Positions 1-40,235 of a stretch of 40,235 nt of DNA are shown one piece after another. The stretch comes from Rhizorhapis sp. SPR117 (lineage in GTDB: Bacteria > Pseudomonadota > Alphaproteobacteria > Sphingomonadales > Sphingomonadaceae): contig NZ_JAKKIE010000036.1 in assembly GCF_021742065.1 (NCBI RefSeq), positions 1 through 40,235 on the forward strand, in the 5' to 3' direction. Position numbers and translations under genes: made by a program. Within the stretch, counting starts at the first letter, position 1. Every line of letters starts with the position of its first letter. Under the pieces are notes generated by a model. It searched no databases. It was not told where the DNA came from and was given only the letters and a program-made list of their open reading frames with translations.

Positions 1-70
1 GGACCGGCATTCCCACAGAAACGGCTTCAGCCCCTCCACTTGATCCTACCGGCATCAGCCGGTCAGTCAT
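1..70 (-). CDS. Possible 5' end of an unidentified gene, cut by the window edge
   Basis: On the minus strand an ATG at 70-68 opens a frame that stays open to the window edge. It reads about 23 residues starting MTDRLMPVGSSGG. No convincing ribosome binding site precedes it, and the piece is too short to identify. A divergent neighbour of the tandem-TetR regulator would be expected here, but the open frame could also be chance. Confidence 0.2.
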   Translation of the reverse strand, partial: MTDRLMPVGSSGGAEAVSVGMPV

Positions 71-366
71 TCAGCGGAGCAATTCAGCGCAGGCCGCAAT
101 GAGCCCTGACTTGCGTGCTTTTTGTCTTTTCGATTCGAATCATATGTTTGCAAGTTTACTCGCCGGGGTTAATCCGTGTCGCGGCCTGGGGGCTTTAACG
201 TTACGGCAAAGCGGCATTCCGTGGGGTCCTCTATAGATGGCCGGACGAGACAAGCGTGCGGGACGGCATCTGCTCCCTTCCCGGTTAATACATACCGGAT
301 ATTCGGTAAAGCAGGCACTTTGCGGTTTTTGATGACGAGTTGGTGAGAGGTTGTTAAATAAATACC
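71..366. other. Intergenic region upstream of the tandem-TetR gene
   Basis: No gene is supported here. The stretch holds a perfect 10-bp palindrome, GATTCGAATC, at 132-141, and a near-perfect 16-bp palindrome at 293-308 listed separately as a candidate operator. A further 6-bp hairpin (ACCGGC-atca-GCCGGT) lies just outside, at 48-63. No clear sigma-70 promoter could be picked out by eye. The AT-rich bases 350-362 lead into the start codon. Confidence 0.5.
293..308. promoter_or_regulatory. Candidate operator O1 of the tandem-TetR regulator
   Basis: TACCGGATATTCGGTA is a palindrome with only one mismatched pair (7 of 8 pairs match). The 15 bases at 291-305 recur exactly, in inverted orientation, at 1683-1697 in front of the downstream thiolase. 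A palindrome of this size shared between a TetR-type gene's own leader and the next gene is typical of a TetR-family operator. The assignment is inferred, not shown. Confidence 0.6.
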
Positions 367-1614
367 ATGAAAACCGAAAAAAGGACGTTCCAAAGCCCAG
401 AAAGGACAATGCGCTACAATGAAAAATATGAGCGCATATTGGAAGCCGCATCCGTCCTGATCAATGAGCATGGTGCAACCGGCATGACCTTTGCCGATGT
501 TGCGCGTGATGTGGGGCTCAACACGACAAGCATCACCTATTATTTCCAGCGGAAAGAGCAACTCGCTGTCGCCTGCTACCATCGCTCAATTGACAGGCTG
601 GAAAGCTTCATTGCTGCCGCAGAGCATCTCGAAACCGCGCGTGAGCGCATCAAGGGTTTTATCAACGCCAATTTCGAGGATCTGCTGAAAATCCGCATGG
701 GAGAAGCAAAAAACTATGCCGGATTTTCGGAACTGCGGACGCTGAATGAAAAGGCGCAAGAAGAAACTCAGGCGCGGTACAGGAGTATGTTTCGCCGCCT
801 GCGCGCGCTATTTGGGGTGCCTGCAAACGAGCGTGAACACCGGGCTTTCACAGCCCGTACCAACGTGCTGCTGGAAAACATGTACTGGTTGCCTGTCTGG
901 CTGGAACGGTATGATATTCCCGATTTTTCGAGGGTGAAAGCCCGCATGTTCGATATATTCGATCATGGCATCGCCGCCACAGATCAAATCTGGTCGCCAC
1001 ATGATATTTCGCTCGATGCGGTCATTCCTGATGTCGTGGGCAAAAATTCGCTGGAAAATTTTCTGCGCGCCGCAACCATGCTGATTAATGACCGCGGGTA
1101 TCGCGGCACATCGGTGGAACGGATCGCTGCGGAGATCAATGTCACAAAAGGCAGTTTTTATCATCATTTGAATGGCAAGGACGATCTGGTTGTTGCCTGT
1201 TTTCGGCGCAGCTTTGACATCATCGCGCGTTCACAGCAGACCGCCGACGAAGCCAAGGGTGGCTATTGGCCGCATTTGACCTCATCCATTGCAACCCTGC
1301 TCAAAGTCCAGTTCGCCAACGCCAGCCCATTGCTGCGCAGCACTGCCCGGCAATCGTTGCCTGCCCCGTTGCGTGCGCTGGTCTTCGACGAATCCACGAG
1401 GCTGGCCCGCCGCTATGCCGGAATGATGATGGACGGGATCGCCGAAAGCTCAGTCAGGCCGATCGACACGCTGATCGCCGCGCAAATGATTATGTCGATG
1501 CTGAATTCAGCATATGACGCACGGGCGTGGGCCAATCGCATGGCTCTGCCCGACGCTGTGGAACTCTATGCCACCACCATCATTTTTGGTTTGTTCCAGC
1601 CTGTCGCGGATTAA
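367..1614 (+). CDS. Tandem TetR-family regulator with two DNA-binding domains
   Basis: At 415 residues this is about twice the usual TetR length. It contains two complete TetR N-terminal helix-turn-helix regions. The first is at about residues 20-66 (FADVARDVGLNTTSITYYF) and the second at about 228-275 (VERIAAEINVTKGSFYHHL). Each is followed by a helical ligand-binding-like region. Single-domain relatives dimerise and release DNA when they bind a small molecule, often an acyl-CoA in this kind of context. The next gene is a thiolase on the same strand, and a 15-bp sequence is shared by the two upstream regions, so autoregulation and thiolase control are likely. The start is uncertain: ATG 367 has no good ribosome binding site, and ATG 409 follows AAAGGA too closely. 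The family call is firm; the ligand is unknown. Confidence 0.9.
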   Translation: MKTEKRTFQSPERTMRYNEKYERILEAASVLINEHGATGMTFADVARDVGLNTTSITYYFQRKEQLAVACYHRSIDRLESFIAAAEHLETARERIKGFINANFEDLLKIRMGEAKNYAGFSELRTLNEKAQEETQARYRSMFRRLRALFGVPANEREHRAFTARTNVLLENMYWLPVWLERYDIPDFSRVKARMFDIFDHGIAATDQIWSPHDISLDAVIPDVVGKNSLENFLRAATMLINDRGYRGTSVERIAAEINVTKGSFYHHLNGKDDLVVACFRRSFDIIARSQQTADEAKGGYWPHLTSSIATLLKVQFANASPLLRSTARQSLPAPLRALVFDESTRLARRYAGMMMDGIAESSVRPIDTLIAAQMIMSMLNSAYDARAWANRMALPDAVELYATTIIFGLFQPVAD

Positions 1615-1641
1615 AGACCGGCTGCATGTAACGCTCTGGAC

Positions 1642-1670
1642 TTGCGCACCATTCGCGTCAAATCTATAGA
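1642..1670 (+). promoter_or_regulatory. Sigma-70-like promoter of the thiolase gene
   Basis: TTGCGC at 1642-1647 and TATAGA at 1665-1670 are separated by exactly 17 bases. Transcription would start near 1677, immediately before the palindromic candidate operator at 1680-1697. A bound repressor there would block the promoter. Confidence 0.55.
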
Positions 1671-1679
1671 ACAGCCTGG

Positions 1680-1697
1680 AATCGAATATCCGGTATG
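1680..1697. promoter_or_regulatory. Candidate operator O2 in front of the thiolase
   Basis: Bases 1683-1697 are the exact reverse complement of 291-305 (CATACCGGATATTCG). The site sits between the predicted -10 box and the thiolase ribosome binding site, a standard place for repression. It is less symmetric than the copy upstream of the regulator gene. Confidence 0.6.
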
Positions 1698-1732
1698 TCC
1701 ATGTCGGGTCTTTGGAAGAGGAGACATCACCA

Positions 1733-2908
1733 ATGCGCGACGCCGTCATCGTTTCTACCGCCCGCACGCCGATTGGCCGCGCTTATAAAGGCGCGTTCAA
1801 TGCCACGCCCTCTCCTACACTCGCGGCGCATGCCATTCGTGCCGCGGTCGAGCGCTCTGGCGTCGATCCGGCCGAAGTCGACGATGTGGTATTCGGCGCG
1901 GCACTTCAGCAAGGCGTGCAAATGACCATAGGACGCACCGCGGCCCTGCGCGCTGGCCTGCCCGCTTCGGTCGCCGCCATGTCGATCGACCGTCAATGCG
2001 CTTCTGGTTTGATGGCGATTGCGACTGCGGCCAAGCAAGTGGTCGTGGACCGCATGGATGTGTGCGTCGCGGGGGGCGTTGAATCGATCTCTCTGGTCCA
2101 GACCAAGGAAATGCGTGTTGGGCCTGATCCAGAACTGCTCGCAATGGTTCCCACCGTTTACATGCCGATGCTGCAAACCGCCGAAGTCGTCGCCAACCGC
2201 TATGGCATCAGCCGTGACCGACAGGACGCCTACGCCTTGCAATCGCAACACCGCACGGCCGCCGCACAGGCAGCAGGCCGATTCGATGATGAGATTATTT
2301 CGGTTGCTGCCAAAATGGGCGTCATGAACAAGGAAACCGGCGAAGTATCGATGCGCGACGTCACCATCGCCAAGGACGAAGGCAACCGTCCCGAAACGAC
2401 GCTTGAAGGCCTCTCCTCGCTTCAGCCGGTGATTGGAGAAAAGGGCTTCATTACCGCAGGCAATGCCAGCCAGCTAAGCGATGGCGCCTCAGCTTGCGTC
2501 GTCATGGAGGCGGAGATTGCCGCCAAGCGCGGATTGACCCCGCTGGGCCGTTATGTGGGCATGGCCGTGGCGGGTACGGAACCTGATGAAATGGGCATCG
2601 GCCCCGTTTTCGCGGTCCCCAAACTGCTCAAACGCTTTGGCCTCAACATCGATGATATTGGCCTTTGGGAACTTAATGAAGCTTTCGCAGTGCAGGTGCT
2701 TTATTGCCAGGATAAGCTGGGCATTCCCGATGATCGCCTCAACGTCAATGGCGGCGCCATTTCGATCGGCCATCCTTATGGCATGTCGGGTGCACGGATG
2801 ACTGGCCACGCCTTGATCGAAGGCAAACGGCGGGGCGTCAAATATGTCGTCGTCACTATGTGTGTAGGCGGCGGTATGGGGGCGGCAGGGCTGTTCGAAG
2901 TTCTCTAG
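1733..2908 (+). CDS. Acetyl-CoA acyltransferase (thiolase), FadA-like
   Basis: The 391-residue product is a full-length thiolase. These enzymes cleave 3-ketoacyl-CoA with CoA, or condense two acyl-CoAs. The acyl-accepting cysteine is C89 in DRQCASG. The C-terminal motifs ISIGHPYG and [10 protein letters not shown] supply the other catalytic His and Cys. Start ATG 1733 is chosen because GGAAGAGGAG (1714-1723) precedes it at good spacing; a TTG at 1712 lies before that site and is unlikely. It follows the tandem-TetR gene by 118 bases with its own promoter and candidate operator, so it is probably the main target of that regulator. Substrate chain length cannot be read from the sequence. It is one of three thiolases in this window. 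Confidence 0.9.
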
Positions 2909-2927
2909 CTGCGGCTGAAAACCGAAT

Positions 2928-2954
2928 AATGGGTCCGCTTGCCGGACCCATTTT
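2928..2954. terminator. Bidirectional rho-independent terminator
   Basis: AATGGGTCCG and CGGACCCATT form a perfect 10-bp stem with a 5-base loop. TTTT follows on the plus strand, and the minus strand has an A/T-rich tail as well. It lies between the convergent thiolase and proS genes and can end transcription from both sides. Confidence 0.8.
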
Positions 2955-2957
2955 CGT

Positions 2958-4484
2958 TCAATATGCCCGCCCCACCAGTACCCGTTCAACCGCTGGTGCA
3001 CCCGTAAAAATGCATACGCCATCGGCGGGCGCAGCATTCAGCGGCACATTGCGCAGCGTCAGCTTCATGGCTTTCAGCGTTTCAACAACCTGATCGAGAG
3101 CAGCGCCCGTAGGCTTGCTCCACTGTACTTCGGCCCAACCACATTTCGGATTTGCGGCGAAATGCGCCTTCAACGCCGCGACATCGCTAATTGACCGATC
3201 AATGTTGGCTTTCAGAAAGGCTTCGGCCTGATCATGGAGCGATGCCTGAATAGACTCCAGCATCGCTGCTGCATCATCAATAAATGCTGCGCGTGAAAGG
3301 GTCATGCTGGCAAGCTTGCCATTATCGGCATAGAGTTGGTCGCGCCGCAGCACGGACACATTGTGCGCGGCAAGATCACGACCGCCGACTTCGACGATGA
3401 TCGGCGCTCCCTTCTTGACCCAGTTCCAACGCTTGTTCGCGGCCTTGATCGCTTTTTTATCCAGCAAGGCCCGGACAGGTTCGCCAAAGACGGTCAATTG
3501 CGACAGCGCCACCACGATGTCCCGGCAATAGGCAAGGATGTCGTCATCTTCCGGCTGATCGCGCAGCATTGGCACCACGACGATTTGTTGCGGCGCAATG
3601 ACTGGCGGTACGCGCAGCCCATCATCGTCGCCATGCGTCATGATAACGCCGCCGATCAGACGGGTGGAAACACCCCAACTGGTCGTCTGCGCCAGTTCCA
3701 GTTCGCCATCGCGGTTCTGAAAACGAATATTCTGCGCCCTGCTGAATGTCGTGCCCAGGAAATGTGATGTTCCGGCCTGAAGTGCCTTGCCATCCTGCAT
3801 CATCGCTTCAATGGAAAAGGTCGCTTCGGCTCCGGGAAAGCGCTCATTTTCAGGCTTTTCACCAGCAATCACGGGCATAGCAAGCGCATTTTCCGAAAAG
3901 CTGCGATAGACTTCCAGCATTTTCAGCGTCTCTTCCCTTGCTTCCTCGGCGGACGCATGGACCGTATGCCCCTCCTGCCACAGGAATTCGCTGGTCCGAA
4001 GAAACATGCGGGTGCGCATTTCCCAACGAACCACATTCGCCCACTGGTTAATAAGAACCGGCAGGTCGCGCCAGCTCTGCACCCAACGCGAAAATGCTGC
4101 GCCAATGACAGTTTCGGATGTTGGCCGCACTACCAGGGGTTCTTCCAGCTTTGCCTCGGGATCGGGAACAAGCGCGCCGTCCTGCATGATCAGCCTGTGG
4201 TGCGTAACGACCGCCATTTCTTTAGCGAAACCATCCACATGCTCGGCTTCCTTGGCGAAATAGGACAGCGGGATGAACAATGGAAAATAGCAATTTTCAT
4301 GTCCCGTCCGCTTGATTTCGGCATCGAGTAGCTTCTGTATGCGTTCCCAGATGCCATAGCCCCAGGGGCGGATCACCATGCACCCGCGCACGCCGGACTC
4401 TTCCGCAAGATCAGCCTCGCTGATAACGGCTTGATACCAGGCAGCGAAATCCTTTTCGCGTGTGACGGATAGTGCGTGTTTCAA
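2958..4484 (-). CDS. proS: Proline-tRNA ligase
   Basis: This class II aminoacyl-tRNA synthetase charges tRNA-Pro in the cytoplasm. The N-terminal part carries the class II motif 1 region (VRGCMVIRPWGYGIWERIQ). It also has the TSET motif in VRPTSETVIG, the QWANVVRWEMRTRMFLR segment (motif 2), and an anticodon-binding C-terminal domain. The compact form without the YbaK-like editing insertion fits the type found in many alphaproteobacteria. The open frame extends upstream to a TTG at 4607, but homology starts at KHALSVTREKDF. A TTG at 4484, preceded by GGTCGGGA, gives a 508-residue protein of normal size, so I use it. No ATG is available nearby. It lies downstream of phaR on the same strand with a 136-base gap. 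Confidence 0.93.
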   Translation of the reverse strand: MKHALSVTREKDFAAWYQAVISEADLAEESGVRGCMVIRPWGYGIWERIQKLLDAEIKRTGHENCYFPLFIPLSYFAKEAEHVDGFAKEMAVVTHHRLIMQDGALVPDPEAKLEEPLVVRPTSETVIGAAFSRWVQSWRDLPVLINQWANVVRWEMRTRMFLRTSEFLWQEGHTVHASAEEAREETLKMLEVYRSFSENALAMPVIAGEKPENERFPGAEATFSIEAMMQDGKALQAGTSHFLGTTFSRAQNIRFQNRDGELELAQTTSWGVSTRLIGGVIMTHGDDDGLRVPPVIAPQQIVVVPMLRDQPEDDDILAYCRDIVVALSQLTVFGEPVRALLDKKAIKAANKRWNWVKKGAPIIVEVGGRDLAAHNVSVLRRDQLYADNGKLASMTLSRAAFIDDAAAMLESIQASLHDQAEAFLKANIDRSISDVAALKAHFAANPKCGWAEVQWSKPTGAALDQVVETLKAMKLTLRNVPLNAAPADGVCIFTGAPAVERVLVGRAY

Positions 4485-4620
4485 TGTGTCCCGACCTGCA
4501 TAAAATGGCAAAACAGCCCAAAAGGCTTTACCCAGCCCATTAGGATTCAGATTGCAAGGAGTCGATACGCGAATTGCCCTTTCGCCGCACAAGCAACCGC
4601 TCAGCAACCTTAAAAGGGCG

Positions 4621-5184
4621 TTATTTGCCCAGTTTCTCGATTTTGGAATTCAGGGCTTCAAGCTGAGCCTTTAGCACAGCAATCTCATCATCCTTGGCTT
4701 CCGTCGATGCAGTTCCCGGCTTTTCCCCGGCCTTGCCCTTGAAAGCACTTGTGGCGACTTCGAGCATCTCCATGTTGCGTTTGGCGATTTCCGCGAAAGG
4801 CCCGCCGGAAAATGCGCCCTTCATCGCGTCCTGAAACTGGAGCTGGTTCTTGCGAAAGGCATCCATCGATGCTTCAAGATATTGCGGCACCATTGACTGC
4901 ATTGAATCACCGTACATGGAAATAAGTTGCCGCAGAAAATTGACCGGCAACATATTGGTTCCGCGGGACTCTTCTTCCATGATGATCTGCGTGAGGACGT
5001 TGTGGGTGATGTCCTCGTTACTCTTGGCATCGACAACCACGAACTCCCTGCCTTCGCGGGTCATTTTCGATAGCAGGTCCAGCGTGATGTAACTGGAAGT
5101 TTCCGTATTATACAATCGGCGATTGGCGTATTTCTTGATGATGACAGGTTCCGAATCACCAGAAGATTTTGAGGCTTTTGCCAT
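4621..5184 (-). CDS. phaR: Polyhydroxyalkanoate synthesis repressor PhaR
   Basis: The 187-residue protein has the PHB/PHA accumulation regulator DNA-binding domain at its N-terminus (IIKKYANRRLYNTETSSYITL). The central region contains MLPVNFLRQLISMYGDSMQ. An acidic and charged C-terminal tail includes a short coiled-coil-like helix (IAVLKAQLEALNSKIEKL). PhaR proteins bind both PHA granules and DNA, and repress phasin and synthase genes until polymer is present. ATG 5184 is chosen because GGGAGTGGA precedes it; the frame is open further upstream, but that part is not like the family. The gene runs head to head with the PhaC-like gene, whose start region overlaps it. Confidence 0.92.
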   Translation of the reverse strand: MAKASKSSGDSEPVIIKKYANRRLYNTETSSYITLDLLSKMTREGREFVVVDAKSNEDITHNVLTQIIMEEESRGTNMLPVNFLRQLISMYGDSMQSMVPQYLEASMDAFRKNQLQFQDAMKGAFSGGPFAEIAKRNMEMLEVATSAFKGKAGEKPGTASTEAKDDEIAVLKAQLEALNSKIEKLGK

Positions 5185-6268
5185 TACGTCCACTCCCGCC
5201 ATTGAAGATATTGCAATAGCATCAAACCATGATGCGCCGCAACATGGTCCCCGTCCACTTCCGCTTTTTCTTGATGTCCTGTGGAGAGAGACCCAGAATG
5301 ACACAGCTTTCAGGGTAAAGGCTTTGGAGGGTTTGAAAAAATATCAACGGGCAAAACGCACTAAACGCGAACTGAAGGCTGCAATTGTTGCAACTGCGGG
5401 ATCGGCACGATTACTGCACTATGGTGGTGCGGGGCGGCCCATCATATTCGTGCCTTCCCTGATCAATCCACATTTCGTTCTGGATCTGTCAGACAGCAAT
5501 TCCCTGATGGGCTATCTGCGTGAACGTGGCTTGAATGTTTATCTGGTCGACTGGGGCTTTCCCTCGGTGGAAGATCGAGAACTGGGTCTTGCTGACCATG
5601 TCGCACAACGCCTTCTCCCCCTGTTGGCGGATTTAAAAGAACCTCCCGTCCTTGCCGGCTATTGCCTTGGCGGAACCATGACGGCGGCAGCCAGCGCCAT
5701 GATGGAAACATCCGCTTTGGTCATGATCGCGGCGCCATGGGACTTTGATGGTTTTCCGGCACCGGATCGGGAACGGATCATTGCCCTGTGGGACAAGGCC
5801 AAACCGATGTGCGAACGCCTTGGCTATGTACCGATGGAGGTGCTGCAAGCAGGCTTCTGGACGCTTGATCCAGGACGCACCATCCGAAAATATGCCGCGT
5901 TCGCCGACATGCCGGAAGGCTCCGACGCTGCCAATGCATTCATCGTTGTGGAAGACTGGGCCAATGAAGGCGCGCCCTTGACCTTTGCTGCCGGGCGCGA
6001 CCTGTTTGAACGGCTTTATACTGCCAACGAAAGCGGCAAGGGGCAATGGCGGGTCGGCGACAAAATCATCGATCCTGCCAGCTTGCAATGCCCATTCCTC
6101 AACATCATATCTGATACCGATCATATCGTTCCCGCCGCAAGCGCCAGTCGCGGGGGCAAGGAATTGCGCCTTGAAAGTGGCCATGTCGGAATGATCGTGG
6201 GCGGTCGCGCCCGCGAACAACTATGGGCGCCACTGGCGGAATGGCTTTTGGAATCGACTTTGCGGTGA
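5138..6268 (+). CDS. PhaC-like polyester synthase / alpha-beta hydrolase, short form
   Basis: The protein is an alpha/beta hydrolase of about 376 residues. Its nucleophile motif is GYCLGGT, with the cysteine codon at 5663-5665. This Cys version of the lipase box (G-x-C-x-G-G) is the mark of PHA synthases. A later Asp (ISDTDHIVP) and His (ESGHVGM) complete the triad, and FVPSLINPHFVLDL and YLVDWGFP also match synthase blocks. It is far shorter than class I PhaC (about 560-600 residues) and nearer class III PhaC, but no PhaE partner is present. It may be a synthase or a related acyltransferase or hydrolase. The start is unclear: ATG 5138 and TTG 5123 both lie inside antisense phaR, and no good ribosome site or later ATG is seen. 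The phaA-type thiolase follows 46 bases downstream. Confidence 0.8.
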   Translation: MMTGSESPEDFEAFAITSTPAIEDIAIASNHDAPQHGPRPLPLFLDVLWRETQNDTAFRVKALEGLKKYQRAKRTKRELKAAIVATAGSARLLHYGGAGRPIIFVPSLINPHFVLDLSDSNSLMGYLRERGLNVYLVDWGFPSVEDRELGLADHVAQRLLPLLADLKEPPVLAGYCLGGTMTAAASAMMETSALVMIAAPWDFDGFPAPDRERIIALWDKAKPMCERLGYVPMEVLQAGFWTLDPGRTIRKYAAFADMPEGSDAANAFIVVEDWANEGAPLTFAAGRDLFERLYTANESGKGQWRVGDKIIDPASLQCPFLNIISDTDHIVPAASASRGGKELRLESGHVGMIVGGRAREQLWAPLAEWLLESTLR

Positions 6269-6314
6269 TAAGGGCGACCGCAAACCACTCACTCTGAATT
6301 CAGGAAAGATGATT

Positions 6315-7487
6315 ATGGCCGATATCGTCATTACCGCCGCCAAGCGCACGCCTGTCGGCAGCTTCCTTGGAGCGTTCGCAACAACGCCAGCCCATGAGCT
6401 GGGCCGCATCGCCATAGAAGCCGCGTTGGTTCAAGCGGGCGTTGCTGGCGAGGAAGTATCCGAAGTCATCATGGGACAGGTGCTGAACGCCGGTCACGGC
6501 CAGAACCCCGCCCGTCAGGCCGCCATGGCCGCCGGCATTCCCAAGGAAGTGCCCGCATGGGGCGTCAGCCAGGTCTGTGGCTCCGGGTTGCGTTCAGTCG
6601 CTTCGGCAGTTCAGGCAATCGCCAATGGTGATGCGAGCATTGTCGTGGCCGGCGGGCAAGAAAGCATGTCGATGTCCGCACATTGCCAATCGCTGCGCCA
6701 AGGCCAGAAAATGGGCAATCTGGAAATGATAGACACCATGATCAAAGATGGTCTGACGGACATCTTCAATGGCTATCATATGGGCATTACGGCTGAAAAC
6801 CTTGCGGAACAATATCAAATAACCCGCGAGGCGCAGGACAGGCTTGCGGTACGTTCGCAAAATTTGGCGGAGGCTGCCCGCGCGGCAGGCCGGTTCAAGG
6901 ATGAAATATCACCTGTCACGGTCAAAACGCGCAAGGGCGAAACCATTTTTGGCGATGACGAATATATCCGCGCCGGTGTTACGATGGATAGCGTGAGCGG
7001 CGTGCGTCCGGCCTTCAAGAAAGACGGCACCGTTACCGCAGCGAACGCCAGCGGTATCAACGATGGTGCGGCGGCGCTGGTGTTGATGACTGCAGAGGAA
7101 GCTGCGCGGCGCGGTGCGACCGTTCTCGCTCGTGTTGCAAGCTGGGCCCATGCGGGCGTTGACCCTTCCATCATGGGAATTGGTCCTGTTCCTGCGACAA
7201 AACGCGCACTGACAAAAGCAGGTTGGTCGGTAGGTGATCTCGACCTTATCGAAGCCAATGAGGCGTTTGCGGCGCAGGCATTGTCGGTGGGGAAGGAGCT
7301 TGGCTTTGATCCGGACAAGGTCAATGTGAACGGTGGTGCGATCGCTATCGGTCACCCGATCGGCGCATCGGGCGCGCGCGTCCTGACGACCCTCCTGTAC
7401 GAAATGCAAAAGCGGAACGCGAGTAAGGGCCTTGCAACCCTCTGCATCGGCGGCGGCATGGGTATCGCCATGTGCCTTGAAAGGTGA
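6315..7487 (+). CDS. phaA: Acetyl-CoA C-acetyltransferase (beta-ketothiolase)
   Basis: A 390-residue thiolase that can condense two acetyl-CoA to acetoacetyl-CoA, the first step of PHB synthesis, or run in reverse. C88 in SQVCGSG is the acylated cysteine, and AIGHPIGASG and TLCIGGGMG carry the other catalytic residues. Start ATG 6315 is preferred because AGGAAAG (6302-6308) is six bases away, while ATG 6309 touches that site. It follows the PhaC-like gene closely and is probably co-transcribed. No acetoacetyl-CoA reductase (phaB) is in the window. The gene symbol rests on context plus family; atoB would be an equivalent label. Confidence 0.88.
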   Translation: MADIVITAAKRTPVGSFLGAFATTPAHELGRIAIEAALVQAGVAGEEVSEVIMGQVLNAGHGQNPARQAAMAAGIPKEVPAWGVSQVCGSGLRSVASAVQAIANGDASIVVAGGQESMSMSAHCQSLRQGQKMGNLEMIDTMIKDGLTDIFNGYHMGITAENLAEQYQITREAQDRLAVRSQNLAEAARAAGRFKDEISPVTVKTRKGETIFGDDEYIRAGVTMDSVSGVRPAFKKDGTVTAANASGINDGAAALVLMTAEEAARRGATVLARVASWAHAGVDPSIMGIGPVPATKRALTKAGWSVGDLDLIEANEAFAAQALSVGKELGFDPDKVNVNGGAIAIGHPIGASGARVLTTLLYEMQKRNASKGLATLCIGGGMGIAMCLER

Positions 7488-7566
7488 TCGCTTCCGGATT
7501 CAAGAAATTCGCACCATAATGAATATATATTGCTGCCAGATATCGCTCTCTACTTTCAGGCACAGA

Positions 7567-7607
7567 ATGCCCGTCAGACCATCCCGGTTCTGGCGGGTAT
7601 TTCTTTT
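7567..7607 (+). terminator. Rho-independent terminator after the phaA-type thiolase
   Basis: CCCGTCAGA (7570-7578) pairs with TCTGGCGGG (7589-7597), with one G-T pair, and the stem can be extended by three more pairs. The T-rich run TATTTCTTTT follows directly. It ends the PhaC-like/thiolase transcript and separates it from the histidine kinase. Confidence 0.8.
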
Positions 7608-7635
7608 ATAACGCACCAGAAAAAATGGAATAAAG

Positions 7636-7660
7636 TTGACAGCAAATAATTGTTAATACA
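7636..7660 (+). promoter_or_regulatory. Possible promoter of the hybrid kinase gene
   Basis: A perfect TTGACA lies at 7636-7641 in an AT-rich stretch. The best -10 candidates, around 7653-7660, are poor matches (TTAATA, AATACA), so the pairing is tentative. Confidence 0.3.
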
Positions 7661-7710
7661 CCATTCCTTCATGTGGAGACGTTTTTGCACTCTTGCTCAA
7701 GGAGCTAGTG

Positions 7711-9162
7711 ATGCACCGAGAGTATATTAACGATCCTGCCGCTCTGCAGGATGCGATAGAAACCAAAAACCGTCTTGAAGCCATCGTCACGACGGCGATG
7801 GATGCGATCATTACGATCGACAATGATCACAATATCATATTTTTCAATCCTGCCGCGGAAACGATGTTCGGCATGGATAGCAGCAGTGCCCTGGGCCAAC
7901 CTATTGCAAACTTCCTGCCTGAAAGATTTCGCGCGGCGCACGAAGCGCATATTCGTCGTTTCGGCAAAACGGGGGAAACCGGTCGGCGTATGGGTGCCCT
8001 GGGAGCGATCAGCGGACTGCGCGCCAATGGCCATGAATTTCCCGTTGAAGCCTCGATTTCTCAGGCAGTGGTCGGCAATGACCGGCTTTCGACTGTCATC
8101 TTGCGGGACATTACCGAACGCAAGGCCAATGAGGAAGCCCGGTCGTTGTTGGCGCGCGAAGTCGATCATCGGGCTAAAAACGCGCTCGCAATAGTGCAGG
8201 CACTTGTTTCGCTGACCAAAGCACCCACGCGCGATGCCTTTGTCGAAGCTGTGACAGGCCGCGTATCAGCACTTGCCCGCGCCCACTCGCTGCTGGCGGA
8301 AAATCGGTGGAACGGTGCGCGATTGCTAAAGGTTATTCAGGACGAAGTTATGGCCTATGAACGCCCCGGTCAGGTGCAGTATCATGGTCCTGATGTCATG
8401 TTATCGCCCAAGGCGGTTCAGCCTATCGGCCTTTTGATCCATGAACTTGCCACAAACGCTGTTAAATATGGCGCTCTGTCGACAGATCAAGGCCGTGTAG
8501 ACATGGAATGGGAACTGCGTGACGGCGACCGGCTATCTCTTTCATGGCGTGAAAGCGATGGTCCTGAGGTAACTCCACCTGAGCAAAAAGGCTTTGGTTC
8601 CAATCTGATCACAACCGTGACCGGTCTGCAGCTGGGTGGCGAAGTGAATATCGATTGGGACCCGAAAGGCATTCATGTGTCAGCATATCTGCCGGCAAGC
8701 GTGATGCGATCGCAGGATTTCGATCCAGTTTTACCAAAAGCAGAAGACGACCCGTCATCATCCCAGGTGGACATGCACATGACAGGCAAGCTGCTCGTCG
8801 TTGAGGATGAAATGCTGATTGCCATGCAGATGACGGAATCACTCAGGGATGCTGGCTGGTCAGTTATGGGACCCGTCGCAACAATCGAGGAAGCCAACAA
8901 GCTATTGTCTGAGTCCAACCCTCCTGACGCGGCCATATTGGATATCAACCTTAATGGAATACCCGTTTACCCATTGGCTGAATCGCTTCGGCTTCGCGGT
9001 GTTCCGGTTTTATTTTGTACCGGTTATGAATCGCTCGACGCCAATAACAGGTTCGATGATTGCACCAGAATTCGTAAACCGGCAAATATTGCGCAATTGA
9101 TCATCGCTGTACGGAATGCCATCGACAAGCAAAGGCAGGCAACGGGCGCCGCACTGTCCTGA
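7711..9162 (+). CDS. PAS - HWE-family histidine kinase - receiver protein
   Basis: The 483-residue soluble protein has three parts. A PAS sensor domain spans about residues 22-137 (AMDAIITIDNDHNIIFFNP, DITERKA). The HWE-type kinase core spans about 145-330. Its phospho-accepting histidine is H153 in REVDHRAKNAL. The N-box is IHELATNAVKYG, and the WxE signature is WRES at 279-282. A C-terminal receiver (about 360-478) has acidic pair E366/D367 and phospho-acceptor D411. No transmembrane segment is seen, so it senses a cytoplasmic signal. Related kinases in this group act in the general stress response, but no PhyR/NepR/EcfG gene is nearby. Start ATG 7711 follows AAGGAG (7699-7704) at good spacing. 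Its 3' end converges on alr with nine bases between. Confidence 0.9.
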   Translation: MHREYINDPAALQDAIETKNRLEAIVTTAMDAIITIDNDHNIIFFNPAAETMFGMDSSSALGQPIANFLPERFRAAHEAHIRRFGKTGETGRRMGALGAISGLRANGHEFPVEASISQAVVGNDRLSTVILRDITERKANEEARSLLAREVDHRAKNALAIVQALVSLTKAPTRDAFVEAVTGRVSALARAHSLLAENRWNGARLLKVIQDEVMAYERPGQVQYHGPDVMLSPKAVQPIGLLIHELATNAVKYGALSTDQGRVDMEWELRDGDRLSLSWRESDGPEVTPPEQKGFGSNLITTVTGLQLGGEVNIDWDPKGIHVSAYLPASVMRSQDFDPVLPKAEDDPSSSQVDMHMTGKLLVVEDEMLIAMQMTESLRDAGWSVMGPVATIEEANKLLSESNPPDAAILDINLNGIPVYPLAESLRLRGVPVLFCTGYESLDANNRFDDCTRIRKPANIAQLIIAVRNAIDKQRQATGAALS

Positions 9163-9171
9163 ACCATTGGA

Positions 9172-10218
9172 TCATTGCCAGTAACGTTCAAGCCGCCTGC
9201 CCAGACCGGTCAGTAATTCATATTGGGACAATCCCGACAAGGCCGATGCTCGTTCCAATTGATAATCAATCGTGACCCAATCCCCCTCTTTCAGCTCCGG
9301 TTTCGAGGAGACATCGACAATCAGAAGATCCATCGAAACACGGCCTACGACCGGCAGGACAGTCCCATCGGTAGCCAGGGCCGCGCCCCTGCTGGAAAAA
9401 TTGCGCAAATAACCGTCAGCATAGCCGATATTGAGGATCGCCAATTCCATATCATGTCGTGCAATCTGCGTGGCATTATACCCGATGCCATCGCCCGCCC
9501 CTATTGCCTTACGCTGCAATATCTGCGCCTCGGGAAAGGCAACTTGCCGGATATGCCCACGCGCTTCCTCACGCGGCACGCCCCCATACAGAGCAAGGCC
9601 GGGTCGCATGAGGTCAAAAGCATAGTTGCGGCCAAGGCAGATACCGGCGCTGTTGGCCAAGCTGTATCGCTCTGCGCTTATGGCAGAACGCAGATGGGAA
9701 AAACGCTCCAGTTGCAATATATTTAACGGATGATCCGTATCGGCACAGGCAAGATGGCTCATCAGTGTACTGATCTGCAGCCCATCCAGTACCTGTCCAA
9801 ATGCCTGATCCATGCCCAGCCCAAGGCGATTAATGCCGGTGTCCGCCATGACATCGCATGGCCCACCCCCGACATCTTTCCAGCGTTGCACCTGCTGGGC
9901 AGTGTTCAGCACCGGCTTGACACCTGCTTGTCGAGCCACTGGCATGTCCTCTTCACGCAAGCCGTGCAATACGGACAGGCGCACCTCTTTTGCAAGCGGC
10001 AATAGCACCAACGCCTCTGCCCAGGTCGCGACGAAAAAATCGCGACAACCTGCATCTGCCAAATGCTGCAAAACGCCTGCCGCGTCCGTGCCGTAACCGT
10101 CAGCCTTGATTGCTGCGCCACAGGCTGCGCCACCGCCTTGGTCTCTCAACCATCGCCAATTGGCCAGCAGCGCATTTTTGTTGAGGCGCAAACGAAGGGG
10201 TGATGCAGGCAGGCTCAT
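9172..10218 (-). CDS. alr: Alanine racemase
   Basis: A PLP enzyme that interconverts L- and D-alanine for peptidoglycan. The 348-residue length is normal. K38 in AAIKADGYG is the PLP lysine; the usual motif is KANAYGHG, so this version is somewhat divergent. GIGYNAT carries the catalytic tyrosine, and GRVSMD and NIGYADGY are family blocks. ATG 10218 lies 19 bases after the stop of the MHS transporter gene, so the two may share a transcript. It is not linked to dad genes, so a biosynthetic role fits best. Confidence 0.9.
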   Translation of the reverse strand: MSLPASPLRLRLNKNALLANWRWLRDQGGGAACGAAIKADGYGTDAAGVLQHLADAGCRDFFVATWAEALVLLPLAKEVRLSVLHGLREEDMPVARQAGVKPVLNTAQQVQRWKDVGGGPCDVMADTGINRLGLGMDQAFGQVLDGLQISTLMSHLACADTDHPLNILQLERFSHLRSAISAERYSLANSAGICLGRNYAFDLMRPGLALYGGVPREEARGHIRQVAFPEAQILQRKAIGAGDGIGYNATQIARHDMELAILNIGYADGYLRNFSSRGAALATDGTVLPVVGRVSMDLLIVDVSSKPELKEGDWVTIDYQLERASALSGLSQYELLTGLGRRLERYWQ

Positions 10219-10237
10219 CGTCGATGCGATAGCGCGC

Positions 10238-11848
10238 CTAGCCAGCGGCGTCGAGTGTCCTGCCGCGTGTTTCAGGCAGACCGAACACCGTCACGACCAG
10301 AGCCATCAGGACAATGGCGAAGGTATACCAGAGGCCTGAATAGGGATCGCCCGTTCGCGCCACGATATACTGGCTCACCAACGGCAAAAATCCGCCAAAA
10401 TAGCCAGTCCCGATATGGTAAGGGATCGACATCGAACTATAGCGGATGCGTGGTGGAAACAACTCCGACAATAGCGCTGCCACCGGACCGTAGGTCGCAC
10501 CCGAAAGCGCACTCAAGATCAGAATTGCTACGATGATGATGGCTATATTACTGCCGGATGGTTGAACTTTTTCAAGATTGTAACCAGCCTGGCCAAGCGC
10601 CACCTCCAGCGCCTCACGGCTATTTTCCGGCACGACCATATTGCCGATGCGGATTTCAGTGTCCTGCGCTGAACCAGCATTGTCGACCGTCGTATAACTG
10701 AGCCCTCGTTTGGATAAGAGATCAAGCGCTCTGCCGCACTCTGTAGTCTGTTCTTTCGCAATAGGATTGAATGAACAATCGCTGCCCGACACCACGATGG
10801 GCGCTCGCTCTGCGGCGTCCGCGAGGCCAGGATTGGCGGCATTGCCCATCATGTGAAACAGGGGAAACAATAGCAAGAGCGTCGCGATATAGCCAAAGAC
10901 AATCGGCTTTTTTCGGCCAATTTTGTCGGACAACCATCCAAAAAATACAAACCAGAACAGGCCCGCCATCGCGCCTACTCCGACGACGATTTCCGCAGTA
11001 TTATTATCCATACGCTGCGAACCCGTCAGGAAAAACAGGACCCCGTACATGGCAGTATACCAGATGACGGTCAGACCGGCCGCAATGCCGAACAAGGCGA
11101 CGAATATCCGGCGCTTGTTGCCCGGATAGGTAAAGCTTTCCTTTAGCGGATTAGCCGAAGTCTTGCCCGCTTCCTTCATCGCCTGGAAAACCGGGCTCTC
11201 ATTAAGTTTCAGGCGCATGTAGAGCGATACGGCAAGCAACAGCAGCGAAAAGATGAAGGGAATGCGCCAGCCCCAGGAATCCCAGTCTTCCACGCTTAAC
11301 ATCGATTTGGTGCTCAGTACGACCAGGATCGACAGGATGAAGCCGCCGGCCACGCTTGCCTGGATAAAACTGGTGAAATAGCCGCGCCGACTCTCTGGCG
11401 CATGTTCGCTGACATAGATTGCCGCGCCGCCATATTCGCCGCCTAGCGCAAGTCCCTGCACGATGCGCAGCAATATGATGATAATGGGTGCAGCAAGACC
11501 AATAGCGGCGACGGACGGTACGAAACCGATAGCCGCGGTGGCCAGCCCCATCAAAGTGATGGTGACAAGAAATGTATATTTACGGCCCAGCTTGTCGCCC
11601 AGGTAACCGAACAACACCGCGCCTAATGGGCGAAAGCCAAAGCCGATCGCAAACCCGGCCAGGGAAAGGAGTAATTCCATCGTCGGATTGCCGGTTGGGA
11701 AGAAAACCCGGCCAATGATCGGCGCTAGCGTACCGTAAATGAAAAAATCATACCACTCGAACACCGTACCGAGCGAGGACGCCCCGATGACGAGCTGAAT
11801 TTCCTTCCTGGTGGGTTCTTGCCCTCCCACGGCTGCGCTACTGGCCAT
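10238..11848 (-). CDS. MHS-family (metabolite:H+ symporter) MFS transporter
   Basis: A 536-residue membrane transporter with twelve predicted helices and the MFS loop motifs GDKLGRK (after helix 2) and SDKIGRK (after helix 8). The FEWYDFFIYG start and the RIVQGLALGGEYGGA segment are typical of the MHS branch, whose members import organic acids, betaines or sugar acids. A hydrophilic insertion at about residues 336-434 lies between helices 9 and 10. It should face the periplasm and contains two cysteines (C358, C371). GGGGAG precedes the ATG. Its position behind the propionyl-CoA operon, 89 bases after pccA, suggests uptake of an acid feeding that pathway, but the substrate is not readable. 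Confidence 0.87.
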   Translation of the reverse strand: MASSAAVGGQEPTRKEIQLVIGASSLGTVFEWYDFFIYGTLAPIIGRVFFPTGNPTMELLLSLAGFAIGFGFRPLGAVLFGYLGDKLGRKYTFLVTITLMGLATAAIGFVPSVAAIGLAAPIIIILLRIVQGLALGGEYGGAAIYVSEHAPESRRGYFTSFIQASVAGGFILSILVVLSTKSMLSVEDWDSWGWRIPFIFSLLLLAVSLYMRLKLNESPVFQAMKEAGKTSANPLKESFTYPGNKRRIFVALFGIAAGLTVIWYTAMYGVLFFLTGSQRMDNNTAEIVVGVGAMAGLFWFVFFGWLSDKIGRKKPIVFGYIATLLLLFPLFHMMGNAANPGLADAAERAPIVVSGSDCSFNPIAKEQTTECGRALDLLSKRGLSYTTVDNAGSAQDTEIRIGNMVVPENSREALEVALGQAGYNLEKVQPSGSNIAIIIVAILILSALSGATYGPVAALLSELFPPRIRYSSMSIPYHIGTGYFGGFLPLVSQYIVARTGDPYSGLWYTFAIVLMALVVTVFGLPETRGRTLDAAG

Positions 11849-11937
11849 ACGCTCCCCTATTTGTCTTTATATCTGCTCAGCCTATTAGACGTAGCTGGTC
11901 TTGATGAGCAAGCCGTGAGAGTAGTGATTGCCGGTCT

Positions 11938-13920
11938 TTATTCCAGTTCCAATATCACAGCATCCACAGCAAGGCTTACCCCTTCCAGCGCTTCAATGGA
12001 TTTGACTACGCCTGCTTTTTCAGCGCGCAGGATGTTTTCCATCTTCATCGCTTCAACAACCGCCAGCGGCTGACCGGCCTCCACCTTGTCGCCCGCCCCC
12101 ACATGCAATGCGACGAGCAGCCCCGGCATAGGGCACAGCAGATATTTGGAAAGATCAGGCGGTATCTTTTCGATCATATGGACAGCATGTGGCGCAATAT
12201 GAGCAGGCAAGACACGCACCTCGTGGCTTGCTCCATGCGCGGTCAGGCGGAAACCGGCGCGAATGGGTGCAATACGCACGGCCAGTGCTCGGCCATCGAC
12301 TTCCGCATCGATCAGGCGGTCACCTGGCGTATATTCCATGCTGATGTCCAGCGGCTGCCCGTCAACCAGCACTTCATCGACTGAAATGCTGACGTCATGT
12401 TCGACGCCGGCAACCTTCACTTGCCAGGACGAGGGCGGCCGCAATCTTTTCCCAAGCTGTCCGTCGATCCGCCGCGCCCGATCGGCCTGAGCGGCCCCCG
12501 CAAAGGCTGCAATGGCGGCCAACTGACGCAATAACTCAGAACTTGCAGGCGCGCCTGTAAAACCGTCCGGATATTCCTCTGCAATGAATCCGGTCGTAAT
12601 GGCTCCTTCACGGAAACGCGGATGCTGCATCAATGCCGACAGGAAATCGATGTTATGGCCCGGCCCGTCGATTTCGAAGCGGTCCAATGCATCGATTTGT
12701 TTGTCGATCGCCTCAATCCGCGTATCGGCATAGGTAATCAGCTTGGCGATCATCGGGTCATAGAACATGCTGACCTCGCCCCCCTCCACGACGCCATCGT
12801 CGACGCGCACACCCTCTACGGCAAGCGGCGGATTGTAACGGACAAGCCGCCCTGTGGATGGTAGAAAGCCGCGATAGGGGTCTTCCGCATAGACGCGGTT
12901 CTCAATGGACCAACCGTTGATCTTCACGTCTTCCTGGCGGAAGGAAAGCTCTTCACCATTGGCCACGCGGATCATCTGTTCGACAAGGTCAAGCCCTGTG
13001 ATCTGCTCGGTCACAGGGTGCTCAACCTGAAGGCGCGTGTTCATTTCCAGGAAATAGAAGCCCTCGCCGGTCTTGTCCGCGCCCGATACGATAAGTTCGA
13101 CCGTGCCGGCGCTGAAATAGCCTACGGCTCGGGCCAGCGCGACGCACTGCTCGCCCATCTTCTTGCGCATTTCCGGAGTAACAAAAGGCGACGGCGCTTC
13201 CTCGACGACCTTCTGGTGGCGGCGCTGGATCGAACATTCACGTTCATTCAGATAGACGATATTGCCGTGCTGATCGCCCAGGATCTGAATTTCGATATGT
13301 CGCGGGCTTTCGATGAATTTTTCGATGAAGACACGATCATCGCCGAAACTGGCCAGACCTTCGCGCTTGGTCGCTTCAAAGCCTTCGCGCACGTCCTTTT
13401 CGCTAAAAGCCAGCCGCATGCCTTTGCCGCCGCCGCCTGCCGATGCTTTCATCATCACCGGATAACCGATCTCGTTGGAGATACGCACCGCATGCTCGGT
13501 GTCATCGATCACTCCGACATAGCCAGGAACGACATTGACGCCTGCTGCCTTGGCAAGCTTTTTGGACTCTATCTTGTCGCCCATGGCCGCAATTGCGTTG
13601 GCGGGAGGGCCAACAAAGATAATCCCTTCCGCATCCAGCGCATTGCGGAAGCTCTCCCGCTCCGAAAGGAAGCCGTAACCCGGATGAACCGCATCCGCGC
13701 CAGTCGCCTTGCATGCCTCGATGATCTTGTCGGCCAGCAAATAGGATTGCGCGGCAGGCGGCGGACCAAGATGCACCGCTTCATCCGCCATCATCACATG
13801 CGGCGCACGGGAATCAGCGTCGGAATAGACCGCAACGGTTGCAATGCCCATCTTGCGCGCTGTACGAATGACACGGCAGGCGATTTCGCCACGGTTGGCG
13901 ATAAGTATTTTTTTTATCAT
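11938..13920 (-). CDS. pccA: Propionyl/acetyl-CoA carboxylase alpha subunit (biotin carboxylase + biotin carrier)
   Basis: At 660 residues this has the full PccA layout. The N-terminal biotin carboxylase domain (KILIANRGEIACRVIRTA, the ATP-grasp glycine loop ASAGGGGKGMR, EMNTRLQVEHPVTE) spans to about residue 445. A linker (BT) domain follows, and then the biotin carrier domain with VEAMKMEN, where K626 takes biotin. It carboxylates biotin with bicarbonate and ATP; PccB then moves the carboxyl group to propionyl-CoA. AGGGA lies six bases before the ATG. It is the seventh gene of the propionyl-CoA operon, downstream of bioB, and is separated from its partner pccB by five genes. Confidence 0.94.
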   Translation of the reverse strand: MIKKILIANRGEIACRVIRTARKMGIATVAVYSDADSRAPHVMMADEAVHLGPPPAAQSYLLADKIIEACKATGADAVHPGYGFLSERESFRNALDAEGIIFVGPPANAIAAMGDKIESKKLAKAAGVNVVPGYVGVIDDTEHAVRISNEIGYPVMMKASAGGGGKGMRLAFSEKDVREGFEATKREGLASFGDDRVFIEKFIESPRHIEIQILGDQHGNIVYLNERECSIQRRHQKVVEEAPSPFVTPEMRKKMGEQCVALARAVGYFSAGTVELIVSGADKTGEGFYFLEMNTRLQVEHPVTEQITGLDLVEQMIRVANGEELSFRQEDVKINGWSIENRVYAEDPYRGFLPSTGRLVRYNPPLAVEGVRVDDGVVEGGEVSMFYDPMIAKLITYADTRIEAIDKQIDALDRFEIDGPGHNIDFLSALMQHPRFREGAITTGFIAEEYPDGFTGAPASSELLRQLAAIAAFAGAAQADRARRIDGQLGKRLRPPSSWQVKVAGVEHDVSISVDEVLVDGQPLDISMEYTPGDRLIDAEVDGRALAVRIAPIRAGFRLTAHGASHEVRVLPAHIAPHAVHMIEKIPPDLSKYLLCPMPGLLVALHVGAGDKVEAGQPLAVVEAMKMENILRAEKAGVVKSIEALEGVSLAVDAVILELE

Positions 13921-13969
13921 TCAAGTCCCTGCTTCATCTTCTTCCCGTCCATAGCGAACGGTAAATCCA

Positions 13970-15007
13970 TTATTCCGCTGCCACTGAGAGAGGCGTCTCA
14001 TGGCTTTCCATGGGAACGATGCCCAATTTGGCAAACAGCGCCGCATCCGCATTGTCGCCTGCATTTGGTGTGGTCAGCAACTTGTCGCCGGTAAAAATGC
14101 TGTTCGCGCCCGCCATGAAGCAAAGGGCCTGACATGCTTCCGACATGCTTTCGCGACCTGCCGACAGCCGCACCATAGATTTTGGCATAATAATACGCGC
14201 AACCGCGACCGTGCGGACGAACTCGACCTCGTCGATCTTCGCCATTGGCGTATCGGCCAGCATATCGCCCAGCACCGTGCCCTTGACCGGCACGAGCGCA
14301 TTGATCGGCACGCTTTCCGGGTGACGTGGCAATGTGGCGAGAGCGTGGAGAAATCCGACGCGGTCCTCACGCGTTTCACCCATGCCGACGATGCCGCCAC
14401 TGCACACGTTGATGCCGGAGGAACGCACATTTTCCAAGGTTTTGAGCCGGTCGTCGAAGGTCCGCGTGGTGATGACCTTCTCATAATGTTCGGGCGAGGT
14501 GTCGATATTATGGTTGTAGTAATCAAGACCTGCATCGGCCAGCATATCCGCCTGCGGCTTTGTCAGCATGCCCAGGGTCATGCACGTTTCCATGCCCATC
14601 TGCCGCACGCCTTTAACCATTTCGATGATAGCGGGCATGTCGCGATCCTTGGGATTACGCCATGCAGCGCCCATACAAAAGCGGGATGAGCCGGCATCCT
14701 TCGCCTGTGCCGCCGACTGCAACACGCCGCGGACATCCATCAGTTTTTCTGCTTTCAGCCCGCTTTGTGCACTCGCGGACTGGTTGCAATAGCCGCAATC
14801 TTCCGGACATCCGCCGGTCTTGATCGATAGCAATGTCGAAAGCTGCACCTCGTTACGCCGATGGCATGCGCGGTGGATGGTCTGGGCCTCGTATAGCAGA
14901 TCTGCGAAAGGCATATCGAACAGCGCGGCGATTTCCGCGCGCGTCCAGTCGGTGCGGGTCTCCTCCTCCCCTTCAGGGGAGGGGTTATTTTTGATCGTTT
15001 TGGTCAT
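13970..15007 (-). CDS. bioB: Biotin synthase
   Basis: A radical-SAM enzyme that inserts sulfur into dethiobiotin. The 4Fe-4S cysteines are C67, C71 and C74 in [13 protein letters not shown]. Other BioB blocks are [26 protein letters not shown] and RLSAGRE, the last providing the arginine ligand of the second cluster. The length of 345 residues is normal. The start codon overlaps the mutase stop as ATGA, so translation is coupled. No bioA, bioD or bioF lies here. The gene is embedded in an operon whose carboxylase needs biotin, which would tie cofactor supply to enzyme synthesis. Confidence 0.95.
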
Positions 15008-17154
15008 TCTGCAGCATCCTTCAGCCCTTCCGGCGGCATGTTATGACCGAGCAGGCGCAGCACGTCAGCGGCGCTTTCGATCACATTACTTCCCGGGCCA
15101 TAAATCCCCGCCACGCCCGCGTCACGCAGGAACTGATAATCCTGCGCGGGAATGACGCCCCCGGCTACCACCTTGATGTCGCTACGTCCTTTTTCACGCA
15201 GCATATTGATCAGTTGCGGAATCAACGTCTTGTGTCCGGCAGCCAGACTGGATGCGCCGATCACATCGACATCTTTTTCCAGCGCCAGATACAGCGTTTC
15301 TTCGGGTGTCTGGAACAGGGGACCGCTCACGATTTCGAACCCCATATCGCCAAAGGCCGACGCTATGATGTTTGCGCCGCGATCGTGCCCATCCTGCCCC
15401 ATTTTAGCGACCAGCATCTTGGGTTTGCGACCCTTGCGCCGCTCGAACGCTTCGACGCCATCCACAACCTGTGTCCAACGATCGTCGCCGGCATAAGCGC
15501 CGCCATAAATGCCCTTTACCGGCTTTGGCACAGTGTCATAGCGACCGTATATATCCTCCATCGCCATCGAAATTTCGCCCAGCGTAGCCCGCGCCCGCGC
15601 AGCATCGACAGCAAGCGCCAGCACATTACCGTCACCCCTTGCTCCCTCGCGCAAAGCATCCAGTGCTGCGGTGCAAGCCGCCTGGTCACGCCCCGCCTTT
15701 ACCTTGGCAATGCGCGCGATCTGCGATTCCCGGACAGCGACGTTATCGACGTCGAGAATGTCGATTTTGTCTTCATCCTTCAGGCGGAATTTGTTGACGC
15801 CGACAATGACGTCCTCACCCTTGTCCACACGCGCCTGTCGGGCGGCGGCGGCCTCCTCGATCATGCCCTTGGGCCAACCTGCCGCTACGGCCTTTGCCAT
15901 GCCGCCTTCCGCCTCTACCCGCTCTATTATCTCCCAGGCCTTATCAACCAGATCCTTGGTCAGCGCCTCGATATAATAGCTGCCACCCAGCGGATCGACG
16001 ACATTGCACATGCCGGTTTCTTCCTGAATGACGATCTGCGTATTGCGGGCAATACGCGCGGAAAAATCGGTGGGAAGAGCAATCGCTTCATCAAGCGCGT
16101 TGGTATGGAGCGACTGTGTGCCGCCCAGCATTGCCGCCATCGCTTCAATCGTCGTGCGCATGACGTTGTTGTAGGGATCTTGTTCGGTCAAAGACACGCC
16201 AGAGGTCTGGCAATGGGTGCGCAGCATCTTCGAGCGCTCATCCTTTGCGCCCAATTCCGTCATGACCCGATACCAAAGCGTACGCGCGGCACGCAGCTTG
16301 GCTATTTCCATGAAGAAATTCATACCAATGGCGAAAAAGAAGCTCAAACGCCCCGCGAACTTGTCGATATCCAGCCCGGACGCCACGCCGTAGCGAACAT
16401 ATTCCGCGCCATCGGCAATGGTGAAGGCCAGTTCCTGCACCTGCGTCGCTCCGGCTTCCTGCATATGATAGCCGGAAATGGAGATACTGTTGAACTTGGG
16501 CATGTGCTTCGACGTGTAGCCGAAAATGTCCGAAATGATCCGCACCGAGGGTTCAGGCGGATAAATATAGGTGTTGCGAACCATGAATTCTTTCAGAATG
16601 TCGTTCTGAATGGTCCCGGACAGCTTGTCCTGCGAAACGCCCTGCTCTTCTGCCGCAATAATATAAAAGGCGAGGACTGGGATGACAGCGCCGTTCATCG
16701 TCATACTGACCGACATTTCGTCGAGCGGGATGCCATCGAACAGAATTTTCATGTCATCGATGGTGTCGATGGCAACACCCGCCTTGCCAACATCGCCGGT
16801 CACACGCGGATGGTCGCTATCATAGCCCCTGTGCGTGGCAAGATCGAAGGCGACAGATAAACCCTTTTGTCCTGCAGCCAGATTACGGCGGTAGAAAGCG
16901 TTGGACTCCTCTGCCGTGGAAAAACCCGCATATTGCCGGATCGTCCAGGGGCGGCCCGCGTACATGCTGGCCTTCACACCTCGCGTAAAAGGAGCAAAGC
17001 CAGGCAGTCCCGGATCAATATCAGCAATATCTTCAGCAGTGTATAGTGGCTTGACGGCAATGCCTTCCGGCGTGTGCCATGTCAGGTCCTTGCCCTTCAC
17101 TTCCTTCGAAGCAAGCGTGCCCCAGTCTTTCACTGTTGGTCTCTCGGTCATCAT
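15004..17154 (-). CDS. scpA: Methylmalonyl-CoA mutase
   Basis: This adenosylcobalamin enzyme converts (R)-methylmalonyl-CoA to succinyl-CoA. At 716 residues it is the single-chain form. The N-terminal TIM-barrel substrate domain includes [18 protein letters not shown] and [14 protein letters not shown]. The C-terminal B12-binding domain has D588-G-H590-D-R-G593, where the histidine is the cobalt ligand, followed by SSLAAGH and AGGVIP. The first ATG overlaps the crotonase stop (ATGATGA), and its own stop overlaps bioB. The mutase chaperone GTPase (meaB) is not in the window. No cobalamin riboswitch was seen upstream. Confidence 0.95.
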
Positions 17155-17927
17155 TTGCCCTCGAATATGGGAGCGCGTTTCGCAAGAAAGGCCTGCACCC
17201 CTGCTTTGAAATCCGCACTATACCCCGCCTCCCGCTGGTGCTGGCGTTCCATTGCCAGCGTCTGGGAGAATGTATTGTCCATAGCCTGTGAAACACCGTT
17301 GCGGATCAGGCCAAGTGCGTGTGTCGGCCCCTTTGCCAGCCGCGATGCCAATTCCATTGCTTTGTCCATCAGCACATCGTCATCGACGGTTTTGTGGATC
17401 ATGCCCCATTGGGCGGCCTGTTCGGCCGGGACCTTTTCGCCCAACATCATCATTTCGATTGCCCGCGCCCGTCCGACCAGTCGCGGTAGCATCCAGGTCG
17501 CGCCGCCGTCGGGCACCAGTCCGATATTGACGAAAGCCTGAAGAAAATAAGCCGACCGCGCCGCCACAACGAAATCCGCAACCAGCGCCAACGAACAGCC
17601 TATCCCTGCAGTTGCACCATGTACTGCCGCCACCATAGGCAAGGGAGCCGCCATGATCTGTTCGAGACCAGGGTGATAATATTCTTCCAATATCGCGCCC
17701 ACATCCTCGGGAAGTCCCTCCCCTTGAAGATCTGTGCCGCTACAGAAACCGCGCCCCGCGGCGTTCAGCAATATGGCACGAGCACCCCGCGACGGCATGG
17801 TGGCTACCGCATCAACGATTTCCCCCATCATTGCAGGATTCAGTGCATTCAACCGGTCAGGCCGGTTCAGCGTGATCGTGCCGACGCTATCGGCAATGCT
17901 GGCCTGAATGGTGTCATAATCGCTCAA
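17151..17927 (-). CDS. Enoyl-CoA hydratase/isomerase family protein, PaaG-like
   Basis: A crotonase-fold protein of 258 residues. FCSGTDL and [13 protein letters not shown] form the oxyanion-hole regions. In NIGLVPDGG the position that is usually the second catalytic Glu is an Asp, and the first catalytic Glu is also missing. That pattern matches PaaG-type isomerases rather than classical hydratases, so it more likely shifts a double bond or opens a ring. It starts at TTG 17927: AAGGAGGT lies six bases before it, and the TTG overlaps the epimerase stop as TTGA. Its place between epimerase and mutase suggests it serves breakdown of a substrate that yields propionyl-CoA. Confidence 0.85.
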
Positions 17928-18346
17928 TGGGATACCTCCTTCGGCACTTCCATCAGTTCAACCAGCACCCCGCCCATATCCTTGGGATGAACGAATATCA
18001 CCGGCGTTCCATGTGCCCCGATACGTGGTTCACCCAGCACTTTGGCGCCCTTGGCTTCCATCTCCGCCTTGGCGGCATGAATGTCCGGCACTTCAAAACA
18101 AACATGGTGCTGGCCGCCCTGCGGATTCTTTTCCAGATATTTGAGAATGGGGCTGTTTTCGCCCAGAGGTTCGATCAGTTCGATCTGGCTATTGGGCGTA
18201 TCGACAAAACAGACGCGCACACCCTGCGGCGGCAGGTCGAACGGTTCGTGTACCTTCGTTGCGCCAAGCAGATTGACGTACATTTCCACCGATTTTTCGA
18301 TGGAAGGCGTCGCTACGCCGATATGATTCAAACGACCAATGCTCAT
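17924..18346 (-). CDS. mce: Methylmalonyl-CoA epimerase
   Basis: A small glyoxalase-fold (VOC) protein of 140 residues that converts (S)- to (R)-methylmalonyl-CoA, the step between the carboxylase and the mutase. RLNHIGVATPSIEKSVEMY opens the first beta-alpha-beta unit with metal ligand H8. QHHVCFEVPDI and the C-terminal GVLVELMEV carry further ligands. Start ATG 18346 is supported by GGAG eight bases upstream and shares one base with the thiolase stop (TGATG). The frame is open further upstream inside the thiolase, but that part is not real. Confidence 0.94.
   Translation of the reverse strand: MSIGRLNHIGVATPSIEKSVEMYVNLLGATKVHEPFDLPPQGVRVCFVDTPNSQIELIEPLGENSPILKYLEKNPQGGQHHVCFEVPDIHAAKAEMEAKGAKVLGEPRIGAHGTPVIFVHPKDMGGVLVELMEVPKEVSH
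17934..17941 (-). promoter_or_regulatory. Strong ribosome binding site fixing the TTG start of the PaaG-like gene
   Basis: AAGGAGGT on the minus strand is a near-perfect anti-Shine-Dalgarno match, six bases before TTG 17927. It sits inside the last codons of the epimerase gene. It shows that the TTG is used despite being a weak start codon. Confidence 0.75.
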
Positions 18347-19530
18347 CAGAGTTTCTCCACGATCATGGCAATGCCCTGCCCGCCGCCGATGCACATTGTG
18401 CAAAGGCCATATTTGCCGCCGGTACGTTCCAACTCATATAGCGCTTTTACGGTCAAAATGGCACCCGTCGCGCCGACCGGATGGCCCAGCGCAATGCCGC
18501 TGCCGTTAGGATTGACCTTCTCTGGATCGAAACCCAATTCCTGCGCAACGGCACATGCCTGCGCTGCAAAGGCTTCGTTGCTTTCGATAACATCGATGTC
18601 GGCAAGACTGAGGCCCGCGCGCTTGAGTGCGATAGGAACGGCCTTGACCGGCCCTATGCCCATCAATTCCGGCTCCACCCCTGCATGGCCCCAGGCGATG
18701 ATGCGGCCCATGGGCTTCAGGCCCTTTTCATCGACCGCCTTTTGTGAGGCAAGGACGACTGCCGCCGCGCCATCATTGATACCCGATGCATTTCCCGCTG
18801 TTACAGAGCCTTCCTTGTCGAAGGCCGGACGCAGCTTTGCCATTTCATCAAGGTTCGCGTCCCCGCGGACATGCTCATCAGTATCAAACATTGTGACGCC
18901 CTTGCGCGTCTTCACTTCGACGGGCAGAATTTGCGATGCGAAGCGCCCTTCCGCTTGTGCCCGCGCGGCCCGCTGGTGGCTGACTATGGCGAGGGCGTCC
19001 TGTGCTTCGCGGGTAATCTGGTGCTTTCTGGCGACGTTTTCCGCCGTGATACCCATGTGAAAACCTTCAAATGGGTCACTCAGCACCGTCAACATGGCGT
19101 CTACGGCAACGCTGTTCCCCATCTTGGTGCCCCACCGTGCGCTGGTTAGCACATGGGGTGAACGGCTCATGCTTTCCGTTCCGCCGCAAACTGCGATGTC
19201 ACATTCACCAAGCGCAATCATCTGCGCCGAGGAAATGATCGCCTGTATTCCCGATCCGCAAAGACGGTTGAGCGTCAGCGCAGGAGCCTCGATCGGAAGG
19301 CCCGCCTCAATGGCGGCAACACGTGAAAGATATGCATCCTTCGGCTCGCTCTGAATCACCTGGCCCATCACCACATGCTCAACATCACCTGGTTCAATGG
19401 CTGCACGCTTGACCGCTTCGGCAATCACCAACGCCCCCAGTTTCGACGGCGCAAAATCCTTGAGCCCGCCGCCAAAGTCGCCGATGGCAGTGCGGACACC
19501 GGACAGGATGTAAATGGGTTCAGAGGTCAT
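18346..19530 (-). CDS. Acetyl-CoA C-acyltransferase (BktB-like thiolase)
   Basis: A 394-residue thiolase with C91 in RLCGSGIQ and the C-terminal motifs IALGHPVGATG and TMCIGGGQG. Its place in the propionyl-CoA operon suggests a thiolase that releases propionyl-CoA and acetyl-CoA from 3-ketovaleryl-CoA or 2-methylacetoacetyl-CoA, as BktB-type enzymes do. That specificity is inferred from context only. It is separated from pccB by a 106-base gap with no obvious terminator, and is translationally coupled to mce at its end. Confidence 0.9.
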   Translation of the reverse strand: MTSEPIYILSGVRTAIGDFGGGLKDFAPSKLGALVIAEAVKRAAIEPGDVEHVVMGQVIQSEPKDAYLSRVAAIEAGLPIEAPALTLNRLCGSGIQAIISSAQMIALGECDIAVCGGTESMSRSPHVLTSARWGTKMGNSVAVDAMLTVLSDPFEGFHMGITAENVARKHQITREAQDALAIVSHQRAARAQAEGRFASQILPVEVKTRKGVTMFDTDEHVRGDANLDEMAKLRPAFDKEGSVTAGNASGINDGAAAVVLASQKAVDEKGLKPMGRIIAWGHAGVEPELMGIGPVKAVPIALKRAGLSLADIDVIESNEAFAAQACAVAQELGFDPEKVNPNGSGIALGHPVGATGAILTVKALYELERTGGKYGLCTMCIGGGQGIAMIVEKL

Positions 19531-19636
19531 GTATCAAGTCTCTTTCACATATGCCTGCAGAGCGTGATCTGGCACCCATAGGCTCAGTGGCTCTATCGTT
19601 ACGACCCGCGACAGGTTCAAGGTGACGCAAGGCTGT

Positions 19637-21169
19637 TTATAATGGAATATTGTCGTGTTTCTTCCAAGGATTCTCCAGCGCCTTGTTGCGGAGTTTCCGC
19701 AAACCCAGCGCAATGCGGCGCCGGGTTGAATGGGGTTGAATCACTTCATCGATGAAGCCCTTGCTCGCTGCAACGAAAGGATTGGCGAAGCGGGCTTCAT
19801 ATTCCTTTGTCCGCTCCGCAATCTTGTCGGGACAGTCCATATCCTGACGAAAAATGATCTCGACCGCACCCTTTGCCCCCATTACCGCGATTTCCGCAGT
19901 CGGCCAGGCGTAATTCAGGTCGCCACGCAAATGCTTTGACGCCATGACGTCATACGCCCCGCCATAGGCCTTGCGCGTGATGACCGTGATTTTCGGCACC
20001 GTTGCTTCGGCATAGGCGAACAGCAATTTTGCGCCATGTTTAATAATGCCGTCATGTTCCTGACCGACGCCAGGCAGAAAACCCGGCACATCGACAAAAG
20101 TGATGATCGGAATGTTGAAAGCGTCACAAAAGCGGACGAAACGCCCCGCCTTCTTCGATGCCTTGATGTCCAGACAACCGGCAAGCACGGTGGGCTGATT
20201 GGCGACGATGCCGATTGTGCGGCCCTCGATACGTCCGAAGCCGCATATGATATTGCCGGCATGGGCGGGCTGTACTTCAAAGAAATCACCCTCGTCCACA
20301 GTCTTGCGGATCAATTCATGCATATCATAAGGCTGATTGGCATTGGCGGGGATCAGCATATCGAGGCTTTCCTCGATCCTGTCCCACGGGTCCGCCGTTG
20401 GCCTTTCGGGCACCTCCTCGCGGTTTGAAAGTGGCAGGAAGTCGATCAAATCGCGGGCAGCGAGCAGCGTCTCGATATCATTTTCAAAGGCGACATCGGC
20501 GACACCCGACTTGGTGGTGTGGGTAACCGCACCACCCAATGCTTCCTGCGTTACTATTTCGTTGGTCACTGTCTTTACGACGTCGGGGCCCGTGACGAAC
20601 ATATAGCTGCTGTCCTTCACCATGAAGATGAAGTCTGTCATTGCGGGGGAATAAACCGCGCCGCCTGCGCAGGGGCCCATGACCAATGAAAGCTGCGGCA
20701 CTACGCCGCTTGCCAATACATTGCGCTGAAACACCTCGGCATAGCCGCCAAGGCTTGCCACGCCTTCCTGTATGCGCGCGCCGCCGCTGTCGTTAAGGCC
20801 AATGACCGGCGCCCCAACCTTCAGCGCCATGTCCATGACCTTGCATATTTTTTGGGCATGTCGTTCGGAAAGGGAGCCCCCGAAAACCGTAAAATCCTGG
20901 CTGAAGACATAGACAAGACGTCCATTGATCGTGCCAGATCCGGTAACGACCCCGTCGCCGGGAATAACCTGCTCCTGCATGCCGAAATCGACGCAATTAT
21001 GCTCGACATACATATCGAGTTCTTCGAAGGAATCTTCGTCCAGAAGCACGTCGAGCCGCTCACGTGCGGTCAGCTTTCCTTTGGCGTGCTGGGCAGCAAT
21101 CCGCTTCGCGCCTCCGCCATGGCGGGCAGCCTGTCGCTTCGCTTCCAGTTGTTCAACAATAGTTTGCAT
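19637..21169 (-). CDS. pccB: Propionyl-CoA carboxylase beta subunit (carboxyltransferase)
   Basis: A 510-residue carboxyltransferase with tandem crotonase-like halves. The first carries the [13 protein letters not shown] and [13 protein letters not shown] blocks. The second carries [14 protein letters not shown] and [13 protein letters not shown]. It transfers CO2 from PccA-biotin to propionyl-CoA, giving (S)-methylmalonyl-CoA. ATG 21169 is preferred over ATG 21175 because AGGA lies five bases before it and abuts the earlier ATG. It is the first gene of the operon; the 121 bases upstream contain TTTGCAAA-type sites and a TATAGA box. Confidence 0.94.
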
Positions 21170-21194
21170 CGGCATCCTAGCTTTTCACGCGCTA

Positions 21195-21200
21195 TCTATA
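21195..21200 (-). promoter_or_regulatory. Candidate -10 box of the pccB operon
   Basis: TATAGA on the minus strand, identical to the -10 box proposed for the first thiolase. At 17 bases upstream there is only AAAGGC, a poor -35. A weak -35 fits a promoter that needs an activator bound just upstream. Confidence 0.4.
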
Positions 21201-21231
21201 AAGAATGCCCCTTTTCAGCCTTTTATGTCAG

Positions 21232-21269
21232 CATGCAAATGTGAATTTGCAAAATTGGATATTTGCAAG
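21232..21269. promoter_or_regulatory. Cluster of three TTTGCAAA-like sites (candidate ScfR/PccR operator)
   Basis: The perfect palindrome TTTGCAAA lies at 21246-21253. It is flanked by TTTGCAAG at 21262-21269 and CATGCAAA at 21232-21239. The sites lie about 40-80 bases before the expected pccB transcript start. In Rhodobacter the short-chain fatty acyl-CoA regulator PccR is known to control pccB through paired TTTGCAAA sites. Spacing here is 8 and 6 bases rather than the 4 I recall for Rhodobacter. The regulator gene itself is not in the window. Confidence 0.55.
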
Positions 21270-21290
21270 AAACACAAGGAGTATATGAGG

Positions 21291-22379
21291 CTAGCCATTA
21301 AAGCCCGAATGCCTGTCTGCATGATGTGCGAAATGGCTGGCTCCGGCATAACCACCGTCAATCAGGCTTACAATGGCAATGGCGAGCATCAGGATAATGA
21401 CCGAAAAAGCGGCAAGGCTCATGGCAAATATGCGATTGCCGCCGTCCCTTGCGCTTTGCAGGGCGCGGCCATCACGCCGTCGACGTGCGACCGCCCGCTC
21501 TTCGTCCTGCCCCCAGCGATAGAGGATGATGATCGCAGAAAGCGCAAACATCATACATCCGGGAATCCACATGATGATGCCTCCCGTCTGCTCATCGGTC
21601 AACGTGGATACATGCCACATATGACCCGATATCTCGTAAGCCGAATAGAGCGGCACCGTCTTGAAAGTCAGGAATGCGCCCAAAACGATATTCCCCAGCG
21701 CCGCTACGACGAACATCGCAAGCCGTGTTGGCAAGCCTGCTCCCGCAGGTACCGGACGTGGATCGAACATAACCGAGAAAAAGAGCAGGCCGGTAATCAG
21801 GAGGCTGGTATGCCAGCCATAATGAATAGGCTCGTTCAATATGGCGAGATCGTGCCAGGATGGATACATCCAGAAATAGCTTACCCCCACGAACAACGAC
21901 GTCGCGATTACGGGAGTGGTCAGAAAGCTGAAAAAACCTCGCACTCCGCCATTGGTCATGATCGGCCCGGCAAGCCGACGCTTCATACCAGCGGGCAGGC
22001 CGCGCATCAACACAGCCTGCGGTCCGGCAAGAAAAATCAGCATCGGCCCCATCGTTCGCAACAGCATATGTTCAACCTGATGAACCGCAAAAATGTGGTC
22101 TGCGAGGCGTTCGATCGGAGAAACAAGCGCCAGGAACAGTGCCACAAGTCCTCCTGCGAACGCAGCGATCCGCCAGGCCGATGGTTGTTGTCCCCGCATG
22201 GCCCCACGGCCATAAACGATTGCCGCCAGCAACAATGCCGCAATGATCTCCGGCGACCAGTGCCAAAGGGACCAGAAAGACTGCCCCTCATGAATTTCGC
22301 CACCATGCGCAAAAGCCTTGGCAGGAAGCGTTAACCCGACAAGAACGGCAAGCGCGCGGACACGGTATTTTCTATCCAT
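21291..22379 (-). CDS. CtaG-like cytochrome c oxidase assembly protein (Caa3_CtaG type)
   Basis: A 362-residue inner-membrane protein. A signal peptide ends near AFA-HG (about residue 24). About seven helices follow, containing HQVEHMLLRTMGPMLIFLAGP, WHDLAILNEPIHYGWHTSLLITG and SGHMWHVSTLTDEQTGGIIMW. Conserved histidines in these helices fit the Caa3_CtaG family, linked to copper-oxidase assembly. The C-terminus adds one more helix and a His-rich tail (HFAHHADRHS). No oxidase subunit genes are adjacent, so the target oxidase is unknown. Confidence 0.8.
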   Translation of the reverse strand: MDRKYRVRALAVLVGLTLPAKAFAHGGEIHEGQSFWSLWHWSPEIIAALLLAAIVYGRGAMRGQQPSAWRIAAFAGGLVALFLALVSPIERLADHIFAVHQVEHMLLRTMGPMLIFLAGPQAVLMRGLPAGMKRRLAGPIMTNGGVRGFFSFLTTPVIATSLFVGVSYFWMYPSWHDLAILNEPIHYGWHTSLLITGLLFFSVMFDPRPVPAGAGLPTRLAMFVVAALGNIVLGAFLTFKTVPLYSAYEISGHMWHVSTLTDEQTGGIIMWIPGCMMFALSAIIILYRWGQDEERAVARRRRDGRALQSARDGGNRIFAMSLAAFSVIILMLAIAIVSLIDGGYAGASHFAHHADRHSGFNG

Positions 22380-22442
22380 GGCCGGCTGATAGCCACAAGC
22401 AGGCGCAAAGTTAACCCCCTGAAACTAGGCGTCCCCTGCGTC

Positions 22443-23789
22443 CTACCGCATCAGCACCAGTTCTTCCGCCATACTGGGATGCAGAGCCACCGTATCATCG
22501 AAGGCCTGCTTGGTAAGGCCTGCTTTCACCGCGATAGCCGCCGCCTGGAGGATTTCCGGTGCATCGGGACCGATCATGTGAAGACCGACGACCTTTCCGG
22601 TTTCGGCATTGCAGATCATCTTGTAAAGGCCGCGCTCATTCCGTCCCGCCAGCACATTCTTCATGGCGCGAAAATCCGACGTGTATACTTTGATCGATCC
22701 CAAGGTATTGCGTGCTTCCGCCTCTGTCATGCCAACTCCGGCCATTGGGGGATGGCTGAATACCGCCGATGGAATGCAGTTATAATCCACGGTATGTGGA
22801 TTATTATCGAACACCGTATCGGCAAATGCCTGACCTTCGCGGATCGCAACGGGGGTCAGTTGCACCCGGTTGGTGACATCGCCCACTGCATAGATGCTGG
22901 GGCAAGTCGATTGGCTATAGTCATCCACCTTGATCGCGCCCTGTCCATCCAGTTCCACCGCCGCATTTTCAAGGCCCAGCCCTTCTGTCTTGGGCTTTCG
23001 ACCAGTAGCAAAGAGCAGCACGTCGCAATCGATCGGATCGCAACCCTTCATATGGACGGTCAGTGACCCATCATCCTTCTTCACCACTTTTTCAAAGGGG
23101 GCATTGAAGCGGAAATCTATGCCCTTCATCATGCTGATCTGAAGCAAGCGGTCGCGAATTTGTTCATCATACCCGCGCAATATCGTGTCGGACCGGTTGA
23201 CGATGGTCACATGCGCCCCGAACTCATGGAATATTCCGGCAAATTCATTGGCAATATAACCACCGCCTGCAATCACGACACGGCGAGGCATGGTTTCCAG
23301 ATGAAACACCTCATTGGAGGTAATGCCGTACTCGGCACCCTCGCAGTCGGGCACCATCGGCCATGCTCCGACCGCGACGAGGATGTATTTTGCGGTAAGC
23401 GTTCGCCCACTTGCCAGCCTCACTTCATGCGGGCCGGCGATGGTGGCCCGTTCATGAATGATCTCTACGCCATGATTGTCAAGGGTCTGGGTATATAGGC
23501 CATTCAATCGGTCCACGTCAGCCAGCACATTATCGCGCAGCACCGGCCAGTTGAAAGTGCAATCCGGCACATCCCAGCCAAAACGCCTGGCGTCCTGCAA
23601 ATCCTCGGCAAAATGCGCGCCATAAACGAGCAGCTTCTTGGGTACACAGCCCCGGATGACGCATGTGCCGCCGACCCTGTATTCTTCAGCCACGGCGACT
23701 TTTGCGCCATGCGCGGCCGAAACCCGGGCAGCACGCACCCCGCCCGATCCTGCGCCGATCACGAACAGGTCATAATCATAGTCGCTCAT
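22443..23789 (-). CDS. gor: Glutathione-disulfide reductase
   Basis: A flavoprotein disulfide reductase of 448 residues that reduces GSSG with NADPH. The FAD site is IGAGSGGVRAARVSA. The redox-active disulfide is C43-C48 in GGTCVIRGCVPKK. The NAD(P) site is VIAGGGYIANEFAG with downstream NRSDTILRGYD; the arginine pattern favours NADPH. The catalytic base is H437 in ALHPSMAEE. The CVIRGCVPKK form is typical of glutathione reductase rather than lipoamide dehydrogenase. It lies 94 bases behind pgi and may be transcribed with it. Confidence 0.93.
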   Translation of the reverse strand: MSDYDYDLFVIGAGSGGVRAARVSAAHGAKVAVAEEYRVGGTCVIRGCVPKKLLVYGAHFAEDLQDARRFGWDVPDCTFNWPVLRDNVLADVDRLNGLYTQTLDNHGVEIIHERATIAGPHEVRLASGRTLTAKYILVAVGAWPMVPDCEGAEYGITSNEVFHLETMPRRVVIAGGGYIANEFAGIFHEFGAHVTIVNRSDTILRGYDEQIRDRLLQISMMKGIDFRFNAPFEKVVKKDDGSLTVHMKGCDPIDCDVLLFATGRKPKTEGLGLENAAVELDGQGAIKVDDYSQSTCPSIYAVGDVTNRVQLTPVAIREGQAFADTVFDNNPHTVDYNCIPSAVFSHPPMAGVGMTEAEARNTLGSIKVYTSDFRAMKNVLAGRNERGLYKMICNAETGKVVGLHMIGPDAPEILQAAAIAVKAGLTKQAFDDTVALHPSMAEELVLMR

Positions 23790-23883
23790 ATCAACACTCC
23801 TGATGCTGGGCCGCGATATGGCGGAGCGGAGCGACAGTTACAAATGGCTTTTGTTGATCAAGCTGATCGAAGCGACGCCGCAT

Positions 23884-25386
23884 TCATCCCAACGCCAGCT
23901 CAATCAGCGCCATGGTAGACGGGTCAAAGCCTTTGGGTCCGTCCTTTTCGATTGATCTGGCAATTTCCTTGCCTAGTTCCACACCGAACTGATCGAATGG
24001 ATTGATGTCCATCAGAACCGCATTGGCAAAGGTGCGATGTTCATAAAAGGCAATCAAGGCGCCCAGGATTTCAGGCGTCACATCATCCAGCAACAATGTT
24101 GTCGAAGGCCTGTTTCCCGGATAGGCGCGTGCCGGATCGTCCGCGTTTTCGCGCCCCTGCATCAACGCCGCCCCTTGGGCAAAACAGTTGACGAGCAACG
24201 TATCGTGATGGGCTGGGTCAAGCGAATGCCCTGGCTCTATAGCGGCAATAAATTCGACAGGCACGATATGACTGCCCTGGTGTAAAAGCTGGAACACGGC
24301 GTGTTGGGCATCCGTGCCCACCCCGCCCCAGGTGATAGGCGCAGTGGGACCATCGACGGGCTTACCGTCTTTTGTGACGCTTTTGCCGTTACTCTCCATT
24401 TCAAGTTGCTGGAGATAGGACGGCAACAGCCGCAGCCTCTCGTCATAAGCAAAGACCGCTCGCGTTTGACACTGCATGACGCGGGCATAATATTGATCGA
24501 CAAAGGCCGCGATCACAGGCGCATTCTTGTGGAAATCGGCCAGACGGAAATGCCGGTCCATCGCCGCAGCCCCTTCCAGTAAACTTTCGAACGCGTCCCA
24601 GCCAAGCGCCATAGCGGCCGGAAAACCAATCGAGGACCACAGCGAGTAACGTCCACCCACGCTTTCGCCAAAAGGCAGGACGCGGGTTTCATCGACGCCC
24701 CATTCCATTGCCTTTTCGGGCGAGGCGGTCAGCGCGATGACGCGGCCATAGGGATCGTCCACGCCATCCTCAATCATCCAGGTGATGACGCTTTGCGCGT
24801 TCAACATGGTTTCAGTCGTGGTGAATGTCTTTGACGCCACGACCAGCAAGGTCGCACTGGGATCAAAGCGTGCCATGGCCTCTTCCAGCGCGGCGCCGTC
24901 GACATTGGAGACAATCGCGACATCATAACGGCCCGAATGGCGGCCAAGCGCGTCGACGATCAGATTGGGACCAAGCGCCGAACCACCAATGCCGACATGC
25001 AAGATGTGGCGAACCGAACCGAACGCTTCGCCTTCCACGGCATCGATCAGGGCGCGCATCCGATTGTGCAGGGTCTTGGCGCGGGAGACGCTTTCCGGGT
25101 TCCCCTCGCCACGTTCGGCCATATGTTCGGCGGCCCGCCCCTCGCTCACATTGACGGCTTCACCCTGAAACAATGCCTCGCGTGCCTTCACCAGTCCTGT
25201 GGCATCGGCCAGATCAACAAATCTGTCCATCAATGCAGGCGTCAAGTGGGTTTTTGACCAGTCAAACCGGATACCGCCCTTGGCCAAGGTGAATGCCGAC
25301 AACCGATCAGGGTTGTTCGCAAATATCGATTTCAATTCAGGAACAGGTTCCTTGTTAATCGCATCCCAAGCCGCTTTACGATCCAT
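23884..25386 (-). CDS. pgi: Glucose-6-phosphate isomerase
   Basis: A 500-residue cytoplasmic enzyme that interconverts glucose 6-phosphate and fructose 6-phosphate. Phosphate and active-site blocks are HVGIGGSALGPNL, VASKTFTTTETMLNA, SIGFPAAMALG and GTDAQHAVFQLLHQG. ATG 25386 follows GAAAGGA. An earlier in-frame start at 25416 would add ten residues unlike the family. Divergent from lepB. Confidence 0.94.
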   Translation of the reverse strand: MDRKAAWDAINKEPVPELKSIFANNPDRLSAFTLAKGGIRFDWSKTHLTPALMDRFVDLADATGLVKAREALFQGEAVNVSEGRAAEHMAERGEGNPESVSRAKTLHNRMRALIDAVEGEAFGSVRHILHVGIGGSALGPNLIVDALGRHSGRYDVAIVSNVDGAALEEAMARFDPSATLLVVASKTFTTTETMLNAQSVITWMIEDGVDDPYGRVIALTASPEKAMEWGVDETRVLPFGESVGGRYSLWSSIGFPAAMALGWDAFESLLEGAAAMDRHFRLADFHKNAPVIAAFVDQYYARVMQCQTRAVFAYDERLRLLPSYLQQLEMESNGKSVTKDGKPVDGPTAPITWGGVGTDAQHAVFQLLHQGSHIVPVEFIAAIEPGHSLDPAHHDTLLVNCFAQGAALMQGRENADDPARAYPGNRPSTTLLLDDVTPEILGALIAFYEHRTFANAVLMDINPFDQFGVELGKEIARSIEKDGPKGFDPSTMALIELALG

Positions 25387-25540
25387 CGTCGTCCTTTCCG
25401 TTCTTCCAGCCCGCACGCCGATTCATTCGCCATATAGACCATCATCGGTGAAATTGCATGGTCGCAGCGCCCCTTGACGCTAGGCATCTTCCGCATCAAA
25501 GCGGTGGCCCATGACCGGCAGCGCTTACAAAGGCGGAATT

Positions 25541-26362
25541 ATGAAACAAAAATCGGAAACAGGGGACTTCCTGTTTTTCCTTGTGAAGCTTGGCCTTTTT
25601 GTCTTCGTGCTGCGCAGCTTCATCATTTCGCCCTTCAATATCCCTTCAGAATCCATGCAGCCCCGCCTGTTGATCGGGGATTATCTGCTCGTTGCCAAAT
25701 GGCCCTATGGATATTCGCGCTATAGCCTGCCCTTCAGTCTGCCGCTGATTTCAGGACGCATATTGCCGCATACACCCGAACGCGGTGACGTGGTGGTGTT
25801 CAAGGCACCCCCGACACAGCGGCAGGATTATATCAAGCGCGTCATCGGACTGCCCGGTGACATGATTCAAGTGAAGGACGGCACGGTCTATCTGAATGGC
25901 AAAGCGATCCCCAAAAAGCGGATCGAGGATTTGCAGTTACCCGTCACGCAGAACATGACCGACGCCACGGCCAAGGAAAATGCGCTATCCCCCTGTTATC
26001 GCGCTAAATTCGAGGTTGTGGAAAAAGACGGAACACGCATCTGCCGTTATCCCCAATATCGTGAAACATTGCCCAATGGGAAAAGCTATAATGTGCTCGA
26101 TCTGGAGGACGGAATGGCTGACAATACCGACGTATATCTGGTACCTGAGCGCCATTTATTCCTGATGGGCGACAATCGCGACCGCAGCGCGGACAGCCGT
26201 TTTCCGGCAGTCGATGGCGGCGGTATCGGCCTGGTGCCAGAGGAAAATCTGGTCGGCAAAGCTCTGGTTTCGGTATTCTCGACTGACGGCTCGGCCAACT
26301 GGTTCTTGCCCTGGACCTGGTTCACGGCAGCGCGCCTGAATCGTATTGGGGAAGGTTTTTGA
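25541..26362 (+). CDS. lepB: Signal peptidase I
   Basis: A membrane serine protease that removes signal peptides. One N-terminal helix (FLVKLGLFVFVLRSFII) anchors it. The catalytic Ser is S38 in IPSESMQP and the general-base Lys is K99 in YIKRVIGLPGD. MGDNRDRSADSR is the conserved box E. Total 273 residues. ATG 25541 is taken because AAAGG and GCGGA precede it; ATG 25511 is an alternative adding ten residues. It heads the lepB-rnc-era operon; the stop overlaps the rnc start. Confidence 0.92.
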   Translation: MKQKSETGDFLFFLVKLGLFVFVLRSFIISPFNIPSESMQPRLLIGDYLLVAKWPYGYSRYSLPFSLPLISGRILPHTPERGDVVVFKAPPTQRQDYIKRVIGLPGDMIQVKDGTVYLNGKAIPKKRIEDLQLPVTQNMTDATAKENALSPCYRAKFEVVEKDGTRICRYPQYRETLPNGKSYNVLDLEDGMADNTDVYLVPERHLFLMGDNRDRSADSRFPAVDGGGIGLVPEENLVGKALVSVFSTDGSANWFLPWTWFTAARLNRIGEGF

Positions 26363-27027
26363 AGCGACCCGAAACATCTGCATGGGTCAAGGAACAGCTT
26401 GGCCACGTTCCGGATAATCCGGGCCTGTTCACCGAAGCACTGACTCATGGAAGTCATGGACCGCAAAATTACGAACGGCTCGAATTCCTGGGCGACCGGG
26501 TATTGGGCCTGATCATGGCGGAATGGTTGTATGAACATTTCGCGAGTGAGCCGGAGGGCAAGCTGTCGCGTCGGCTGAATGCCTTGGTCGCCGGGGAAAC
26601 ATGCGCGGAAGTGGCGCGAAAAATCGGCCTGCCGCCGCATATGCATCTGGGCAAGCAGGCGCGCGACGACGGGGCTGCGGATAGCGACAATGTTTTGGGC
26701 GACGTACTCGAAGCATTGATCGGCGCGCTCTTCATTGATGGCGGGATGGACGCGGCAAAGGCATTTGTCCGCCGCGCCTGGAACGATCGGGTGGACAGCC
26801 AGCAAACGGCACCCAAACATCCCAAATCTGCGCTACAGGAATGGGCCGCCGCCCATCGTCGCAAACCTCCCGAATATGAACTGACGGGCAAATCCGGCCC
26901 ACCCCATAATCCGCGTTTCATAGTCACCGTCGCCATCAAGGGCGTGGGTGACGCATCAGCGGAAGGCAGTTCGAAACAGGAAGCAGAAACCGCAGCGGCG
27001 CAAAAAATGCTAAAGGAATTGGAATAA
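26359..27027 (+). CDS. rnc: Ribonuclease III
   Basis: A double-strand-specific endoribonuclease that processes rRNA and structured mRNAs. The signature ERLEFLGDRVLGL gives the metal-binding acidic residues, with a second acidic cluster in NVLGDVLEALIGALFID. A C-terminal double-stranded RNA-binding domain (SALQEWAAAHRRKPPEYEL to EAETAAAQKML) completes the 222 residues. It starts at TTG 26359, overlapping the lepB stop as TTGA, with GGGGAAGG just upstream. Its stop shares one base with the era ATG (TAATG). Confidence 0.94.
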   Translation: MKRPETSAWVKEQLGHVPDNPGLFTEALTHGSHGPQNYERLEFLGDRVLGLIMAEWLYEHFASEPEGKLSRRLNALVAGETCAEVARKIGLPPHMHLGKQARDDGAADSDNVLGDVLEALIGALFIDGGMDAAKAFVRRAWNDRVDSQQTAPKHPKSALQEWAAAHRRKPPEYELTGKSGPPHNPRFIVTVAIKGVGDASAEGSSKQEAETAAAQKMLKELE

Positions 27028-27917
27028 TGCAACGCTGTGGTCTAGTCGCCATTGTTGGCGCGCCCAATGCGGGCAAATCCACCCTCGTCAACGCGCTGGT
27101 TGGACAGAAAATCGCCATCACATCTGCCAAGGCGCAAACCACGCGCACCCGCCTTCTGGGTGTTGCGCTGGAGGGCGAGGTGCAAATCATGCTGGTGGAT
27201 ACGCCTGGCATATTCGAACCGCGCCGCCGTCTTGATCGAGCCATGGTGCAAGCCGCATGGGGCGGCACACAGGATGCCGATCTAATCGCGCTGGTGATCG
27301 ATTCCAAAACTGGGCTTGGGAAAAAAGTCGAAATCATCGTTGAATCGCTCAAAGCCCGCAAAGAGCCCAAGCTGCTGATCCTCAACAAAGTCGATATATC
27401 GGCCAAGGAAAAGCTCTTGGTTCATGCCAAGAAACTCAATGAAGCTATTGAATTTACAGAAACATTTTTTGTCAGCGCTGCCACCGGCGACGGATTACCC
27501 GAACTCAAAACTGCTCTTGCCAGCGCGATGCCGGAGGGGCCTTGGCATTTCCCTGCCGATCAGGTTTCCGATGCGACGGACAGGATGCTGGCGGCTGAAA
27601 TCACGCGTGAACAGCTTTATCACCAACTGCACGCCGAACTGCCTTATGCCAGTGCGGTGGAGACTGAAAAATATACAGAACGCCAGGATGGATCGGTTGA
27701 AATCCACCAGCAAATCCTGATTGGCCGCTCCAGTCAGCGCGCTATCATCCTGGGCAAGGGCGGCGTACGCCTCAAGGAAATAGGATCGCGGGCCAGGGCG
27801 GAACTGGCCCGGATTCTGGGTCGGAAAGTGCACCTCTACCTGCATGTAAAAGTGAAGGCCGGTTGGGAAGATGATCGCAGCCTGTATCGAGAAATCGGAC
27901 TCGATTGGGTGGATTAA
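27027..27917 (+). CDS. era: GTPase Era
   Basis: An essential GTPase that binds 16S rRNA and aids 30S ribosome assembly. The G1 loop is GAPNAGKST (residues 11-19), G3 is DTPG near 58-61 and G4 is NKVD near 120. The C-terminal KH domain carries ILIGRSSQRAIILGKGG. Length 296 is normal. Transcribed with lepB and rnc, a widely conserved arrangement. Confidence 0.95.
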   Translation: MQRCGLVAIVGAPNAGKSTLVNALVGQKIAITSAKAQTTRTRLLGVALEGEVQIMLVDTPGIFEPRRRLDRAMVQAAWGGTQDADLIALVIDSKTGLGKKVEIIVESLKARKEPKLLILNKVDISAKEKLLVHAKKLNEAIEFTETFFVSAATGDGLPELKTALASAMPEGPWHFPADQVSDATDRMLAAEITREQLYHQLHAELPYASAVETEKYTERQDGSVEIHQQILIGRSSQRAIILGKGGVRLKEIGSRARAELARILGRKVHLYLHVKVKAGWEDDRSLYREIGLDWVD

Positions 27918-28017
27918 TCGTTCCGCAGCCTAAATAACTTTTCCTTCAAGCCGATATTTCATATGGTTTAATCGTCCTTTACCTCTTCAACAGCGGTTCG
28001 GGATCTGGGGAACAGAT

Positions 28018-28404
28018 ATGAACACTATAGTCAGGTCGCCGGACCAGCCCAATGCGACGCATTTTCAAACCAGTGAGCTACGCTACAGCGTGATGATCAA
28101 GGGCCGGCTTATAAACGATGATTTTCGTGACGGGCTGGCACTGCGCATTCTCAACATATCCGAAGGCGGGATCATGGCCGCGATTCCCTACGGCGTTCGG
28201 GTTTATAGTGAAGTCATGATCGAACTGCGCAACATTCCGCCAGTCAGTGGCCGTATTGCGTGGTGCCGAAAGGACAGGATCGGTGTTGCATTCGATGAAA
28301 AGATCGATCTCGACCTGTTTTTCGGACGCCAGGATGCCCAAAAGGGCATGGCGCAGAACAGTTCGGCGATGAACCAGCCCCTGATCCGAAAATTGAATAG
28401 CTGA
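28018..28404 (+). CDS. PilZ-domain protein
   Basis: A 128-residue single-domain protein. The N-I-S-E-G-G motif (residues 49-54) and the following strand pattern ending GRIAWCRKDRIGVAFDEKID fit a PilZ domain, the usual cyclic-di-GMP receptor. The N-terminal RxxxR ligand motif is not clear: only ELRYSVMIKGRL is seen. Cyclic-di-GMP binding is therefore uncertain. GGGGAA precedes the ATG. It stands alone between era and the histidine kinase, in the same direction. Confidence 0.75.
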   Translation: MNTIVRSPDQPNATHFQTSELRYSVMIKGRLINDDFRDGLALRILNISEGGIMAAIPYGVRVYSEVMIELRNIPPVSGRIAWCRKDRIGVAFDEKIDLDLFFGRQDAQKGMAQNSSAMNQPLIRKLNS

Positions 28405-28530
28405 CGGGCACTCTTTGCGTGATCAAAAAGCAGGCGGAAACTAGCCATCCGTCCCTACCGTACCACCCGGAATAGCCATTTCCGTTAACCCTGCCGGTTG
28501 TTAAAACCTTTGGGTTAGGAGTAGCCCAAG

Positions 28531-30231
28531 GTGGTCCCGAGTTTGAATCAGCATGTGTTCGGCAGGCACGCCAAGCGATCTGACCGGACATTTAAATCGC
28601 TTCTGGCATTCCCGAGGTCCCTCTTGCTGGGATCTGACCCGGAGTGGCTTATCGGGATCGGTCGACTGATCACGGCGCTATTTGCTGTCGTGGCGATTTA
28701 TCTCGATCCGACACAACCGGCCGTTTTCATGCGTGAGGCGAAGGTAACACTCGCGCTTTATGTCATTTTTGCACTGTTGATGGTCCTCTTCCCACTTCGC
28801 CGGCCACTCGACAGTACGGTACATATCGCGGTCCATTCCGTCGACGTTCTGGTTCTTGGCTGGCTTGCTTTTCTGACCAACGAACTCACCAGCCCTTTTT
28901 TCTCCTTTCTTCCATTCATCCTTCTGGCGACAACGATGCGTTGGGGTTTGCGAGGCGCCATCGCAGGAGCCGCGGTCCTGGAAACCTTACTTATCGTCAT
29001 TGGGCTACCTGATCTCGATGACGGCGAGTCCGAACTCAACGTGCTTATTATGCGCTCGTCCTATTTTATTGTGGCGGCGGTGATGCTTGGCTATTTCGGT
29101 GCGTACCGGGAACGCAGCCGACAACGACTTGCCCGGCTGGCGGATTGGCCTTTCGATGCAGTAGCGGGAGATCGGCAGCATTGGCTGGGCCATCTTTTTC
29201 AGCATGCCGCCGATGTGCTGGGTGATCCCCGTCTGCTCGTCTTATGGCGCGATCAGGACGACCCGACGGGCAGCATCGCCTATTGGAGCAATGGCGAATT
29301 GAAACTGATAGATATTTCCGGCGAAACTTTCTGGTCCCGGTACGACCCGGAACAACGTCATCAGCCGGGACGCAATACCACTGGAACTGCCCAGACCGCC
29401 GAAGTGATCGCTATTCTCAATTCCCAACCGGAACTGGCCGCTGAATCAGGAAAGCCCATGCGATATGCATGCTCTGCAACCTTTTCCAGTATCCAATACC
29501 GTGGACGTGTCTTTGTGATCGATCCGGCCTGCCATCCTGATGAAAGCCTGTCACTAACTGGTATCATCGCCACCCGAATGGCGTCGGAACTGGAACGACT
29601 GGCGTTGATGCAGCAGACGGCGGAAACGGCTCGCTCGCAGGAGCGTGTCCGGCTGGCGCGGGATATGCATGACAGCATCCTCCAGGATTTGACCGCCGCG
29701 AGCCTGAAGCTCAAAATGATCACCGGCACCGTCTCCGGCGAGGCCAAATCGCAGCTTGCCGATGTCAATTCGCTGGTATTCGACCAACAGCGCCGCATCC
29801 GAAAATTCGTCGAGGACCAGCGATCGCCCGCCAAAACTGCCGAGACCGAACTTTCCGTAGCACTGAATCAGTGCGCACTGCTCCTTCGGCGGCAATGGGA
29901 CTGCCGGATCGACCTTGTTCTCGACCCTCCCGATGTCGAGGTTCCCAACCGGATGTCACATGAGCTTTCCCAAATCATTTCCGAGGCCACGGCCAATGCG
30001 GTCCGTCATGGAGGAGCGACACTGGTGCGTGTCAGACTGGCGCAGAAGGCCACTGGCCTGAAACTCGAGATCACCGACAATGGTTCTGGCATCCTGAATG
30101 CGCAAGAGACCAAGCGGCCGCTTTCATTGACAGCGCGGGTCACGGAATTGGGCGGCACCCTGTCCGTGAACCGCCTTGCACCCGGTTTCAGCCTGCTTAT
30201 CACGCTGCCGCTTGCTATGGAGCTTTCCTGA
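28531..30231 (+). CDS. Membrane histidine kinase, HisKA_3 (NarL-partner) type
   Basis: A 566-residue sensor kinase. Five to six hydrophobic segments lie between about residues 40 and 190 (for example ALYVIFALLMVLFPL, FLPFILLATTM). A GAF-like middle region spans about 205-355. The DHp helix holds H380 in LARDMHDSILQDL, the HisKA_3 motif. The ATPase domain has SEATANAVRHGG and DNGSGI. It starts at GTG 28531 after AGGAG. The cognate response regulator follows 15 bases downstream. The signal is unknown; a membrane-embedded sensor without a large periplasmic domain points to a stimulus in or at the membrane. Confidence 0.9.
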   Translation: MVPSLNQHVFGRHAKRSDRTFKSLLAFPRSLLLGSDPEWLIGIGRLITALFAVVAIYLDPTQPAVFMREAKVTLALYVIFALLMVLFPLRRPLDSTVHIAVHSVDVLVLGWLAFLTNELTSPFFSFLPFILLATTMRWGLRGAIAGAAVLETLLIVIGLPDLDDGESELNVLIMRSSYFIVAAVMLGYFGAYRERSRQRLARLADWPFDAVAGDRQHWLGHLFQHAADVLGDPRLLVLWRDQDDPTGSIAYWSNGELKLIDISGETFWSRYDPEQRHQPGRNTTGTAQTAEVIAILNSQPELAAESGKPMRYACSATFSSIQYRGRVFVIDPACHPDESLSLTGIIATRMASELERLALMQQTAETARSQERVRLARDMHDSILQDLTAASLKLKMITGTVSGEAKSQLADVNSLVFDQQRRIRKFVEDQRSPAKTAETELSVALNQCALLLRRQWDCRIDLVLDPPDVEVPNRMSHELSQIISEATANAVRHGGATLVRVRLAQKATGLKLEITDNGSGILNAQETKRPLSLTARVTELGGTLSVNRLAPGFSLLITLPLAMELS

Positions 30232-30246
30232 AATGGAGCTTTGCCG

Positions 30247-30882
30247 ATGCATTCGGTAATCCTTGCGGACGATCATCCGCTGCTGTTGCGCAGTCTGAAG
30301 GATGTGATCAGCGCCGACCCGGATTTTCGTGTTGTTGGTGCGACAACCAGCGGGACGAAAGCACTCTCCCTGATCCGTAGCCATCAACCGAATTTGGCGG
30401 TGCTTGATGTCTCCATGCCGGATATCGGGGGATTGGATATCCTGCGGACGATTTACGAATATAATCTGCCGGTCAAGGTGATCTTCCTCACGGCAACTCT
30501 GACCGGACGACAGATCGCGGACGCGATGGCCATGGGGATAAGGGGGCTCCTGCTCAAGGAATATGCGACCGAAACGCTGCTGGATTGCATGCGCAAAGTA
30601 GCCGACGGAGAGAAATGGCTGCCATCCGAGCTGGTTGCCAAAGCAACGCATGACACGCGGAGCAGCGGCGCCGAGCGATTGAGCCAACTGACCACCCGCG
30701 AACGTGAGGTCGCGAACCTGATTTGCGCCGGGTTGTCCAATCGATCCATCGCCGGAAAACTGGGAACATCGGAAGGAACGGTCAGAATCCACCTTCATAA
30801 CATGTATCAGAAACTGAATATCAGCAACCGCACCGCACTCGCGGCGCTTCATTTCGAGCACCGGGCTGAACGCAATGGCTGA
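30247..30882 (+). CDS. NarL/LuxR-family response regulator
   Basis: A 211-residue regulator. The receiver domain has the acidic pair ADDH at residues 7-10, phospho-acceptor D54 in LAVLDVSMPD, and a conserved Lys in LLKEYA. The C-terminal LuxR-type helix-turn-helix (LTTREREVANLICAGLSNRSIAGKL, with the recognition helix around EGTVRIHLHNMYQKL) binds DNA. ATG 30247 is preferred because GGAGC lies seven bases upstream; TTG 30241 would be too close. It works with the kinase just upstream. The membrane-protein gene immediately downstream is a possible target or partner. Confidence 0.93.
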   Translation: MHSVILADDHPLLLRSLKDVISADPDFRVVGATTSGTKALSLIRSHQPNLAVLDVSMPDIGGLDILRTIYEYNLPVKVIFLTATLTGRQIADAMAMGIRGLLLKEYATETLLDCMRKVADGEKWLPSELVAKATHDTRSSGAERLSQLTTREREVANLICAGLSNRSIAGKLGTSEGTVRIHLHNMYQKLNISNRTALAALHFEHRAERNG

Positions 30883-30919
30883 CCTGCCTTCATGGTGGCA
30901 CAGGCGGAGGGGTGGCATC

Positions 30920-31906
30920 ATGAGCATACTCCGGATCGGCCTTGGAGTTGGCGTCGGAGCGGCATTCCTTGTCCTTCTTTTCCGTCATGTGGATTTTGCG
31001 ACGGTGAATGCCATCCTGGGCCGCGCACTGATATGGCCGCTTCTATTGGCGCTGCTCGCCTATGCGGCCGATTTCGTTCTGCGCGCCGTGCGGTTCTGGG
31101 TCATGCTGCTGGCGATCACCGGTCGTCCATTGCCCTTGAAGCCCAGCATCAGCCCGTTCATCGCGAGCTTCGGTATAAGCGACATCCTCCCGTTGCGGGC
31201 AGGAGACGGTTTCAGGATAATATGGTTCAACCGCCAGTTCGGTATTCCCGCCGGAACGCTGATCGGCGCCATGCTGGTCGAACGGGTGCTTGATCTGGTG
31301 TCGATTCTTGCGCTCGGAGGGATCGCGCTGGCGCTGGTCGGCGTGTCTGCGCCATCGGTCCTCGTCACCAATTTTCAGCTTGTCCTGGGCCTCACCCTTT
31401 TTGTCTGTCTGGCGATATTGTTCGCGCCAACACTGCTGTCCCGCCTGCTGGAGCGGCTGACATTCCGGGGTGCGGCAACTCCCGTAGCGGCGGTGCTGGG
31501 GGCGCTGCGCTCCACCTCAGCCGCCGTTCAGCACATGGGAAACTGGCGTAGACTGGCCCTGCTCACCGCTTTTTCCTTGGCTTGCTGGCTGCTGGAAAGC
31601 ATTGTCTTGCTCTGTGCCTGGTTCAGCCTCGGCGGCAGCGTCAGCGAGATAATGAAAGCTTTTCTTGCCTTTGTTTTCAGCACGCTCGGCACGCTGGTCC
31701 CCAGTCTTCCCGGTCATTTCGGCTCGTTCGAATATTTCGGGGTGCAAGCATTTACTCTGACGGGCGTCGATCCTTCATTTGCAACAGCCGTGGTGTTGCT
31801 GGCACACCTCCTGCTTTGGGCGCCGACAGCAATATTCGGAGTGGTCTGGTTGCTGATGGGTTCAGCGCGGTCGCCAGTACATGCGCCCGCTCCCTTGCAA
31901 CCCTGA
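30920..31906 (+). CDS. AglD / LPG-synthase-TM family membrane protein (flippase-like)
   Basis: A 328-residue protein of the lysylphosphatidylglycerol-synthase transmembrane family, with about eight helices. Family blocks visible are FGISDILPLRAGDGFRIIWF, VERVLDLVSIL and SLPGHFGSFEYFGVQAF. It lacks the soluble aminoacyl-transferase domain of MprF. Relatives act as flippases or as part of glycolipid and hopanoid pathways. ATG 30920 follows GGAGG (30906-30910); an upstream ATG at 30875 overlaps the regulator stop and would add 15 charged residues. It is co-directional with the two-component genes and ends three bases from the convergent epimerase. Confidence 0.82.
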   Translation: MSILRIGLGVGVGAAFLVLLFRHVDFATVNAILGRALIWPLLLALLAYAADFVLRAVRFWVMLLAITGRPLPLKPSISPFIASFGISDILPLRAGDGFRIIWFNRQFGIPAGTLIGAMLVERVLDLVSILALGGIALALVGVSAPSVLVTNFQLVLGLTLFVCLAILFAPTLLSRLLERLTFRGAATPVAAVLGALRSTSAAVQHMGNWRRLALLTAFSLACWLLESIVLLCAWFSLGGSVSEIMKAFLAFVFSTLGTLVPSLPGHFGSFEYFGVQAFTLTGVDPSFATAVVLLAHLLLWAPTAIFGVVWLLMGSARSPVHAPAPLQP

Positions 31907-31909
31907 TAT

Positions 31910-32932
31910 TCAGGACGCCTGTTTCACCAACCATAATATGCCCTGCCGCAGGGGGGATCGATGCGGCGAAGCTTCGATGGTACGCAGGCCCGCGTTGGCG
32001 CAGTACCAGTCATAGCTTTCGTGCAGCATGTCGGTGTTTGAATATCTCGGTCGCCAACCCATCTTCAGGAGTGGAGCGACGTCGAAATGGCATTCCTTGT
32101 GATAGGTCAGATAGTGCCAGGGTACGAGTGGCGACACGTGCATATAGTATAATATGCGAAGCGCATTGATGGCCAGCGTTTCGGGAAGGCTCTTCACCCT
32201 GGAAGCGCTGCCTGCATAACGCACAAGCTCTTCGAGATCACCGCGCAAAGTGCCGAAACGGTCCGTTCCGACGTTGTAGGTTCCAGCCTTTCCGGCATCA
32301 AGCGCGAGCATATAGAAATCCATAAGGTCATGGGCGTGAATGAACTGGAGCCGATTCTCACCGCTGCCGATGACATAGACGTTCCGGTTCTCCCTGATCC
32401 ATTCGAACAGCACCTGAAATATACCAAGGCGCCCTGCCCCCAATGTAGCGCGCGGCCGGATGGTGATGAGCGGAATGTCATGGCGCGCGCAGATATCGGC
32501 CATGATTTTTTCACCCGCCAGCTTTGATTTGCCATAGGGTTCGACGGGGCATAGCGGTGTATCCGAAGTGATTGCACTGGCCGGAGGAATGCCAAAAACA
32601 GCCGTGGTGCTGATATGGATCACCGCCTTCACTTTGGCCTTTGCCGCCTCTTCGGCAACGATGCGGGTTCCTTCCACATTGACATCCCAATAGCGGCGGC
32701 CAGCCCCTGTTTGGGCAACGAGCGCCGCATTGTGATGAACGACGTCCACGCCGCGCATGGCCTTTGCAACGCCATCGCGGTTCAAGACGCTGCTATCGAC
32801 GAATTCAATGTCATTGGGACGCGACGGGTCGGCCCAAATATCGAGCAGACGAACATTCTCGCCCCTGTCCCGCAATCGCCGCGCAGCAAGGTTGCCGATA
32901 AAACCGGAGCCTCCGGTGATGAGATGCTTCAT
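31910..32932 (-). CDS. NAD-dependent epimerase/dehydratase (extended SDR)
   Basis: A 340-residue extended short-chain dehydrogenase. The nucleotide loop is GGSGFIG (residues 7-13). The catalytic residues are S108 in ISTTAVFG and Y133-x-x-x-K137 in PYGKSK. D31 at the end of the second strand favours NAD. It resembles sugar-nucleotide epimerases and 3-beta-hydroxysteroid dehydrogenase-like proteins. It is the last gene of the seven-gene operon, 34 bases behind the GMC oxidoreductase. Acting after an FAD oxidase, it could re-reduce a keto-sugar and so complete an epimerisation; that is an inference. AGGGG precedes the ATG. Confidence 0.85.
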   Translation of the reverse strand: MKHLITGGSGFIGNLAARRLRDRGENVRLLDIWADPSRPNDIEFVDSSVLNRDGVAKAMRGVDVVHHNAALVAQTGAGRRYWDVNVEGTRIVAEEAAKAKVKAVIHISTTAVFGIPPASAITSDTPLCPVEPYGKSKLAGEKIMADICARHDIPLITIRPRATLGAGRLGIFQVLFEWIRENRNVYVIGSGENRLQFIHAHDLMDFYMLALDAGKAGTYNVGTDRFGTLRGDLEELVRYAGSASRVKSLPETLAINALRILYYMHVSPLVPWHYLTYHKECHFDVAPLLKMGWRPRYSNTDMLHESYDWYCANAGLRTIEASPHRSPLRQGILWLVKQAS

Positions 32933-32966
32933 GGTTGCCCCTGCCAAGTCAATCGTGCGATGCGGT

Positions 32967-34412
32967 TCAACGAAACCCGTCCTCGATCGCTTTGCATGCA
33001 TTGCGATGCGCAACTGCCATCACGGTTCCTTGAGGATTGACGACCGTAGGGCCACAAAGCAGCGATGCATCGGCGATATACAGCCGGTCGGCACCGTGCA
33101 CGCGCCCGAAGGAATCCGTGGCGCATAACCCTTTATTCTCCCCCATCGGACAGGACGAGAAGACATGCACCGATGTTGCGCTGGAATCGGATCGGTCGAG
33201 CGTGGCGGGCAATGCGTGGACATCCGCCAAAGAATATAGCGCTGGATATCCGAGAATACATGGATATACGACCTTGGCGCCTGCGGCAAAAAGCGCTTCC
33301 GCCAATCGTTTCAGTCCTTCGGCGAGTTGGCTACGCTCTGCGGCGCCTTGGCTGATCGTGACCAGAGGATCACGAAAGCCGGGCAAGTTCCGGACCTTCG
33401 CATATCCGCTCTTGTTCTGGACATAATAGATCGCCATTCGCCGCCAGTTCCGGTCGACCTGTTCCAGGTGATCGGGATGGGCAGCCATGGCAAGGGCGAG
33501 CATCGGGCGCGTGCTGATGGAGCAGCCCATACCAAAACGCGGTTCGAACTCCTTGATCTGGTGAACGGGGTCCTGATCGCCCGGTTTCTGGACGTCCTCA
33601 TCAAAGAGAGCGACGACTTTCAGCATCGGGTGAAAGCGAAGTGAATTGCCTATATTTCTGGCAAATCCCGATCGACGGAGGAGCGCTGGCGTCTGCACTG
33701 CCCCGCACGCGACGAACACAATATCCGCCGAAATATCAATGTGCCTCGGGGGAGATGATTTTGGTGCATGTCGCGCGCTGATCCGCCAGCGACCGCCCGA
33801 ACGTGTCAGCCGGCTCACCCGAGTATCGGCGATCAGATGCCCGCCTGCATCCAGGAAACGGGGAATAAAGGTTTCCGACATCGACTGCTTGCGACCGGGC
33901 GCACCATAGCGATAGAGGCGCGGCGCCTCGATGGCGTTCCAGCCGAGACTGTTTGCGCCTTCCTGCAGCCGCGTCGAGAGCAGCGACGCTTGGTCCGGCA
34001 GATATTCGACATGCGCAGTTTTTTCGCAGGCCATGAAATGGGGCATCAAATCGTCGCTCAACAGGTCTTGCACGCCGAATTCTGCCCGCCATTGTTCCAA
34101 TATATAGTCGGGGATGCGATGGTACAGCCCGCGATTGACCTCGCTGCCGCCACCCACGCATCTGCCTTCGACATAAGCAATTTTAGTGCGGCCAAATGCG
34201 ATGTTGACGCCGCCATTTCGATATTTCTGCAAAATCTCTGTGTTAGAAAAATGCGGTGCAGAGTTAATGGACAGGTTCGCGCCTTCCTCTAGCAGCAGGA
34301 CGGATCGTCCCGTCTCGGCGCACAGGGCAGCCGTGACCGCGCCGCCCGGCCCCGACCCGATAACGGCGATATCAGCAGCCATTTCCGCGGCGAGGGGATC
34401 AACCCTACTCAT
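32967..34412 (-). CDS. GMC-family FAD-dependent oxidoreductase
   Basis: A 481-residue flavoprotein. The FAD-binding GSGPGG lies at residues 19-24, followed by LLLEEG. GRCVGGGSEVNRGLYHRIP is the second FAD region. The C-terminal domain has HVFSSCPMG and VNPQGTVMAVAHRN, the usual places of the active-site His and the second His/Asn. GMC enzymes oxidise alcohols (sugars, sterols, fatty alcohols). There is no signal peptide, so it acts inside the cell. Start ATG 34412 follows GGAG and overlaps the preceding small gene by eight bases (ATGAGTAG). Substrate unknown; context suggests a lipid-linked sugar or a lipid alcohol. Confidence 0.87.
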   Translation of the reverse strand: MSRVDPLAAEMAADIAVIGSGPGGAVTAALCAETGRSVLLLEEGANLSINSAPHFSNTEILQKYRNGGVNIAFGRTKIAYVEGRCVGGGSEVNRGLYHRIPDYILEQWRAEFGVQDLLSDDLMPHFMACEKTAHVEYLPDQASLLSTRLQEGANSLGWNAIEAPRLYRYGAPGRKQSMSETFIPRFLDAGGHLIADTRVSRLTRSGGRWRISARHAPKSSPPRHIDISADIVFVACGAVQTPALLRRSGFARNIGNSLRFHPMLKVVALFDEDVQKPGDQDPVHQIKEFEPRFGMGCSISTRPMLALAMAAHPDHLEQVDRNWRRMAIYYVQNKSGYAKVRNLPGFRDPLVTISQGAAERSQLAEGLKRLAEALFAAGAKVVYPCILGYPALYSLADVHALPATLDRSDSSATSVHVFSSCPMGENKGLCATDSFGRVHGADRLYIADASLLCGPTVVNPQGTVMAVAHRNACKAIEDGFR

Positions 34413-34851
34413 GGCCACCGCTCCATTCATAATCCTGACCGTAAAGCTCCGAATAAAGGCCGAAAACCGCCATCGTCCTATAATAAGTCATCAGCGCGCG
34501 CCGAAATTGCAGCCGTGAACTTTCCCATACTTTGATGTGAGCGATCCGTTCTGCAAGGCCAAGCCGGTGAAAGGGCTTGCCTTTAAAGGGATAGGATGAG
34601 GCATCGAACAGCAAGGTGAGGATGCGGAAAGCCATGCGAAGATAGTCAGGCATTTTTGCATGAGCCATCAGCAGGAATTCCGACACACGCTCCACCGTCT
34701 CGCAACGCTCTGGCGTGGCCTGCCGCTGCCCGATCATGGCATCGGTCAACGCCCGGACAGTTCGATCGAAACGGCGCGGCACCGATGGCCGGTGTTGCAA
34801 ACCAGCGCTTGAAACCGATAGCGCGGTCGGCGGGACGAGAGGCCTATCCAT
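34405..34851 (-). CDS. Small hypothetical protein, possible partner subunit of the GMC oxidoreductase
   Basis: A 148-residue helical protein without signal peptide or membrane segment. The part FDASSYPFKGKPFHRLGLAERI and the following WESSRLQFRRALMTYYRTMAVFGLYSE recall, weakly, the pattern of gluconate-2-dehydrogenase subunit 3-like proteins that accompany GMC enzymes. Both ends overlap its neighbours by eight bases, so it is translated in step with the HAD and GMC genes. Start ATG 34851 has no clear ribosome site, consistent with coupling to the HAD stop. The function is not established. Confidence 0.7.
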   Translation of the reverse strand: MDRPLVPPTALSVSSAGLQHRPSVPRRFDRTVRALTDAMIGQRQATPERCETVERVSEFLLMAHAKMPDYLRMAFRILTLLFDASSYPFKGKPFHRLGLAERIAHIKVWESSRLQFRRALMTYYRTMAVFGLYSELYGQDYEWSGGHE

Positions 34852-35599
34852 GGCCGGTGGCAATCGAAGGAGACTCCGGCACATGCAAGCCCGGTTGCGT
34901 GCGATTACCTTCCAATCCTCGCGCAGCCCGAAGGATCGGTTGGAACAATGGATCGGTATAGGAAAAAAATGTATCCGCTCTTACCCCAGGACGCCGGGAC
35001 CGGATGATCGCTCGCATGCCGACGCGCCGGGCAGCCTCCCAATCCCGATCAAATCTATCGCCGACCATCAGGGATCTCCCTGCATCCATGCCGGTCAGCC
35101 TCAATATCTTGTACAAGCCGGCCGGATCGGGTTTCAGCCGCCCTACATCCTCGTCGTTCGCGGAAACGACCAGATGCGGCTTCAACCCCAGAGCATCCAG
35201 CTTGGCGGCGGCAGGATAATCAGAAAAAATGGCAATGGTCCTGTTCGATGCGGCAAGCGCTTCGAAAAGCGGCTGAACACCAGGATAGCGATAACCATGA
35301 AAGTGGCGGAGCGGTCGCTGCTCGATCCATTCCGAAACAAGATTGCGCACATTTTCCACTGAACAACCGCATTGTGTAGCGGTGAGCGCATATTGGCGGT
35401 TTACGAAATCATCACCCGCCTCTTCGCCCAGCGCCTCACGGTATTGCCGAAAGGTCCGAAGTACCCTGATCGTATGCAGACTTCCGGAGCGGATGGTCTG
35501 CCGCATCAAGGCAGCGAGCATCCGGGCGCGCAGCCGCCTTTGGTCATATAGCGTGCCGTCGACATCGAAGATGATCAGATCAATGTCATCCCAGTTCAT
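34844..35599 (-). CDS. HAD-superfamily phosphatase
   Basis: A 251-residue HAD hydrolase with all four motifs: DVDGT (nucleophile D12, acid D14), FSDYP, KPDP and GDRFDRDWEAA. The helical cap sits between motifs I and II, as in subfamily IA. ATG 35599 is chosen because AAGGGG is nine bases upstream; earlier ATGs at 35608 and 35605 are too close to that site. It lies directly after the UbiA gene. In other bacteria a HAD domain is fused to UbiA proteins of this type, so a likely task is removing the 5-phosphate from polyprenyl-phosphoryl-ribose-5-phosphate. This is inferred. Confidence 0.85.
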   Translation of the reverse strand: MNWDDIDLIIFDVDGTLYDQRRLRARMLAALMRQTIRSGSLHTIRVLRTFRQYREALGEEAGDDFVNRQYALTATQCGCSVENVRNLVSEWIEQRPLRHFHGYRYPGVQPLFEALAASNRTIAIFSDYPAAAKLDALGLKPHLVVSANDEDVGRLKPDPAGLYKILRLTGMDAGRSLMVGDRFDRDWEAARRVGMRAIIRSRRPGVRADTFFSYTDPLFQPILRAARGLEGNRTQPGLHVPESPSIATGHG

Positions 35600-35624
35600 G
35601 GGCATCATCCCCTTGATGACAGCA

Positions 35625-36653
35625 TTATTTCACCGATATGAAGCTTGGCTTCGACAGATAATCCAGCAGCGGCATATCAACGAATGTAGCGAGCAGGAGC
35701 ATCAGGATGACCGCGCCCAGCGCGATCGAAAGGCGACGCGAGCGAAACAGCCTTTCGGGTCTCTGCGCGATGGAGTTTTTCAACAACGACAACCACAAGT
35801 ATAGCGCAAAGAGAATCGCAATGCTGGGCAAGGCGACGATATATTCCAGCCGGTATTTGATCAGGAATATCGCAATGAAGAAAGCCGACAAGATCGCGTA
35901 GAGAAAACAGGAAACGGTCAGGTTTTCCGCCGTATAGAATTTGAATGAACGCCGGTAGCGCTGTAGCAGCCCAACGCCTGCATCCGTTGAAATATCCCGA
36001 TATTCCGAAAGACGCTTTGCCCCCATCAAAAAGGCGCCCCCCATCCAGTAGGCCAGCAGCAGACTGCTTGGCGGCAGGGTGGTCGGGTCGATCATGGTCC
36101 ATCCCAGCATCAACCGGATAGGGTTATTGACGGACTCGCTGATGACGTCGAGATAGACCCTGTCCTTGGTCCTTACCGGATTGACGTTATAGATCAGGCC
36201 GGAAAACAGGAACAGAACCGACGTATAGAAGAATGGCGCCGACAGCTGAAACGCCAACAGAAGGCCGACAGCGGCCAACAGAACATATTCGATATAGACA
36301 AACGATGGATAAAGCTCGGCATTGACGGCCGTGCGGCCCGATTTTACCGGGTGGAAGGCATCGAAATGACGGTCCAGCCATTCATTGATTACATAGTTCG
36401 CAGAAGCAATCGCAATTGCGCTGCCAAATCCGATAACCAGCGCCATAATGCTGTGGTTCAACGATGGATCTCGCAACGCATAGGCCAGAATCATGCCCGG
36501 AATGATGAAGACATGCTTTGTCACATGATCGAATCGGGCCATAGCCAGATAGTCTCGAAGCGCTCCTTTCCGCCGGACCGCGACACCGCTTGCCGCCAGT
36601 CCCGCTTGGCTGCCCATGACACCAACTTCCCCAGCTTTCATGATCTGGTCCAT
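35625..36653 (-). CDS. UbiA-family prenyltransferase, decaprenyl-phosphate phosphoribosyltransferase-like
   Basis: A 342-residue integral membrane protein with about eight or nine helices. The first motif is N90-E-W-L-D94-R-H-F-D98-x-x-H101-P-x-K104-x-x-R107. This is closer to the N-D-x-x-D-x-x-x-D-x-x-HPxK form of the mycobacterial DPPR synthase (Rv3806c) than to quinone UbiA. The second region, VRTKDRVYLDVISESVNNPIRL, and GAKRLSEYRD also match that subgroup. DPPR synthases move 5-phosphoribose from PRPP to a polyprenyl phosphate. The start shares one base with the glycosyltransferase stop (TGATG). The family call is firm, the phosphoribosyl activity probable but unproven. Confidence 0.85.
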   Translation of the reverse strand: MDQIMKAGEVGVMGSQAGLAASGVAVRRKGALRDYLAMARFDHVTKHVFIIPGMILAYALRDPSLNHSIMALVIGFGSAIAIASANYVINEWLDRHFDAFHPVKSGRTAVNAELYPSFVYIEYVLLAAVGLLLAFQLSAPFFYTSVLFLFSGLIYNVNPVRTKDRVYLDVISESVNNPIRLMLGWTMIDPTTLPPSSLLLAYWMGGAFLMGAKRLSEYRDISTDAGVGLLQRYRRSFKFYTAENLTVSCFLYAILSAFFIAIFLIKYRLEYIVALPSIAILFALYLWLSLLKNSIAQRPERLFRSRRLSIALGAVILMLLLATFVDMPLLDYLSKPSFISVK

Positions 36654-38224
36654 CAGTCCGTTCCCTCTGCGACAGTGGGCGATGCCGCATAGATGCGACC
36701 GTCGCGCTCGCTATTGATGAGTTTCAGATTGAGCAGACGTTTCAGTTCCGCCTCTGAAGCCAGATAGAAGCGCCAGTCGACATCATCGAAAAAGACGACA
36801 AACGCATTCTCTTGGGCAAGCTTGAGACGCAGGCTTTCAACCTGTTTTAGATAAGGATTGCGCGGATCATCGAGGCCGGTCCGCCACTGTATACGATAGG
36901 GGATATAATGGGCGCTGCGCTTTGTCAGATAGCCCATGACATCTACGCCATTACTATAGATCAAGGCGTCCGCGGGCAGCCTATCAACGGCTTGCATGGT
37001 CGGCGAAGATGCCCATGTGCGACTGACGAAACCAATACCTTCACGATAATCGTCGTGCGTCCTGTCCACGGTGCGGACCATGTGGCTTGCCAGGATGAGG
37101 GCCGCAAGGCCAACCAGCATCCAGTGAAGGCCGCGGACAGGCCCCCTTGCTGCAGAGGCATGCGCAAGCAGAATCGTCATCATGATTACGCTCGTCACAT
37201 ACACCGGGAAAGTATAACGACCGTTCAGCAGCAGGTTCGCCTCGATGGCGGTCGAAAGCAGGAGAAAACCTGTATAGGACAGAAAGAAGAGGCCAAGCGC
37301 CACCGGGAGCATGGCCTCGACCACTCTGGTCTCACGCGCCAGCGCAAACACGCGTCGCCCATGCCAGACAGACAGCCAGGCACCGCCCAGCAATACCAGA
37401 CAAAGAACCCCGACAGTTACCGCCAACGGCAATTGGCTCGGCAATAGCAGCGTCGTATAAGCTTTAAGGCTTGCCATCCAGGTGGTGGCGTCCATCGTGC
37501 CGTAGAATTTAAGCTCCCGTCCAATAGAACGGCCCGCGACAGCTTCGCTAATGAACGCCCAGAGTATGAACACAGCCCCGCTTACGACTGCCAGCCTGAT
37601 CGCGTCCATGAATCGCTCTACGAAACGATGACGCGGGTTGAGAATGATGCACAGCGCGATGGCAGCGCCCAAAGGCGGCGCGGTAAAGCGCACGAGAGTT
37701 GCAAGGCCAACGGCAATACCGCATGCAAACAGCCAGGTCTGGCTTTCAGTCTCCCAAAAGCGCATCATAACGAGCACCGTCACCAGAATGGCGAATATAA
37801 ACAGCGGCTCCGACATGGCCATCGCATGCAGCGAAACAAATGGCGGTGCGAAAATAATGAGCGCTGTGCCAACGGCGGCGTAGGCGTATTTTCCGGTGGT
37901 CCGCACCAGAATGTGCCAGATCAGGACGGTGTTGGCGCAAAGGATTACGAACCCAATCAGTTTTGCAGCATATGCGACACTGAGGCCCGTTGCCGTTGTT
38001 GCCATCAATAACCAGGGATAGAGCGGCGCATCGAAGGGCCGATCGTCGATGTTCATGTAACGTGTGCTATCCGGCAGTATCCCGATACCGTATCTGGTGC
38101 ACAACAGGAACAATATGGCGGACGCCAGGACAAAGGCCATTCCGCCGACCCAGAAGAGCAGGTTGGTATTATCCCCGAACGCAATATCGCGGCGGCTCAT
38201 GACCGCACTGGAGTCATAGAACAT
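36653..38224 (-). CDS. GT-C membrane glycosyltransferase (PMT/GT39-like)
   Basis: A 523-residue protein with about ten to eleven helices. The first outward loop holds PDSTRYMNIDDRPFDAPLYPW, where acidic residues (D52, D60, D61) sit where GT-C enzymes bind the phosphate-linked donor. LHAMAMSEPLFIF and VGLATLVRFTAPP are typical PMT-family blocks. A soluble C-terminal part of about 130 residues follows. Such enzymes use a polyprenyl-phosphate sugar and act on the periplasmic face. GGAAGGTGAA precedes the ATG. It is the second gene of the operon and is coupled to UbiA, which could make its donor. Confidence 0.85.
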   Translation of the reverse strand: MFYDSSAVMSRRDIAFGDNTNLLFWVGGMAFVLASAILFLLCTRYGIGILPDSTRYMNIDDRPFDAPLYPWLLMATTATGLSVAYAAKLIGFVILCANTVLIWHILVRTTGKYAYAAVGTALIIFAPPFVSLHAMAMSEPLFIFAILVTVLVMMRFWETESQTWLFACGIAVGLATLVRFTAPPLGAAIALCIILNPRHRFVERFMDAIRLAVVSGAVFILWAFISEAVAGRSIGRELKFYGTMDATTWMASLKAYTTLLLPSQLPLAVTVGVLCLVLLGGAWLSVWHGRRVFALARETRVVEAMLPVALGLFFLSYTGFLLLSTAIEANLLLNGRYTFPVYVTSVIMMTILLAHASAARGPVRGLHWMLVGLAALILASHMVRTVDRTHDDYREGIGFVSRTWASSPTMQAVDRLPADALIYSNGVDVMGYLTKRSAHYIPYRIQWRTGLDDPRNPYLKQVESLRLKLAQENAFVVFFDDVDWRFYLASEAELKRLLNLKLINSERDGRIYAASPTVAEGTD

Positions 38225-38276
38225 TGCTTCACCTTCCCTTTCTTCTGGTGACGACCATGAATGTGTCGTCCTGGGT

Positions 38277-39755
38277 TCAGGAAAAAACGCGCTTCAGGTT
38301 CTTGGCAACGAAGCGAACGACTGCGTCGGTTATGCCTTTGGCGAAAATATCATCCAGAGCCGCGATGAGCATATCGATCTGCTCTTCCCGAACGATGAGC
38401 GGCGGCATGAAGTGCAGCATGTCACGGGCGCCGGGCTGAAAATGCACCAGGAGATTATGGCGCTCGTAAAGTTCGCGAGCGAGGCTGGCGATCAGGACCG
38501 TTTGATATGTCAGAAATAGCGGATTTCTGGAGATATCCACCAGTTTTGACGCCATGTCCTGCTGGAAATTGAGGCGAATGGCCTGGAACAACCCCTTGCC
38601 CCGTACCTCCAGGACGGTGCCCGGATATTTCTGCTTCAACCCATGGAGGCCCTTGGCCAGATAGTCGCCCATGACCGCGGCGTTATCTATAAGATGGTCG
38701 CGCTGAAGCACATTCAACGTTTCAATCGCCACTGCGCAGCTTTCACCAAGGCCGCTGAAACTGGAACTGTGCAGGTTGCAATCCTGCTTGTTGCCATAGG
38801 CGCGGTCGAACAGTGTCTGCGACGTCACCATCGCCCCCATCGCACGCTTGCCCCCGCCCAGCGTTTTGGCCAAGGTCACGATGTCCGGAACGACATCTTC
38901 ATATTGAAAGGCACAGAACCTGCCGGTTCTGCCGGTCCCCACCTTCACCTCATCGAAGATCGAGAGGATATCATGCTTCCGGCAGACCTGCGCCAGTTCG
39001 GTAAGGAACCCTTTTGGCGCTACCTCGCATGCCGTGCCCCGGATCGGCTCGACAATGGCCGCAATGATGCGGTTGCCGCCATGCCCAATCGTTTCCGCCT
39101 CGATTGCTCCCCTGACTGCGCTGATGTCGCCATAAGGTACGCAGACTATATTTTCCTTGGGGATTCCCATTAAAAACCCGCGCTGAAAATCGGCAGCCGT
39201 GGTCAGCGACAGCGCCCCATGAGTTTTGCCGTGGAAAGCGCCCTGCATGCAGAGAAATTTTGTTTTGCCCTTGGGCGTCTGGATACGCTCACACAGCTTC
39301 ATCGCCGCTTCATTCGCCTCTGACCCGGAAACAGCGAAGAAGGACACCTTCAAGGGATCAGGCAGATATTGCGCCAGATTGTATGCAAGCGCACCTTGCA
39401 GCTTGTGAGGGGCGAGCTTTATGCAGTCGATGACATTCCTGTCATGGCACTTGTTTTCCGCCGCTACAATTTGCGGATGGTTGTGCCCCAGCGCGGCGAC
39501 GCCCAGTCCAGCCGAAAAGTCCAGCAGCGTCCGGCCATCGGCAAGCCAGATTTCCATGCCCCGCGCGCCTTGAATATCCATGTCTTTCAGGCCAAGCACG
39601 TCAAAGACCTGCAACATGTATTTGTTCAAGTGATCTGCATAAAGTTTATTTGCAGCGTCAATATCCAGATCAAGACTTTGATCGAGCGTCAGCAGCCGCA
39701 AATCGTCATGTTCATGATCGGCTATTTCTTCTTCAACGGACAGGGCAGTCAACAT
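38277..39755 (-). CDS. Class III aminotransferase (PLP-dependent)
   Basis: A 492-residue enzyme. FSAGLGVAALGHNHP, SGSEANEAAMKL and the HGKTHGALSLT segment are class III blocks. The PLP aspartate lies in IFDEVKVGTGRTG, where the usual Gln after DEV is Lys. The PLP lysine is in TLAKTLGGG. An N-terminal extension of about 45 residues is acidic. Relatives use ornithine, putrescine, N-acetylornithine or lipid aldehydes; the hopanoid aminotransferase HpnO belongs to the same broad class. It is the first gene of the seven-gene operon, 52 bases before the glycosyltransferase. Its substrate cannot be read from the sequence. Confidence 0.87.
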   Translation of the reverse strand: MLTALSVEEEIADHEHDDLRLLTLDQSLDLDIDAANKLYADHLNKYMLQVFDVLGLKDMDIQGARGMEIWLADGRTLLDFSAGLGVAALGHNHPQIVAAENKCHDRNVIDCIKLAPHKLQGALAYNLAQYLPDPLKVSFFAVSGSEANEAAMKLCERIQTPKGKTKFLCMQGAFHGKTHGALSLTTAADFQRGFLMGIPKENIVCVPYGDISAVRGAIEAETIGHGGNRIIAAIVEPIRGTACEVAPKGFLTELAQVCRKHDILSIFDEVKVGTGRTGRFCAFQYEDVVPDIVTLAKTLGGGKRAMGAMVTSQTLFDRAYGNKQDCNLHSSSFSGLGESCAVAIETLNVLQRDHLIDNAAVMGDYLAKGLHGLKQKYPGTVLEVRGKGLFQAIRLNFQQDMASKLVDISRNPLFLTYQTVLIASLARELYERHNLLVHFQPGARDMLHFMPPLIVREEQIDMLIAALDDIFAKGITDAVVRFVAKNLKRVFS

Positions 39756-39840
39756 GGGCTTCTCCCCCCAAATGGCGTTCTATCTCCTGCATAAGCGGAA
39801 CCGCATCCTTACGGAATTTAGCAAGCGTCATACTCCCCAT
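39733..39840 (-). CDS. Small ORF or gene remnant upstream of the aminotransferase
   Basis: From ATG 39840 the minus strand encodes 35 residues beginning MGSMTLAKFRKDAVPLMQEI. The frame continues upstream without an initiator for another 29 codons to an in-frame TGA at 39930-39928, and those codons (including HDLFQKVDRSVVHFATHKG) also look coding in character. It ends 23 bases inside the aminotransferase gene. It may be the tail of a decayed gene or a small coupled leader ORF. I do not recognise it. Confidence 0.3.
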   Translation of the reverse strand: MGSMTLAKFRKDAVPLMQEIERHLGGEAHVDCPVR

Positions 39841-39925
39841 GCCATGGCCCACTAATCCCTTGTGGGTAGCGAAATGGACCACGCTTCTGTCTACTTTCTG
39901 GAACAGGTCGTGCGCGGATGAGACG

Positions 39926-39954
39926 GGTCAGATGACCAGTAAGATTATCTGACC
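39926..39954. repeat. 8-bp inverted repeat upstream of the aminotransferase operon
   Basis: GGTCAGAT (39926-39933) and ATCTGACC (39947-39954) are perfect inverted copies 13 bases apart. The left arm also overlaps a smaller palindrome, GGTCA-ga-TGACC (39926-39937). It lies about 170-200 bases before the aminotransferase start, so it could be an operator. No T-run follows, so a terminator is unlikely. Confidence 0.5.
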
Positions 39955-40140
39955 GGACTTGAATTCGATGTCCGCATTTTCTGCGGTATATTGCAGGACC
40001 AGCTATCTTCGCTGCGCTTTTCATTGCCGGCGCATTCCTGTTGCCTGCCCGCGCAAGGACCACCGCCGATGTACACTATCCGCTTTCAATGAACGGACCG
40101 GCTGCCCTGTATTGGAAGACCAGGACCCCCGGATAGCGCC

Positions 40141-40185
40141 GGATTACAAAGACCAGTTCGACCTAGTCACCCGGAACTGTAATCC
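40141..40185 (+). repeat. Bulged inverted repeat (possible leader hairpin)
   Basis: The right arm GAACTGTAATCC (40174-40185) is complementary to GGATTACA (40141-40148) plus GTTC (40156-40159). The 7-base bulge AAGACCA lies between these two left-arm parts. The 14-base loop closes a stem of 12 pairs. It lies 36 bases before the possible start codon at 40222. Confidence 0.45.
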
Positions 40186-40221
40186 ACCTCATTGATTCAC
40201 GCCTCTTTGAGGAGATGAACA

Positions 40222-40235
40222 ATGCTAGGTCGGCA
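40222..40235 (+). CDS. Possible start of a gene running off the window
   Basis: ATG 40222 follows GAGGAG (40209-40214) at seven bases, a good ribosome binding site. Only four codons (MLGR) are visible, so nothing can be said about the product. Confidence 0.35.

Follow-up and report, generated by a model that had tools for sequence, protein, structure and literature searches.

Organization of the cluster

The window, by which we mean the whole 40,235-nucleotide stretch of Rhizorhapis sp. SPR117 DNA that was analysed, carries seven minus-strand genes between positions 39755 and 31910, encoding, in order, an aminotransferase, a GT-C transferase, a UbiA-superfamily protein, a HAD phosphatase, a small protein, a GMC oxidoreductase and an SDR protein (Table 1). 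The ORF list and family scans placed the ORFs named in an earlier note on this DNA on the minus strand, with the families it had assigned. The interval given there for the operon, 34405 to 39755, is a real run of genes but excludes most of the GMC gene and all of the SDR gene, both of which were named as members. The real unit is larger, as the histidine kinase, the response regulator and the LPG_TM protein are part of the cluster in many relatives; the earlier note had left the two-component system out of the operon.

Gaps of 52, 16 and 34 bases separate the aminotransferase from the GT-C, the UbiA from the HAD and the GMC from the SDR gene, respectively, and the GT-C and UbiA genes have 1 base in common. 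The small-protein gene overlaps the HAD gene by 41 or 8 bases (start at 34884 or 34851) and the GMC gene by 26 or 8 bases (GMC start at 34430 or 34412).

Table 1. Features of the cluster and its plus-strand neighbours
Feature	Positions	Strand	Length (aa)	Family matches and remarks
Class III (PLP) aminotransferase	38277..39755	-	492	PF00202, 250 bits
GT-C transferase	36653..38224	-	523	PF13231 PMT_2
UbiA-superfamily polyprenyl-phosphate phosphoribosyltransferase (PPPRS/DPPRS-like), predicted	35625..36653	-	342	PF01040, 71 bits
HAD phosphatase	34844..35608	-	254	PF00702/PF13419
Small all-helical protein	34405..34851	-		Start 34851 likely (alignment); 34884 and 34737 possible
GMC flavin oxidoreductase	32967..34430	-	487	PF00732 and PF05199; start perhaps 34412
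Extended SDR epimerase/dehydrogenase	31910..32932	-	340	PF01370, 128 bits
LPG_synthase_TM / flippase-like membrane protein	30875..31906	+		PF03706, 132 bits; TIGR00374; convergent; start perhaps 30920
LuxR-type response regulator	30241..30882	+		PF00072 and PF00196; start perhaps 30247
Sensor histidine kinase (HisKA_3)	28531..30231	+		PF07730 and PF02518

The predicted phosphoribosyltransferase core

The translated UbiA sequence contains NEWLDRHFD (residue 90) and HPVK (residue 101), confirming the NEWLDRHFD and HPxK motifs of the earlier note. The best NCBIfam model was decaprenyl-phosphate phosphoribosyltransferase (NF008977); a score of 74 bits, below the NCBI equivalog cut-off of 234 bits, marks a divergent relative, and the protein is therefore not classed as an NCBI equivalog. 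The DPPR model matched 20/20 members of the UbiA alignment, with the lowest E-value among all families, and the best PDB profile match was 8j8j (E 5e-11). Contacts of Rv3806c with PRPP, Mg and lipid phosphate, as given in an excerpt of PMC10994848, were mapped by hand onto 80 aligned UbiA sequences, namely the window protein and those of 79 of the genome loci picked by UbiA similarity (the UbiA of locus L019 is absent). Ten of the 13 are conserved across these sequences, gaps aside (R22, K28, Y70, N73, D77, K87, R90, Y138, K143 and K191); Q135 is replaced by Gly in 80/80 sequences and Y157 by Asn in 79/80, and K208 is variable.

PF01040 also spans the prenyltransferases of quinone, haem and other lipid metabolism, and the window protein had weak matches to bacteriochlorophyll, haem and quinone models, as well as to the archaeal UbiA 4tq3 in the profile search (E 1.6e-5); were it such an enzyme, its neighbours would form a lipid-modification operon. 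The conserved PRPP-site residues and the ranking of the phosphoribosyltransferase model, both for the window protein and across the alignment, argue against this, as do the HAD and GT-C partners and the presence of GtrA in 30 of the 80 loci. In the UbiA tree, the window-type clade was separate from four haem O synthases and four quinone enzymes (ubiA_proteo), labelled by family scan together with one chlorophyll synthase; support for the A+B branch was 95/79, long branches were flagged, and the reference set stops short of a true actinobacterial DPPR sequence. We consider a role in lipid metabolism highly improbable. Judged from the closest profile, the contacts and the tree, the UbiA protein belongs with the PRPP-using phosphoribosyltransferases, in line with the placement of its motifs in the earlier note.

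The phosphoribosyltransferase, the HAD phosphatase (motifs DVDGT and GDRFDRD) and the GT-C protein are encoded together and this association is kept in relatives. The AlphaFold model of the GT-C protein (mean pLDDT 85) had ArnT as its best fold match (5f15, E 2.4e-8, TM 0.55), with other GT-C enzymes, including AftA/AftB, close behind. Because the UbiA protein is of the PRPP-using kind, the core, comprising UbiA, HAD, a candidate flippase and GT-C, is assigned to the pentofuranose three-component systems, of which UbiA, HAD and GT-C would almost certainly be part.

Conservation in relatives and a second cluster

Both the survey of the 80 loci and searches independent of UbiA support the earlier view that these genes stay together. 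An aminotransferase ortholog (59-75% identity) occurs in 15/80 loci, and the GT-C, small-protein and GMC genes are present in all 15 as well. LPG_TM, counted at ≥35% identity, was found in 14/15 aminotransferase loci vs 0/65 others (a 30% match in L025 went uncounted), GtrA in 1/15 vs 29/65 and the histidine kinase in 11/15 vs 2/65. GMC and SDR were counted at ≥40% identity, which leaves the GMC proteins of L028, L031 and L035 below the threshold. Linkage exceeds chance, with association p-values that are inflated by the relatedness of the loci. Families of MATE/SMR or GtrA were absent from the window genes scanned, and LPG_TM appears to stand where GtrA would be; we somewhat favour it as the candidate flippase for the lipid-linked sugar. 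The response regulator adjoins the cluster in relatives, and the two-component system probably regulates the cluster.

Among 298 genomes of one family searched without UbiA, three have GMC (E ≤ 1e-80), and these are also the three that have the aminotransferase (E ≤ 1e-65). The gene set was found again in Sphingomonadales and Rhizobiales; among 247 genomes of one rhizobial family, GMC was present in five, only one of which has the aminotransferase ortholog. Locus L007 is without HAD and LPG_TM. In Rhizobium sp. Root1334 (L020) a genome search found one UbiA and one GMC of the window type alongside two modules, one with GT-C and GtrA and one with aminotransferase, GT-C and LPG_TM. Because this genome additionally has an aminotransferase of the second-cluster type described below, common use of the one UbiA by both modules is a possibility only. 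The GT-C tree was considered as an independent sign of donor specificity and rejected, as control trees of UbiA, GMC, HAD and SDR split likewise; the aminotransferase loci are apart in all these trees, and the GT-C split therefore reflects two cluster lineages.

The window oxidase carries a GSGPGG motif, His422 and Asn465, and is a GMC protein, not a member of the FAD_binding_4 (DprE1) family. Its top PDB profile matches were pyranose oxidase, cholesterol oxidase and cellobiose dehydrogenase, the best alignment covering only short cofactor-binding stretches, so that this likeness tells little about the substrate. The small protein is the constant partner of the GMC oxidase, being encoded in 20/21 GMC-bearing loci. 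Three family scans gave it no Pfam or NCBIfam family above cut-off, its profile had a single PDB match (E 0.46), and a 110-residue version of the protein, modelled with a mean pLDDT of 84, had no significant match in a fold search; the suggestion that it resembles the small subunit found in GMC sugar dehydrogenases has no support from these searches.

Paralogs of the aminotransferase (33-41% identity) and the SDR (29-34%) led to a second cluster, which adjoins gyrB/tpiA in rhizobial genomes and encodes a HAD-UbiA fusion, a DprE1-family oxidase, an ArnF-like protein, an SDR and a class III aminotransferase. The two clusters have the UbiA, HAD, SDR and class III aminotransferase families in common, and each also encodes an oxidase and a flippase-like protein; the second differs in the family of the oxidase, the HAD-UbiA fusion, the ArnF-like protein and a set of five genes without GT-C. 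Its oxidase matched the DprE1 family at 332 bits and DprE1 itself (4aut) at E 3e-67. All five genes were present in 17 of 20 sampled loci; two others end at contig edges, and in the remaining one DprE1 is not at the locus but lies elsewhere in the same genome. The second-cluster aminotransferase occurs in 126/247 genomes of one rhizobial family, the composition having been checked in a sample.

This cluster, which pairs a DprE1-family protein with the same aminotransferase and SDR families, favours the earlier proposal that GMC replaces DprE1, as does the distribution of DprE1: a match at E ≤ 1e-20 was absent from 7 of 16 genomes searched, all seven of which have the window-type cluster. With good confidence, we regard GMC as a functional substitute for DprE1, and the replacement pattern suggests an oxidation of polyprenyl-phosphate ribose followed by reduction, as in DprE1/DprE2.

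Proposed pathway and known systems

From the families, motifs, PRPP-site residues, conserved linkage and replacement of parts we infer a pathway in which UbiA would transfer phosphoribose from PRPP onto polyprenyl phosphate and HAD would take off the 5-phosphate. GMC and its small partner would then convert a ring hydroxyl to a carbonyl, with C2 or C3 favoured and C5 possible, in the role of DprE1 in mycobacteria, to which GMC is unrelated. The SDR might reduce or epimerise this carbonyl to give a neutral pentose, or the class III aminotransferase might convert it to an aminopentose; LPG_TM would flip the product, and GT-C would pass the pentose on from its polyprenyl-phosphate carrier to an acceptor in the periplasm or envelope. 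Each reaction is a prediction, those after the second step most of all; so are the position of the oxidised carbon, flipping by LPG_TM, the acceptor and what the GMC, SDR and aminotransferase proteins catalyse. It is fairly likely that the cluster produces a lipid-linked pentofuranose derived from ribose and puts it to use, most likely in aminated form. Amination, a "perhaps" in the earlier note, would be the main new point, and we lean toward an aminopentose as the product.

The SDR (motifs GGSGFIG and YGKSK) is encoded in 16/21 GMC-bearing loci, that is in 6/6 without the aminotransferase and 10/15 with it, and no GMC locus (0/21) has neither. The six loci with GMC and SDR but no aminotransferase ortholog would fit a purely neutral product, arabino- or xylofuranose, made by GMC oxidation and SDR reduction, with the aminotransferase modifying some other molecule, e.g., the acceptor. 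A third arrangement (L151), in which a HAD-UbiA fusion accompanies a distant GMC, an SMR flippase and SDRs, points the same way, as does the Citrobacter pentose, which is set by the SDR ORF13 alone according to the part of PMC11127046 available. However, 5 of the 15 aminotransferase loci have GMC and no SDR at ≥40% identity, with best SDR matches of only about 1e-17 in the L009, L010 and L019 genomes (where unrelated SDRs could serve), and the second cluster holds aminotransferase, SDR and mostly DprE1 together. We therefore judge the neutral product alone to be unlikely. In a separate comparison, the SDR scored 94 bits against the HpnA model (hopanoid link), which has a cut-off of 368 bits.

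In the aminotransferase, Lys297 in the motif AKTLGGG is presumably the PLP lysine, and the closest solved relative is putrescine aminotransferase. Class III aminotransferases mostly use terminal aldehydes or amines as substrates, which would fit C5 or another substrate. On a C5 route, the primary hydroxyl freed by HAD would become an aldehyde through GMC and then a 5-amino-5-deoxypentofuranose, with the SDR separately epimerising C2 or C3; pairs of FAD dehydrogenase and class III aminotransferase act likewise in aminoglycoside biosynthesis. The second-cluster oxidase speaks against this, as solved members of the DprE1 family are named ribofuranose-2-oxidoreductase, and we rate the C5 route as doubtful next to the preferred amination at the ring.

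The proposed system would resemble the Arn (L-Ara4N) modification of lipid A in its polyprenyl-phosphate aminopentose, small flippase, two-component control and a GT-C whose best fold match is ArnT. Arn starts from a UDP-sugar, aminates before transfer to the lipid and uses an aminotransferase of another family, whereas in the window cluster the sugar would come from PRPP. ArnA, ArnB, ArnC and ArnD were not among the families matched by the cluster proteins (for the aminotransferase, the best 25 of 69 matches). The Arn flippase and ArnT are named in the available part of PMC11127046.

The three-component core is already known in Gram-negatives, contrary to the earlier description of such a polyprenyl-phosphate-pentose pathway as undescribed: the accessible text of PMC11127046 reports a three-component pentofuranose system for Citrobacter youngae O1/O2 and proposes the pathway for Pseudomonas, and that of PMC2443382 does so for Azorhizobium Nod factors. 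The Citrobacter system likewise has a UbiA phosphoribosyltransferase, HAD phosphatase, flippase, GT-C and optional SDR epimerase, but its HAD and UbiA are fused and its flippase is MATE/ArnE-like; the words GMC and aminotransferase are absent from the main text of PMC11127046. The alphaproteobacterial noeCHOP genes of Azorhizobium, proposed for a mycobacterial-like D-arabinose precursor, serve Nod factors, and the part of PMC2443382 at hand mentions neither GMC nor an aminotransferase. The mycobacterial decaprenyl-phosphoryl-arabinose pathway (Rv3806c, Rv3807c, DprE1/E2, Emb/Aft) also leads from PRPP to polyprenyl-phosphate ribose and uses a phosphatase, an oxidase plus reductase and GT-C enzymes; it differs in having an FAD_binding_4 oxidase rather than GMC, another phosphatase family and no aminotransferase, as far as the excerpt of PMC10994848 goes. 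Among the matches listed from open-licence PubMed Central literature, judged by titles and abstract starts, there was no published account of the window cluster, and the portion of PMC12826051 available holds nothing on it. The new parts are GMC and its small partner in the place of DprE1, the class III aminotransferase, and LPG_TM in the place of GtrA.

Among the neutral sugar donors known for surface glycans are polyprenyl-phosphate pentoses; a PRPP-made version carrying an amino group would be a new activated sugar, and a positively charged envelope modification would then be likely in environmental and plant-associated bacteria. It would also be a case of unrelated flavin enzymes performing one redox step, and would hint at a function for DprE1-family proteins where no arabinogalactan is made. 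The cluster gives predictions testable gene by gene. We give even chances to a broader reading, a widespread, unrecognised class of PRPP-made lipid-linked aminopentofuranose donors, the ribose-derived counterpart of L-Ara4N, in two forms whose unrelated oxidases (GMC with its small partner, or the DprE1 family) feed related aminotransferases and SDRs, each form with its own flippase and the GMC form with a GT-C and a two-component system to itself. On this reading, one rhizobial family would commonly have the DprE1 form, and the GMC form would occur sporadically among Sphingomonadales and Rhizobiales.

Known core and added genes

The core of the window cluster is of a known kind. As Kelly et al. 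2024 (PMC11127046) established, a UbiA-type phosphoribosyltransferase works with a HAD phosphatase, a flippase and a GT-C in a widespread system in which an SDR or DprE1/E2 diversify the pentose, and Azorhizobium noeCHOP had been proposed earlier still (PMC2443382). The pathway that the earlier note called undescribed is thus already known in its core. What is new here is a GMC oxidase and its small partner, together with the aminotransferase and an LPG_synthase_TM (LPG_TM) protein; neither aminotransferase nor GMC appears as a word in the main text of Kelly et al. Our search of the open-licence literature returned, among the matches listed, no publication on a PRPP-derived aminopentose lipid. 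The extra genes would oxidise the sugar first, the oxidised product next being reduced or aminated, a reading for which a parallel DprE1-type cluster (the second cluster, in rhizobial genomes) offers the strongest support.

All genes of the operon proposed in the earlier note were found in the run described, with tight or overlapping joints by ORF coordinates. Two-component genes (sensor kinase, LuxR-type regulator) accompany the cluster in relatives, on either flank. In Aureimonas the gene after LPG_TM is a YcaO gene (L001:14883-16391).

Features of the window and genes of the second cluster
Feature	Location	Arrangement	Evidence
Aminotransferase, GT-C, UbiA, HAD, small protein, GMC, SDR	39755-31910	in this order, minus strand	ORF list and family scans
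LPG_TM gene	ends 31906	3 bases past SDR, convergent to it	family scan
Sensor kinase HisKA_3 and LuxR-type response regulator	28531-30882	before LPG_TM gene	family scans
PilZ-domain protein	28018-28404	ahead of sensor kinase	family scan
HAD-UbiA fusion	second cluster		NF006088, 583 bits, above cut-off
DprE1-family oxidase	second cluster		NF053785, 332 bits (cut-off 500); 4aut, E 3e-67
ArnF-like protein, 146 aa	second cluster		55 bits (cut-off 99)
SDR and class III aminotransferase	second cluster	remaining two of five genes	

The UbiA protein had been read as being of the decaprenyl-phosphate phosphoribosyltransferase (DPPR) kind, and it did not place with quinone or haem enzymes, the outcome that would have refuted this reading. 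DPPR was the top NCBIfam model for the window protein (74 bits, below the cut-off of 234) and matched 20/20 members of the UbiA alignment with the lowest E-value among families; in a profile search the Rv3806c-type structure 8j8j came first (E 5e-11). Contacts listed in the structure paper (PMC10994848) were mapped by hand from printed alignments and tallied in 80 sequences. Of these contacts, ten are conserved wherever a sequence has the column, K208 is variable, Q135 is replaced by Gly in all 80 and Y157 by Asn in 79. A 39-row tree, built without actinobacterial DPPR sequences, joined window-type (20) and second-cluster-type (10) UbiAs in one group (support 95/79, with a flag for long branches); the four haem O synthases and the four 4-hydroxybenzoate prenyltransferases, whose labels a family scan confirmed, fell outside it.

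Co-occurrence in relatives

From a genome scan with UbiA, the best 80 of 283 loci were kept and partners counted by tblastn with identity thresholds. The aminotransferase was found in 15 of the 80 loci, each of which also carries GT-C, small protein and GMC; HAD was present in 14. LPG_TM occurred in 14/15 loci with the aminotransferase versus 0/65 without, the sensor kinase in 11/15 versus 2/65, and GtrA (PF04138 in those members scanned) in 1/15 versus 29/65. Fisher values for these associations overstate significance because the loci are related and were picked by UbiA similarity.

Independently of UbiA, 298 genomes from the family of Sphingobium locus L014 contained GMC (E<=1e-80) in three, and the aminotransferase (E<=1e-65) in the same three and nowhere else. 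Two of these genomes have all ten genes in place, the two-component pair among them; in the third, contig ends split the set. G160, one of the three, is apparently the L012 genome and hence not a new case. Among 247 genomes from the family of Pararhizobium locus L015, five had GMC, only one of them (G367) with an aminotransferase ortholog. In L149 and L150 (G367, G525) GMC appears as two gene fragments, through sequencing error or decay.

Ensifer, Pararhizobium and Mesorhizobium relatives carry GT-C, UbiA, HAD, small protein, GMC, SDR and GtrA at a locus without the aminotransferase ortholog (L017 ends at its contig end). Eight such genomes searched whole yielded no ortholog, only paralogs of <=39% identity. 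Conversely, L001, L003, L009, L010 and L019 have aminotransferase and GMC without an SDR of at least 40% (tblastn). A 33% SDR lies within the second cluster in the L001 and L003 genomes; the best match in the other three is only about 1e-17, and an unrelated SDR could still serve there. GMC was present in 21/80 loci, 20 of these with the small protein and 16 with the SDR, and none of the 21 lacked both SDR and aminotransferase, as expected if GMC makes a carbonyl needing reduction or transamination.

GT-C glycosyltransferases

The predicted GT-C model (mean pLDDT 85) had ArnT as nearest fold (E 2.4e-8, TM 0.55), and the next matches were oligosaccharyltransferases, ALG9 and AftA/AftB; the comparison confirms the fold class and says nothing of the donor. 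A tree of 25 GT-Cs split cleanly by aminotransferase presence or absence (support 100/100). We dropped this split as a sign of donor specificity, since UbiA, GMC, HAD and SDR control trees (quick method) likewise separated aminotransferase-bearing loci, and it therefore mostly reflects two cluster lineages.

Within the tree only Rhizobium sp. Root1334 (L020) was informative and adds something: its two GT-Cs sit in different lineages, one near UbiA and GtrA, the other in the order aminotransferase, GT-C, LPG_TM. One window-type UbiA (E<=1e-10) and one window-type GMC (E<=1e-40) were found. Since an aminotransferase of the second-cluster type (41% identity) is encoded there too, the lipid-sugar supply is not uniquely assigned.

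Second cluster and other arrangements

The second cluster was reached via paralogs and adjoins gyrB and tpiA in four of the five first loci; second-cluster loci L097-L101 and L152-L171 mostly do so where checked. The aminotransferase query gave 127 matches in the 247 L015-family genomes, one ortholog (75%) and 126 paralogs (about 35-41%). The estimate that half of the family carries the second cluster is drawn from these aminotransferase matches. Composition was checked in the five first loci and in 20 paralog loci chosen along the ranking, of which 17 had all five genes, two were cut by contig ends and one lacked DprE1, which lies elsewhere in that genome. A DprE1 search matched 9 of 16 genomes (G286 by weak partial matches only); at E<=1e-20 DprE1 was absent from G160, G212, G003, G004, G005, G010 and G367, all carrying the window-type cluster.

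In a third arrangement (L151:5899-12232) a HAD-UbiA fusion is paired with an SDR, and facing them are a distant GMC (35%), an SMR flippase and a further SDR (41%); no aminotransferase was found within this stretch. Three further loci (L028, L031 and L035, near 15900-18400) carry a divergent GMC oxidase about 5 kb from UbiA-HAD-GtrA, with an aldo/keto reductase next to it in L028; this is perhaps another oxidase-reductase pair. In Bradyrhizobium loci L044, L045 and L047-L053 a gene for a large conserved protein (no Pfam match found for its L034 relative) lies upstream of UbiA, and these loci also encode an SDR with about 25-27% identity. Several conserved genes upstream of UbiA-HAD are common to the Lachnospiraceae loci L063, L067, L072, L073 and L076-L079.
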